DNA of 64,000 bases, from the NCBI GenBank assembly GCA_963575745.1, contig CAUYUJ010017639.1, positions 62,001 to 126,000 on the forward strand, given 5' to 3'. Source of the stretch: Prorocentrum cordatum. Taxonomy: Eukaryota; Sar; Dinophyceae; Prorocentrales; Prorocentraceae. Made by a program: the position numbers and the translations under genes. Under the pieces are notes generated by a model. That model was not told where the DNA came from, ran no database searches, and saw only the letters and a program-made list of their open reading frames with translations. Positions 1 to 64,000 of this stretch are shown one piece after another. Numbering within the stretch: the first letter of the stretch is position 1; each line of letters opens with the position of its first letter.

Positions 1-507
1 GGGCCAACCGCAGACGGGCACTCCCAACGCGTGTGCCGAAGGCGGGTCTGAAATCGGCGCGCGAGGGCGATGACAAGCCAAAGCTGCCGCCAGCTGGGCG
101 GCCCCCCTTGGCCGCCCCGACGCGGCGCCGCGACGAGCGAGGGAAAAAAGGGGGGGCGCACTGCTCGGCGGACACCAGCCCTGTCGCTGGGTCGGCCGCT
201 CCGTGCTCACGCATGCAGGGGCACAGGCGCAGTCGGCACGCGCCCTGAGGCATGCTGCTGCGCGCGCGCCAGGAGGAAACACGGAAGGCACCTCCCTTGG
301 ACTATCAACCAGGCCCTCCTCTGCGATGGCCCCCGCCCGAGCCAGGGCAATGCTTGCCACTTCTTGTTCTTCGCTCGAAACGAAGCTGTGACTGTGACCT
401 TCCACTTCCTGGCCCGCAGCGAAGGCGCGTTAGTGGCAATTGACTGCGCCCCCTATCCCCGGAAGCTGAATAAGCGCAGCGTACTTGCGTGCCCCTCTTG
501 TCTCTTC
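1..507. other. 5' flank of the LTR retrotransposon, no gene recognised
   Basis: GC-rich sequence with several overlapping open frames on both strands, none with a recognisable domain or protein-like composition. The last four bases (CTTC) are one copy of the target-site duplication of the element that follows. Confidence 0.5.
504..507. repeat. Target-site duplication, left copy (CTTC)
   Basis: CTTC directly precedes the TG of the 5' LTR and CTTC directly follows the CA of the 3' LTR (12,469-12,472). A 4-bp duplication is within the 4-6 bp range usual for LTR retrotransposon integrases. A 4-bp match arises by chance about once in 256 tries, so it is supportive rather than conclusive. Confidence 0.7.
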
Positions 508-603
508 TGCGTCTCTCCGACAGCATGTGTACCGCGAGCAGTGCAGTGTAGCATAGATGCGAACAGAGGGTGCATGCATAATTGCATTGCTTCCCATGGC
601 ACG

Positions 604-614
604 TTTGGCTCAAG
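604..614 (+). other. Spliced-leader (DinoSL) 3'-end relic in the 5' LTR
   Basis: TTTGGCTCAAG matches the last 11 nt of the dinoflagellate spliced leader exactly. It is preceded by CCAT plus six unrelated bases, and CCAT also occurs in the leader just upstream. It is not followed by GT, so it is not a leader donor site. The likeliest origin is capture from a trans-spliced transcript. The same sequence is at 12,247-12,257. Confidence 0.6.
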
Positions 615-639
615 GCTCCGAGCGGAGTCAGAAAAGGGT

Positions 640-729
640 GCATCTTTCCTTTACCCTACCTCTTTACTTACTCTTCCCTCTTATCATTCTTTCTCTTGAT
701 TGTCATTCTTTCTCTTGATTGGCGGCCAG
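640..729 (+). promoter_or_regulatory. Candidate trans-splice acceptor in the LTR
   Basis: A long pyrimidine-rich tract (about 640-720) is followed by its first AG at 728-729, 53 nt before the polyprotein ATG at 783. This is what is expected of a spliced-leader acceptor. Inference from composition only; no transcript data. Confidence 0.35.
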
Positions 730-782
730 AGAGAGAGCCAGGGAGACAGGGGGAGGGAGCAGAATAGCCAAGAGGGTGAGCA

Positions 783-3700
783 ATGACCGAACCAGGAGAG
801 GGCCCTCCTAGGGCGCCGCTCCAACAACTGGGGGCTGCTCCGGGAACTGCTCACTCAGCGGGGATTGGAGCCCCGACAGCGGACGACGACGGAGCCTCGG
901 CAGACAGCTTTGCCGACGCCCTGGGAGGGGCAGCAGAAGCCCCGGCTGCTGGTCGCTACGGCCCCGTTGTGGGTCGAAGGAGCCGCTGGGACGAGACTCC
1001 AGAAATGGCAGCAGCACGAGGAGCTGCAGAGGCTGACGCGGCAGCAGCGGCCGCTTTGGCGGCCATGAACCAGGCCTTGCCTGCAAGCGCGGGATTGGAC
1101 CCCGCAGAACAGCAGGAGCTCGAAGAACTTCGGGCCCTGGAGGCCCAACACCAGGCCCAACAACAGCAACAGAAAGCCGAACTCGAACGGCTCCGGGCCT
1201 GGAGGGCTTCTCTGCCTCCAACCCCGCCTGGCCTCGGCGGCGCGCCCGGCACTCCAGCGAGGGGGCCATACTACAGCGAGTACGCTCAAGGGCGTTTGCC
1301 CGGCACGCCGTCGTTGGCGGAGCGGCGCGCCGCGCTTGGCGGAGACCTTGGCGCCGCCGCTGGGGGGCCCGTGGCCTTCGGGGGCCAGCCAGGAGGATCG
1401 GTACCTCCAACGCCGCAGACTCCACGGTTCGGCGCACGAGCGCCGCCTGAGCAGCTAGGCGGACCGACGCTTTCACCAGAGAGCCGGGCCGTCCGGCGCC
1501 TCGCCTCAGAGCTGGACCACAGCGTCGCGACAGGCGGCGGCGAGCCCCAGCGCCCAGAGGCCGGTGTGGGTTCGACGGATCCCATTGAAGTAATGGCCCG
1601 GTCGGTCACTGCACTGGTTACGGCCATGCAGGAGCAGCAGTCTGGGTCGACGCTCAAGTGGGAGCGAAAACGTCCAACGGTCAAGGCCGAGTCGGCCGAA
1701 GGGCTCCTTCACGAAGAAGTAGTCCTCGAGAACGTGTATGCTGAACTGGGTTACAAAACGTACCGCAAGAAATGGGCTGTTTTCAGGCCTGCCTTGGACG
1801 GCAGGGCCAGAGAGACCGTAGAGCTAGAGCTCGAAGAACGCGGAATCAGCCCAGACACGATCAGCAAGATGAGTGAACCAACGCTGAAAAACCTGTACGA
1901 GTATCTCATCGCTGTTCTCGAGAAAACAGTGTCCCTCACCCCAGAAAAGAAAGCGGAAATCGCAATGGCTGCGATGGAAAAGGTGCGTATGCCAGCAAAC
2001 AGCGGCCCCGGCGGCGCTGAGAAATTCATTCAGGACTACAAGCATGCGTATCTTTTGCAGCTCAGAGCGAAACTGGTGGAAAACACTCCCATCGCAATCA
2101 CGATGCGTCTGTTCGACTATAAGTCGCGTCTCGCACCAGAGATCCAGAAATACATCAAGGGATTGCCTGTGTCAGAGCAGCCCCAGACGCTAACGGACAT
2201 GCACGACACTGTCCGGCGCTGGGCAGAGAAGGAGCGGGCTGGGCAGCCCAACCTGACCAGGCGCGAGCGCCGAGAACAGGTGCAGTCGCTGCGCGACCAG
2301 GGGAGCGGCAACAACACCAACCCGCAAGCTGCTCCAAAAGCCCAGGCCAACTCTTCGTTGGCTCCCCCTGGAACCGTGCCGGTTCCAGTTGAGTACCTCC
2401 AGAGTCTGTTTCAGAAAGGGGGCTTTGCGCAAGCCTTGTCCCGGCCTGGTGGAGGCAAAGCAGGGGATCGGAACCCCAAGGGCCCGGACGCCGGGACTGA
2501 CTGGGCAACGAAAACTTGCTACACGTGCGGGGGCAAGCACCTAGAGAAACTGAGGGGCAAGGAGCATTGCCCGAACAAGATAGCAGAAGAGAAGGGCACT
2601 GCTGCCCAAAACAAAGCCTCCGGCGTCAAGTGCGCAATGTGGGTTGATGCCAGAAAGACAGAGTGTGGAGGATCTCACTCGTGGGAGGAGCACAAGATTG
2701 CCCTCCAGAGGTGGGGGCCCAAGAAGGACGGAGGAAAGGGGGGCAAAGGAGACAGCAAAGGCAAGAAGGGGAAGGAGGGGAAAGGAGGAAAAGGAGAAGG
2801 AAAGGGAAAGGATAAGCTGCACGAGATGACCGAGGATGACTTTCGAGTCTTCTTGGGCGCTCTGGGCTCTTCTGGGGCCAACGCCGGCCAAGACGCTCTG
2901 TGGGCAATCACGGAGTGCACGGCGGATCGGGGCCGCCACGGAGGGCCAAGCGCAGCGGCAAGCGAGAGCGCTGCCGCCAAGTGCGCGCTGATGCATTGCT
3001 ACCGCGCTGCGTCCGGCACACCTGAGTCTGAGAGCACCCCTGACGGGGCAAACACAAAGGAGGGCGATGAGCGCAACGCGACATTGAGCCCCAAAGTTTC
3101 ACTTGAGGTCGGCGGTATGAGCGCCCATGCTGGGGCGCGCGCCGTGTCTGCAGGGGCCGCCGGGGACGGAAGGCCAGGGATTGGAACCCTGATGACTCCC
3201 CCGGACAGCGGCCCAGCCTCAAAGAAGGCAGCTGTGACCCAGGACATGGGAGCAGCACTCGTGGTCGTCGTAGACAGTAGTAGGTCTGAGGAGGAGGACA
3301 GAGGAGCGGAGACGAGTGATGAAGAGGAGGACAGAGGAGTCGATACTGATGAGGAGGAGGACCACATGCCTACAGAAAACGACCCGTGGGATTATGAGGG
3401 CTGTGATCCGGGGATCGGGACCTCGAAGAATCCAGTTCTCTGCGGTCCGGGCTGTGATCCAGGGATTGGTGCTCTGACGAATCCAGCTCCGTGCGGCCAG
3501 AGCCGTGATCCAGGGATCGGTGCCCTGACGAATCCAGCTCTTTGTGGCCTGACGTCTGGCACATCCTCCAGGGCCCAGGATATGGGGAAGGAGGTTGAGG
3601 AGAGTATGCTCATGATGATCGAGCAGCCAGTGTGCCGTTTTTGTGTGAGTGCGCCCGGCACCTTTAGGTGTGTCAGCTGTGCGCAGTTGGTGTGCGGAGC

Positions 3701-6700
3701 CTGCGCCGGCCAGGACGCGGTGGGGCGTATCCGCTGCCAGGTCCCCTGCCTGAGTCGTGAAGCGGAGCATGTAGATGGTTCTCTTCGTCAACGTCTTCGT
3801 GCAGGAGGGGCGGAGGCCGGCGAGGGAAGATCCCCCGGCCAAGCCAGTGGCCAAATGGCCCCAGTAGTAGGAGGAGGGATCGGAGCCCTCCGGAACGGAA
3901 TCTTCGAGGCAAATGTCGAACTGTTGCCTTCGGAGTGCGTGGGGGTGGGGCCGGATAGGCAGCCTACCCCTGACGGCGCGTTGCTGTCCTGCCCGGTACG
4001 GGTAGGGGCATTCGTTGCCGATCTATTCGTCGTAGTGTGGACTTGGGTCGTGATTATTCCCACGATGCTGGGATGGTCAGTCGCGCAGTGCCGGAAAGAC
4101 TGCAACTGCGTAGTCAACCCTACCACGAAAGCCACTTGTGGCGAACCGTGCTGCCTGGAGGCCGACCACGGGCCAGGGTGGAAGCACTGTTGTGCAAGGC
4201 ACTTGGAGCAGGCGGCCGGCATGGCGGGAGCGGAACTTGCCTCCTGGAGAGCCGTCCGGCGTGTCTTCCGAGTGGGCCGATCGTGCAGCCGGGCAGCCAG
4301 GACGACAAGCAGATTCTGGCATCGGTGGTGTGTAGTTCGACTCGCCTCCGTTGCAGTCGTGGCCGTACTGGTTTACTTGAGTGGGGTACTGGGTCAATTC
4401 CGTGACGAATTTGATGATGACTGGATGCGGCCTTCTCTCGAGTACGAGCCTGACCAGCCACGTCCAGGAAAATCTCACGATTCTGACTCGCCCCAAGAAC
4501 TGTTCAATATGATGCAAGATGGCTTGTACAGGCTTCCGCAAGGGTACCATAAGCGAGCTTACGTGCACGTTGGTACCGTGAAGGTGTTGACCACCTTTGA
4601 CTCTGGCAGTTTCCGGAATGCTGTCAACGCAGAGTTCTTGCGGACCTTGGAGCAGAAACAGGCGACAGGTGAGCTAGGCGACCACAGGGTGATCTCCAAG
4701 AGAATGCCTTGCGAACGACGAGAAGTTGGAGGGGCAACCCAGGGCATGCAGAGTGCCTACAACGAAGTAGTCGTGATCCAGGTCGTCTTCAAAGACCCTT
4801 CTGGTCGGACAGCTACCGTGCCGATCGTTTTCTGCGTGATGGAGGGTCTCACAGCTGATCTCCTCCTTGGATGTCCAACTCTAGACCGCCTGTGGTACGG
4901 CAGCACCCGGGACAGTATTGAATTGAGAGCATACGACATCGAAATTCCGAGCGTGGTGCCTCAGGATCTGCAGAACCACAGTGAACGAGTTGCGGTTTTG
5001 ACGGATTCCGTAATCATCCACAGCGCAGAAATGCGGGAACTGTGGGTCCCGACCAACGCAGACCCCGACAAGGACAGGGTAGTGCGCGGAGCGCCACACC
5101 TACCGGCGGAAGTCGTAGTGGCGGAAGGCCCCGCTAAGATCCAAGACGGCCGTGTGAAAGTATTCGTATCTACTCGGACTCCAGACGCCGAGGTGGCTCT
5201 GGGCACTTTCGAAACGATAGCGGAGCTCCACGAGCCTACAGAGGCTGACAGGGAGGACCAAAGAACCATCCGCAGCTGGAGGGTGAACGCCTTGCGGCGG
5301 AACTCAGAAGCATTCGGAGTAGAATATCTGAGGGAGCAGCTTCGCCCGGCAGTCGCCTCGAACACGTCCTCGCGCTCCCGCGGCGCCGATGCTGGTCACG
5401 CGGACGCAGTGGCACACGAGCTACTCCAGGCGCTCGGAGAACAGCCGCGGATCTGGGGATCGGAGCCCCAGGGTCCGGAACTCATCGGCAAAATGGGTTC
5501 TGGCAGCTACAAGAAGCGTTGGCGCGCTGCTGACAGGGCAGCAATGTTCCCCAAGCTACAGGAAGAGATAGAAAAGCAGCGCCACGCGCTAGCAACCCGA
5601 CAAGCCTGGAATAAGTCGTCACCGGAATGGAGGACACGCGTCCGGGAGGTAGCTCAGGGCAAGTTTGGGGGGACACCTGAGGAGTGGAAGATATTCGCAC
5701 GTGAAATCCTGGACAAGTACGCTGACCGTTTCTGGGAGCCCGGCTGTGCAGCGCCGCAGATAAAGAATTTCAAGGCAGACGTTGCGCCGAAGCCTGGGGC
5801 GAAGCCTTCGGCTCGACGCCCGTTCCGGCTGAGCGAGTTTGACGAGGCTCGGCTTGAGTACAGGCTTGACGAATGCCGCGCTTCTGGTCAGCTGTATGAC
5901 GTGTCCCCAGAGGATGCCGGAGAATGGGCTTCACCAGCGTTCATAGTGGATAAGGTGGGAGATGTCTTAGGAAGAGTGGTCACGGACTACGAAGGGCCGA
6001 ACAGGGAAACTGAAGACCACCCAGGAGTGCCAGCAGACGCCGACGAGGTGCTCCGAAAGGCAGCCCACCGCAAATATCACACTACAATGGACATGGTCTG
6101 GGGGTTCTCTCAACTTGAGCTCACGGATAGAGCCCAACGCATTCTCACGATCGTCACACGCCAAGGGTTGCACAGGTGGAAGTACCTTCCTTTCGGGCCC
6201 AAGCAAGGCCCTGGAATCTGCCAGTCATTCAATGATTTCGCCTTCGGGGACTTGGAAGCCACGAGCATTTTCGTTGATGATTTCCACACTGGCAGTGACA
6301 GCTTCGAAGAGCACCTGGCCGACCTCAGGATGCTGCTGGATCGGGGCCGGCAGCACGGGGTTGAGTGGCGATTATCGAAGTGTTCGTGGTGCCAACCGAA
6401 GGTGGTCCTGATAGGTTTCGAGATGTCTGAAGAAGGCAGGAGACCGGACCCGTCTAAGGTCGAGGCCTTGCGCAATTGGCCAAAAGAGACCGAGCTAGCC
6501 GACGTCAGCTCGTTGTTCCATTTTGCCAATTACCTTCGGGAGTTTATCCCTGGATTCGACACTATTGTGGCTCCATTGAAACCGTACAGGCAGAAAGGGG
6601 CCAAGTGGGAGGACTACGTTCAGGACAATAAGGCGCAGGGTGCGGCAGCGAAGCTCCGACAGGCTGTTGCCACTCACACGCCTCTGATGAATCCTGATTA

Positions 6701-9700
6701 CGAGGCTGCGCGCGATTACGTGCAAAGCGGACGTCCTTTCATCTTGTTTGTCGACGCCAGCGACTTTGGATACAGCGGAGTGTTGTGCCAGGCAGACTCC
6801 GTGCATGGCACCCCTCGTCCAATCGCAGTGCTGTCCAAAAGCTTCACAGACACCCAACAGAGGTGGACGGCTATGGAGAGGGAAATGCACGCGCTGTACG
6901 AGAGCGCCATATGGAGCCAGAAGTTTGTCAAAAGCTTCCGCGTGTTCTTGTTCACAGACCATAAGAACAACACCTTCCGGTCGAAAATACAACCCACCAG
7001 GCGGGTCTCGAAGAAATTGCTTAAGATGTGCATCGAGATAGAACCGCTGCTCATAGAGCGGGTGTATCTGGCTGGAGACGAGAACATTCTAGGAGACGCG
7101 GTCTCCCGTGCACCTGCCGACCGCGAGGTGGCACGCAACCTCCCTATCCCATTGAAGCCAATCAAAGAAACCATGAACAGGCTGTTTTGGGCACCTGACG
7201 AGCTGGCAGGACAAACGCGCGAACGTTTGAAACAGCTCAAGATTGAAAACCCCGGCGTGCTCACTTACCTCCCAGACAAAGTGTTGGCCGAAGCTGAACT
7301 CGTGAACGAGGCGCGGCCAGAGGACGAATTGTCAGAAGTTCCCCATGCATTTGGACCAGTCGAAAACTGTAGTTTGCTAGGGGAGGCTAGGAGGAGGATC
7401 GTTGAGGAGGCCACATCCAGGTTGGGGGAATTGGGGGAGGAGCTGCTTCCAGTCACTTCGCACGAGGTTGGGGCGCCAGCTGGTTGGAGCTGTCTGATGA
7501 TGCCGGCCGTGGAGCTCCCTCCAGAACCTCTCCCTGACGAGCTGTTGGGGGCAGAGCGTGTGACCCGCAAGACGGATGCCCGCGGGGACAATTTCATAGC
7601 CTGGTTCCCCAGGCGTCTGAAAGGCTACCTGTCGGGATCGGTACCCGGACGAAAGGAGCCTGTTCAAGAAGGGGCGCGTTGCCTCTGGTACAGCGCAAAG
7701 CTGTACGGAACACGGCGCGCTGAACAGTTGGCAAAACGCCATCTCAAGCGGCCGGAAACACGCAGGGCTCTATGGAGTCGCCTGCAGGAGGGCGAGTTGG
7801 GAGAGCAAAATGTGAGCGACCAGGAGCCGGCAGCAAATGCGGCCCCTCCGCGGCGTCTCCGCGGCAAGCAGCCCCTACGCAAGGCCGAGGGGCGCCCGGA
7901 AGCCGAGGAAGACACATCCGCGGAAGTCGTGGCGGAAGAGACCGGATCGGTACCGGTACCGTCGAAAATCTTCCTCGTAGACCTCTTCGGAGGCATTTCG
8001 TCCTTGCGCGTGGCTGCTGTGGCATCTGGATATGACATTTCTGGCCACGTGCACGTCGACATCAACGGGTCGGCGTGCAAGGTCGTCGGGGATCAGTACC
8101 CTGACGCTCAGCTCCTCCGAGACATACGCCCCGTGGCAGAAAAGGCCAAGCAGGTCGCGTCGGAATGGGTTGGTCAAGCGACCGAAGCAGGAGCGGAGTT
8201 GATTATCCTTGGTTGTGGCTTCCCCTGCCGAGAGTTGTCCGGGGTGAACCTGAATCGTCGTGGCTTGGACCATGGAGAAACGGCGCGGTTCCACGATGCG
8301 AAAACCATAGCATCTGCCGTGCGTGCCTCATCTGTGGAGGCCGGAATGGTGTGCCACATGTTCTTTGAGAATGTGCAGTCGATGCCGGCAGGCGTGGTTG
8401 AGCGTATCACGCAAGAGCTTCGTGAAGTAGATCCGTCGTTCGAGTTGGTCGCCATGGATTCCGTAGGCCTCGGCTGGTGTAGGCGGCCCCGTCTGTGGTG
8501 GACGACGTGGTACGTCCAGCGCTTCGAGGAGGAAGCAGAGACCATTACCAAGGGACTTCGCCACCTCCATCCTTCACTTCCTCTGCCACGTCTGGATACC
8601 ATCTTGGAGGACGGCTTCGCGCCCCGGTGGCCGGAAGACGGTTCTGAGGAGGCTCGGAGGTTCCACACCTTCACTCGTTGCCAGCCGTCCGACGCCGAGC
8701 CCTCGAAGCCGGCTGGTGCGGCGACGACCTCACCGGAGGCTCTGGCACGCTGGAAGCACGACAAACACCGATACTCCCCATACCAATACGAATCGCACCT
8801 TTTGGTATGGAAGCAGGACGATTGGAGGTGCCTGAACGGCAACGAGCGTGCCAAAATGCTCGGGTTCCCGTCTGGGTATCTTGATCTAGGACAGTTGGAG
8901 CCTCTCAGTCAAGACGTCCAGTGCCAGTTAGCCGGTGATGCCATGAGCATTGGTGTACTGTGTAGGCTCTTTGCCTCTATGGAGCCTGCTCCTGGTGCGT
9001 GGCCGCCCCGTACCGTGACCCTGGTGGAGGGTAAGCCCACGATTGGCGACCTGACAGTGGCCGAAAACGAGCCGAAGTCATCAGACGACCCTGCCTATGG
9101 CCCTCACCGCCTCGGATCGGTGCCGTGGCTGCGGGAGGCCCACGATATGAACCCCACGCTGTTGGGAGTAGCTCGCACGGTCGTCGTTCGTCTTGGAGCG
9201 CCTGGTCCTTTCGGCCTCCTCCATGGCGTGGACAAGGTCCAGGGCCACCGTGAGTTACGACAGGCTTTGCCCCATGCGTGGGAACTGCCAGTAGTCAGCC
9301 AAAACGGTTTCGACGGAGTTGCGGTCGCAAGGAATTTGTGTGGCAAGTCGCCGTACAAGTTGCCATCAGACGTAGACCAGGTACTCACTGTACCCCTGGT
9401 GTCGTGGAAGGGTGGCGCCCTCCAGGTGGCTCAGAGCGACGGCCAACAAACCACCACATCCACTCACGACAAGATATTGTGGTTAGAGTTTTCGGGATTG
9501 GAACCCGGAGCGGCTCCGACACTGAGCCTTCAGGAGGTGGACGGTGAAGCACATTTTGTGTATTTCTACCGCCTCAAGGGTCGCAAAGACCCACGGCAGG
9601 TGGCTGACGCCCGGCGCGCGGGTCTGTATCCGTGGCAGCCGGCGGCTCCGAGTCAACCCAAGAGCAATCGCCAGGGTGACGCTCCGAAGGAGCACCCTGG

Positions 9701-12029
9701 GGCGCTGTCCTTGATCGATGTGGAGCGCTGGAGGTTGCGAGCCGCACAGGAGGAGGACGAGGAGGTGAGCCCATTCATATGTCTCCTGGAGAAGGGGGAA
9801 CGCACGCTCCGACGGACACACGACAGGGGGACAGCCGAAACAACTTTGAAGGAGGTCACACATTACGACATGGTCCACGGGTTGCTTTGTAGGAGAGTCC
9901 GGAGCTCTGACGGGCATGAAGCCGTAGTGCCTGTCATCCCTGAGGGTGGTGCTCGTGCCGTGACGTGGAACGGACACCGGCGGGTGCTCAGCTGGAGAAG
10001 TTGGGTGCTCCACATCATGCACAACAGCACAGCGGGGGGTCATGTTGGCATGCCCGCACTGGGGCACAAGGTCCAAGAAGTGGCTTGGTGGCCCAAGGTG
10101 CTGCGTGACTGCACGGCGTGGTGCCGCAAGTGTGTCTCCTGCAGGGCAATCAAAGGACAACCCCACGGTAGCTCTTCCTGGCGCAGCGAGCGTTACACGG
10201 CACCTTTCAGAGTCCTCCAAATCGACCTCGTGGGGCCCCTCGAGCCCGTCAGCGAGGACAAGTCGTACATCATGACAGTGATCGATTGTTTCAGCTTGTG
10301 GGTGTGGCTGGTCCCAATCACCGACAAGACGCCGCTGACTGTGGCGACGGCCCTGTATAACCACGTGTATCTGGACCTCGCCGGGTTCCCGATGATACTC
10401 CGGAGCGACAACGGTAGCGAGTTTGTCGCCGAGCTCACTCGTGAGTTGAACCGCCTCATCGGCACGACGCAAATCTTCGGGTCGGCGTATCACCCTCGAT
10501 CACAAGGTCTTGTAGAGGGTTCACACAAGCCAATGGAAGAAGTGCTGCAGGCATATGTGGAGGAGTTCCCAACAGACTGGTGTGGGAAGCTTCCAATCGC
10601 CGGGTGGGCGTGGAACACGTCTGCAAAGAAGTCGCTGTACGGAATGAGCCCATACCAGGTGGTCACGGGATTGGTACCCAGGAGCCCCCTGGCAAGCTTC
10701 CTGAAGTTGCCGGCGAACGAGAAGGTAACGTGCCAGGAATATGTGGCAGAGCTCATAAAAGCGACAGAACACATCCACGAGCTTGTGCGCACTGCCCAGG
10801 AGAGGCGCGCAGAGGAAGCGCACGCTCGGGCCATGTGTGGCCGGGCCCAGCCGCCGCTGCAGGTGGGGCAAGCGGTCCTGCTGCGCGGCCCACCAGCCAC
10901 AGTGAAGCACGACGGCGAGGTACAAACCGTTTCCAAGAAGCTGCTGCCGAAGGCGCGGCTTGAGGTCTTCCAGATCGTTAAACGAGTAGGGGGGTCCAAC
11001 TACATTCTTGGGGACGTAGCAACAGGGAAGGAAGCGACTGGCTTCAAACAGCCGGTTCACGCAGATCGGCTTGTGCCCGTAGAAACCGGGGCGCTCACAG
11101 AGCCGATGTCTGACGCAACCGCCGTGCAGGTGGAAGGAGCACGTGGCGTGTTGCGCCGGCAGGCAATGGACGGCAGGGTGTTGGTAGATTTTGGTAGCCC
11201 GCGAGCTGACGATGATTTTGCGCGGAAGTTCAAGCAGCTGGGAGCCGCGCTTGCGGAGAGCAATGGTGTGTGGCTAGACTTGAGCCGCTTCGAATGGCTC
11301 CCGTGCGGCGCGGAAGGGATCGGAACCCTGACCGAAGCGCCCGCGACGCCCCGAAAGTGGGCACTCCCTCGTACCATCGTCGTCGCCATCTACATCATCA
11401 CCCTCATGGTTCTCTCCTTCACTCGCGCCGGGGGCGGCGGGCCGAAGGGCACGGTACCGAATGCGCAGCTGAAGCCTGGGCAATGCCGCATTTGCCTCAG
11501 ATTTGGACACTGGGGGAACGAATGCCCGATGAAGGATGTGCCTTGGAGGAACCGGGAGCAGCATCCGGCAGCGACGGAGTCGAAAGCGAGCAGACCGGCA
11601 TCAAGTTCGCACACTCCGCTCCCGTGGAGGAGCCAGGACCGGCGCCCAGAAGCGACGCAGTCGAAAGCGAGCAGTCCGGCATCCGGCTCGCACACACCGC
11701 CTCCGTGGAAGAACCAGGAGCAGCGTCCAGCAGCGGCGCAGGGCGTGCCTCCCTGGCAGGGAGCCAGAGGCGGCGCGGCGCGCAGCAAAGCCAGGCCTCA
11801 GGAGCCGAAGGGGGAGGATCGGGACCTCCCAGGGCCAGCTGCGGACGGCTCGCGCCAGAAGCGGAAAGCTGCTGAGACGACTGAGGAGAAAGTTGCCATT
11901 CAGAAGGTGATGATCATTGACACCAAGACGACTCCGGAAGACAGTGCAATTCCGGACAACACCGGTCGAGGCGACGACTCGCCGAGAGAAGAATACGACG
12001 ACACATTCCCGGATTGGGAAGACCGGTGA
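783..12029 (+). CDS. Retrotransposon polyprotein Gag-PR-RT-RH-C5 methyltransferase-IN
   Basis: One 3,748-residue ORF with no stop or frameshift. Residues about 300-490 are a helical Gag-like region, followed by Cys/His motifs (577-625) and a Lys/Gly tract. A Cys-rich finger lies near 950-990. Hydrophobic segments are at about 1,077-1,099 and 1,184-1,206. Protease: DSG with Asp1273 and a later LLLGCPTLDR segment. RT: FVDD at 1,830-1,833. RNase H: Asp1991, Glu2032 or Glu2034, Asp2059. Methyltransferase: about 2,394-2,735. Integrase: HHCC zinc site (His3077 to Cys3120) and Asp3148, Asp3209, Glu3245 (DD35E), then an SH3-like tail ending VHADRLVP. A third hydrophobic segment (about 3,531-3,548) and a CCHC knuckle from Cys3568 close the protein. 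The start at 783 is the first ATG and lies inside the LTR; the next in-frame ATG is 1,003. All catalytic residues I can locate are present, so the element may be active. Confidence 0.93.
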   Translation: MTEPGEGPPRAPLQQLGAAPGTAHSAGIGAPTADDDGASADSFADALGGAAEAPAAGRYGPVVGRRSRWDETPEMAAARGAAEADAAAAAALAAMNQALPASAGLDPAEQQELEELRALEAQHQAQQQQQKAELERLRAWRASLPPTPPGLGGAPGTPARGPYYSEYAQGRLPGTPSLAERRAALGGDLGAAAGGPVAFGGQPGGSVPPTPQTPRFGARAPPEQLGGPTLSPESRAVRRLASELDHSVATGGGEPQRPEAGVGSTDPIEVMARSVTALVTAMQEQQSGSTLKWERKRPTVKAESAEGLLHEEVVLENVYAELGYKTYRKKWAVFRPALDGRARETVELELEERGISPDTISKMSEPTLKNLYEYLIAVLEKTVSLTPEKKAEIAMAAMEKVRMPANSGPGGAEKFIQDYKHAYLLQLRAKLVENTPIAITMRLFDYKSRLAPEIQKYIKGLPVSEQPQTLTDMHDTVRRWAEKERAGQPNLTRRERREQVQSLRDQGSGNNTNPQAAPKAQANSSLAPPGTVPVPVEYLQSLFQKGGFAQALSRPGGGKAGDRNPKGPDAGTDWATKTCYTCGGKHLEKLRGKEHCPNKIAEEKGTAAQNKASGVKCAMWVDARKTECGGSHSWEEHKIALQRWGPKKDGGKGGKGDSKGKKGKEGKGGKGEGKGKDKLHEMTEDDFRVFLGALGSSGANAGQDALWAITECTADRGRHGGPSAAASESAAAKCALMHCYRAASGTPESESTPDGANTKEGDERNATLSPKVSLEVGGMSAHAGARAVSAGAAGDGRPGIGTLMTPPDSGPASKKAAVTQDMGAALVVVVDSSRSEEEDRGAETSDEEEDRGVDTDEEEDHMPTENDPWDYEGCDPGIGTSKNPVLCGPGCDPGIGALTNPAPCGQSRDPGIGALTNPALCGLTSGTSSRAQDMGKEVEESMLMMIEQPVCRFCVSAPGTFRCVSCAQLVCGACAGQDAVGRIRCQVPCLSREAEHVDGSLRQRLRAGGAEAGEGRSPGQASGQMAPVVGGGIGALRNGIFEANVELLPSECVGVGPDRQPTPDGALLSCPVRVGAFVADLFVVVWTWVVIIPTMLGWSVAQCRKDCNCVVNPTTKATCGEPCCLEADHGPGWKHCCARHLEQAAGMAGAELASWRAVRRVFRVGRSCSRAARTTSRFWHRWCVVRLASVAVVAVLVYLSGVLGQFRDEFDDDWMRPSLEYEPDQPRPGKSHDSDSPQELFNMMQDGLYRLPQGYHKRAYVHVGTVKVLTTFDSGSFRNAVNAEFLRTLEQKQATGELGDHRVISKRMPCERREVGGATQGMQSAYNEVVVIQVVFKDPSGRTATVPIVFCVMEGLTADLLLGCPTLDRLWYGSTRDSIELRAYDIEIPSVVPQDLQNHSERVAVLTDSVIIHSAEMRELWVPTNADPDKDRVVRGAPHLPAEVVVAEGPAKIQDGRVKVFVSTRTPDAEVALGTFETIAELHEPTEADREDQRTIRSWRVNALRRNSEAFGVEYLREQLRPAVASNTSSRSRGADAGHADAVAHELLQALGEQPRIWGSEPQGPELIGKMGSGSYKKRWRAADRAAMFPKLQEEIEKQRHALATRQAWNKSSPEWRTRVREVAQGKFGGTPEEWKIFAREILDKYADRFWEPGCAAPQIKNFKADVAPKPGAKPSARRPFRLSEFDEARLEYRLDECRASGQLYDVSPEDAGEWASPAFIVDKVGDVLGRVVTDYEGPNRETEDHPGVPADADEVLRKAAHRKYHTTMDMVWGFSQLELTDRAQRILTIVTRQGLHRWKYLPFGPKQGPGICQSFNDFAFGDLEATSIFVDDFHTGSDSFEEHLADLRMLLDRGRQHGVEWRLSKCSWCQPKVVLIGFEMSEEGRRPDPSKVEALRNWPKETELADVSSLFHFANYLREFIPGFDTIVAPLKPYRQKGAKWEDYVQDNKAQGAAAKLRQAVATHTPLMNPDYEAARDYVQSGRPFILFVDASDFGYSGVLCQADSVHGTPRPIAVLSKSFTDTQQRWTAMEREMHALYESAIWSQKFVKSFRVFLFTDHKNNTFRSKIQPTRRVSKKLLKMCIEIEPLLIERVYLAGDENILGDAVSRAPADREVARNLPIPLKPIKETMNRLFWAPDELAGQTRERLKQLKIENPGVLTYLPDKVLAEAELVNEARPEDELSEVPHAFGPVENCSLLGEARRRIVEEATSRLGELGEELLPVTSHEVGAPAGWSCLMMPAVELPPEPLPDELLGAERVTRKTDARGDNFIAWFPRRLKGYLSGSVPGRKEPVQEGARCLWYSAKLYGTRRAEQLAKRHLKRPETRRALWSRLQEGELGEQNVSDQEPAANAAPPRRLRGKQPLRKAEGRPEAEEDTSAEVVAEETGSVPVPSKIFLVDLFGGISSLRVAAVASGYDISGHVHVDINGSACKVVGDQYPDAQLLRDIRPVAEKAKQVASEWVGQATEAGAELIILGCGFPCRELSGVNLNRRGLDHGETARFHDAKTIASAVRASSVEAGMVCHMFFENVQSMPAGVVERITQELREVDPSFELVAMDSVGLGWCRRPRLWWTTWYVQRFEEEAETITKGLRHLHPSLPLPRLDTILEDGFAPRWPEDGSEEARRFHTFTRCQPSDAEPSKPAGAATTSPEALARWKHDKHRYSPYQYESHLLVWKQDDWRCLNGNERAKMLGFPSGYLDLGQLEPLSQDVQCQLAGDAMSIGVLCRLFASMEPAPGAWPPRTVTLVEGKPTIGDLTVAENEPKSSDDPAYGPHRLGSVPWLREAHDMNPTLLGVARTVVVRLGAPGPFGLLHGVDKVQGHRELRQALPHAWELPVVSQNGFDGVAVARNLCGKSPYKLPSDVDQVLTVPLVSWKGGALQVAQSDGQQTTTSTHDKILWLEFSGLEPGAAPTLSLQEVDGEAHFVYFYRLKGRKDPRQVADARRAGLYPWQPAAPSQPKSNRQGDAPKEHPGALSLIDVERWRLRAAQEEDEEVSPFICLLEKGERTLRRTHDRGTAETTLKEVTHYDMVHGLLCRRVRSSDGHEAVVPVIPEGGARAVTWNGHRRVLSWRSWVLHIMHNSTAGGHVGMPALGHKVQEVAWWPKVLRDCTAWCRKCVSCRAIKGQPHGSSSWRSERYTAPFRVLQIDLVGPLEPVSEDKSYIMTVIDCFSLWVWLVPITDKTPLTVATALYNHVYLDLAGFPMILRSDNGSEFVAELTRELNRLIGTTQIFGSAYHPRSQGLVEGSHKPMEEVLQAYVEEFPTDWCGKLPIAGWAWNTSAKKSLYGMSPYQVVTGLVPRSPLASFLKLPANEKVTCQEYVAELIKATEHIHELVRTAQERRAEEAHARAMCGRAQPPLQVGQAVLLRGPPATVKHDGEVQTVSKKLLPKARLEVFQIVKRVGGSNYILGDVATGKEATGFKQPVHADRLVPVETGALTEPMSDATAVQVEGARGVLRRQAMDGRVLVDFGSPRADDDFARKFKQLGAALAESNGVWLDLSRFEWLPCGAEGIGTLTEAPATPRKWALPRTIVVAIYIITLMVLSFTRAGGGGPKGTVPNAQLKPGQCRICLRFGHWGNECPMKDVPWRNREQHPAATESKASRPASSSHTPLPWRSQDRRPEATQSKASSPASGSHTPPPWKNQEQRPAAAQGVPPWQGARGGAARSKARPQEPKGEDRDLPGPAADGSRQKRKAAETTEEKVAIQKVMIIDTKTTPEDSAIPDNTGRGDDSPREEYDDTFPDWEDR
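829..841 (+). other. Possible primer-binding site
   Basis: TGGGGGCTGCTCC begins five bases after the LTR end, with the TGG that pairs to a tRNA CCA end. I cannot name the tRNA, and the site would lie inside the coding sequence. Weak call. Confidence 0.2.
3405..3545 (+). repeat. Tandem coding repeat carrying three hairpins
   Basis: Three imperfect 48-51 bp copies encode a repeated DPGIG-(A/T)-(L/S)-(T/K)-NP-x-LCG type unit between the acidic stretch and the Cys-rich finger. Each copy contains one ATYGG-loop hairpin (3409-3425, 3460-3476, 3511-3527), so duplication has multiplied the hairpin locally. Confidence 0.75.
7962..8987 (+). other. C5-cytosine DNA methyltransferase domain of the polyprotein
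   Basis: About 340 residues (2,394-2,735) with the C5-MTase motifs in normal order: motif I VDLFGG with Asp2400; motif IV GCGFPCRE with the catalytic Cys2482; motif VI FFENV (2,527-2,531); motif VIII CRRPRLWW; motif IX around ERAKMLGFP; and motif X LAGDAMS. The domain would transfer methyl groups from SAM to cytosine C5. It lies between the RNase H connection (ending near 7,120) and the integrase zinc site (10,011), so it is inserted within Pol rather than added at an end. The target specificity cannot be read from the sequence. Confidence 0.92.
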
Positions 12030-12150
12030 GTGAGTGAACGTGCTGTGCTGCCTAGGCGGATGGACTAGCCGGCCCAACACGGGCGGGTAGCTTTTCTGTA
12101 GGAGAGGCGGCGGGCACTGCGTGGCGAACAGCGCTCGCGGTGGGGCGCGC
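12030..12150 (+). other. 3' untranslated stretch before the 3' LTR
   Basis: 121 bp from the polyprotein TGA to the 3' LTR. A polypurine tract is expected here, but only short purine groups such as GGAGAGGCGGCGGG are present and none abuts the LTR. Plus-strand priming in this element is therefore unclear. Confidence 0.5.
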
Positions 12151-12468
12151 TGCGTCTCTCCGACAGCATGTGTACCGCGAGCAGTGCAGTGTAGCATAGA
12201 TGCGAGCAGAGGGTGCATGCATAATTGCATTGCTTCCCATGGCACGTTTGGCTCAAGGCTCCGAGCGGAGTCAGAAAAGGGTGCATCTTTCCTTTACCCT
12301 ACCTCTTTACTTACTCTTCCCTCTTATCATTCTTTCTCTTGATTGTCATTATTTCTCTTGATTGGCGGCCAGAGAGAGAGAGCCAGGGAGACAGGGGGAG
12401 GGAGCAGAATAGCCAAGAGGGTGAGCAATGACCGAACCAGGAGAGGGCCCTCCTAGGGCGCCGCTCCA
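12151..12468 (+). repeat. 3' LTR
   Basis: 318 bp, near-identical to 508-823, with the same TG start and CA end. It contains the SL relic at 12,247-12,257 and a copy of the polyprotein start codon at 12,428. Beyond the CA the sequence differs from the internal element, as expected for the right border. Confidence 0.95.
12247..12257 (+). other. Spliced-leader 3'-end relic in the 3' LTR
   Basis: The same 11-nt TTTGGCTCAAG found in the 5' LTR. Its presence in both LTRs shows that it belongs to the element and is copied with it. Confidence 0.6.
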
Positions 12469-12472
12469 CTTC
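12469..12472. repeat. Target-site duplication, right copy (CTTC)
   Basis: Direct copy of 504-507. Confidence 0.7.
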
Positions 12473-14310
12473 CGTCGGGGGAGGGTCTGGGCCCTGCTAC
12501 TCTCGAGGGGCGTGGCCGGGGCCCTCCAACGGGAAGACCGCCACTCTGGCGGCGCCGCGCTTCCACGAGGTCGACTGGCCCCCCTCCTGTTCGCGGCCCG
12601 CGGCAAGCCCCCAGGCCTTGGGCTCCTTCCAGACCAGCGCGACCTGCAGGTGCCCTCCCTTGCTGAGCTGCGCGGCCACAGTGCTGGCGAGCCTCCGCGG
12701 CTCGCGTTCCTCGAAGATGCCCGGCGCCCCTTGACCAGCCGGGCTCCCCGCGGCGCGGGGCGCAAGCCTCGCGGGCGACGGCGCGACCGCAAGGGCTTCC
12801 CGGGCGACCTGGGCAGGCGCGCCTCCCGGGAAGACGTTGGCGCGTAGAAGTCCAGGTCGTCACCCCTCCGGGCCCGCGTCGCCGCGGATTCGCACTTCCC
12901 TTGGGTGGCGTTCCAAAAGACTACCTGCAGCCTTAGAGGTCGATGCGCCGCGTTTTGGCGCCTACCTGGGCCGCAGAGGGTCGACCTCGCGCCGCGCGGG
13001 AGGTGGCGCTCTGGCGAGCGGGGGGGTCAGCAGCTTCCGGCCGCTGCGCTTGCCGCTGCGGCCCCAGAGGCGCCCCCCCCCGGTTTGCTGCTGGGGTCGG
13101 GGAACATCAGCTGCTGGGCCGGGGCCCGGGCGCCCCGGGGGGCGCCCCCCCTCGGGGAGCGAGCGGGCGCCGCCCGCCCCGCCCCGCGCGCGAACCGCTT
13201 GGGGCTGGGCTTGCAAGTGCGACGCCGCGCCCGCGCCGCGGAGGATGAGATGCCACAGTCGCTCGAGCGCGCGCGCGCCTTGAATTCCTGGCCACAGGGC
13301 GACCGACGCAGGGCGCCCGCGGGCAAAGGGCGCGCGAGGAGAGGTGGCGACGATTCTGAACGAGGCGGCGGGCGAGACGCGGGCGCCCGCTTGAAGTGGC
13401 CGCCGCGGCGGCCGCGCGTGGCTCCGCGCGGGCGTCGCGGGCCCGTGGGATCTGCCCGGGGGGCGCCAAACAGATCGCTCGCGGCGCCGGCGCCGCTTCT
13501 GTCGAAGATTGCCTGGCCGACCGCGCGCGACTGAGCAGCCGGGCCACGCTGCGACATACCTCGAACAAAAAACGGCGCCCCCCCGGCAAACTTGCCGGGC
13601 GCGCCCCAGTCATGGCCAGCGGCAAGGCAGCCGCGCGCCCGGGTCGCACCGCGCGTTGCCAAGCTGCGGGGGGACCGACGTCGCACCGGCGCGCGCGATC
13701 AGGGGGCGCAACGCGCGCGATGGCAGGTCGGCGACCGCCGTCGACGCCGCGCGAAGAACGCGCAGATGGCAATATTCGCACGCAGCGCCACGCGCAACAT
13801 AGACAGCACCAGGCAGGCGCGGTCGAACCGCCGCGCCGCACCAGTCACCTGCGCGAGAAGAGACGACGCCGGCACTTCGGCCGCGCAACGGCAGCTCGAA
13901 GGCGGCCAGTCCCAGCGTTAGGGCGAGCACCTCCAGCCATCCGATCTGTTCGTTGAGGCCATCCGCCCATCGGCAAAAAGGACGGCGGCAACTCTAGCCG
14001 GGCGCCCCCGCGCTTGCGAGGAGTGCGCAACTGTGCAGACACGCGGTGTCCGTCGCCAGCCATTGGCGCGAGGCGGCGAAGTTGCTGGGCGGCGCCCCGC
14101 ACCGCCATGCATTGCGGACGCACGTGGGCCGCGGCGCTCGGGCGACGCGCGCGAGCCCGCTCGGGGATCGGCGGTGGCAGCGCCCGCCCATGGCGCCAGA
14201 TGGCGCGGGGGGCGGCCCGGCAGAAACGGCCCGCAAGCTCGGGCGCGCGCCCGCGCGCGAGCGGGCGGGCCTGAGGAGGTTGCGTGAGCTCGCTTTGCAA
14301 GGATCGCCGC
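12473..14310. other. GC-rich stretch without a recognisable gene
   Basis: CpG-rich sequence open in several frames at once on both strands, giving Arg/Ala/Pro-rich conceptual products with no motif. In composition it resembles 25,480-28,590. I see no gene, tandem repeat or mobile-element end. Confidence 0.5.
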
Positions 14311-15140
14311 ATTGACTCTGGCCCTTTGGGCCTTCGTCGTCATAATAGTCTTGCAACGTGATGATATGGGTTTGCGCTGTCAGTATCGGATGAATTGTAA
14401 CATCGTGGGTGCTTTTTTATATTATTACGCGGCGTCCGATTCGATTTTTTCTGAGGAAGCCGATTTGTTTCCCGTATGGTGTTGTTTATTTTCCATCGCT
14501 GCGAACGATTGCCTCGTCAATTGTTTTGGGGGTGGTCTGGCAGAAAGGGCGACAGCCTACTGAATGACATGCGCGCCCGAAACAGCGACATTTGCATCGT
14601 GGGCCTCCAGAAACATGATTCCAAGACGAACCGAACTCAACGAGTGCCGACGCGGGGATGACAAACAAAAAACAGCGGCAGCAGCACCAACGTCAACGCC
14701 GACGCGACGATGCCGACGGCAGCGTCGGTCGGAGCTGGAGGAAAGAGAAGGATGGGCTGGGCTATGGCAGAGAGGAGGACAGCGGAGGAGGACGATATGA
14801 GGAGGAACCTCGCTCTCACTCTCTCGCCCTCAACCACATCGGCTCAAGAAAACGCGAACAGAGAGGCGTCGTGCGCCGATATGCATTCCCCGTCGGCAAC
14901 AAAGCGCAGCTGTGGAGTAGCCTCAGTGCTATCCCCGATGCAACGAGTAGTACTATGTACATGCGCTCCAACTCGGAAGACGCCTCCTCCTCCTCCTCTT
15001 CCTCCTCCTGTCCTCCATTGTCCCGTACTAGGCCAGACATTCGAGTAGCTGCGAGCTCTGGAGACCGAAGTTCGGGGATAGCCCAGACCACAGGGTCTGG
15101 AACACCATTGGGCGCGGAGTCAAACTGACGCTCCGCGTGC
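14311..15140. other. Intergenic region, no supported gene
   Basis: An AT-richer patch (about 14,330-14,520) followed by low-complexity GA-rich and TCC-rich sequence. The plus-strand frame 14,658-15,128 is open for 156 codons but is Arg/Ser/Gln-rich without a motif. It lies just downstream of the stop of the minus-strand gene at 15,141 and probably includes its 3' UTR. Confidence 0.4.
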
Positions 15141-18100
15141 TCACTTGTTTGCGAAACACGTCTGCTTCGACAAGCGGGGCTTCTTAGTGTTCTGCTTCTG
15201 CCCGCCCGCCGCCGCCGAGTCGCCAGCAGCAAAGTAGTGCGGGTTCGTATCGATCGCTTCGAGGCTCCTCCGCAGGGGGACGCCCTCCTCCACCCCTGAA
15301 GCGATCTGAACCAAACGCGGCTTCTGAAACGTGAAAGAAACATCTTTGCCGTTCACTTGGATGGTCATGTGCCAATCCTCGTGATCGACGCGGTGGGTCG
15401 CAATCTCAGCGACTACGCTCTCAGCTTTGTCAGCGGACAGCTCGGCGACAAGAGAGGCGCCAGCGCTAGCGTCCTTCGCCTTGGCCTTGCCCTTGGCTTT
15501 GCCTTTGGGCATGGCCTTCGGCTTCGGAGCTGGCCTGACCCTTGTCGGCTTGACCAGCCAACCTGGGCAGCTCTCTGAAAGGCCGTACTCGAAATGGCCA
15601 TAAAATTCTAAAAACAATTCGATGCCGCGCGAACTGCCGATAGGAATCAGGCTGGCGCGATTAATGCTGCGAGCAACGGCCTTAGGGACAACGCGGCCCC
15701 ACAACTCGAAGGATGTCTGGATCGAGCCTGGGCGCTGGAAGATGTCCACCACTTTGGGGGCCCCCTGCTTGTCGGTGCCCAGCTCGAAGAAGACTCCGCC
15801 CAAGCCCTTCAGCCAGTTGCCCGACGCTGCGTTCGCGAACAAATCTGCCTGGAGCTTGCTGCACAGCAGCTTGGTGACAACGCCGCAGCTGGCATAGTCG
15901 AAGGAGCCGTCGCCCTCTGGCGCCGCCTCGTCGGACATGGCCCTAAAAAAAACTGAACTGATATCGATCTCTCCAGGCACATCGTCGCCCTCAGCTGGAA
16001 CTGGAACAATCGCCTCAGACTGCCGAGCGCGCTTCTTGCTCGGCGAGTGCCCCACCTTGAGCGTCGACGCGAAGGCCGCCTGGATGCGCCGCAGCAGCGC
16101 CGCCTCTGAGGTACCCGCGGCCACGAGCTCACTGGCAGCCTTATCGTCCACGTGTCGCTGCTCGAAGGCGGCTACGAGACCGCGCGCCACGGCCGCCTTC
16201 TCAGCCACGAATATGGACAAGTTCGGGCAAGCCACCTGGTACTTCTCGGCTTCCTTCATGATATGAGCGGTCGAAGCCTTCTCCAAGACGAGCTTGTACG
16301 TGTTCAGCTTCACCTGGAACTCCGTGGAGCTATGAGTCTGAACAAACTCGCAGGCGCGAAGAAGCTCCTTCGCAGTGGCCTTGAGGAATGCAATGTCGCT
16401 CAGGCCCGATCCGTCCGCGATCTTCAGCAGCTCGTCGGGCGCGGTGCCGCTCGTCAGCAGCCCGTTGACAAAATGCATGAACTCCGACGGCAAGATGGCG
16501 CGCATGCAGGCGTCAACGGAGTTGGCGGGCACGCCTTTGAAGGGAATGGCGCCAACGCGAGTGAGAACCAGCAGCCAGTACTTGATCCGCATGGCCCTTC
16601 GGGCTCGCAAAAAAAAACTCCTCCCTTTATCCTCCCTGCCCGGCCACCTCCTTCCTCCTCCCCCCCCCCCCCCCCCACGCAGCCCGCAGTCTGGCAGGTT
16701 CGGCGGCCGATCCAAGCCCCTGGGCCGAACTTCGGCCCAGGGGGCCCAGGGGCTTGGAAAGGACACCCTCCTCCGCTGCCGCAGCTGGGAGAGAAGAGGA
16801 AGGAGGAGTAGGAGGAGGAGTAGGGGAGGAGGAGGAGGAGGAAAGGAGGAGGGGGAGGAGGAAGGGGAGGAGGGGGATGGAGGAGGAGGAGGGAGGACGT
16901 CGGGGGAGGAAGGGGAGGGGGAGGACACAGGCGAGGGCAGGAGGAAGGAGGAGGATGGCAGAGGAAACGAAACTTTGATTAGCAGGAGTCCTGACTCCCT
17001 GACGGCCGACGCCCATCTCCTTCAGCTGCAAGAAATCCGACGAGCAGTTCTCCGTCGGAGTCTGCGCCTGGATGGCGGCGCGTAGCTTCTCGTTGGCGCT
17101 CAGGAGTTCCAGCTGGCCCAGGGCGGTCACGAGCTCGTCGGATAGCACGGATGTAATAGCTGCCCAAGCGTGGCCGTTGACGATGTCCAAGAGGGTGCTG
17201 TCGTTGATGTGCTGCTCTTCGGGCTTCGCCGCGTGGATATCCGACATGACCTGCATAAGGCAAGTGTTGGCACATTGCGATGGTGCAATCTGGCAAGCAA
17301 TCGGCACGGCAAGATCGTTCTGCTTGAAGAAGGCGACCGCGGTCTTCATCATGGTGACGTTGGCCTCCGTCGTCAGGTAGGTGATCGCGTCGCCCTCTGA
17401 CCAGCTCTCGATGGTGCGATCATCCGCATCATCGTCATCATCCTCATCGCTGTCGTCGTCGATGTCGCGATCGGTGACAACCCCGCTCACCGAAGCGGCG
17501 TACTTCCTGATGACCTTCCGCAGGCTCGTCCAACACTTGTACACCTTGGGCTTCCCATCCTGGATGGCGAGGGTCACCTGGCCCTCGAGGGCCGCCGTCA
17601 AGCAAATGCCCTTGATGATATCGACCTCGTTGCTGCTCATGCGGAAGACCTCCGAGCATTGGGTGATCAAGCAATCGATCCGCCCGTACATGCAATCCTG
17701 GTTGAGCTCTTCAGACGGGTCCACTGCCTGAGTCGGGCTCGAATTCTGCCTCCTGGCGGTGGAACTGTCCTTCTTCCCCGCCTCCTTCTTTGCCGCAGCA
17801 GCAGCCTTCTTCCCCTGCTTCATGATCTCGTCCGAGATGACCTGCTTGATCTTGTCATTGCTCACTTTGCTCGTGAGGCCGAGAAGCGTGTCCTCAGTGA
17901 CGTGCTCGACGTACCTCTTCCCAACCATGGTGATGCCGCACTTGTTCTTGCTATGGAGCCGCGGGAGCATGCACTTCAACACGTCCATGGCGCGTTCGGG
18001 GCTTGACCAGGCGAACGTTTTCAGGACCAGAGAGTTGTTCTTGAAGATCACGGCGTTCTTCATCTCGCTCTGGACCCACTTGAAGTCGCAATGTTGCATG

Positions 18101-19014
18101 CACCATTTGTTGTAGGTAGTCCACAGGGTGGCGTCCTCATCAGTCATCTTGATCTTGCTAGCGTCCCGAAAAAAGGAAAAGCTCCGCTCAAATGATTTGA
18201 CGTTCACCCAGCGAAGCCCGCCCTTGAACATCTTGTTCACATGGTCGATTTTCTTTGACTCGTACAGACCCTGTCCAAGCGATTTGTTCGTCCAGTGCGC
18301 ACCGTCCGCCTTCCTCTTCCACGAGGCGTTCGCAAGGATGGTGGAGCGGTAGACTTGCAGGAATATCATCGCGGCTGCTTCCTCATTCTGTTCGTTGCCA
18401 AGGCCAACGACGTAGCTGACGACGTGGTCGGGCATGTCGTACCTGTAGACCTTGCAATTGGCAATGCCTGTCATCACCGAGTTGAGCACCTTACTGTTGT
18501 TGCTGTTGGCAGCGTCTTCGAAAGCTTCTTTCAACCCCTCCATCAGAGAAGCCCAGTGCATGAAATACATCTTGGTCTGCGGCGTCACTACCAGCGTATT
18601 AGTCTGCGGCCTACACCAAGCTCCTGAGCGCAATCCAGTGAAGATACCTTTCGCCTCCACACTTGCCTTGCGCTCCTGCACCGTGGCGGCGTCGCCCCTG
18701 TCGTTGAGGGGGTCGCGGGCGTGCAGCCATTCACCCTTGCCCTCGGGCTCGCTGGTGAAAGCCAGCGACATCGAAGGGACAAGGAGGTACATCATGTCAA
18801 CGGCCTGCTGGAGCTCAGCGCCGTCCAAGGTCGGGATCATGTCTCCGATCGCTTGGAATTTCCCTGTGTTGTCGAAGCGATCCTCCTGAGAAATCCCTGC
18901 GACCACCTCGGCCACGCTGGCTGTCGAAGGCAGTGGCGAGCACGACGACGGGCTCGTCATGGCACGTGCCTGGCGCCTCGAACGCGCGGCGTGCGATACC
19001 TCGGTATGCCGCAA
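15141..19014 (-). CDS. Hypothetical protein, two exons, preceded by a spliced-leader relic
   Basis: Unrecognised family. Exon 1 starts at 19,014 (alternative in-frame ATG at 18,960) and reads about 680 codons to near 16,980-17,000. Exon 2 reads from about 16,600 to the TGA at 15,141, about 490 codons. Exon 1 is Met/Lys-rich and protein-like, with a Lys/Ala stretch near 17,780-17,830 and an acidic Asp/Glu run at about 17,410-17,460. Exon 2 ends in a basic region (KAMPKGKAKGKAKAK near 15,500) suggesting nucleic-acid contact or nuclear location. The piece between is low-complexity Pro/Ser/Leu in frame and is better read as an intron. A DinoSL relic 23 nt upstream of the ATG indicates that the locus was reinserted from a trans-spliced mRNA. 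Reading the two parts as separate genes is possible but less likely. Confidence 0.6.
16612..16978 (-). other. Probable intron with inverted repeat (borders approximate)
   Basis: Minus-strand pyrimidine-rich sequence (TCC repeats, C-run and T-run) separates two protein-like blocks. Candidate acceptor AGs lie at about 16,604-16,616 (after the T-run, in GCGAG or CCCGAAG). The donor is not a clear GT; dinoflagellate introns often use GC or GA donors. Inside is a perfect 16-bp inverted repeat (16,711-16,726 and 16,743-16,758). Confidence 0.5.
16711..16758. repeat. Perfect 16-bp inverted repeat inside the intron
   Basis: TCCAAGCCCCTGGGCC at 16,711-16,726 is the exact reverse complement of 16,743-16,758, with a 16-nt spacer that itself contains CCGAACTTCGG. 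Such terminal or internal repeats are a feature of transposon-derived introns (introners) in some eukaryotes. Confidence 0.85.
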
Positions 19015-19036
19015 GAAGAACGACGATCCGCAAACA

Positions 19037-19058
19037 GTTGAGCCAAAACGGCTAAGGA
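19037..19058 (-). other. Full-length spliced-leader (DinoSL) relic
   Basis: On the minus strand this matches the 22-nt DinoSL at 19 of 22 positions, including an uninterrupted TTTTGGCTCAA and TAGCC. The mismatches are leader positions 4, 10 and 22. It sits 23 nt upstream of the ATG at 19,014 in the same orientation. Genomic relics of this kind are known marks of mRNA recycling in dinoflagellates. Confidence 0.85.
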
Positions 19059-19440
19059 GGAGGTTGGCGGGAAGTCACACAGGATATGGTTCTCTTCAAG
19101 CGTGGCTCAACATTTCACAGATCACATTCGAATAGGACAACGTGTTCCTTCCTTGTTATGTGTGAGCTGAGCTTTAATGTTTGAGCATGCGGTTCCTTGT
19201 TCACTTTGATTGATTATGCGGACCTGTTCAGTTTCGTATCAGCTCTACTGGATTCGTTTCAAGTTCTGCTTAGTTTCGCCAGAAACACAGCCCCATCTAA
19301 GGATCCGCGAGGTGAGATTCAAAAGCACGTTTGAGACACATTCCAAACCAGATGCTGATTGCATGTTCTCAGAACCGGTGCTCACCGACCCCTAGGAGGC
19401 AATGCGCTGCTTCAGTCAACCACCAGAGTCAATCCGCAAT
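19059..19440. other. Intergenic, no feature recognised
   Basis: AT-richer sequence than its surroundings, without an ORF of substance. It may hold the promoter of the minus-strand gene, but I see no motif. Confidence 0.4.
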
Positions 19441-19445
19441 CCGCC

Positions 19446-19986
19446 TCCCGTTGACTTCCAGAGTCAACGCTGCCCCCCCTCCCGTTGACTCCCAGAGTCA
19501 ACGCCACCCCTCCCCCCGTTGACTCCCAGAGTCAACGCCACTCCCATCACGTTGACTCCCAGGGTCAACGCCACCTCCCCCGTTGACTCCCAGGGTCAAC
19601 GCCACCCCCCGCCCGTTGACTCCCAGAGTCAACGCCACCTCCTCCGTTGACTCCCAGAGTCAACGCCCCCCCCCCCGTTGACTCCCAGAGTCAACGCCAC
19701 CCCCCTCCCGTTGACTCCCAGGGTCAACGCCGCCCCCGCCGTTGACTCCCAGAGTCAACGCCACCCCCCCCATTGACTCCCAGAGTCAACGCCACCCCCC
19801 CCGCGTTGACTCCCAGAGTCAACGTCGCCCCCCTCCCGTTGACTCCCAGAGTCAACGCCGCGTGCGCATTGACTCCCAGAGTCAACGGGAGAGGTATGTC
19901 GACTGACTCCGAGAGTCAATGGCAGAGGCCTTCTCTACAGACTTATGGAGTCATCGCAACTACCACGTTGACTCCCAACGCCGCCA
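19446..19986. repeat. Tandem array of hairpin repeats (GTTGACTC-CCA-GAGTCAAC)
   Basis: About 14 copies of a 19-bp unit made of an 8-bp perfect inverted repeat around CCA, spaced by C-rich 10-16 bp linkers (GCCACCCCCC type), giving a period of about 30-34 bp. Variants: the second arm is GGGTCAAC in three copies, and the first base is A in two. The final copies are degenerate and the array ends with a half unit near 19,968. Confidence 0.9.
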
Positions 19987-20150
19987 GGACGGCCGACCGA
20001 TATCCAAAATCAGCCAGCTGCGAGCCCCGACGGCACAAGGAATTAACGATGGCGGTTTCGTTGACGCTGGTCTCTTTACAAAGCAGTTGCATGACTTTAT
20101 TCAATTCGGTGGCCAACTCTGACTGAACTCCCCGTCGACAGAATGATAAA
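19987..20150. other. Spacer after the hairpin array
   Basis: Short stretch up to the 3' end of the minus-strand pseudogene; nothing recognised. Confidence 0.4.
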
Positions 20151-23100
20151 TTAGAAGCTCGCGCCAGCGGCGCACTGAAACGTTGTGCCGCGACCGTGGC
20201 ATGACAAGCCAGACCCAGGAGCGCCATTGATGCACGCTAGCGTTTCGTTGCATTCCAAGCGCCAACCCCTCAAACACTTGCAGCACACGAACCTCGAGGC
20301 CGACTGCGCTGCGGCTGGGTCACCAGCCCCATGACTAACAGCAGCGACGCTACACGCCACGCAAAACGCGTCTGAAGGGCCAGCAAATAGTTTTGCCTCC
20401 TCAGAACGCCTCAAAGCAATGACCCACTCAGGCAGCTTATCTCGGGCACCTGCTGAGCTCTTGCGCAATGACATCCCTATGTCAGGTACGACAGCAATGC
20501 TGGAACTAACATCCCTGGGCGCAGGCAAATGAAAGACCAACCTGTCAAAGCCATCTGTCCGAAGCGGCCTCCCTACTTTCGAAGCGGCGCCCTCCCACCT
20601 GATTAACAGAACGCACCAACCAGAGCATTCAAGGCCCACCCCCTCGCCCAACGCCCCATCCCCAATCCGAGTTACAACTAAGCTGATGCGATGCCTCACA
20701 AGAGGGAGGTCTGATACTCTCGCCGCCTCCTCCCTCGCAAGGGCAACGCCGTCGAATCCATTGCGGCGCGACTCCAAAACTTCATCGACTACGACCTCAA
20801 GGCTATCTACATGGAAAGTGGCATGAACAAGAACGAACGGGAGTTGGGGCAGGCCGCCGTCACCAGCAGTTGGAATTGCACCAGCGCCGTCGACATCGGC
20901 AGGCTCGCCCGAAGGATCACCGTCTTCCAAATCGTCAGCGCCGCCAAAACCCAAGTCTACATCGTCGTCGCCCATGATATCCGCCAGCCACTCTCCTAAC
21001 AAGTCGTGGTCGTCATCGTCAGCAGGCACGTCGAATAGATCTGCATCAGCTTCGCCCCCCTCGTCACCAGCAGTCGGCGCATCTTTAGGCTTCTTCGCCT
21101 GAAAGGCCAACCTCGGCCCGACAGTTGATGCGCTGCGAGACGTGATTCTCCCATGTGGCCAAGGTGCCCATCGCACTGTGAAGGCATTAATCTTAATGTG
21201 TTGCAGGCGGTGCCTCTCAGCCCCCAAGACCTTGACGAGCTCTGCGGCAACCTTGAAAGTGTGCAGCGGCAAGCGCAGCGAGACGTTGTCACCCTCGACC
21301 TTGCGCTCAACGCACCAGCAGGTGGTGTACAAGCGCGCCGAGAATGAACGGCTGCAGCTTGAACGGCGGGCCGACCGTCTCCCTCTTCACCTCTACCACG
21401 AACGCGTTGCGTGCGTCGATGACGCAAGCCCGCGAGCATGCTGCTTGCACGCCCCTTGCCTCCCTGCCAGAAATGTCGGTCCAATCGTCGAAAGGGTCAG
21501 GCGCCGTCGTCGCCGCCGCTGGCGGGCGGCCGCCGGCGATGGGCACTGGGGGCGCTGCTGCGGCAGAGTAGGGGCCAGCAAGTGGCCCATCCATGATGGC
21601 TGCGAATCTGCTAGCGTGCTGCGGGGCATCTCGAAGCGCAAGGGCGTCTGAATGAAGTGCCACGCACTCACGCACGGTAGGTGTTTCACCCAGCTTCAAT
21701 GACAAACGATCGCTCGCCAGTGGCATGTGCGTGCCAGGGGCGCGCTTGCAAATCGTTTGCAAAACGCGGCTGGCGCCCTCGACCTTCTGGGCATCGGTCC
21801 TCCGCGCCGATCTGACCAAGAGAACCGAAGAATGCAATCGAGCGTCGCAAAGACCACTTTCGGCCATATCAACGAACTCCCGCCTGTATCGTGCAGAAAG
21901 CTTCATCGTCCAGTCACAATTCGGCTGGGCCAGACATACGTCGCCATGCGAAGGCAGCTCAATCAACATCGCCGCTACGCCACGCCGACGCTCGCAGACA
22001 TCGGTCGGGCCTTTTTCCACGCAGAGCAAAAGAAGAGCTGGGAATGCAGATGTGCGGGATCTGATTCTCATGTCCCATTGGCACACAGCAGCGCGCTCCA
22101 AGGTGATGCCCAATGCGCGGGTGTCTGCCTCCATCCCTTGAGGCACCGACCCCCGGACGGAATCCCACACCATGGCAGAGCTCTCTGAAGAAATAAGCTT
22201 GTTAAACTCGTTTCGAAGCTCGGCCTCCTTGAATGCGACAAGCTGAGACATCACGGTTGGCCCCAGATAAGGGCCGCCGCAGCTGGCAAAAGCAGAATCA
22301 CAGCGCTCGTTGAACAATGCAGTTTCTTTCTGGACCCACAGGAAGAACCTTCGATGTGGATTTTGGGCAATGGTAGACAATGCCACTTGGATAAGGAACC
22401 TCGCATCTGTCAGGGCATTCACCGAAAGAAGTTTGAACTGTCTGGCCTCGCTCCGATGCTTCGCCGCCTCGTCTTCCAATGGCCGCTCGGCAGCCTTCTT
22501 ATCATGGGAAGACCTCGCCTTCTCGCCGAAGGCGGCCGCGAAAACAGCCCCGAGGCACGCCCTGCCCGTCATGACGACGTGCTCAATCGAGCCGAGTGAC
22601 CCCCATCGTGTCCTGATCGCTCTCCCAGTCGTTCGGCTGCACATGAGGCTGGCGGTCTCCTCGTCGAAGCACTCAGCGCAAGTATCCCAAATGACTCGAC
22701 CACCCCCTGGCATCCTCCAGGTGTTCGCAATCGCAGCGAGCCTCGATACATATATTTGAATGCATCCTCCCCGCCCAGTTCAAGAGACTCCATGACTGTG
22801 TAGAATGCGCCCGTCATCAAAGAGTACCGGTGCAGCAAACAAAACTGTGATATCATGGCAACATTGGGAACGTCGCTGAGATAGCGCACGGTGGCCTTGA
22901 CAACCGCCACGTTGTCCGCAGCGCTATCTAGCATCATGATGAATACCCTGAAATACGCCAGCGAAGGTGGTGGAAAAACCAACGATGGACAACTGACAGA
23001 CTTGAGCTGCTTCACAATGATCTGTTCGAGCTCCGCCGCAGTTGAAGCCCGAATAACACGCAAGTCACAACAAGACAGATGCGCTGCAGCTTGCAAGCCA

Positions 23101-24165
23101 CCATGCATAAACGATGAAAACACAAAGCCCACCTGTACCTTGGATTTCTGACAAGCATCTTCGTTCGTGGCGTCCCCCATGCACGCGTGCACCTCGAATC
23201 CAGCTTCCATGTCCTCCATAGGGATCATGTTGTCATACAGGTCGGATGAGACACAACGCTGCACCAAACATGCCGCATGCTCGAATCGCACAACAATGCT
23301 TTTATCCCTGAGTCCTCCGCGCTCTGTCTCGCCGCCGAGAATGGCGAGCACCGACGCACGCGATGCATGTCCATGCAGGTTTCTCTTCAGGGCAAGCGTG
23401 TGCCCCCCAGGCAGTGATGCTGATCGCTTCCCGTGTCTCAGGTTCAAGACTGCCTTCAATTCAGAAAGTTCAGCGTCCTTGGCAGCGACTAATTGCAATG
23501 CTTGGTTGCGCTGAGCTTCGGCGATGCGAAGGCGCTTGACCAGGCGGGCTCGGTCGGCCTTCAGCTCGGCGTGCATGGCATCACTGCTAACCAGCTGCTC
23601 TCTAAGCTCATCCATGGTGACCGAATGATCAGAGTACTTCGCCAGGGCAGCCGATGAACGATCGCCAGCGGAGCCGTCAGTTATAGCCGCCAGCCCTGTA
23701 GAAGGCCGAGCTGACTTGCTCGCCGCAGTGCGCGTGACGACCTGCTCTTGGTCACATGTGAGCGTCAGACTGCACAGCATTTGAAATGTCGTGGTCAACT
23801 TCCCAATTGAAGCCGTCATGCTCGAAGGGTCTTCCAAACATCTAATGCGGCTCTCAAGGTCGCAGCTGCGATGCCGCGACCTGAGCCCGTTCGGTCCTCG
23901 CCAAGAAGCCTCCGACAGAAAGCTACAACATCGGCGCTGCGGAACACACCATTCTCCGAATGCTGAGGTACGAATCCTCTGATCTGCCAGAAGACAGCTG
24001 GCGTTGGCACAGTCATGAGTTTGAAGCCAAAGCGGCGGCGGAAGGAGGGGGGGGGGGGGCGCTGGGAAGCAGGATGAGCTTGGTGGCAGGAGGGGGTGAC
24101 GTGCGTCTTCGGGGTGGCGCTTGCATTTTGGATAGCGCGGGCGTTTGCGTTCTTGGCGGAGGGGT

Positions 24166-24196
<31 letters not shown>

Positions 24197-24646
24197 CTGG
24201 CATCCCTTTGATTGCGAGGAGGCCTCAATTTGAAACGCTCCTTTTGTTGCTAGTGAGTCAGTCTCAAGCGGGAGCGGATAGCTTTCTTGTGACAGGTGGT
24301 TGCATATCATCAGCATGCGCTGGCACTTGTCGTTATTGCGGATCTGACTTAGGAGGGCGCAAGGAATCATTCCCATTTGTTCGCCAAGGTGCCGCAAAGA
24401 ACTCCGAGCTCTTATTACGAGAAAGCTAACCAATTGTGGCCCCACCCCCTCGCGAAGCTGTCTCAGCCAACCATTGCGAGGATGTCTCAAGAAGATGTTT
24501 GCTCTCACCGCGAGGATGTCCCAGGCGCTGTTGCAAAATAGTATTTTCCTACGCGCTGAATGTGCAGAGAGCTCGCCTGGCGAAGAAAACCAGACCCGAT
24601 TCATCAGTGTCCCTACTACGCGCCAAGAGATTACAAAGCGAGGCAA
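20151..24646 (-). pseudogene. Frameshifted transposase-like gene
   Basis: Four consecutive minus-strand reading blocks lie in changing frames: about 24,646-23,816, 23,830-22,750, 22,748-21,346 and 21,345-20,151. At 22,740-22,755 the coding sense changes frame exactly at an ATATAT run, where two surplus bases explain the shift. Near 21,345 one surplus base explains the next. Block 2 has a coiled coil (about 23,430-23,600), then DSAADNV (22,908-22,928) and CLLHR (about 22,830). Block 3 has TRWGS (about 22,600). Block 4 has an acidic stretch and two Cys pairs near 20,260-20,360 (CVAC, CCKC). The D...CxxH...TRWxS order recalls RNase H-fold (hAT-type) transposases, but this is resemblance only. 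Alternatives: a dinoflagellate-specific gene with introns at these points, or assembly indels. Confidence 0.4.
24036..24216. repeat. G-run region (poly-G/poly-C)
   Basis: Two long G runs, one near 24,048-24,058 and one of more than 30 G at about 24,164-24,196, flank a segment that reads differently in each minus-strand frame. This could be an intron or a slippage-prone tract within the pseudogene. Confidence 0.6.
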
Positions 24647-24660
24647 CTAAATACATGTAA

Positions 24661-25140
24661 TCATATTGGCCTGGCGGCGGCCTGCACTGCTCCACCCCCT
24701 AAAACGGGACACGGAAACATCGGGGGCACACGGGAGCGCTGAGCGCGCACTCGCTGCGGCCGTGATGGCTGCACGACGCCATGCGCAACGCCAATCTCAT
24801 GGGCGACGATGAGGCTGCCAACCTGAAGGAAACCACCATGCGGATGCAGCGCAGCAGGTACATTGCCGATGGGGACGGGCGGGCCCTGGGGGATCGGCCT
24901 GGGTTTCGGCTTCGCGACTGCCCTCGCTCCAACCCTCGTCAGCTCTGCCTCCACCCTGGCCAAGCGCTTCCTCGTGTCCTTCACCTCCTTGGCTAGCTCT
25001 TTGTTCCTCTGCTTGAGAGCCCGCAAACGAGTGATCTGCTTAGTGAGGGACGCAATCTTCTTGCCGCGCTGATTCTTGATTTCGTTCGAAACCTTCAGCC
25101 TGGCCCTGACATCGGCGACGGTAACGTTAGAACGCGGCAT
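24661..25140 (-). CDS. Small basic coiled-coil protein, unrecognised
   Basis: 159 codons from the ATG at 25,140 to the TGA at 24,661. The N-terminal half is strongly helical and basic, with heptad-like Leu/Ile/Val spacing (residues about 10-75), then a Pro-rich tail. The frame stays open upstream to about 25,923, but that extension is Arg/Ala-rich over a GC-rich block, so I chose the first convincing Met. It lies just upstream of the transposase-like pseudogene on the same strand and may be its first exon. Confidence 0.35.
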   Translation of the reverse strand: MPRSNVTVADVRARLKVSNEIKNQRGKKIASLTKQITRLRALKQRNKELAKEVKDTRKRLARVEAELTRVGARAVAKPKPRPIPQGPPVPIGNVPAALHPHGGFLQVGSLIVAHEIGVAHGVVQPSRPQRVRAQRSRVPPMFPCPVLGGGAVQAAARPI

Positions 25141-25480
25141 CCTGAATGGATTTGGAAAAGGGTGACCCTTCACGCAAAGCCACTTGAAAATCTGTAAATG
25201 GCTTCGGGATGGCAAGATGAGGATTGCTGATAATGAAACGGTTCGTGCTTTTGTTCCGTTGTCATGAGTTGTTTCACAAGCCTTTTCGAGGTCCTCGGAA
25301 GTCCTGGGGCGCCTGAAAAGTTCCTTGGGGGTCCCCTCGCCTCTCCATTCTTCCCTAATTTTCCTTCTCCGCACACTAGGTTTGAGGCTCTTCGCAAGAG
25401 ACTTCCAGACTTCGGGGGGTAGCGCCCGCAGCGCGAGAGTCAATCTGGAGAGTCGCCCAAAACCTTGAGTTACATCCTCT
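25141..25480. other. Upstream region of the coiled-coil ORF
   Basis: Open on the minus strand in the frame of the downstream ORF, with moderately protein-like composition, but no motif recognised. Could be coding or 5' UTR. Confidence 0.3.
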
Positions 25481-28400
25481 TCAGGCGGGCCCAACCTCGG
25501 CGCGCCAGCGGGCCCGCTCGGCCGGCGCCGCCTGGCACGCGAGGCCTCGCTCGTCAGCCGCCGCAGACAGGCCCCGGGCGCCACGCGGGCTGCCGCACTG
25601 CAGCTCGCCCGCCGCGCATGGGCCTGCGACGATTCGCGCCGGCAGAGCGAATTGGCGCATTGCCTCGCGCGGGCTCTCCGCTCAGGACAGAAGAAGTCAC
25701 CCGCGCGCCGCGGGGCGGACGCTACAATGAGCCCGCGGCCCAACGCGGGCGCCGTCGCGCCGACGCGCCCGAATTTTGCGAACGGGCGACGTCGCGCCGA
25801 ACGGGGCGACGAAGCGCCGCGCCACGTAGACGCAAGACGCCACGCAATCCTCGCCAAAGCGCGGCGATCCGGAGTCAGTTGGGCGCGTCGGAATGCAGCG
25901 TCTTTAACCGCCTTCCAAATCATGGGCGCGCCCCCAAAAAGGCGCGCTGGCTGCGCTCCAAAGCCGCCCCCGCGGCCGCGACGCCGCGCGCGTTAAGGGG
26001 CGCGACATCTCATGCAGGCTTTCGGGGCCCGCCCTCGCGCGCCTAGCAGCTCGCGCCGGACCGCGGCGCCGAGGCGGGCCCCTCGACCTCGCCGGGCGAG
26101 GCGGCGGGGGCGACGCGGCCTACAAGTTCTCAGCCGAGTCGCCGGGCGCGCTGAGCGCGCCTGGCAGCGCGACGCGGCCGCGCCCCGCTCCCGCGGCCAG
26201 CTCCGCGAGGCCCAGCGGCGCTGGGAAGCGCTCTGGGCGCCCGTGGCCCGCGGGCGGGGGCCGGCCCGCGAGCGGCGCTCCGCGCCCGGAGATTTCCGCG
26301 CAGGACGCGTCTTCGTAGCCGACCCCTTCGAACGGCTCGACAAGCAGAAAGCCATCGACTGCCCCTGCGACGGCTCGCGCGCGGGCGTCGCAACCAGCGA
26401 GCCAAACTCCGCCGCCCCGCCGGCGCGAGGGGCGGAGCCTCTCGCGGCGAGCCCGCCGCTTCGAGCGCGGCGCAATCTGATCGACCGCCGCCAAGTCGCC
26501 TCCGGGCCCGGTCACGACCTGCGCGCAAGCCGCGCTGTCCTCGAGGGCGCGAGAACAGGAAAAGGCCTCGCCGAGAAAGGCTGACCCAAGCACCTCCTCA
26601 GCAGACGATGGCAGCGGCGACGGGCAGTGGCCGGCCGCGGCCTGCGCGCGGCCGCTTTACTCGCCAATCGAAGCATCATCCTGCGAAGCCTGCAGCCCCG
26701 CGACCGCCCCGCGGACCGCGGCGCGCGCGCCCGGCGGCCCCGCGCGGTCGCGACGCTCGGCCAAGCGCCATGCGTCGCGCGCTCGCGAGGCGCGATGTCT
26801 GCATCCTGTGCTGCGCGAGCGCGACGGCGCCAGCTCGCCGTCGCGCGCCTCGCGCCCCCGCGCGCGGGCGGCCCTCGCGTCGCAATGAACCGCGATGGGA
26901 ATGCAGCGCTCGCGCCCTGGGCATTCGACGCGGCGCCGGCTTGCCGCGCGAATGCAGGCGCTCGCGAACCTAAGGTCGCGCGGGGCGGCGACCGCGGCGG
27001 GCGCCCGTTCGTTGCGATTCAGTGCCGACAAGGCGCGGGATGCGCATCCCGAGCGGCGCGAACTACCTTTCGGCGCCGCGCGCCACGCGCGGCGCATGCC
27101 CCCGCGGCGCGACGGGCGCGGGGTTTCTTTCTCGAAGAACGCGCTGTCTGCGAGTCCCAATGGCGATCGTTGCGCCCCCCGCGGCAGGGGGGTCGGGCGT
27201 GCCGCTCGTCGGCCCCCGGCTCGTGATCACTCTCGCAAGCGCCGACGACGCCCGCGGCGCTCGCGCCCGCATGCCCCCGCGCCGCCCTGGCGATCACCTT
27301 TGCCGACTGGCGGAGTGGCCCGCGCTGCGACGCATCGCGGCGCGCGAATGCGAATCGTGGCGACGCGGCTTTCAACGCCCGGTCGCGCATCGCACTCCGA
27401 TTCCGCCGCTCGGCTCACTCCGCCGCAAGCGACGCGGCGGCCTCGCCCACCCGCGCGCTGACGCGCGCCCAGGAATTATTGCGACGAGGCGCGGCGCGGA
27501 ACTGCAACCTGGAAGCCCGCCGCGCGGGCAGCGGCGCGCCCCGCCCCATTTCTCCGCGCGAGGCGGCCGCGCGCCAGAGCCAACTCGGCCCCCCGCCCTT
27601 GCGGGGGGGCGCCGATAGCAGCCAGGGCGCGCGCGCGCGAGCGACGGGCGGAAAGACCAGCGCGCGCGCGCCTGGGCGCACGCGTGAGACACGCGGTCTC
27701 CGACCGCCGCTGCCAGGCGCAATGCGTCGAAAGCCCGGCGCCGTTGCGTCCGGGGCAAAACCGACCGGTCGCCCCCCGCCGCGCCCCGGCCGAACGCATT
27801 CGCCAGCGCGGCCGCCCCTGCTCGATCTCAATCAGGCTCGTTTCCTTCGGGGGGGCCGCGGGCGCCGCGCGCGATGAGTGGTCTGAATTTCGTGAGCTCC
27901 GCGCAGACGAACGGACGCTCGACGCGCCCGGCCACTGCGCGGAGCACCACGTTGGCCAGCGCGTCGGTCTCGATCGACCTGGTAGACGGGGGCTCCTCCG
28001 GCGAAGCGGGGGAACAGATGCGCGGTCACCGCGGCCGCGGCGACTGTGGAAGGTCGCTCGAGGCAACGCGGGCTACGCCCGCGCCGATGTCGATATGCCC
28101 CCCTCTTGGCGCTGGCCCGGCGCTCTGCGATGGCGCGCGCTGGGGCGTCGCGCCGACGCGCGCGCTGGCCCTCGGCGAGCGCGCCTCGGCGCCCGCCACC
28201 GTCGCGCGATCCAGGGCACGCCGCGCGACTCCATTTGACGGCGTAAGGGCGCCATCGGCGCCCAGCGCATAGGCCCCTGAACTGAGCGCGCGCTAGAACT
28301 TCAGGCGTTGCAGGCCCGTTGGCTGCAAGGCAACCGACCGCGCTCTTGAACTGGATGTCGGGCCACTGCGCACCCACGACAAGGTCAAACACAGGAAAGC

Positions 28401-28590
28401 AAACGCCGCCAGTGCGAGCGCGTCGCCCCTGGGCGCTCGCAGAGCTCCCGCGCGTCGGTGAAAACTGCCTGGCTTGCGGCGACCCGCGCGCCCACGCATT
28501 GGCATGTAGTTACGACGATGCAAAGGGCCAGTAGAGGCCCCAGCTCACGATGGACTCTTGTTTCAATCCACATGGAACAGCGATGGACAC
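25480..28590. other. Very GC-rich, CpG-dense stretch without a recognisable gene
   Basis: About 3.1 kb dominated by GCGC/CGCG words and open in most frames on both strands, producing Arg/Ala/Pro-rich translations without motifs. No tandem repeat is visible. Its character is like 12,473-14,310. Confidence 0.5.
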
Positions 28591-28947
28591 TATGTCGCTA
28601 TGGTCGCCTGGGTCAATATGAACGCACTTTAACGGGCGACGAACGGTATGACATCGGAAGTGAAAGGGTGAGACCGGAGTGGAACGGAGAGCCCCCATAC
28701 CGGGAAATCGGTTTCGGTTCCGTGTTCGTGCGCGCCGTGCGTGTGGGCGAGGCGAAGCTGCGTGGGCGGGCGAGAAGAAAGTCTCCTCTGGCTGAGGCGC
28801 GGCCGGACCAAATGATTCCTCTCCGGGGGCAGGTGCCGCGCGGTGTCCCGCCGGTGTCCCGCCTCCGGCTGAGGCGCGGCCGGACCACATGTTTCCTTTC
28901 CGGTGCCGGTGCCGCGCGGTGTCCTGCCGGTGTCCCGTCGGTGTCCC

Positions 28948-29460
28948 GATGATAATGATGATGTCGATGATGTTGATGATGACGATGATGGTGATGGTGG
29001 TGATGATGATGGTGTCCCGATGAGGACGATGATGATGTTGGCGATGTTGTTTGTGATGATGATGGTGTTGGTGATGATGGTGATGTCCTGACGATGATGA
29101 TGATGATGATGATGGTAATGATGCTGTTGCTGGTGATGATGATGGTGTCCCGATGATGATGACGTAGATGGTCGTGATGATGTTGATGAAGATGAGATGA
29201 TGGCGATGATGACGAAAATGAAGATGATGGTGTCCCGATGGGGTTATGGTGAGGTTGACGATGATGCTGTTGAGGATAATGGTGATGATGATGGTGTCCC
29301 GATGATGGTGATTATGTTGATGATGTTGATGACGATGATGGCGCCCCGATGATGAAGATAATGGTGATGAGGTGATGATGATGTCCCGATGATGGTGATG
29401 ATGATCTTGGTGACGTTGATGACGACGATGTTGATGATAATGCTGATGATGACGTGGATT
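28948..29460. repeat. GAT trinucleotide-rich minisatellite, left arm
   Basis: GATGAT runs broken by GGTGTCCCGATGATG modules and GTTGATGAT variants; the reverse complement of the right-arm block. Confidence 0.85.
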
Positions 29461-29700
29461 GTGAGATCGATTGCGATATCGATAATGAAATCGATACTGA
29501 CACCGAATGTGAGATCGATTGTGAGATCGATAGTGGGATCGATCGTGAGATCGATTGTGAGATCGATAATCAGATCGATTGTGAAATCGATCGAAAGAAA
29601 CAGACCGAATGAAATCGATTGTGAGATCGATCGAGTGATATCGATCGAGCGAGACCGATAGTGAATCGATAATGAGATCGATAGTGAAACCGATCGAATG
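29460..29700. repeat. GATCGAT-rich repeats, left arm
   Basis: Repeats of about 12 bp of the form GAGATCGATNGT; partner block at 29,955-30,200. Confidence 0.85.
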
Positions 29701-29954
29701 AAACGTTGGTTCCTCCCCCCCCCCTCCCCGAACCTCCTTATCACACGAAAGGTGGTCGTATAGGTAAACTGTTCCGCTGTCGAGGGCGCCTCTCCCAGGG
29801 CGGCTGGAAAGTTTATACCCTTACGGTGGCGCGTCAAGGTCTAAAGTTTCCAGCCGCCCTGGGGCAGGCGCCCCCGACACCGAAACAAATTAGTGTACCT
29901 ATACGACCACCCTTCGGGTGATAAGGAGGTTCGGGGGGGGGAGAGGGAACCAAC

Positions 29955-30200
29955 GTTTCACTCGATCGGTCTCACTATCGATCCCACTATCGATATCAGT
30001 ATCGGCCTCGCTCGATCGGTTTCCCTCGATCGATATCACAATCGATCCCAGTCGATATATTTCATTCGATCGGTCTCACAATCGATCTGGCTACCGATCT
30101 CACAATCGATCCCACGATCGATCTCACGATCGATCTCACAATCGACATCACATTCTGTATCACTATCGATATCACTATCGACATCACAAACGATCTCACA
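29955..30200. repeat. ATCGATC-rich repeats, right arm
   Basis: Reverse-complement partner of 29,460-29,700 (CACNATCGATCTCAC type units). Confidence 0.85.
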
Positions 30201-31150
30201 TTCAACGTCATCATCATCATCAACATCGTCGTCGGCGTCAACGTCATCAACATCATCAAAATCATCATGATCATCATCGGGACACCATCATCAGCATCAC
30301 CTCATCACCATCACCATCACCATCATCATCATCATCACCATCATCATCATCATCGGGACACTATCATCGTCACCATCATCATCATCATCAACACCAACAC
30401 CACCGGGACACCAACATCATCATCGGACAATCACCATCATCAGCATATCATAATCATCATCATGAACAACATAATCCATCATCTCATCATCATCATGAAC
30501 AACATAATCACTATGATCATCATCATCATCATCATCGGGGCACCATCATCATCAGCAACATCATCACCAATATCATCATCATCGGGACACCGGAACACCA
30601 TCCGCATCATCACCATCATCATCATCATCGGAACACCATCATCATCAACATCAGCATCATCAGCACCATCATCGCGCCACCATCATCAAAATCGTCAACA
30701 CCACCTCATCATCGTTCTCACCAACAACATCATCATCATTGAGACACCATCATCGTCATCATCATCATCATCGGGACACCATCATCATCACCATCATCAC
30801 CAGACGCATCATCATCAACCTCATCATCATCATCATCGGGAGGGACACCATCATCATCATCATCATCTTCACCATCGTCATCATGATCTCAGTATCATCT
30901 CATCATCATCAACATCATCATGATAATCAACATCATCGCCATAATCGGGACACCATCATCATCAGCAACCTCAACAACAACATCAGCAGCATCGGGACAC
31001 CATCATCACCACCACCATCACCATCAACATCATCATCATCAGCAACATCGTCAAGACCTCCATCATCGGGAAACCATCATCATCACCACCATCACTATCA
31101 TCATCATCATCATCATCATCCACATCATCGACATCATCATCATCATCATC
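30200..31150. repeat. ATC trinucleotide-rich minisatellite, right arm
   Basis: CATCATC runs with interspersed CGGGACACCATCATC modules; His/Ile/Ser-rich conceptual ORFs here are artefacts of the repeat. Confidence 0.9.
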
Positions 31151-31159
31151 ATCATCGGG

Positions 31160-31345
31160 GCACCGACGGGACACTGGCGGGACACCGGCGGGACACCGCG
31201 CGGCAGCTGGACGCCGGAAGGGGGTCATTTGGTCCGGCCGCGCCTCAGCCACAGCGGGACACCGGCGGGACACCGCGCGGCACCAGTTGCCGTAAGGGAG
31301 TCATTTGGTCCGGCCGCGCCTCAGCCACAGGAGACTTTCCTCTCG
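31160..31345. repeat. GCGGGACACCGGCGGGACACC tandem block
   Basis: Two copies of a roughly 85-bp unit containing CGGGACACCGGCGGGACACC and GTCATTTGGTCCGGCC; the left arm holds the complementary pair at about 28,790-28,930. Confidence 0.8.
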
Positions 31346-31480
31346 CCCGCCCACGCAGCTTCGCCTCGCCCGCACGCACGGCACGCACGAACACGAAACC
31401 GAAATCGATTTCCCGGTAGGGGGGCTCTCCGTTCCACTTCGATATCACCCCCCAACCTCCGATACAGTTCCTCGCCTGCT

Positions 31481-32320
31481 AAAAATAGAGGCCCCATGGT
31501 CACCAAACATGATATGGACGCGGGCATCATGGGATGGTCACTATGGACACGATCGAACGATACCACATGGTCACTATAGACCAGATAGAAGCCCCGGCGG
31601 GCAAGCGACGGGCAAGCGAACGCGCCGGGCCACTATGGGCCGCGACAAGGCCCAGTGTAGTGGGCTGCAAGACCCCCAACGGGAAAACGGGTCGAAGCCC
31701 CTTGCCGCGGCACGGTGCTCATATCCCGCCCCAGCGCCGTGCGGGGGAACCGCGGCACGGCACCCGGCGGGGCAACCAGGGGACAGGGCGGTTGAGCCTG
31801 CGGGAGCGGCAGCTGGGGCCACGCGACAGGGCTGCTGGCTCAGGCGCCGATGAGGCGACTAGCAGGGCAGGTGGGAGGTGTGGCTGCTGCGCAGGAACAC
31901 GCCAACGGGCGGCACGTTGCCGCAAATCGCGCGGGGAAACCCCGGCGATGGCCGGAGCGAGAAAGCGGGAAAGAGCCGAACTCAACCGGTGCAGGAATCA
32001 CAGCCGGGTGCGGCAAAAACGCCACGCCACATTCACCCACTCTTGCAACCGGACAATTAATGCCTGCCATTGCCCGGCTCACTAGTGCGCGCGTGCGGAT
32101 CGCCTCTGCCGCGCTGCGACCGAAAACATGTTCCCCGCCCCTCCTCCTGCACCCTCTTTCCTTCCTCCTCCCTCCTGCCTCCTGCCTCGTCCTCCCTCTC
32201 CTTTTCTTCTGCTTCCTCACTCGCCCTTGCTCCACCCTCCATGCCTCACCATTATTCCCTCCCCTTCGCCCGCCTCCTCACTCAACCATGATGCAATGCC
32301 CCACCCCCCCCTTCTACTAC
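31481..32320. other. Region right of the palindrome, no gene recognised
   Basis: Starts with short repeats of the ATGGTCACTATGGAC type (about 31,495-31,580), then unique-looking sequence without a motif-bearing ORF, becoming pyrimidine-rich after 32,130. Confidence 0.4.
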
Positions 32321-32334
32321 CTCTTTCCTGCTCT

Positions 32335-32620
32335 CTCCTCCTCCTCCTCCTCCTCCTCCTTTTCCTCCTCCTCTTGCCCCTCCTGCTCGTCCTCCTCCTC
32401 CTCCTCCTCCTCCTCCTACTCCTCCTCCTCCTCTTCCTCATCTTCCTCGTCTTCCTCCTGCTCCTGCTGCTGCTGCTCCTCCTCCTCCTCCTCCTCGTCC
32501 TCCTCCTCCTCCTCTTCTCAGCCCTCCTCCTCCTCCTCGTCCTCCTCCTCCTCCTCCTCGTCCTCATCCTCCTCCCATTTCCCCCTCGTCCTCATCCTCC
32601 TCCCATTTCCCCCCCCCCGA
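32335..32620. repeat. TCC-rich pyrimidine microsatellite
   Basis: Long (CTC)n tract with TTC, TGC and CGT interruptions. The 518-codon frame over this region is a repeat artefact. Confidence 0.9.
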
Positions 32621-32753
32621 GAAAAGAAAACTCCTCGACGGGTCTGGCGTAGAACCAGCGCTGTCGCCGCCGTCGCCGACGCGGCCGCCCTCGGCAGCGG
32701 CGCCGGCCTGGTCCTGCAGGGAAGCGCCGTTTTAGCCCCGAGCGAGAGCGCCG

Positions 32754-32811
32754 CCGCCGCCGCCGCCGCCGTCGTCGTCGTCGCCGTCGTCGTCGTCGCC
32801 GTCGTCGCCGC

Positions 32812-32881
<70 letters not shown>

Positions 32882-32882
32882 C
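32754..32882. repeat. GCC/GTC trinucleotide microsatellite
   Basis: (CGC)n changing to (CGT)n, uninterrupted for about 120 bp. Confidence 0.9.
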
Positions 32883-34010
32883 GCCTCGACATGGGCCCGC
32901 GAGCGCCCAGGGCGAGACCGAATCGAACAACCAACGTCATCTGCAACTCCGCGTCGCTCGGAGCGTGGGCGGGGGAGCGCGGAAGGCAACGGGCCGAGGA
33001 CGGACGACGCCGGCGAGCCCCGAGCGGCCCCGCGCGCGCCACACGGGAGACAGTCGGATGGAGCTCTTCTCCTGACTCAGGCGGCGCGCCCGGGGGGAAG
33101 CGAGAAGGGGCGGGCCATCTCAGGAGGCTCGGAAGCTTCCCCGGCCTTCTGAAAAGTGGTCGAAGCCATCCCCGAAGGCACAGAAACCTCTCAGAAGGCG
33201 CGAGGGCCTCTGAGAAGTCCTGCCACATTCTCAAACCGCCCTCTCCCTCTCACTTCCCCCCTCGCTCACCGCCGATGCCTTCGGTAGAGGATGAGCAAGC
33301 TGCACTCCCGAACATGAGCACCTCGGAGGTCTGCACTGCACGGACTTCGTGGATCGGCGCAGGGCCCCCCTGGCAGCGCCACGAGCGCGGCCCTTGGCGA
33401 TCCTGAAACGCCCGCGCCGACCTCCGAAAAATGATGTTTACGTGTTGCTCGTTGTTTTCCCGTCAGGTGCTCCTTGCAAGCAGTTCTTCTACCAGGAAGC
33501 CGCTTGCACACATGGGCGGACTCACACGCGGCACATTCGGAGGCCACGCGCTGCGATACAAATGAGAAGGCCCGGCCTGCACGGCCATAGAAATGCCGAG
33601 TGCTGGAAAACACATGGAGACATGCGCATCTAATTCTCACCTAAGCTGGCCGCGTCATGTGGCCGATCCGGGAAAAAGCTGGATCCAAAATCATCGGCGC
33701 CTCGTGCTTACTTTTGCGGCCTTCCGCCGCCCGTCCGCCGGGGGACCCATTTCCGCTTTGATTCCGCCAGCTGCCGCTGGCCTTCTGCTCGCTTCCGCCG
33801 AAGGGGAGGGTGCGCCGAAGGCGAACCCTTGGTGGAATGCTCTATGTGTACCAGCTTCCTGGCACACTGCAAACAAGCCTGCAACAGCCAGCACGTCTGG
33901 GAGAGCTGGCCGTTGCAGCACTAACGGGAGCACCGCCGCACGCGCGCGTGACGACGTTTCGCGCGCTGCATGCTCCCCCACTGGCTCCACCCCCATCCTC
34001 CTGCTACGCC
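32883..34010. other. Low-repeat stretch, no gene recognised
   Basis: Contains short CTTCTGAGAAG-like inverted motifs at about 33,130-33,225 that resemble the 57.0-57.3 kb repeats. No ORF with a recognisable domain. Confidence 0.4.
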
Positions 34011-34014
34011 TGTC

Positions 34015-34092
34015 TCCTCATCACCCTCCTCTTTCTCCTCCTCTTCCTCCTCCTCCTGCTCCTCCTCCTCCTCCTCCTCCTCCTCTTCTTCA
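34015..34092. repeat. TCC microsatellite
   Basis: (CTC)n tract. Confidence 0.85.
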
Positions 34093-35070
34093 ACCTTCGA
34101 GCTTCGAGCTGCGGATACTGTCCAGCGATGAGAGCCCCGATGCCGTCGATGGCCCTCCGACCAGCCAGTGCTTGGGAGGGGGTGCGAAGAAAAAGCAAGA
34201 GGTAAAGAGAGAAGGAGAAACGACCGAACGGCGAAGCGAACAGGAGGCAGGCGGGGGAGGAGGCGAGGCTGTAGGCGCCAGCGCACGTGCTGAGATGGCC
34301 CGACCGTGGGTCCCCCCCCCCTCCCTGGGGGGAAGAAGGGGCCTACCTGGACTCGTCCCCAGACGTGATGCCCGACCTTCTCTGGAGGTCCAGGTGCGAG
34401 TGCTAAGCGGCGGCAGCACGGCGAGGAATGGCGGTGCGGGTGGGGGTCGGGTAAGGGGACAGGGGCGCTGGGAAGATCAAGAAAAGCAGGCACAGCGGGC
34501 GTGGCGTGGTGGCATGAGGGGTGAGCGCAAGAGGTGGGAATAGACTGGGCAGGTAAATGGAGGAGGTGGCCCGAGCGGCGCCACCACCATCAGGGGGGAG
34601 GGTGATGGCTCCCGCAGCCAGGTGGTCCACAGCCGCCGTGGGGGTGTACCCCGACGGCGGCCTGTGCCGATGCTGATCCGTAGGTGTTCTCCCGACCCGC
34701 CCCCTCTACCCGATCCGTTCCTCTTCCCTCAGGTGGCGGCGGGGGAGATGCGGAGGAGGCTAAGGCGGGGGGAGCGGGGGTTGTGGTCAAGAGGGAAAGG
34801 TGAGGCAGGTGTAGGTTAGAGAAGGATTGAGGTACCTGAGAAGGGGGTAGAGGACGTAGAACGAGGAGTAGACAAGGTCGACGCCTCAGTCGCGGTCCAT
34901 GCGGTAGGAGGAGTAGCGGAGGTGGGAGTTGACATAGTGGTGGTTGGGGCGTAGAATAGTGCTCCCTCGAGTGGTGGTACTTGTGCGTAGAGGTTGCTGC
35001 TACCTGTTTCAGCCGTGAGAAATAATCGTCGGAGTGTGACGTAGCTGCTGCGCCGCGTTGGAGTGAGCTG
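34093..35070. other. No gene recognised
   Basis: G-rich sequence with poly-C and GGGG runs; frames are open but without motifs. Confidence 0.35.
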
Positions 35071-35122
35071 ATGCTGGTGCTACTGCTGCTGCTGTTGCTG
35101 CTGCTGCTGCAGCTGCAACTGG
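35071..35122. repeat. GCT microsatellite
   Basis: GCTGCT tract with TGT and CAG interruptions. Confidence 0.85.
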
Positions 35123-36025
35123 CATAGTGTGCGTAGATTGGCCTCCTCCTCCTCCTGCTCCTCTCCTTCCCCCTCCTCAGCCTCCTCCCTTCCGTATCAC
35201 CTCATACTCCCCCTCCTCTGCCACCATCGTCCTACCTTGAACCTTGCTGTGATCCTCTTCAACCACCTTCCCCTCCTCCTTCTCCTCTTCCTCAGCTTTC
35301 TTCTTTCCACTTGTTGGGCCACGCCGGCCTCGCCCGACGTCCCCCCCCGCCAGGGCAACGCCGACTGGGGACTTAGTAACTCTCGCGGTTGCGCCACGGT
35401 AAGCTTCATACGGTCGGGAACCTTTGCTTAGCGTGTCGCCGTGGCGGCCCCAGCGACACGCGATGCCTGGCAAGCGGATGACGTGTCGCTCTGCTCCGCG
35501 GGCCAGGAGGCTTGGAAAGGCTCGGAACGTGGACGCTTGGAGATGAGGTGGATGGCGTGTCGCGCTGGAGGCGGTAGGCCAGAACCGGCGGAGCGACACG
35601 CTGTCCCAAAGCTCCTTACCGTAGCTCAGCTCCCAGGCGCCACTCGTCGCCCCCCCCCCGTGGAAGGAGCCCGCAAGCGCGGGCAACGGGCATTCGCAGG
35701 CAGGACGGCCACTTGGCACCCACGGGGGCTCCAGAGGGGCTTCGTGCCCGCTGGAGGCCTTCGACACGCCACCAGTCGGGCAATTGCTGCGCCATCCCGA
35801 GAGACAGTCGTCGGCCCACACAAGTACTGCGCTTAGCTGCCCCGATACGCAACACGCAGCCCGTACGGTGTTGACACGAAAACCAGCATGTACGTCGAAT
35901 ACGTAGGTCTGCCGCGATACGTTCGCCAAAACGCGGGCCAACACGTGCGTGATACGTGATGAACACGGTCCGTGTTGCGTTTCACCAAGCGCGTATTAGG
36001 AAAGCTATATAACAATCCACTACGC
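35123..36025. other. No gene recognised
   Basis: A TCC-rich start, then mixed sequence. The minus frame 35,177-35,944 is open for 255 codons but changes character and shows no motif; I do not support it as a gene. Confidence 0.35.
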
Positions 36026-36027
36026 AC

Positions 36028-36515
36028 AGCCTACGCATAGGCCTATGATAGGCCTGTCCCTAGGCTACGCATAGGCTTCTGACGCACGCGGCACACAGGC
36101 CCTTTGAAGGCCTATCGATAGGCCCATGGTAGGCCTATGGGTAGGCAATACCTAACCTTGTCGTAGGCCTATCGACAGGCTGTGCATAGGCCTACGACAG
36201 GCCTGTCGACAGGTTGTGTATAATCCACCATGGGCCTATACATAGGCCAACGCATAGGCTATGGATAGGCCTGCGATAGGCCTATAGGCAGGCTGCGCAA
36301 ATCCCTATGATAGGCCTACACAGAGCCTGTGTGTAGGCCTATGGTAGGTCTATCGGTAGGGTGCGTGCAGGTCCGCGACAGGCCCATGCGCGCGCCTGCA
36401 GTAGACCTATGATAGACCTACGACAGGCCTACGGTAGACCTATGGTAGGCCTTCGGTAGACCTAGTACGAGCTGTCCGCAGGCCTGTGGTAAGCTTATCG
36501 GTAGGATGTCGATAG
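36028..36515. repeat. GCCTA-rich satellite, block 1
   Basis: Degenerate short repeats built on the palindromic word TAGGCCTA, with variants ATAGGCCTA, GTAGGCCTAT and CGACAGGC. The period is about 18-25 bp and poorly ordered. Related blocks: 38,150-40,310 and 42,640-43,095. Confidence 0.85.
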
Positions 36516-36539
36516 GCCCATCGCGGGGCAGCTGCCGTC

Positions 36540-36695
36540 GCCAGAGGAGAAGGAGGAGGAGGAGGAGAAGGGGGATAAGGATGAGGAGGAGAAGGATCAA
36601 GAGGAGAAGGAGGATGAGAACGACGGGCAGGAGGAGGAGGAGGAGCAGGGGGAAAGGGAGGAGCATGAGAAGAAGGAGGAGGAGACTACTTCATA
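36540..36695. repeat. GGA-rich purine microsatellite
   Basis: GGAGGA/AGAAGG tract interrupted by GATAAGGATGAG words. Confidence 0.85.
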
Positions 36696-36867
36696 GAGAT
36701 CTTAAATGGCCAGGCCAATTCACACAGGGTGCTTCTGATTTGGGTACTTAGCGCGGACGTAGCAAGAGACGACGTCACGGGCGACCTCCGCTACCTTGCC
36801 ATCGCATGCTTTCGGATCGGGCTCATCCGAGCGTTTTCGGCGTCATCTGCGAGCCCCTGTGTGAAAC

Positions 36868-37461
36868 ATGAATGAAGCCCGATGGCAGTTTCGTAGGTCC
36901 GGGAAAGAGCCAAAGCCAGTCCGAGATTGTGATTGGCGGTTTGGCCTTCCCGGGATGACAAGCAAGGAAGCAGAGAAGGTCGCCATCGGAAGTGTTCTGG
37001 TGAGGACTTCGTATTTGCTGCGCACTGCGCGACAGGCGCGCCACGTGCCCAGCATCCTTGAGCACCCAATTCGCGAATGGTGGCAACCTCGCGTGGCGTC
37101 ATGCTGGATGATGCCCGAGATGCAGTTGTTTTACCCCCGTGCAGCTGCGAGGAAGCTCGCGCTCGATCAGTGCTGCACAAGGGCAGCTTCCTGACAAACA
37201 ACGACCCTTGTTTGCATGAAACTCCCCTGAGCGATCCCCTGTGTCAGCGACCTCCCCGGGGCTTGGAGGCCCAACCACGTGGGACATGCCGCCTCGATCG
37301 AATTCAATGAAACAATAAAAGGAATGGCGCGCAGCGAAGCTGAAAGAGTTCCAGTCTCAACTGTGCCGCCCCCCCCAGCTAGCGTCTTCGTAGATACGAT
37401 GGGAGTCGTCCTTTCCAATGGCAGCTGCGGCTTTGCGCCGCCACAGATTTGCCAAGTTTGT
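36868..37461 (+). pseudogene. Degenerate coding fragment, retroelement-associated type
   Basis: One plus frame reads protein-like sequence for about 200 codons but is broken by TGA at 37,192-37,194 and again about 12 codons later, while the coding sense continues beyond (GHAASIEFNE, 37,277 on). The segment LEHPIREWWQP...SCWMMPEM...LDQC resembles a pattern I associate with long retroelement ORFs (E-x-P...W...PEM...DQC...TTLV), but I cannot name a family. The 3' end is taken where the frame stops near 37,461. The lack of conserved context suggests an old fragment. Confidence 0.35.
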
Positions 37462-37718
37462 TAGAGCCCTCGGTTATGATCTTCAGCAGCACATCGCAGC
37501 ACGCGCTGGGGCAAGCAATCAAGACAATAGCGCACAGCTGGCGCAGCGCTGGAGCCCAGGGCCACTGCAGGAAGAACAGGAGACGGAGGCTCATCGACAG
37601 GTAGGTGAAAGCGACGAGGTCGCAAGCGAAGGAAAGGGAAATTGAGGAGCGAACGCGGTTATGCACAGCCTGTCTGACTTTCCGGCCCCATTCTGCCGAT
37701 CTCTTCCGAAGCATCTAG

Positions 37719-38147
37719 CTAGGACCACACAGAGACTTCAACCTCTAGACCGACATCGACCTCTAGATCGGCGGCGTTATCGGGAAGAACATCGACATCT
37801 CCACGATATAAATAGAGATGCAGGAGCTCGCACAGCTGGCGCTCGAGCAGCGGTAACACGCAGCCGGATGTGGCCCAAAATCCCTCGAAAGATTTTGGGC
37901 CAAATCCGGAATCTCCAACCTGCAGCAGCTTAGGAGGGGGGAATGCCAGCAGCGCGACGACGGCAGCCAGAACGATAGCAATCGCCGCAATGACGCCGAC
38001 AGAAGAGGAAGGACCTGGCAAATCTACATTGACAATACCTTCGAGGGCAGGCTCGCACTCCACCTGGAAAACGACGTCTTCGAATTGCGACGGAGCGCGG
38101 CTGGCTCGCCTACCGGTACACTGTGCAAAGGCGTATCGCGCGGCCAC
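37719..38147 (-). CDS. Possible fragment with one membrane segment
   Basis: 142-codon minus frame with an acidic and Val-rich composition and one hydrophobic stretch (GVIAAIAIVLAAVVALLAF). It runs into the GCCTA satellite at its N-terminal end, so any real gene would be truncated there. No family recognised. Confidence 0.2.
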   Translation of the reverse strand: MAARYAFAQCTGRRASRAPSQFEDVVFQVECEPALEGIVNVDLPGPSSSVGVIAAIAIVLAAVVALLAFPPPKLLQVGDSGFGPKSFEGFWATSGCVLPLLERQLCELLHLYLYRGDVDVLPDNAADLEVDVGLEVEVSVWS

Positions 38148-38149
38148 GG

Positions 38150-40310
38150 GCCTGTGGTAGGCCTATCGGCAAGCTCTGCGCAGGCCTCTCGCGGGGCGCT
38201 GGCCCTCGCGGAAACCTGTGCACAATCGGTCCACGGGCCTGTGGTCGGCCTATCGGCAGGCTGTGCATGCGGCGCTGGCCTTCGCGGAGACCGGTGCACA
38301 ACCTGTCCATAGGCCTGTGGTAGGCCTATCGGTAGGCTGTGCATAGGCCTATCGCGGAGCGCTGGCCCTCGCGGAAACCTGTGCACAACTGGTCCACGGG
38401 CCCGTGGTCGGTAGGCTGTGCATAGGCCAATCGCGCGGCGCCGGCCTGTCCATAGGCCTGTAGTAGGCCTATCGGTAGGCTGTGCATAGGCCTATCGCGG
38501 GGCGCAGGCCGTCGCGGAGGCCCGTGCACAGCCTGTCCACAGGCCTGCGGCAGGCCTATCGGCAGGCTGTGCATGGGCCTATCGCGGGGCGCCAGCCGTC
38601 GCGGAGGCCTGTGGTAAGCCTATCGGCAAGCTCTGCGCAGGCCTATCGCGGGGCGCTGGCCGTCGCGGAGGCCTGTGCGCAACCGGTCCACGGGCCTGTG
38701 GTCGGCCTATCGGTAGGCTGTGCATAGGCCTATCGCGGGGCGCCGGCCGTCGCGGAGGCCTGTAGTAGGCCTATCGGTAAGCTGTGCATAAGCCTATCGC
38801 GGGGCGCAGGCCGTCGCGGAGGCCTGTGCACAGCCTGTCCACAGGTCTGTGGTGGCCTATCGGTAGGCTGTGTAGAGTCGTATTGCGCGGCTCTGGCCGT
38901 GGCGGAAGCCTGTGCGCAGCCTGTTTGGGCCTGTGATAGACCTATCGGTAGGCTGTGCATAGGCCTATCGCGCGGTGGTAGGCCTATCGGCAGGCTGTGC
39001 ATAGGCCTATCGCGGGGCGCTGGCCGTCGCGGAGGCCTTGGCGTAGCCTGACCACAGGCCTGTGGTAGGCCTATCTGTAGGCTTTACATAGGCCTATCGC
39101 TGAGCGGCGGTCGGCGCAAAGGCCTGTGAAGAGCCTGTCCACAGGCCTGTGGTAGGCTCATCGGTAGGCTGTGCATAGCTATCGGTAGGCTGTCCAAAGG
39201 CTGCGGTAGGCTTATCGGTGGCCGGTGCTCTGTGTGTGAACAAGCTTGTGGTAGGCCTATCGGTAGGTTGTGCATAGGCCTATCGGTAGGTGCCGGCCTT
39301 CGCGCAGGCCTTTGGTAGGCCTATAAATCGGCAGGCTGTGCATAGGCTTATCGCGCAACGCCGGCCGTCGCGGAAATCTGCGCACAGCCTGTCCAGAAGC
39401 CTGTGGTAGGCCTATCGGTGGGCCGTGCATAGGCTTATCGCGGGGCGCCGCCGTCGCGGAGGCATATGCACAGCCTACCGATAGGCCTGTGGTGGGCCTA
39501 TCGGTAGGCTGTGCATAAGCCTATCGCGGAGCACCAGCCGTCTCACAGGCCTGTAGTAGGCCTATCGATAGGCTGTGCGTAGGCCTATCGCGGGGTGCTG
39601 GCCGTCGCGGAGGCCTGTGCACAGCCTGTCCACAGGCCTGCAATAGGCCCATCGGTAGGCTGTGCATAGGCCTGTCGCGGGACGCCAGCCATCTCAGAGG
39701 CCGGTGCTCTGTGTGTCAACAGGCCTGTGGTAGGCCTATCGGTAGGTTGTGCATAGGCTTATCGTGCGACGCCGGCCTTCGCGCAGGCCTTTGGTAGGCC
39801 TAGTGGCAGGCTGTGCGTAAGCCTATCGCGCGGCGCCGGCCATCGCGCACAGCCTGTCCACAAGCCTGTGGTAGGCCTATCGGTAGGCTGTGCATAGGCC
39901 TATCGCGGGGCGCGACCGTCGCGGAGGCCTTTGCATAGCGTGTCCACAGGCCTGTGGTAGGCCTATCGGTAGGCTGTGCATAGGCCTATCGCGGAGCGCC
40001 GGCCGTCTCACAGGCCTGTGGTAGGCCTATTGGTAGGCTGTGCATAGGCCTATCGCGAGCACTGGCTGTTGCAGAGGCTTGTACAGAGCCTGTCCACAGG
40101 CCTGTGGTAGGCCTATCGGTAGGCTGTGCATAGGCCTATCGCGGAGCGGCGGTCGTCGCAGAGGCCTGTGCAGAGCCTGTCCACAGGGAGGTCTGTGGTA
40201 GGCCTATCGGTAGGCTGTGCATATACTATCGCGAAGCGAAGGTCGTCACAAAGGCCTGTGGTAGGCCTATCGGCAGGCCGTGCGTAGGTCTATCGCGAGC
40301 TGTGGAAAAG
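38150..40310. repeat. GCCTA-rich satellite, block 2 (main array)
   Basis: About 2.2 kb of tandem units. The core is GTGGTAGGCCTATCGGTAGG, then CTGTGCATAGGCCTATCGCG and a GGGCGCCGGCCGTCGCGG tail, about 64 bp. A longer 87-bp form adds a 23-bp module GCCTGTGCACAGCCTGTCCA. Spacing between equivalent points is 64, 87 or sums of these. Confidence 0.92.
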
Positions 40311-40347
40311 CGCCGGGGCTCGTCCGATTAGCGCGAAAACGCCCGCA

Positions 40348-40615
40348 CCAGAAATGGAAAAGTGGAAAAGTGGAAAAGTGGAAAAGCGGAAAAACGGAGA
40401 AGGGAACAGAAAAGTGGAAAAATGGAAAAGCGGAAAAACGGAGAAGGGTACGGAAAAGTGGAAAAGTGGAAAAGTGGAAAAGCGGAAAAGCTGATAGGAT
40501 ATCAGAAAAAATGGAAAAGTGGAAAAGCGGAAACGCAGAAAACCAACGAAGGGAACGGAAAAGCGGAAAAGTGGAAAAGTGGAAAAGCGGAACAGCGCAT
40601 AGGATAGTCAGAAAA
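40348..40615. repeat. GTGGAAAA minisatellite
   Basis: 8-bp repeats (GTGGAAAA/GCGGAAAA) with inserted AACGGAGAAGGG segments. Confidence 0.92.
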
Positions 40616-40734
40616 AACTAGGCAGGAAAAGATCAAGTAGAAAAGTGGAATAATGGAAGAGCAGAAGCAAGAAGTGCCGTCTTCGGGGTCTCTGGGTTCT
40701 CGTGCGCTCTTGGGCCGCTTTGGGAGCGTCGTGG

Positions 40735-41240
40735 AAGCCTCTGATGCGTCGATCCTCGATCCTCGATTCTCGACGGTCGAGGTTCGAAACAGGTAGAGGA
40801 TCAAGTACTGACTTTGGATCGACGCTCGAAGATCGAGGTTTCATTGAGGATCGATCGAGGATGGAGGCTCGATTGAGGATCGAACATCAAAGATCGAGGA
40901 TGGAGGGTGGACATTGGGTCGAGGATCGACGATCCAGAGTCGAGGATACTGGATCGAGAACTGCCGAGCACTCGAGGTACGAAGTTCCATCGAAGATCGA
41001 GGATCATTGATCGATCGAAGATCCAGGTTCGACCGAGGACCGCGGATCGCAGATCGATGATCGAGGATTGACTTTCGCTAGCTCCGATCGAAGATCAGAG
41101 TTCGATCGAGGATCGAGGATCGAAACTGGATCGAGGATCGAGGATCCAGGCTCGTTCGAGGATCGAGGATCGAGTTTCGATCGGGGATCGAAGATCGCCA
41201 GGATCGATCGAGCATCGAAGATCGATTGAGGACCGACTCC
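40735..41240. repeat. GATCGAGG minisatellite
   Basis: Degenerate 8-12 bp repeats (GATCGAGGATCGA) over about 500 bp, extremely rich in GATC and TCGA. Confidence 0.88.
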
Positions 41241-41860
41241 CGGAGAGAGGGAGGCGGAGGAGGGAGGAGGGAAGACGATGAGGGAGGAGGACGAGGAGGT
41301 AGGATGGACGAGGAGGTAGGATGGACGAGGAGGAGGAGGAGAATGCTGGAGAAGGGGAAAGCTGGAGAAAACTGAAGAAGTTTGAGGAAGAGGAGGAGGA
41401 GGAAGGAGGAAAAGGAGGAGGAGGAGAAGAAAGCTGGAGAAAGCTGGAGGAGGAGGAGGAGGAGAAGTAACCTGGAGAAAGTTGGAGGAGGACCTGGGGG
41501 ACCTGTCGGCTTGGGGGAGGACCTGGAGGAGGACCTGGGGGACCTGGAAAGCCTCGCCCTGCCGAGCCCGCTGTCGTCCTCGTCCTCGTCGTCGTCGTCG
41601 TCGTCGTCGTCCTCCTCCTCCTCCTCCTCCTCCTCCTCCTCCTCCTCCTCCTCCTCCTGAGGACGAGAAAACTGGAGAAAGCTTGAGGAGGAGGCGGAGG
41701 AGACAGCTGGACGAGAGGAGGAGGAGGAGGAGGAGGAGGAGGAGGAGGAAGAGGAGGAGCTGGAGAAAGCTGAGAAAGCTGAGGAAGCTGGGGCGGCGGT
41801 GGCGGCGGCGACGGCGGCGGCGACGGCGGCGGTGGCGGCGCGAGGGGTGCCGGCGGCAGC
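41240..41860. repeat. GGA, TCC, CGT and GGC microsatellite mosaic
   Basis: Purine (GGA)n tract, a short (CGT)n then (CTC)n tract at 41,578-41,658, more (GGA)n, then (GGC)n/(GAC)n at about 41,790-41,850. Confidence 0.85.
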
Positions 41861-41875
41861 CTCCTCCCCTGGCGT

Positions 41876-42006
41876 CACGCCGTCCAAGAGCCGTCGAGCC
41901 GAAGAATTTGTGTCAATGGAAATCTTGACGCAAACAGGCGCCACGCCGTCCAAGAGCCGTCGAGCCGAAGAATTTGTGTCAATGGAAATCTTGACGCAAA
42001 CAGGGT
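41876..42006. repeat. 66-bp tandem duplication plus a distant third copy
   Basis: 41,876-41,941 and 41,942-42,006 are almost identical (CCGTCCAAGAGCCGTCGAGC start). A shorter diverged copy is at 42,132-42,180. Confidence 0.9.
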
Positions 42007-42244
42007 CTCGGAGCGTTCGGGGGGTCTTTGGAGCATACGGGGAGCCTCTTGTGGCCGTCTGGAGCCGATCTTGGGCCGCCTTGGAGCAGGCTGGGAGCGT
42101 CTTGGGCCCCCTGGAGGCCCTCCCCGAGTTAGGCCGTCCAAGAGCCGTCAAAGCGAAGAATTTGTGTCAATGCAAATCCCTTGCGAAGCGCATCCAGGGG
42201 GGTTCCCGGTGGACGCCTTGAGCTGAGCTTGGGCCGTCTTGGAG

Positions 42245-42585
42245 AAGTGGAAACTGGAAAAGTGGAAAAGAAACATAAAAAAGTGGAAAAGTGGAAAAGT
42301 GGAAAAGTTAGCCTTGTGTCTCAGGGGTTCCTTGCTTTTCCACTTTTCCACTTTTCTACTTTTCCACTTTTCTGTTTTTCTGAAATTTGCTCGGGCTTTT
42401 CCACTTTTCCACTTTTCCATTTGCTCTATTGATTTTCTACTTTTCTACTTTTCCACTTTTCCACTTTTCTAACTGTCGTTACACTTTTCCACTTTTCCAC
42501 TTTTCCATGTGTGTCGTGCTTTTCCACTTTTCCAATGGAGGTTTGTACTTTTCCACTTTTCCACTTTTCCACTTTTCTATTTCTG
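42245..42585. repeat. GTGGAAAA minisatellite with its inverted copy
   Basis: GTGGAAAA repeats (42,245-42,308), a short unique centre, then TTTTCCAC repeats (42,337-42,585); a potential hairpin. Confidence 0.9.
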
Positions 42586-42639
42586 GTCTGAACGTTTTCG
42601 CACTATTTGAACGAGCCCAGGCTTACTTCCTTAGATCGC

Positions 42640-43095
42640 GAGGCGCTGGCCGTCGCATAGGCCTGTGCACAGCCTGTCCACAAGGCTGCGGCAGACCTAT
42701 CGGCAGGTTGTGCGTAGGCATGCGCAGAGGCTATGGATAGGCTATGCGCAGGTCTGTGTCCAGACTGCACACAGGCGCCGAAGTAGCCTATCGATAGGCC
42801 TATGGGTAGGGTGTGCATAGACCTGTCCACAGGCCCATCGTTAGGCCTATGGATGGGCTGTGAATAGGGCTGTCGCAGACCTGTCGACAGGCTATGCACA
42901 GGCCTATGGTAGCCTACTGTATAGGCTACGCATAGGCCGTCGTCAGAGGCGTCCACAAACCTGTGCACACCCTATGGACAGGCCTACGATAGGCCTGTGC
43001 ATACGCTATGCGTAGGCCTGTCAAAGGCCTACGCGTAGCCTATACATAGGCCAACAAGGCACCCATCGTAGGCTATGCATAGGCTGTTGTCGGGA
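42640..43095. repeat. GCCTA-rich satellite, block 3
   Basis: Same word family as blocks 1 and 2 (GGCCTGTGCACAGCCTGTCC, TAGGCCTAT), more degenerate. Confidence 0.85.
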
Positions 43096-43540
43096 TTGTT
43101 AATTGCCCCGGAACGCCTCTTAGGGGACTCCTATCCACGGCCAGGGGAGGAGATGGAGGCCACACAAAAGGGCAAGCAGGGGGGAAGGGAGAAAGAGGTG
43201 AGGGGAGAGGGCAAGGCAGACACCGATGGCCATGCGAGGCCACGGGCAAGGAGGATGGAGCCCATGAACGGGCAGGGCCACGCAAAGGCGAGAGGCTGGC
43301 TGCAGCCCGCTGGCCGAGGGCCACGGGATGTGAAGGAACACGGGGTCAGGGGTGGGCGCCACGGACGCACGGCCCAGGGCCTGGCTTCATGCACGGGGCT
43401 GTTCACAGAACTTGTGTGGGTTGCCTGATGTACGGCCTGCGGCTAGGGAGGGCCAGGGGCGGCAAGGGGGCGCCGCCCTCACAGCACCGCTGGAGCCATG
43501 CGGCCGCCGCCTGCAGTGCCGCCTCCACTGGAGTCGCGCC
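43096..43540. other. No gene recognised
   Basis: Mixed GC-rich sequence downstream of the LINE-like fragment. Minus frames are open, but I see no motif. Confidence 0.35.
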
Positions 43541-43900
43541 TTAGATGAGGTCCATGCTGCTGTGCGCCTCTGGGAGCGCTAGGCGGTGCCCCAACAGGTG
43601 CACCACTGTGTCTGGGGCTTCGCCACACAGGCAACATCGGGGCACGGCTCCACTGCGGTCGGTGGCCAGAACTCTTTGGAGCGCCGGCCGCGCCCACGCC
43701 TGTATCTCTCCTCCATCGAAGAGACCGACGCAGCTAGGTGGTGCGCACCCCAGGTCCCTCGCGCTGGCCATCCTGGCGCGCACCAGCGGCGGCGCTGCCA
43801 ACCACGGCTGTTCCACGAGCGCACGCAGACGGCGGCGCAGGGGGCTTCGGAAACCCAACAGTTGCAGGCGTCGCCGCCCGGCCCGGTCGTGCCGCGGCTC
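43541..43900 (-). pseudogene. Possible C-terminal fragment of a LINE reverse transcriptase
   Basis: The minus frame ending at 43,541 has CCLCGEAPDTVVHLLGH near its C-terminus, which resembles the Cys/His motif that follows RT in many LINEs (CxxCG...ET..H). The last metal ligand is not the usual Cys. Upstream the frame turns into low-complexity Gly/Arg sequence over a TCC tract, so only the final ~120 codons are plausible. Weak call. Confidence 0.25.
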
Positions 43901-44109
43901 TGGGGCGCTCTGGGTAGGCGGAGTCTTCAGTCGGAGCGCCCGGCCTTTCGGGTCCCGTGGCACAGCTATCTCATTATCGCGAGCGGTGCCCGCAGACCCC
44001 CCCTCCCTCGGAGCCAGGGGCCGGTCGGCTAGCGCCCGACGCCGCAGCGGAGGGCGCCCCATCTTGGGCCCCCGAGAAAGGGGTTGTCTGGCGGCCCCTT
44101 CTGCACGAA

Positions 44110-44230
44110 GCTCTTGGAGGGCCCTTCTCCTCCTTCTCCTCCTCTTCCTCCTCTTCCTCCTCCTCGTCGTCCTCCTCCTCCCGCTTACCCCTCCTCCTCC
44201 TCCTCCTCCTCCTCCTCCTCCTCCTCCACT
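44110..44230. repeat. TCC microsatellite
   Basis: (CTC)n with TTC and CGT interruptions. Confidence 0.85.
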
Positions 44231-44569
44231 TCCAGCGGAAGTAGCGCTGTTACATATATGGCGGGGGTGCACCAGGGGAGCGAAGGGTAACCCCAATACT
44301 GCCGTCCCCAGTCGCCTTAGCATGATGGACGAGGCCGTGCAGTGGCTCGGTATCTTACCCATGGAATTCCTCGTAAAGTCATTTGGCGTTGTGATTCTGT
44401 CTGTGCCTCCCGAGCTGACGCTAGCGATTGATGTTCACTTCGTCTTGGCCCATCCCGAGGCCTGTGCTCGCGATCTGTAACCCTGTTCTATGCTAAACTG
44501 TGCCTTTCACCCTTTCCTAATGTTCGGCTCTCGCTGTCACCCAAACTCTGCAAGGCTTCGTATGTGCTC

Positions 44570-44765
44570 GCTGCTCCTCCTCCTCCTCCTCCTCCTCCTC
44601 CTCCTCCTCGTCTTCCTCCTCCTCCTCCTCCTGCGACTCCTCCCCCTCTCCCTACTCCTCCTCCTCCTCCTCCCCTCCTCCTCCTCCTCCTCCTCCTCCT
44701 CCTCCTCCTCCTCCTCCTCCTCCTCCTCCTCCTCCTCCTCCTCATCCTCCACTTCATCCTCGTCC
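44570..44765. repeat. TCC microsatellite
   Basis: Nearly uninterrupted (CTC)n for about 190 bp. Confidence 0.9.
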
Positions 44766-45279
44766 GAAAGGCCCGGGGGCACCCGAGTAGGTCCCCACCC
44801 CCGACACCTGGGGGGACCCCCGGGCGTTGGGGTTATGGTCCCGGGATGTCCTCGGTCTCTAGCCACAAAAAACGCCACCTACCGGACACAACTCTTGAAA
44901 AACTGGTTCCGTGACTTTCCGCCGCGATGTCTTAGTTCTACGATGCAACTCAGTGAATTATGCAAGTAGAAAGGCAAAGGACAGGGAGGGTCGAGGAAGA
45001 AGGCGGAGGCGAAGCGCAAGGCGCGTGCGGCAGCAAGGGCGGCCCAGCGGGGGCAGAGAGAGGAAAGAAGAGGGGCGGCCGGGGGCGGGGGCGGTCGGGT
45101 CGGTCAGTGGTGGTGGTCATGGCGCCGTCGCGCTGGCCGTGGTCGTGGTCGTAGATCTGGTCGGCTGTGGTCCCGGTAGTGAATGTGCCGGCGCTGGTCG
45201 TGATCGCGGCGTCGTCGTGGGGGTCGTCGTGTTCAGAGTCGTCGTCGTGGTGTTGGTGGCGGCAGTGGTTGTCATCCTC

Positions 45280-45465
45280 GTCCTCTTTCTCCTTCTCCTC
45301 CTCCTCGTCCTCCTCCTCCTCAGCATCTTCCTCCTCCTCAGCATCCTCCTCCTCTTCCTCCTCCTCCTCCTCATCTCGCTCACCCCTCCATCCTCCTCCT
45401 CCTCCTCCCGCTCACCCCCCCTCCTCCTCATCCTCATCCTCGTCCTCCTCATCATCCATTTTTTC
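45280..45465. repeat. TCC microsatellite
   Basis: (CTC)n with CGT and CAT interruptions, preceded by GTGGTC-rich sequence. Confidence 0.85.
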
Positions 45466-45544
45466 CTTATAAGTGTCTGATCCCTGTCGCACCCCGGGGT
45501 CAGTCGGAAGGGCGGGCCAGGCGTTACGTCTGAAGCTTCTCAAG

Positions 45545-45740
45545 TGGCAACCGTGTCACAGATGGAGGGCGGGTCGCTTTCAAAATGTGGCTCTCGCCTC
45601 AGCGCCGCGCACATTCGTTCTAAAATATTGCAAGAGCTTCACGGATTGAGGGCGGTTCATTTCCAAAATGCGGCTCTCGCCTTAGCGCCGCGTGCACTCG
45701 TCTTAAGCAATTGTAAGAGTTTCACAAATTCCCATTGTTA
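45545..45740. repeat. ~80-bp minisatellite family, block 1
   Basis: Two to three copies of a unit with GGATGGAGGGCGG, a TTTCCAAAATG-like segment, GGCTCTCGCC and TAGCGCCGCG. Related blocks at 46,815-47,330 and 48,105-48,505. Confidence 0.85.
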
Positions 45741-45744
45741 ACGT

Positions 45745-46810
45745 ACCAGAAACGATGTTCTGGAACGACTCAATATTGCCATGACGCACAAATTACTTTG
45801 AGTCGCGGTGTTGAAGTCCCGGGAATGTTTTTCTAGTGCGTTTCAGGACCGTCAAGACGCAACAGTCTGGTTGATTCGTGGCGTTGGAGTTGTGAGAACG
45901 GTGTTTCGGCACGCTTCAGGATCTTCAAACGATTGCCTCCAAGCGGGGCACTTTTCTCAGTGAAAATGAATCCCTGCAGGGGCATATGGAGAGGGAGCTT
46001 GGAGGGAGGCTTTACTCCAACATCGTTGATGAGTGTTGGGTTTGCACTGGTCTTCCTCCTCCTCCTCCTCCTCCTTATCCTCCTCCTCATCCTCCTCCTC
46101 CTCCTCCTCCTCCTCCTCTCTTCCTCCTCCTCCCTCCCCCAGCTCACTCTCCGCCCCTGATCCGGACGACCCCCCGCCCTGACGCCCGCCCATGGTTTGC
46201 CGGTGCTGTGCGGGGGTCCGCGGAGCCTCGGCGTTGGCATCCGCGTCTGGCTCCGCGTCACTGGGCTCGGCGGGCCACTCCACCTTCTGGTCCTGCGCGA
46301 CGCTCGTGGTCCGAGGAAGAGGTGCTGAGCTTTGCCTTCGACCCTCGAAGATCCGCGGTGGCGGTTTCCGAACGTTTTCGGGAGGGCTGGCGGACGCGCT
46401 TGGCCTCTGTCAGGCCTCCAGGAGCCTCCAGGAGCTTCCTGAAGACTCCAGGGGCCCCGGGGGTCCGGATCCGGGGCCGAAGGCAAAGCCTCACCAGGAG
46501 GAGGAGGGAGGTAAGGTAAAGCCGCGTGAACAGTGTCAAGCCAAATGCTGGCACTTGCAGCACCCCTGCAAAACACGCGGACGCGCAGAGCCCTGTACAA
46601 GGCCGCGCTCGGGGCACACCTCTTACCTCTTAGGGTGCAAGACTGTCGTTGTCGTCGCCACCGCCGTCGTCGTCGTCGTCGTCGACCTCCTCCTCAACAC
46701 CCTCCTTCTCCTCCTCCTCCTCCTCCTCCACCTCCTCCTCCTTCTCTTCCTTCACCATCCCCCTACTCCCCCAGTCGCACCGCCCGACGTGTCCCTAGGC
46801 CAGCACAGGC
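45745..46810. other. Mixed sequence with TCC tracts, no gene recognised
   Basis: (CTC)n tracts at about 46,050-46,140 and 46,680-46,760. Intervening frames have no motifs. Confidence 0.4.
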
Positions 46811-46814
46811 GTAA

Positions 46815-47330
46815 ACTCTTAACAATTACATACACGGATGGAGGCCGGGCGCTTTCGCATGGGGCTCTCGCCTTAGCGCCGCGAGCAGTCGTCTGAAAAA
46901 CTTAACACAACTACACGGCTTGAGGCCGTCCCCTTTTCAAATTGGGGTTCTCGCCTTCGACTTCTTCCTAAGCTATTGATATTGCTTAACGGCTGCGCGA
47001 ATGAACGGCGGTACCTTTCCAGAATGTGGCTCTCATCATGGCGCCGAGAACATTCGTCTTGAAAATAAAAATCTCAGGACAGTCCCAAAGATGGAACCGG
47101 GCTCCTTTCCAGAATGGGGCCGTGGCCTCAGACTTCCGCGCGCCAGGGACAATCCAATGTGCAAAAATTGTGCAATGGCTACACGGCTGGAGTGCAGAAC
47201 TTTTTCAATATGAGGCTCTCGCCAGGGCGCCGCGAAATTCGTCTGAAAAGGCTGCGCCAGCTACAAAGATGGAGGGCGGCTTCTTTGCACAATGGGGCTA
47301 TCGATAGCGCCGCGTAAAGTCGTCTCAAAA
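46815..47330. repeat. ~80-bp minisatellite family, block 2
   Basis: About six diverged units with the same GGCTCTCGCC and GCGCCGCG landmarks as block 1. Confidence 0.85.
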
Positions 47331-47409
47331 CACGAAGTTATCATCCAAGCAGTGCGTGCATTTAGGGGTTTTTACTTCTCCTCTAAGAACTGGGCTAGTG
47401 CGGCGGTAT

Positions 47410-47620
47410 GGCGTCTATGTGGCCGCCGTCGCCACCCCGTCGCCGCCTCGTCGCCGACCGTCGTTCGGGTCGGTGTGGCGGTCTGGCGGCTGTGGCCGCC
47501 GTCGCCGCCCCATCGCCGCCTCGTCGCCGCGCGTCGTCTGGGCCGGTGTGGCGGTTTGGCGGCTCTGTTTCCGCCGTCGCCTCCCCGTCGTCACCTCGTT
47601 GCGGCCTCGCAAAACTGTAC
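47410..47620. repeat. ~72-bp GC-rich tandem repeat
   Basis: Three copies of a unit with CGCCGTCGCC, CCTCGTCGCCG and GGTGTGGCGGTTTGGCGGC. Confidence 0.8.
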
Positions 47621-47629
47621 CGCATAAAT

Positions 47630-48040
47630 TGCACCACGTGGAGTGCACCACCTAGATTGCACCACGCAGGTTGCACCACATATACTGCTCCACATATATT
47701 GCGCAACAAAGATTGCAACACATCGGCTGCACAACCTCGATCACACAACATACATTGTCCATCGCACATTACATGTTGCATACCATAGATCGCACAGCAT
47801 ATATTTCACCACGTATGATGCATCACAAAGATATCACCGTAAAGATAACACAGCATATATTGCATCACATATTTCGCACCACGCGTGTTGCACAACATGG
47901 GTTGCACCGCACATATTGCACGACGATGAGCGTGCAACATAACTTCCACACAATATAATGCACATCGTAGATTGCACCACGTAGACTAGATTGCACCACG
48001 CTGATTGCACCACATGTTTTTCCATGTAGATCGCGCAGAA
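47630..48040. repeat. ATTGCACCAC minisatellite
   Basis: Irregular 16-20 bp units of the form ATTGCACCACRTAG, drifting to TTGCACAACATA and similar. Confidence 0.85.
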
Positions 48041-48104
48041 TATATTGCTAGAGAAGCACTGTTTGGTGCCCACGCTGGCCATCATTTAAATTACCCCAAG
48101 AGCG

Positions 48105-48505
48105 ATATTGCACAACTGCTACACGGATGGACGGCGGTACCTTTCCAGAACGTGGCTCTCGCAATAGCGTCGCGCACATTCGTCCTAGAAGATCAAGAAC
48201 CCGCGACAATTACAAAGATGGGGCCTGGTCCTTTCCCATAATGGGGCCGTGGCGTCAGACTTCCGCGCACCAAAGAAAAATCCAATGTTTGAAACTGTGC
48301 ACTGGCTACACGGCTGGAGGGCAAAACCTTTTTCAATATGAGGTTCTCGCTCTGGCGCCAAGCACATTCGTCTTAAAAGGCCGCACCAGCTACAAGGATG
48401 GAGGGCTGCTCCTTTGCACAGCGGGGCTATCGATAGCGCCCCGTACGTTCGTCTTAGTAAGCTGCAATTTCTACCAAGGTGGACGGCGGTACGTTGTTGA
48501 CTGCC
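48105..48505. repeat. ~80-bp minisatellite family, block 3
   Basis: About five units of the same family; it abuts the 3' end of the LINE fragment. Confidence 0.85.
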
Positions 48506-48519
48506 TAGGGATGACCGGC

Positions 48520-50946
48520 GCCAAGTAGGAGCATCATGTCGGTGGCGATATGCACTATAACGCTAATCAGTGGCCCTGCATGGAGATGAAGGCGCGGTCG
48601 ATGAAGGAGCATGTTCGGTGGCGTTTCGAGTAGTGGGTAGGGTACTCGCTGCAGATCCCCACCATGTGCTGGGAGAAAAAAGGGAGCGCCAGAAACCCTG
48701 TGCATGGTTGCCCCGGTGCCAGACCGAACGGCTATTACCCGTCGGCGGCCCAGGCACTGTGGCCCCCGTCGGCGGAGAAGATTTTCGGAGCTGCTGGAGG
48801 AAGCGCTGCTGGATTGCTCAGAACTGAGGTGCGCCCCAGCTCTGGCCGGAGAATCCCGGAGAGGCACGGGGCGGTGGAGGTGAGCGGGTTCGGTGTCTGC
48901 GATGCTGAAGTCGCCGAGCGCTACTAACAGGCGGTGGCGCTCGTCCGACTGCGCCCAGCGTGTCCCGGAGAGCCAGCAGTGTCGAATATACTCCAGGCAA
49001 CTGGGAGGGATGTCGTGGTTGTGGACGTTCAGAATGCGTAGATGTTGGTTCGTGTCGTCGTTGGTGATGGTGAGGGAGGCGACCCGTCCCTCGGCAAGGG
49101 CCCGAAACTCGAAGGTGGGCAGCCGCTGGGGCGGCAGCGATGCTACCGTGGCGTCCGACATCCATGGGATCAGGAACGCGATGCCACCGACACCGGGAGC
49201 GAAGAAGTCGCGGCACTCGCAAGGAAGCTGACGAAGTACGGCTCGGAGTGCAGGCTCCCGGCCGTGAACCTCTTGCAGGACGACGAGAAAGCGACGCTGC
49301 ATGAGCTTGACCAGGCGTGCAACCTTCTCTCGCCGCTTGTGGACCCGATGGCGCAAGAGCTCGTTGGCGCTCCAGGAAGCAATGCGTAGCCCTTCCTGTT
49401 TCGAGTCAGCACGGCCCTGTGTCGAGGACAAATCCCAGGGCCTCCAGACCAGGCTAGGAGGAAGACCAGGTCGTGGTGTCCACTTCGTTGGCAGGGGCGG
49501 AGGCCACGCGGAAGCGTTCGGTGGTCTGTCGTCGGTCTTGTTCGGCCACGTGGGCGTCGCAGTGTGGGCCCCAGACGAGTTTGGAGGGCTCGTGGAAGTC
49601 CTGCGGGACCACTTCGATGATGGGAGCCGCGCTGCAGCTGACGATCCACTCCAACAGGATGGACAGCAGCTTCTTCGCGTGCATCTCCCAGCGAATCTGG
49701 CGAGGTGCCTTGTCGGGCCCCACGTGGAGGGGGGCCCTGCGACCATCGAGTACGCTCTGTGAAGACCCTCCAGGCGCCACCAGGCAGACGAAGAGTTCTT
49801 GCCAGTGCCATGCCCCGTGTGCCGCCTGAGGCCTCGTCCCCCTTTGACACGGATGAAGAAGCGCTTCGTGGGGGCCGCGCCGCCGATGACCTCGACGTGC
49901 TCGGCCGGGACCGTCGAGCCCTGGATCCACTCCTTGATGGCTTCCTCCACGGCCGTGCCGGCGACCATGCTTGGGGACTTGGCGGAGAAGAGGAGCTTGT
50001 CAGCCTCCCGGTCGTACTCCGCCAACTTGGCCAGGTCAGCAGCAGGGAGCGCGTGCTCCGCCATAGCCAGGCTCTTGCGGATCTCCGCCACCTGCGTCCG
50101 AAGGCGGATATTCTCCTGGTCGGCCGCGTCCTGCCGTTGGCGTAGTTGGTGCAGCTCGGTGGAGTGCTGGGTGACGCGGCCCATGATCGGCTCCATGTAC
50201 GCGGACATGGCGTTAACCATCTCCGCCTGCGCCGCCGCCATGCACCGCTGGCAGACCCGGTCCACCTCCGAGATCGTCTCCGCCATCTGACCCCTGACGA
50301 GCGAGGCCATGTGGCGCTTGAACTCCTGGGCATGGTCGATGGCGCCTCCGTTGGGGCCGCTGGCGGGCCCGCCATCAGCAGGTGCAGCGCCGCCGCCGCC
50401 TGCCATCGAAGCCGCGGGGCCCCAGCCAGAGTCGCCGACCGGCATTGCACGCGCGGCCTCCTGCGAGGGGAACGTCGAGAACGCTTACAGGTCCCGCTCC
50501 ATCTGGGATCCACTGGTGCCCCGCGCTGCTGCCCAGGGGTCGTGCTACTGAAGGGCGTCGTGCTGGCCGCTGGCAGGTGCCCCCGTCCACGGAGGGGCCG
50601 CCGCCGGCCCTGCCACCGCAGGTGGGCGGTCCCAGGCGCCGCGACGATGACGTTCGAGCCCTGCGCGGCGGGGACGGCGATCTCCATCTGCATCGTCGCG
50701 GGCTCGGGAGCGGCGGGAGCGGACGCGAGAGGCGCGGTCCTCTCCGCCGCTGCGGCTGTGACGGGCCAAATCGTCGCCGTCAGGGCCACCGCTGCCAGAA
50801 GAATCAAAGCCATCCGGAATAAAAGAGTCGTGTCGAGCGAAGAAGATCGTGTATCGGTACGGAGTGCGGGCGCGCCCGCGAAAGTTGCTGAGGAGCGCGG
50901 GGGCTTTGAGCCCAGGCTGCGGGGCTTGAGCCAAATTGGCTGCGGA
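48520..50946 (-). pseudogene. 5' LINE fragment: coiled-coil ORF1-like region and AP-type endonuclease
   Basis: Minus-strand coding blocks in changing frames. From 50,445 to about 49,830 the frame encodes a coiled-coil ORF1-like region. An in-frame TAA at 50,485-50,487 interrupts otherwise continuous upstream coding. From about 49,830 to 49,460 the protein-like reading is in another frame. From about 49,400 to 48,880 the first frame resumes with an exonuclease-endonuclease-phosphatase fold: LRIASWSANELL, LQEVHG (49,261-49,278, metal-binding Glu), and GDFSIAD (48,895-48,915, where GDFN is usual). The endonuclease C-terminus is again frameshifted. RT is absent; the sequence passes into a minisatellite at about 48,510. 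The 5' end is a DinoSL relic. Inactive copy. Confidence 0.7.
50925..50946 (-). other. Full-length spliced-leader (DinoSL) relic at the LINE 5' end
   Basis: Minus strand, 20 of 22 positions match the DinoSL, with TTTGGCTCAAG intact; mismatches are at leader positions 5 and 11. It points toward the LINE ORF, about 110 nt before the first minus-strand ATG of that region (50,813). A second, more decayed leader-like string (CCGCAGCC then TGGGCTCAAAG) follows at about 50,905-50,925. Confidence 0.88.
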
Positions 50947-51030
50947 GGAGGAGGAGGAGGAGGAGGAGGAGGAGGAGGAGGAGGAGGAGGAGGGGAAGGA
51001 GGAGGAGGGGGAGGGGGAGGAGGAGCCCGC
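50941..51030. repeat. GGA microsatellite
   Basis: (GGA)n tract directly upstream of the LINE 5' end. Confidence 0.9.
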
Positions 51031-51300
51031 CGCGCCGTCCGCCTCGGCTCAGGGCCCGATGGGCGCGCTCGTTGTGCCTCCTGACCGTGCAGCGCTGACG
51101 CGCACGAGGCGCGGCCGCTGGCGCCCGACGAGCGGCGCCCGCGCTCTGGGCGCCCCTGGATGCCCTGGTCGGAGCAGGGGGCACTGGCCGACCAGCTGGG
51201 AGGGACCGGCGCCCCTGGCGCGCCCAGAGGGGCCCGCGGCCCTTGACGCGGCGCCCGATTGGCCGCGCGACCAACCGCGACTCAGCGGCAGCCAGACGGA
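51031..51300. other. No gene recognised
   Basis: GC-rich, open in many frames, no motif. Confidence 0.35.
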
Positions 51301-51304
51301 CTCC

Positions 51305-51715
51305 TCCTGCTCCTGCTGCTCCTCTCCCTCCTGCTCCCCCCTTTTCCTTCTCGTGCTCCTCCTCCTCCTCCTCCTCCTCCACCTCCTCCTCCTCTTCCTC
51401 CTCCTCCTCCTGTTTGTCCTCCTCCTTTTGCTCCTCATCTCTTTTCTCATAGCTCTCCTTTTTTTTCTCATCCTTCTTCTCTTTTTCCTCCTCCCCCTCC
51501 TCCTCCTCTCCCAGCTCCTCCTCCTCCTCCATCTCCTCCTCGTCCTTCTCCTCCTCCCCCTCCCCTCCTCCTCCTCCCCTCCTCCTCCTCCTCCTCTCTC
51601 CTCCTCCCCTCCTCCTCCTTCCTCCTCCTCCTCCTCCTCCTCCTCCTCCTCCTCCCCTTCCCCCTCCTCCTCCTCCTCCTCCTCCTCCTCCCCAGTCTCC
51701 TCCCCCTCCTCCAAC
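51305..51715. repeat. TCC-rich pyrimidine tract
   Basis: About 400 bp of (CTC)n with TTTTC and CCCC variants. The long conceptual ORFs on both strands are artefacts. Confidence 0.9.
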
Positions 51716-51719
51716 CACG

Positions 51720-52170
51720 ACCACGACGACGACCACGACGACGACGACGACGCATGGTTCCTGCGACACTGGCGGTGGCTGTGGCGCTGGCGCAGCCCTG
51801 GCGGCCTCCTTGACCTCTGGAGCCGCGCGGGCGGATGCCTGCTGCGCGGGGGCCCGGTCCTGCCACAGGGAGTCGACTGTCATTATCAAAGCCAGCTTCG
51901 TCATCATGGTCACCGACATCACCAACGCCATCATCGTCGTCACCACCATTGCTATCGCCATCATCATAACCATGTTCATAATAATCGTCATCACCACCAC
52001 CACCACCAGTACCATCATCATCACCACCAGCATGATAATCATGAGTCTTCCCATCATCATCACCAACATCATCGCCATCGTGCTCAGCACCATCAGCATC
52101 AACACCGCAAGCATCATTATCACCATCACCATCATCACCACCACCATCAGAAGCCGTTTCGTCGAATTCA
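51720..52170. repeat. CGA then ATC/ACC trinucleotide-rich region
   Basis: (ACGACG) at 51,718-51,752. From about 51,870 there are CATCATC/CACCACC runs like those in the 28.9-31.1 kb palindrome. Confidence 0.8.
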
Positions 52171-53190
52171 GCATCATCGCATTAATCATATCATCCTTAT
52201 CGTAATCGCAGCCGCCATGATCATCCTGATCATCACTACCATCATGATCACCACCGTCGCAATCACCATCGTCATTGTCATCGACATCGTAATCGAAACC
52301 CACATAATTCCATCAACCGGCAACCATCCACTATCGATCGCCCTTCTCGCGTCGTCCGTGTGGTCCTGATCCTTCCCATCCTCCGACGTCCTCCCTCCTC
52401 CCTCCCCTTCCTCCTCCCCTTTCTTCCCCTGCCTACCGCAGCGCTTCGCAGCGATCCCACTCCGAGGCCGCGCCGCGCAGCGCACCCGCACGCGCGCAGG
52501 AGACGCGCCCCCTGCAGGCACCTCCGAAGACGTTTCCACACACGCACAGCGGCGGCCGTCGGTCCGCTGAACAAAAAAATGGCCGGGCATGAGATCGTGG
52601 AATCGGGTCGACAGACAGGAGCCGCAGGATCGGAGGTGCAACCAAGACCGCCAGCAAGAGGGGGGAGGTCGTAATCATCGCGAGGAGAACGGTATGGGCC
52701 TCTGGCCCTGCTAGTTACTCCACTACGGCCGTCGCTACCTTCTCCAGCTTCAGGCAGGCCGACCTCGCCGTTGTGAGTGTCGTTCGCGCTTCGCTCTGCG
52801 ACATCTGGGCGAACGGCGCGTCGAATAGAGCTTCGCGCTGAAGCGCGCCAGGGAAGAATATATTAGCCCCGGGCTGGCCCTGCGCGGCTGCGAGGTTGCG
52901 CATTTGCTCGAACGCGCAGTCCTTTTGCAGCAAGTTGTAAGACCAGAAAGTTAAGGCTTGGTGTGACTGCTGATTTCCGAGTTTTTGTTGATAGCGCCCA
53001 CAGTAGACAGTCAGGTTCTAGGTCTTGGCGCGGATCTGGATTGTTCACTTCGGCACGTCCATGGCCAGGTTCATGCGTTGAGGGCCCCAGGTCCCCCTTT
53101 CGGCCGTTGAGAATCAACCATGCGTTCAGTCTCACGAGACGCACGCGGATGCCCTCCCGAAGTGCGCCACCAGGTGGCGCGGCAGGCACC
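52171..53190. other. No gene recognised
   Basis: Declining ATC content, then mixed GC-rich sequence. Minus frames near 52,715-53,405 are open but overlap the start of the 18-bp array. Confidence 0.35.
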
Positions 53191-53194
53191 CGCG

Positions 53195-54510
53195 ACCCAG
53201 CGTGTTTTGGTTGCCGAGCGCTTCCTCGCAGCCCAGCGACTTCTCGCGGCGCAGGGTGTTCTGGCGGCCCACGGCGCGCTCGCAGCCCACCAGCCCCTAA
53301 TGTCGCGGCCCCGCGTAATCTTAGACCGGCGCTTCCTCGGCATGCCAACGCGCTCTCGTAGCCCAGCGCCTCCTCGTGGCCCAACGTGTTCTGGCGACCC
53401 AGCACGCTCTCGGAGCCCAGCGCCTTCTCGTAACCCAGCGCGTCCTAGAAGCCCCGCGCCTTCGCCGTTGCCAGCCGCGCCGCCGTGGCCCAGCGCTTTA
53501 CGCGCTGTCGCGGCCCAGCGCCTTCTCGTGGCCCAGTGCCGTCTAGTGGCCCAGCGCGCTCTGGTAGCTGTTCGTGTAGCCCGGCGCCTTCTCGCGGTCC
53601 TACGCGTTCTCGTGGCCCGGCGTGTTCTGGCGACCCAGCGTCTTCAAGCAGCCTAGGGCCGTCTCGTGGCACTGCGTCTTCTGGTAGCCTGGCGCCTTCT
53701 CGTGGCCCACCGTGCTCTCGTGGCCCAGAGTGGTCGGGTAGCCCAGCGCGTTCTTGTGGCCTGGCCCGCTGACGCGGCCCAGCGAGTTCTGGCGGCCCAG
53801 CGCCTTCTCGCAGCCCAGGACCGCCCCGTGGCCCAGCGCGCCGTGGTGTCTCAGCGCCTTTTCGTAGCCTGTGGCCGCCTTGTGGCCCAGCGTGTTTTCC
53901 TGGCTCGGCGCCTCGTCGTGGCCCGGCGCCTTCTCGCGGTTTTCGGTGTTCTGGTAGCCTGGCGCCCTCGCGTAGCCCAGCCACTTCTCTCGGCCCAGGG
54001 TGATTGAGCGCCCGAGAGCCTTGTAGTAGCCCAGCGCCGTCTCGTGGCCCTGTGCGCCATAGTAAACCGTAGCAGCGATTCGCGATGGTCGAGCGCCAGG
54101 CGAGGAAAACCTCGCGCGCATGCGCGGCCAGCGCACGGGCGTCGGGCCCCCTTGTTCGCCCAGCGTCTTCTAGTGGCATGGCGTGTTCTGGCAGCCCGGT
54201 GCCTTCTCGCAGCCCAACGCCATAACGTGGCCCAGCGTCCTAGATACCCAAAGCCTTCGCGTAGCCCAGCGCCGTCCCATGGCCCAGCATGTCCTCGTGG
54301 CCCAGCACCTTCTAATGGCCCAGCGCGCTTTCGTTGCCCAGCGATTTCTCGTTTCCCAAACGCCTTCTCGTGGCCCAAGGCGTTACTGGTAACCTGTCGC
54401 CTTCTCGAAGCCCAGCGCCCTCTCGTGGCCCAGCGCGCTCGCGTAGCCCAGCGCCGTCTTGTGGCCCCGCATGTTCTTGTAGCCCGGCGCTCTTGTCAGC
54501 AGCAGGGCCT
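53195..54510. repeat. 18-bp minisatellite array
   Basis: Consensus GTRGCCCAGCGCSTTCTC, period 18 bp, roughly 65-70 diverged units, interrupted at about 54,060-54,160 by a non-repeat segment. Because 18 is a multiple of three, several frames on both strands stay open and show hexapeptide periodicity (for example LVAQRL on plus, LGHEKA on minus). Nothing shows which, if any, is translated. Confidence 0.92.
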
Positions 54511-55500
54511 GTCACACCGTGCTTTTCAGGTTCAGTTTCGCCGACGCGGTCCTCGGGCAGAACCTTGGACCCGTCCGCCGATACGCCCAAATATACAGGG
54601 ACGGCGCGTACCTAATCAGCGCGCGGTCGACGACAAGCGCCAGGAGGGCCTAGGGGGCATTCGAAGCCGCTCGACGTTGCTCGATGCCGAGAAGAGAGGC
54701 GTAGGCGCACACCTGGTCATCTTTAAAGTCGGCGCCGCCGATGGGGCCAGCAACGTCGACGACTGTGTACCCGTGCTCGACGAGCCTCTCGGTCAAGCGC
54801 ACGTCGGGGGGCGGCCTCGTCCTGCGAAGGCCGCCGCGTGGCCGCCTCGAGAGCCTCCCGGCGTCGGTGCCGCGCTGCTCGGCGGGCCGCGGTTGCGCCG
54901 AGCTCGGCCGCCTGGCCCTCCTCGAGCAGTGGGGCCGCCCTGACGCCGGGCAGTCCCCCGGAGCCCAGGCGGCGGCAGGGGCACTGGGGCCTCGGGGGCC
55001 CCCGCCGCTCCACAGCCACCGCACCCACGCCACGGCAGCGCCGCCTCTGACCGCGGACGCGGTGGAGGGACCGGCGCCGGCCCGCCAGGCGCGCGGCGTG
55101 TCGTCGGCGCCGTCATGGACATCAACCTGTGATTGACAAATCCGTGGGGGGCGCGCGTTGAAAGAGATAATTCCCCTGCTCGGGCGAATCGCGGGGTGGC
55201 GCCCGCCAGACTGAAAATCAACGGGGCGGCGCTGGTGATTCGCGCCGACGCCCAGCCGCCAACGAGGGGCAAGGGGGGGGGGGTTGGAGGCAAGGGCGAG
55301 CCAGGGCGCCCCTCTTTCTGTTGAACCGATGCGGGCCTATGAGCAAGGCGGGCTGGACGAAAGTGGGGTGAAGCAAAGGGGGGATTTGCCAAGCGTCTCC
55401 TGGCGCCTCCTGGCGCCGAAAGCGGCCATGCGTCGAGGACTGGCCCTTCAGCGGGGCTGCGCGCAGCAAGTTTTGCAACCCCCCCTTTCCTTCCCCAGCC
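54511..55500. other. No gene clearly supported
   Basis: A minus frame at about 54,655-54,820 reads a protein-like string (LTERLVEHGYTVVDVAG, then GGADFKDDQ) ending at a stop near 54,650, upstream of which it becomes GC-rich and Arg/Pro-rich. A short coding remnant is possible, but I recognise no family. Confidence 0.25.
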
Positions 55501-55504
55501 GTTC

Positions 55505-56025
55505 GTCCTCCTCCTCCTCCTCCTCCTCCTCCTCCTCCTCCTCCTCCTCCTCCACCGTCTCCTCCTCCTCCTCCTCCTCCTCCTCCTCCACCGTCTCCTC
55601 CTCCTCCTCGTCGTCGTCCTCCTCCTCATCCTCCTCCTCCCCCTCCTCCTCCTTCTCCTCCTACTCCTCCCACTCCCTCTCCCTCTCTTCCTCCTCTTCC
55701 TCGTCCTCCTCCTTCTCCTCCTTCTCCTCCCTCCCCCTCCTCTCTCCTCCTCCCCCCTGGCGCGCGTGATAAAAAAAAGTATCGCGACGCGCGGGGTCTA
55801 TTCATGAGCCCCAAGGGGCGGTCCCCCCGGGGTCCGGTCATTTATAAATCACACGCTGACATTATCATCCTTCTTCCTCCCCTCTCCCTCCCCTCACACC
55901 ATCTCCCATCCAGCATCCCCCCTCCTACCTCATCCTCATCCTTTTCCTCCCTCCTCCCTCCTCCCTCTGTCCCCTCCCCCCTCCCTCCTCCTCATCCTCC
56001 TCCCCCCCCCCTCTCTTCCCTCTAG
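55505..56025. repeat. TCC-rich pyrimidine tracts
   Basis: (CTC)n at 55,507-55,745 and CT-rich sequence at 55,865-56,020, separated by a short unique piece. Confidence 0.88.
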
Positions 56026-56029
56026 AAGT

Positions 56030-57030
56030 CTTCAGGGAAGTGTGCCGCGCGAGGCGCGAGGCACACGTCGCTCTCGCGCCCTCGCGCCCGCCACGCCTCA
56101 CGTGGAGAGAGGACGGCTCCGCGGCCCTGGTCGCGAAGCGTGGTCGGCGCCTGGTCCCTGCAAGGTGACCCGACTCCAGCGGGCCCGTGCCGCGACGACC
56201 CCGGCAGCGGCTCTTCTGTTCTTGCACGCTTCATCGCCTCGGGATGCTCTCTCTCTCCGGCAGCTGCGCCTCGCCGAGAGCGTTCCCAGGGTGCCCAGAT
56301 TGGGCGTCGCTGAAGGGGGGCAATCCGGGGGGGGGGGGGGGAAAGGTGCACTCCTCGGGTCCGGAAGGCCCCCTTTTTGGCCCCAAAGGGGCCCTGAACG
56401 GCTCCTTTTTCTGCAGGCCTCGCTGCCACCCATGTACGGACAACCTGTATAAGGACGCGCAATAAGGAGGGCCTTGGAAAGTCATGGCGGCACTTTGCGA
56501 GCGGGGCGCGACCAGCGAAAGCGGCCAAGGATGGGCCAAAGGGGAAGGATGCAAGGGTGAACTTGGAAAGTTGTTTATCCTGACTGTGCGGGTTGATGCA
56601 TCGCCTTCCATCACGCGACGCCCAAGTTTTCTTGCAGCTGTGCCTCGCCGAGCGCGTTCCCAAGGTGCCCGAGTCGTCCGGACCGCCGCCGGAGGCTCGG
56701 GTTTGGGTCCCAAGACCGCTCGGCAGGCTCGTGACGTGACGATGCCGGCCGTGGTCTCTGGCACCGCATGGAACCTCGAACGCTCGCGGCGGGGTCGCCG
56801 CTGCGTCGACACGGCGCGAGCCTGCTGTAGCCTCACGTCCTTGCGCAGTGCAGAGATCACGGCGGCAGGCTTTCGCCGGCTCTCGGGCTCCGGAGGGGGG
56901 CCTCGAGCTGCGGGGGCCGTCGGAGAACGGCCTGGAGCGAAGGCTGGCGGCGCACACAGGCGGGAAGGCGCGAGCGGGGCGGCCTTCTCTCAGAGGGCTG
57001 GCAGGGCTTGTGAGAAGGCAGGCGGCTATT
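56030..57030. other. Dispersed-repeat region without a gene
   Basis: Contains two related segments near 56,257 and 56,637 (CGCCTCGCCGAG then GCGTTCCCA(G/A)GGTGCCC). A further segment near 56,778-56,825 (CGGCGGGGTCGCCG) recurs at 57,905-57,950. No ORF with a domain. Confidence 0.5.
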
Positions 57031-57262
57031 GTTTGGAAGCCCTCGCGACTTCTGAGGAGCCGTATTGCACTAATCCAGGCGCTCCTAAAAAGGCCTCAGC
57101 CTTCTAAGAAGCCCCACGGCCTTCTTAGAAGGCCGCGGCAAGCAGCTTCTTGTTGGAAGCCCTCGCGACTTCTGAGGAGCCGTAATGCGTACAATAATAC
57201 AGGCGCTTCTAAGAAGGCCTCCGCCTTCTAAGAAGCCGCCCGCCGTCTCAGAAGGCCGCCGC
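57031..57262. repeat. 120-bp tandem duplication with AGAAGG/CCTTCT palindromes
   Basis: 57,031-57,150 and 57,151-57,262 share GAAGCCCTCGCGACTTCTGA and following sequence. Each contains CCTTCTNAGAAGG palindromes. Confidence 0.88.
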
Positions 57263-58084
57263 CCCCCCCCCCCCCTTCGCGCCATCCTCTTGCACAAGCA
57301 TCCATGCATAAACAAGCGAGGGTGGGAGGGTAGGAATCGGCTGTCCTTCGCGGGGTGCCAGGGGGATGGATCGCGTTGGGGAGTGGTCTCGGTGTGCGTC
57401 CCTGAGATCCGACGTTGCGAACAAACATTCAACATAGCAGAAAATCACGATCGGGGCCCTAGACCCCATCTGTCCGCGCCATTTTTCAAGCCGCATCGAA
57501 CTGCCGCGGTCCCAGAGTCCGAAACTGGACGAAAACGCCGGGTGAAACAATGACAACGACCGGATCTCAGGGTGGGGGGGTGGGGGGCGGGGCATCCTGG
57601 GGAGGGGGTATGCCGGAAGGGGGGTAGGAACCCGCCGATCTTTGCGGTGCACTCGGGAGCTGCATCGCGCTAGGGGGTGGGCGCTTGGAGCGCCTGGGGG
57701 GGAGGGGGGGGGGCAGAGAGGGCCGTCGGGCGGGATGGCGTCGGGGAGGGGGGCAGAGCTTGTCAAACAATTTTGAGCACCGCGGGTTCGTGTCGCGCCA
57801 CCCCTGGCGCTGGCTCCTGACACCGCGCGGATCGTTTCAACCTCGAACGATCGGCCGTGTCCGAAACGTCAGATCGTCGCGGGTGGCGTTCCACGTTGAA
57901 CGCTGGCGGCGGGGTCGCCGCCTGTCGACACGACGCGAGCCTTCCGTATCCACCAACTGCCCCGACCCTGGCCGGGTCCATCCTGGGCCCACGATCGGTG
58001 GACAGGCCCCCCACCTAGAGCTAAAGAAAGAACAGGTATCGTGTGTGTGCGAGAGATAGGGGGAGCGAGGGAGGATCGGACCTC

Positions 58085-58085
<1 letters not shown>
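57263..58085. other. Dispersed-repeat region without a gene
   Basis: C- and G-runs and two related GGGTAGGAAYC-containing segments (about 57,330 and 57,625). No recognisable gene. Confidence 0.4.

Positions 58086-58115
<30 letters not shown>
58086..58115. repeat. CA microsatellite
   Basis: (CA)n, about 14 units. Confidence 0.9.
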
Positions 58116-58117
<2 letters not shown>

Positions 58118-58504
58118 GCACAGACATGAGGAAGCACTTGCGCGTTCCAATCAAGAGCCCACCTGGGCGCCAGCAGCGCGTTCCGCACCCGTCCACACTA
58201 TTACTTTACACCTCGGTCCGCGCCAGACTCTGCCGGACCTCAGGGGGCCCCCTGGGGGTCTCCAGCGGCCTCCAAGGTCTCAGAGGTCTCGACATGTTCC
58301 TGGATGCCTCTGGGATCCGGAAGCCTCCAGCTTCAAGCTAGAAAATGGTAAAGCATGTGTTCCCTACCCGCGTTGGTTTGGTCTCCGTTTTGAGACGGGC
58401 GCCTGTTGCCCCTCCTCCTCCTGGTCCTCCTCCTCATCCTCCTCCCCCTCCGCTTCCTCTTCGTTTTTTCCTCGTATGGGTAACGTAAGTACTCGACACC
58501 TTCC

Positions 58505-58645
58505 CCACGCACACAAACACAAGCACAAACACAAGCACAAGCACAAACAAAAGCACACACACACGGACACAGACACAGACACAGACACAGACACAGACAC
58601 GATCACGAGCGCAAACACACACACACACATACACACACCACGCAC
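58505..58645. repeat. CA-rich hexanucleotide repeats
   Basis: ACAAGCACAAAC then ACAGACACAGAC then ACACAC runs. Confidence 0.88.
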
Positions 58646-58859
58646 ACAATTCTCGACGCCCCTGGGCTACATGCTCACCCCTCCCGTAGTCTCCTGGGGG
58701 CCCCAACACCTCCCTGGCGCTCTATACTGCGTCCACGGTGTCCTGGACAGGCCGCCAAGGCCGCCCCAATGGCCAAATATCGCTTGCTCGAAGGCCCGCC
58801 CAAGAGACACTAAGAATCGCTCCAATGGTCTCAAGAGGCCACCAAGAGGTCCACATTTT

Positions 58860-59225
58860 CCCCTATATACACCCCATGATGCCCTCCAGAGGCCTTCGAG
58901 GATTCAGCCAAACACACTAATTGTCTGTGAGTTGTCTCATGTTTTTTGCATTCCACGCTCTTCGGTCGAAGATCTACCAATTTGCGAGGGCTCCTAGACA
59001 ACAAAGGACGGCCCCGAGAGAGCCAAGCTGGCTCAACAAGGCCTCTGGAGGGGTCTTAGACGAACTAAGACGGCCCAACACGGCCTTACGACGGCCCGAG
59101 ACACGCCCAGATGGCTAAGAGGGCCCCTAGAAGCCCAAGACGGCCCCGAGACGATGCAAGAGGGCCCCAAGTGAGCCCCAAGACTGCCCCACAGGAACCC
59201 AAGACAGCCCCTAGACGGCCCCAAC
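58860..59225. repeat. Degenerate GGCCCNAGACGGCCC-type repeat
   Basis: Recurring AAGACGGCCCCGAGACG-like words over about 200 bp (59,005-59,220). The reverse-complement words (TTGGGCCGTCTTGG) occur at 42,060-42,240. Confidence 0.6.
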
Positions 59226-59669
59226 AAGGGTAATCAAGAAGTGAAGACGAGAGGCGTCACCCATGCGACGGTTTTCTAGGCGGAGTTTCAAGAAGTCGGC
59301 ACAGAGTGCTCCGTCGGCGCGGTGGCGGATTCGCCGCAGGCACCTGGTTACCCGAAAACTCCGATCCTCGATCCTCGAGTGCGAGGAAGGGATCCACCAC
59401 CTTAGGAACCGATGTCCTGGGACCCGAGGGGGCGGCGGGCGATGTGGATATAGCATGGCCCCATTGTGTCCGAAAATATCCACATCCGCTGCTTACCGAG
59501 GCCCAGGAAGATCGGCTCCCTGGGCGATATTTGCGTAAGTCGCAGCCTCGGGTCGAGCCCGCCCGCACGTCCAGCCCAGCCAGGGTCGGTGCGCGATGGA
59601 TGGCGGCCCCCAGGAGGTCCTGCGCCTGCGGGCGCCAGTTGCACCACGCGTTCTGCCCGTCGCCATCCT

Positions 59670-59780
59670 CGGGGCAGGGCGGGGGGAGGGGGGGGCGGAG
59701 GAAGGAGGGGGGATGGGAGGGGGGAGGAGGGAGGAGGGGAGAGGGAAGAGGATGAGGAGGATGAGGAGGGGTACGAGGAG
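59670..59780. repeat. GGA/GGGGA purine tract
   Basis: Purine-only tract of about 110 bp. Confidence 0.85.
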
Positions 59781-60336
59781 GAAGAAACCTCGGGCCCGGG
59801 AGCTTGTGGCAGTGCGCCAGCCCCAGGGGGCAAGCCACGACCGAAACTTTTCTTATTAACCCATTACATCCCTACGCCCTCTGACATGCCTTGTATCTCC
59901 GGACATTTACACTGTAGACCCATTACATGTTGTTTCTTTCTCTCACGCAGTGTCACGCAGCACCATCCCGTATTTCAACGTACGGCGCACCGTTTGCTAG
60001 GCCTTACGGCCAAGCGCCACGACCTCAACGACTACGTCGGACGCCCAGACCTCCAATCTCCCACGGCCTCACATATTCGACAACGCCGTCTTACGTGCAC
60101 CGATTGACTGCCACGACGCCGACTACATCCCAAACCCCTGCCTGGTATCGCAGGTAACGGAGAAAGCGAGCAGCATCTCGAGCGCTACTAAGAGTAGCCT
60201 CAGCTAGAAGGCTACTAGACCAATCGACACACGAACGCTACTAGACCAATCGACACACGACCACGTACAAGAGGCACAACACCTTTTCAACCAGCACCAT
60301 CATGCACACCAACCAACACGTCCCACAACCACAGAG

Positions 60337-62701
60337 ATGTACGGACAAACTCCAACACCCCAGGCCAAAGGCATGGGCAATGGGAAACACCAGTACCAAC
60401 AGCACCATGGAAAGGGAAAGAGCTCCACATGGCAACCAAGGGGCCACAGCGGGTACACCAACTACACACAACCAGCACTGACCTATGATCCACACCAATC
60501 GACCCACACTCACCAGCAGGGCAACATGCACTACTACACAGCACCAGAGGCAACCACATGGACCCAAACACACCGCACTCACAGCCAACGACGAGCGACC
60601 ACGCCCAGACAGAGAGCTCAAAAAAGACAAGATCGAACACGCACCAGACACAACGACCAACCACCACAGCCCAACTTTGAATCCAACCCAGACCACGCAG
60701 CCTACGCAGACAGGGAGGCGAAGGTGCTCATAGACAGCATCCCCGAAGTCTATATCGACGACGCACAGACAAAATACAAGCCAAATGCTACGCCATTGGA
60801 AGTGGGAGCATGGACCACATCCAAGCCGGCAGACATCAGGAAGCTGACTTCATAAATCTTGGTGGTCGAAAAAGCTGGTCAAAAAGCCGACCACCTAAGA
60901 CACGACCGAGCTGTCATCAAAAGACAGCTGCTCGACCAACAACCACAGCACGACCGACTACAATACATGCGGCAGCTAAAAAGTGACTACACGGCTTGCA
61001 CTAGAATCTCCGACGCCACACAAAAACAAACACAACAGCGACACGACGACAACATCCGACTCACAAAGACCTACACCAACCTTGAACAGAAGCTTGTCAA
61101 CCACAGACAGCACACACCTAGCCCACAAACAGCACGCGCAACATCACCCAGAGCACAAGACATTCATTTCAGCAAGTGCCCAAAAGGAAAAGCTCCACTT
61201 CAGCCTCTCAAGACGCCACCATCAAGCAACGACAAGCAGGACGGTACAATGAAAATCAAAACGCTTCCAAATAAACAATTGACGACCTACAAGCAAACTA
61301 CGCGACGAACCGAGAACTACGACAGCTGGCGAGCACAAACCCAACGACACACACATACAACAACGACTCGTCAAGGCTGAAGATACCATGCAACAACTAC
61401 AAAGAACCAACGACTATCTGTCAAACGACTGCTATGAAGCAGGTGAGCCGGTACAGGCACTAGGCAAACAAGCCAACCACGATACGACTAGACGAAGCCG
61501 AACTAAGACAAGCACAACTCACGTCCAAGCAGGTTGAACAACGACACCAGCAGATCGAAGGACTCACTGCACAATCTCTCAACTACCACGCCCAAACTCC
61601 ACCAAACCAAACACAACTACAATCAACTGGGGCATCAATCACACATGCGCGCCAAGCAAGAAGAAGAGCCGCATGCAACCCTAGCTGGGCTAAGGCTAGG
61701 CCCCACGTCCAACAACAACAACAACAACTATCAATATAGCCACCTATCGAGCACACCAGACAAGCCGAGAACATCATCAGAGCTGAACGCATAACGGAGG
61801 ACACACATGCAGCAAACCACGCAACAGAGTCACCACCACTACCAGACGCAACAAGCAGAACTGGCCCAGAGACAAGCACCCTACATCCGCATGGCTGTGC
61901 GAAGAATGCAGTTCCTAGAAGAGGGGCTCAGACAAGAAGTCAGTAGATCTAGGTGGTACGCGCATAACCACCAAAGACAAGAAGAGAAGCACATCGAGCA
62001 CGACGCACAAAAGGGCTAGAGCACAAGAAAGATTTGATAATGAAGTACTAGCATCGAGAGAAGCAGTGAACGCAACACAACGACTACAACAACATGAAAC
62101 AAAGATGTTAGCTAACCATCACGGAGAAAGGGCAGCCTCCACCATAATATCCAATGCAGCAAGACACCTCCGCGCGGTCAACAAGCATTACCGACATCGA
62201 CTAAGTACGGCCGAACAGTGCCAGCATGACGCAGAAGACTACATCAAGCGCCAACAGTACAAGTTCCAGAAGTACGTAGAGGCACAAGCACAATCGGAAC
62301 AATGGCACAAACAGAAACAAGCAGAGTTGTTAGACCTAATGCGAAACGCACAGCAGCCTGAGCAACTGCCAGCAACGCCAGACTACCACAACGAACTGGA
62401 CGGCGACATACGCATCAACCAACTAGTGGACCACGGGCAAGCCGTACTCGACGAAGAACGACTAGACAGACAACGCCAACTTTCACAACGAGCTCAGGTG
62501 GACGAAAACGTTAACCGACTACACAAAGAACTAAGCAACATCATGGACACACTGACGGCACCAAGCACAGAGGTTGCCGACAACCCACCAATACAGATCG
62601 ACGACGACCTACGCGACTTAACCAACCGACCAAGACAACCACAAACTATCGACTCATCTCAAGAAACACCAAATCACACCAACCGAGCCACTCACGCCTA
62701 G
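60337..62701 (+). pseudogene. Coiled-coil Gag/ORF1-like protein, frameshifted
   Basis: 60,337-60,855 and 60,859-61,380 are the same frame separated by one TAA, with continuous charged helical sequence across it. Further blocks (about 61,380-61,540, 61,480-61,740, 61,807-62,019, 62,020-62,701) alternate frames yet keep the same Gln/Arg/Glu-rich heptad character. The N-terminus is Gly/His/Gln-rich. No zinc knuckle is seen. It is probably a decayed structural protein of a retroelement, although reading errors in the assembly would look the same. Confidence 0.4.
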
Positions 62702-63443
62702 AATACCACAACGCACATCTACCCCAACCACGGCAACCGAAATATACCATGCAAGTACGTCGCAACCACGTACACCGGAGCATAGAGACAATACACTTAC
62801 GCACGATATGACGCCTGGTGGCACACCACGATACATCAACACTCCACAGCTTCACCAAGCCACAGAAGAGACAGAATAAGCCCTCCAGCGAAAGGTCACC
62901 ATTCGAACAAGTCCCAACGACCGACCTCAAGCATCACACTCACCACCCAGAAGTGCACCGCAATACGTACCCAAACAAGGCACCAGCAGCACAAACCAAA
63001 ATATATCAGCATTTCCAGCCTGGAAGACATCGACAAAAAATATCACCCGATTCGGCCCAGTTCAATTGTTTCACCCAATATGACTTAGCTACACCGCCTC
63101 CCATTCCACTACGTGGAAGGAGCGTGACAAGCTACGTAGACCTCAAAGGTCCCAACAATGCCTGCCTCACATCGCTAGCTCGAGCACGCATCACATCAAG
63201 AAATCTATTCCCAAGCATCTACTCTGCTCACTGGCAGACTCCAACTCACGCATCAACCTATGTCGCAACCTTTCAGACATCGAGCTACACCCCGTCACGC
63301 AAGCAACACGCCCGTATTACTCTCACCCACTCCACTCCAGCTCAACCTTACTTCTACCCGGATGGCCCCCTACAAGCAGCGAAAGACAACTCGACAAGCA
63401 AACACACACCGACGCAGCCAACACAATACACCATATCACTCAA

Positions 63444-63740
63444 GTGCAAGACTCCAAAGACCCAATTACACGCCTAGCTCAAGTCATCTTCCCTCAAGCC
63501 CAAAACCATTCATTTACACTGCACCACATAAACGGACACGACGACCACCCCTGGAACGAACTAGCAGACATACTTGCCAAACACCACGCAGCAGCATGCG
63601 CCGACTCAGAAATGCCAAGCCTAGCAGCAACCAACTTTCCACAACCTGGCGACACACTCCGTGCGCTGCAAACAGACCATACAAACATCTACTGGACAAT
63701 CCACCAAAAAGACAGAACGATCAGTACGCCTACCCCATGA
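63444..63740 (+). pseudogene. RNase H-like C-terminal fragment
   Basis: The frame contains INGHDDHPWNELADILAK (about 63,525-63,580), which matches the RNase H signature GHxxxxxNExAD, with the Gly-His at 63,533-63,538 and Asn-Glu...Ala-Asp at 63,553-63,567. The upstream catalytic segments are not recognisable in this frame. After 63,715 the protein-like reading moves to another frame, which stays open to 64,000 and includes HIGIDTF and YIINEALTYDKR. Confidence 0.45.
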
Positions 63741-64000
63741 TTCAGGACGACGGTTTCCACTATTAGCTGCACAGATAACACAACAACCTGAGCCACTCAC
63801 CACCAAACACGACACACAGACCGCACCTGACTTCTGTCCACAACACACAAGTAAGGACTCCAGCAACACCACCGCGATACACATAGGAATTGATACATTC
63901 GACGCTCAAAGAGCTAACGTTTACATAATCAACGAAGCACTGACATACGACAAACGACAAACGTACGCTACACCACATGACCAGAGGACAACACCTACGA

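Follow-up and report, generated by a model that had tools for sequence, protein, structure and literature searches.

Hairpins with one shared loop motif are dispersed along the coding sequence of a Ty3/gypsy-type LTR retrotransposon

Dispersed packaging signals are present in single-stranded RNA viruses such as MS2, STNV and the enteroviruses, and retroviral Psi is a compact 5' cluster whose loops expose unpaired G to the CCHC knuckles of nucleocapsid. In the part available to us of a 2018 review (PMC6281560), the viral signals are described as many degenerate hairpins with a common loop motif in one coding RNA, and dispersed RNA contacts are also proposed for repurposed Gag-like proteins. For the LTR retrotransposons Ty1 and Ty3, the available portion of PMC4974528 states that transposition can do without most of the internal sequence when the proteins are supplied in trans, that UTRs or POL sequences were needed for Ty3 RNA to be packaged, and that the packaging signals of Ty1 are not precisely defined. 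Retrotransposons bearing a DNA methyltransferase (DNMT) are known in Symbiodinium and Klebsormidium, according to the text at hand of PMC5890265, the main text of which does not mention a stem-loop. Here we describe an LTR retrotransposon with such a domain in a window (the whole stretch of DNA analysed) of 64,000 nucleotides. Its main features are as follows.

507 to 823, + strand: 5' long terminal repeat, sharing 98.7% identity with 12149-12467
783 to 12029, + strand: polyprotein ORF of 3748 aa (Gag-like, RT, RNase H, DNMT-like, integrase, C-terminal zinc knuckle)
829 to 845, + strand: primer-binding site, fitting a host tRNA family of tRNA-Pro type (17 tRNA-like genes)
11484 to 11525, + strand: C-terminal CCHC zinc knuckle, a candidate reader (Pfam matches under the curated cut-offs)
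12149 to 12467, + strand: 3' long terminal repeat, partner of 507 to 823

Pfam domains follow one another along the ORF as RVT_1, RT_RNaseH, Integrase_H2C2 and rve. This order (RT, RNase H, integrase), with the LTRs and the primer-binding site, identifies the element, which looks dinoflagellate-like, as a Ty3/gypsy-type LTR retrotransposon. The DNMT-like domain matched Pfam DNA_methylase at E 0.0035, under the cut-off, and, among solved chains, 4onj (E 0.015) and DNMT3B and 3A (E 0.037-0.092); no protein relative of this region reached E 0.001 among 7997 scored candidates, and no relative of the element was confirmed in viral contigs. As far as the accessible text of PMC5890265 goes, a DNMT3-like domain in a retrotransposon polyprotein is shared with the Symbiodinium and Klebsormidium elements, but the Symbiodinium ones belong to LINE and DIRS, and the Gypsy example comes from a charophyte.

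The original prediction placed about 18 dispersed hairpins at 859 to 11329. The array is real, but it numbers 19 sites and extends to 11829: 18 exact GGATYGGDVCC cores and one variant, GGATTGGTGCT, with its core at 3463 (hairpin 8). All 19 lie on the + strand of the ORF and none on its - strand. A further, degenerate site (site 20) is included below.

859 to 875, + strand: hairpin 1 (core and stem scan, covariance model)
1089 to 1105, + strand: hairpin 2, kept in L052
1392 to 1408, + strand: hairpin 3, kept in L052 and C16776
2462 to 2478, + strand: hairpin 4, 4-bp stem (core and stem scan, covariance model)
2921 to 2937, + strand: hairpin 5, 8 bp in L052
3175 to 3191, + strand: hairpin 6, kept in L052
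3409 to 3425, + strand: hairpin 7, in 51-nt tandem repeat (core and stem scan, covariance model)
3460 to 3476, + strand: hairpin 8, variant with G-U pair, in 51-nt tandem repeat, canonical in L052
3511 to 3527, + strand: hairpin 9, in 51-nt tandem repeat (core and stem scan, covariance model)
3874 to 3890, + strand: hairpin 10 (core and stem scan, covariance model)
5454 to 5470, + strand: hairpin 11, 7 bp (core and stem scan, covariance model)
6335 to 6351, + strand: hairpin 12, 9 bp in all, within conserved RT region
7632 to 7648, + strand: hairpin 13, kept in L053
7941 to 7957, + strand: hairpin 14, lost in L053
8087 to 8103, + strand: site 20, canonical in L053 but degenerate here, with loop ATCAGTA and one G-U pair
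9111 to 9127, + strand: hairpin 15, 3 contiguous bp (covariance model)
9492 to 9508, + strand: hairpin 16, 7 bp (core and stem scan, covariance model)
10665 to 10681, + strand: hairpin 17, 3 contiguous bp, within a conserved stretch of integrase (covariance model)
11314 to 11330, + strand: hairpin 18, 4 contiguous bp (core and stem scan, covariance model)
11813 to 11829, + strand: hairpin 19, retained by C16776 and by C13292, a fragment of 65% identity

The loop is 7 nt long at every site, as had been claimed, and the 9-bp stem predicted at 6,331-6,355 is real (near 6338). Contiguous stems reach at least 5 bp in 15 of the 19 hairpins and at least 4 bp in 17. Base pairs 1 to 5 are formed in 19, 19, 19, 17 and 16 copies and pair 6 in only 7; the stem ends at pair 5, giving a unit of 5 bp and a 7-nt loop. 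Both the geometry and the GG/CC closure agree with a tRNA T-arm or B-box; positions 54 and 58 do not. A known RNA family was rejected, as an Rfam search (E up to 5, window 1-13000) gave four sub-threshold matches, none over a hairpin.

Multiple hairpins with this shared motif occur across the RNA of the element above chance. In 500 codon-preserving shuffles, hairpins of at least 5 bp averaged 0.45 (maximum 3) against 15 observed, and those of at least 4 bp averaged 0.74 (maximum 4) against 17; 200 dinucleotide shuffles gave a mean of 0.13 and a maximum of 2 at the 5-bp threshold. Thus neither kind of shuffle, both of which had been suggested as checks, reproduced the observed count. When loop pentamers in the ORF were tabulated for loops of 5-9 nt, a dominant word appeared in the 7-nt class only (ATCGG 10, ATTGG 4, next 2). 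The expectation that stems vary and yet pair was also borne out: pairing was 94.7% (68.6% shuffled) and covariation 0.651 (0.159 shuffled), values reached by 0 of 500 shuffles in each case, while sliding the arms by one base lowered pairing to 52-61%. Two of the five measures in the covariation test fell within the shuffle range, being reached by 337/500 and 35/500 shuffles. Chance, codon usage or repeated peptides could be invoked to explain the array, as hairpins 7, 8 and 9 sit in one 51-nt tandem repeat and are therefore not independent; two of its units have A-U at pair 4 and the third has G-C, and the C8469 copy has an A-C mismatch. However, the excess persists against codon-preserving shuffles and the loops fall, as originally noted, in all three codon phases (7, 4 and 8). 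On these two grounds a peptide repeat was rejected, and we regard this whole class of explanation as having a negligible probability.

Scores from a covariance model point the same way, those of the 19 hairpins (21.0-29.4 bits) being high by construction as the model was built from them. The best other match scored 13.6 bits in the window and 17.4 bits in 200 kb from elsewhere in the genome; as site 20 (8085-8106) scored 17.7, its inclusion rests on its homolog in L053 and not on its score. In predicted folds, mean pairing probability was 0.44-0.58 at the hairpin sites versus 0.22-0.25 for 103 further ORF hairpins with a 7-nt loop, but 11 other GG/CC-closed hairpins, including site 20, reach 0.40-0.46. 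Strong pairing is predicted for some hairpins and not for others (e.g., 0.0-0.22 at site 2465, hairpin 4).

The array is common to close copies of the element. L052 and L053 are copies with stops or frameshifts, and most sites have kept their pairing in them, though not all: stems of at least 5 bp are kept at 5/8 sites in L052 and, counting site 20, 2/3 sites in L053 (82% identical), contiguous pairing being absent from the remaining 3/8 and 1/3. Between the window and L052, stems and loops differ at 7/133 aligned positions, plus 3 gaps, and other positions at 252/2865, plus 10 gaps. The 65%-identical fragment C13292 retains site 11816 (hairpin 19, placed by arithmetic). Among the matches listed, none was a fully compensated stem at the C8469 counterpart of site 3877 (hairpin 10). 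Hairpin-compatible peptides number 20 in P0001 (3.2 expected) and show no excess in the 49%-identical relative P0002 (1 versus 2.15 expected), which also lacks the C-terminal zinc knuckle motif; the association of zinc knuckle and hairpins has this one relative as its basis.

The hairpins might instead be small mobile units inserted repeatedly into the element, as was originally offered as an option. Several of them fall in stretches gapped against P0002 or P0005, and some other repeats bear hairpins of the third stem class described below. But at least two sites, 6338 (hairpin 12) and 10668 (hairpin 17), lie where the protein aligns gapless to P0002, so no cassette was inserted there. Furthermore, flanks and outer stem bases are dissimilar between sites and have no common borders (an A behind the stem in 14/19 is the exception), and 200 kb sampled elsewhere in the genome held no GGATYGGNNCC hairpin of at least 5 bp. 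We therefore rejected this highly improbable explanation, against which the shared loop, covarying stems, sense-strand location and independence of codon phase also argue.

It had been claimed that no equivalent loop occurs elsewhere in the window. This holds for the exact core GGATYGGDVCC, which is absent outside the ORF, but three ATYGGDV loops with any closing pair and at least 4 bp are present there, none of them closed by GG/CC.

36352, + strand: ATYGGDV loop, at least 4 bp, outside ORF
39181, + strand: ATYGGDV loop, 6 bp, outside ORF
59365, - strand: ATYGGDV loop, at least 4 bp, outside ORF

With a loosened GGATYGGNNYY motif and a stem, the 51,971 bases downstream of the ORF gave no hit on the + strand and, on the - strand, 2 at a threshold of at least 3 bp, 1 at 4 bp and 0 at 5 bp. 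In the host genome the bare motif is common (43,964 places), but stems of at least 5 bp accompany it in only 2 of the first 30. Genome-wide searches by stem class (four classes, 100 places listed for each, on contigs up to about C15816, C18457, C15159 and C15245) were similarly divided. Two readable classes showed no pairing excess among the 100 matches listed for each: that of the 17-mer GAGGGATCGGTACCCTC had 30 paired and 70 mispaired places, with 7 paired in the family of the hairpin element, and the second had 35 and 65, with 5 paired and 0 mispaired within that family. A third class was in excess in other repeats, where 12/13 readable places among the matches listed were paired. This class, as GCGGGATCGGAACCCGC, is present in at least 8 contigs; GAGGGATCGGTACCCTC is in at least 5, and in two of these the third class is also present, at a distance of 4.3-4.5 kb and in the same orientation. 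The third-class clusters at C6002, C14941 and C4487 did not recur among the listed matches of the other three classes, and for this reason we interpret them as one repeated unit. Hence, the motif is not confined entirely to the family of the element, and a possible second family (C3073, C5091, C11492, C13507, C14074 and the long ORFs of C225 and C16744) may carry a few such hairpins.

A host RNA-binding protein that uses the hairpins in export, translation, stability or localisation of a long RNA would suit the same structural evidence (shuffle excess, 5-bp/7-nt unit and covariation), and other repeats with similar hairpins would suit a shared reader. We nevertheless consider a host reader unlikely, given the two readable stem classes without pairing excess among the matches listed and, by eye, no listed place near any of the 81 RT matches (31-44% identity), the one contig in common having them 420 kb apart.

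It is also possible to see in each hairpin the anticodon arm of a tRNA, multiple copies of which would recruit prolyl-tRNA synthetase with its tRNA primer, like the single element of HIV-1. There are 5 bp, a 7-nt loop, U33 and the 'anticodon' YGG of proline, and 17 host tRNA-like genes (backwards control 0) fit the primer-binding site at the 12 fixed bases of the pattern, the last base before CCA being left out. TNGGG stands at the anticodon place in 8/17 of these genes but not in the other 9/17; ARAGORN reported no tRNA in the window or in a 200-kb sample of other genome sequence. An invariant A at loop position 32, a mixture at position 37 (A 8, T 7, G 4) and the conserved GG/CC closure are, to our knowledge, not known features of tRNA-Pro. 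Moreover, one copy by the primer site would suffice, and 19 over 11 kb would be odd: hairpin 1 lies 13 nt behind the primer-binding site and the 18 others are spread to 11829. The available part of PMC11181671 reports that HIV-1 RNA binds LysRS and imitates its primer tRNA at the anticodon arm; that element shares the arm geometry and primer anticodon letters but is single and near the primer site, whereas here loop positions 32 and 37 misfit. We judge this mimicry quite improbable.

The sites might act as DNA, as directional inverted repeats for integrase, a DNA methyltransferase or a host factor. Although the element encodes a DNMT-like domain and C or T at loop position 3 amounts to a CpG/TpG alternation, a DNA-binding protein has no need of covarying arms of any sequence, and a single orientation in 19/19 suits RNA; this explanation seems improbable. 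The earlier suggestion of sites for the encoded methyltransferase is weak too, with C in 13 and T in 6 loops at position 3 and a domain that looks like a DNA methyltransferase.

In contrast, the shared loop, covarying stems, restriction to the sense strand, phase independence and presence in close copies all fit RNA recognition sites; we infer action at the level of RNA, the identity of the reader and a function in assembly. It is quite possible, though we hold it tentatively, that the genomic RNA of the element bears protein-recognition hairpins, which Gag or the zinc knuckle would probably grip as the RNA is selected and assembled. In each of the roughly 20 copies, two G-C pairs would close a 5-bp stem whose 7-nt loop, AUYGGDV, leaves a GG unpaired and exposed. 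The loop and closing pairs would be the part read by protein, while the outer three pairs would need only to pair and could drift with the coding sequence. The likely readers would be the element's own Gag or its extra C-terminal CCHC knuckle, and many weak grips could allow a particle to select its own 11-kb RNA from host mRNA and may aid RNA condensation.

Such an array resembles the signals of single-stranded RNA viruses in having many degenerate, shared-loop hairpins through one coding RNA. It differs in its invariant closing G-C pair, near-invariant second pair and fixed 5-bp/7-nt geometry, and in lying in an LTR retrotransposon. As with Psi, an unpaired G in the loop may be offered to a CCHC knuckle (here a candidate), but Psi is compact at the 5' end and here about 20 sites span 11 kb. 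In Ty1 and Ty3, to judge from the accessible portion of PMC4974528, Gag likewise selects the RNA of an LTR retrotransposon, but the known cis-acting sequences are near the ends and not spread along the ORF, and the dispensability of internal sequence in trans counts against dispersed signals.

For the question whether the Gag of retroelements touches its RNA at many dispersed points, as happens in several RNA viruses, this element is an unusually clean case, with one motif, one geometry, about 20 copies and a candidate reader; P0002, which seems to lack both array and zinc knuckle, is a natural control. A bolder proposal, which we regard as doubtful, is that this lineage evolved a self-recognition code, adding a C-terminal zinc knuckle and about 20 matching hairpins so that particles assemble on their own RNA by dispersed grips. 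If true, this would be, to judge by the literature surveyed, the first array of its kind in an LTR retroelement, and a coding RNA would write a second, structural code over all three frames of an 11-kb ORF.

Approximately 20 hairpins occur on the sense strand of one young retrotransposon family, and this array is real and strongly non-random. Each hairpin has a 5-bp stem and a 7-nt loop of consensus ATYGGDV (core GGATYGGDVCC). The element carrying them in the window includes the following features.

783-12029, plus strand: ORF of 11.2 kb for a Ty3-type polyprotein of 3748 aa
507-823 and 12149-12467: terminal repeats, 98.7% identical over 319 positions

The near-identity of the terminal repeats indicates that the insertion is young. 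The ATG of the ORF falls within the 5' repeat, and TTTGGCTCAAG at 604-614, with a copy in the 3' LTR, resembles the terminal part of the spliced leader of dinoflagellates. Pfam identifies reverse transcriptase (RT), RNase H and integrase domains, while a CCHC zinc knuckle close to the C-terminus (aa 3568-3581) has Pfam matches below the cut-off. A DNMT3-like domain lies within the polyprotein at 7968-8700, between RNase H and integrase; its C5-methyltransferase match is weak (E 0.0035, below the Pfam cut-off), and the nearest solved chains are 4onj (E 0.015) and then DNMT3B/3A (E 0.037-0.092). In the excerpted text of one paper, the DNMT carriers of Symbiodinium are LINE and DIRS elements and the Gypsy carrier is from a charophyte (PMC5890265). 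Elsewhere in the window there are long minus-strand ORFs (15141-19014, 21307-24203 and 48505-50813) and a minisatellite at 19438-19897, with 13 listed units spaced 31-34 nt apart and a small palindrome, GTTGACTC..GAGTCAAC, in each.

The original prediction of about 18 hairpins in a retrotransposon ORF was borne out, the count being 18 exact cores plus one variant, all 19 on the plus strand of the ORF and 10 of them in its first 3.1 kb. A contiguous stem of at least 5 bp is present at 15 of the 19 sites and one of at least 4 bp at 17. Codon-preserving shuffles, in which the protein sequence and the set of codons are unchanged, averaged 0.45 hairpins of at least 5 bp over 500 trials and never exceeded 3, versus the 15 observed; 200 dinucleotide shuffles averaged 0.13 and never exceeded 2. 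As predicted, the loops fall in all three codon phases (7, 4 and 8). The expectation of no equivalent loop and stem elsewhere in the window held for ATYGGDV loops closed by GG/CC, of which there were none, but not for the loop itself, as three ATYGGDV loops have stems of at least 4 bp (36352, 39181 and 59365).

With the sites aligned on the core, 19, 19, 19, 17 and 16 of the 19 form pairs 1, 2, 3, 4 and 5, respectively, and 7 form pair 6 (equalled by 15 of 1000 shuffles), while pairs 7-12 are close to shuffled levels. Five standard pair kinds are used at pair 3, three at pair 4 and five at pair 5. Pairing is indeed kept while stem sequence changes: 94.7% of cells are paired versus 68.6% with the 3' letters shuffled, the covariation score is 0.651 versus 0.159, and 24 versus 7.2 cells are changed on both sides, each value being reached by 0 of 500 shuffles in a comparison of different sites of one RNA, not of homologous columns. 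These results therefore demonstrate maintenance of pairing at each site rather than descent with compensation. Two measures were unremarkable: 337 of 500 shuffles reached the value for both-side-change pairs, and 35 of 500 that for additional pair types. When the 3' arm was displaced by a single base, pairing fell to 52-61%. A near-homologous case is provided by an in-frame 51-nt tandem repeat (3398-3550) with a hairpin in each of its three copies, where two units have A-U at pair 4 and the third has G-C; in the copy on contig C8469 the third unit has A-C. A second in-frame repeat, of 81 nt, has two copies (11541-11702). An A lies directly 3' of the stem in 14 of 19 sites. Loop position 3, before G, is C (13/19) or T (6/19), while CA is present at site 8090; deamination of CpG would produce such a pattern.

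In local folding predictions with three window sizes, the sites had average pairing probabilities of 0.58, 0.50 and 0.44 versus 0.24, 0.24 and 0.22 for 103 other ORF hairpins with 5-bp stems and 7-nt loops. Another 11 GG/CC-closed hairpins, one of them the degenerate site at 8087-8103, averaged 0.40-0.46. Predicted folding therefore supports the array, though not strongly at each site.

A genome search with the RT found at least 92 matches, 11 of them in seven close copies including the window's own (100, 99, 96, 90-93, 84-91, 88 and 68-81% identity); the remaining 81 have 31-44% identity. Pairing was partly retained in related elements. The C8469 copy is 91% identical over window 873-3883 and fully covers eight sites; five keep at least 5 bp (1092, 1395, 2924, 3178 and 3463), while the stem is broken by a 3-nt gap at 2465 and by one change each at 3412 and 3514. 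A covariance model still matches all eight (15.8-27.6 bits). A copy on C15145 (82% identical over 7441-8701) keeps 7635, loses 7944 and has a canonical hairpin at the place of the degenerate 8087-8103. Both copies have stops or frame changes, so these losses may be decay. A third locus, L051, showed no similarity. In a C13292 fragment, 65% identical in protein, GGAGGATCGGGACCTCC is kept at the place of site 11816, as located by arithmetic. More distant relatives were judged only by three short peptide signatures, one of which any hairpin must encode whatever its reading frame. The window's polyprotein has 20 such places versus 3.2 when shuffled, and a Gag piece (P0005, 55% identical) has 3 versus 0.46. 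There was no excess in P0002, a 49%-identical relative (1 versus 2.15, that one being a conserved integrase peptide), and places were few in P0003 (1), P0004 (1), P0006 (0) and P0007 (0). P0002 ends where the C-terminal extension of the window's polyprotein starts and lacks a CCHC motif with that knuckle's spacing; in this one comparison, then, hairpins and the additional knuckle occur together.

Whether the motif is equally frequent in host sequence has a divided answer: in the 4.13-Gb assembly the bare core is common (43,964 versus 14,996 backwards), but only 2 of the first 30 places have at least 5 bp, and 200 kb of other genome sequence contained no GGATYGGNNCC hairpin of at least 5 bp. 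Four stem classes with an ambiguous outer pair (S) exceeded their backwards controls (SAGGG..CCCTS, 152 versus 10; SGAGG..CCTCS, 122 versus 18; SCGGG..CCCGS, 187 versus 43; SGGGG..CCCCS, 164 versus 47); the bare core already exceeds its own control, and repeats add to the counts. The outer pair, paired or mispaired, is a better control. Paired stems were not in excess for SGAGG and SAGGG, since mispaired outnumber paired among the 100 matches listed for each: 65 (23 from one repeat) to 35 (5 in the window element's family) and 70 (50 from one repeat) to 30 (7 in the family), respectively. SCGGG differed, being paired in 12 of the 13 places with readable sequence; one 17-mer accounts for 8 of these and another for 3. 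Same-strand clusters with SCGGGATYGGDVCCCGS occur at C6002:1076704-1080993 (6 places), C14941:44992-50996 (5) and C4487:15145-22380 (4), with no recurrence among the matches listed for the other three stem classes. The GAGGGATCGGTACCCTC hairpin is present in contigs C3073, C5091, C11492, C13507 and C14074; on the same strand, C3073 and C5091 have another stem class 4.3-4.5 kb away, and C14074 has a match to a zinc knuckle 9.5 kb downstream. These contigs may represent a second repeat family with a few hairpins. Binding by a host RNA reader is possible, and would be likelier if that family were confirmed. A reader travelling with the element is indicated, however, because hairpins occur in close copies and none near distant RT matches among the matches listed.

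Recognition of RNA is suggested by four traits of the hairpins: their sense orientation, arms that covary, a fixed loop and independence of codon phase. Mimicry of the anticodon arm of a primer tRNA-Pro would account for the hairpin geometry and for the letters U-YGG of proline. The element has a putative primer-binding site of tRNA-Pro type at 829-845, where TGGGGGCTGCTCCGGGA, in a pattern with 12 fixed bases, matches the 3' end of 17 host tRNA-like genes (backwards control, 0); 8 of those 17 genes carry TNGGG at the position of the anticodon, as in proline tRNA. In the excerpted text of PMC11181671, a single HIV-1 element mimics the primer's anticodon arm and binds LysRS, whereas the window element has about 20 hairpins, and this copy number, a fixed A at position 32 and a variable position 37 argue against mimicry.

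A function in RNA self-recognition and assembly is plausible, at slightly less than an even chance. Knuckles of the CCHC type often bind a G left unpaired in a loop, and the extra CCHC knuckle of this family is a candidate reader that would grip the loop G. Sites spread along the RNA would offer many low-affinity contacts in RNA selection and particle assembly. Searches of an open-access library yielded no report of such an array. According to the excerpt of PMC4974528, Ty3 RNA packaging involved UTRs or POL, and transposition in trans can proceed without most of the internal sequence of Ty1 and Ty3, whereas in the window element hairpins with this putative role lie along the coding RNA. Dispersed internal hairpins in such a role would, therefore, be new for a transposon.
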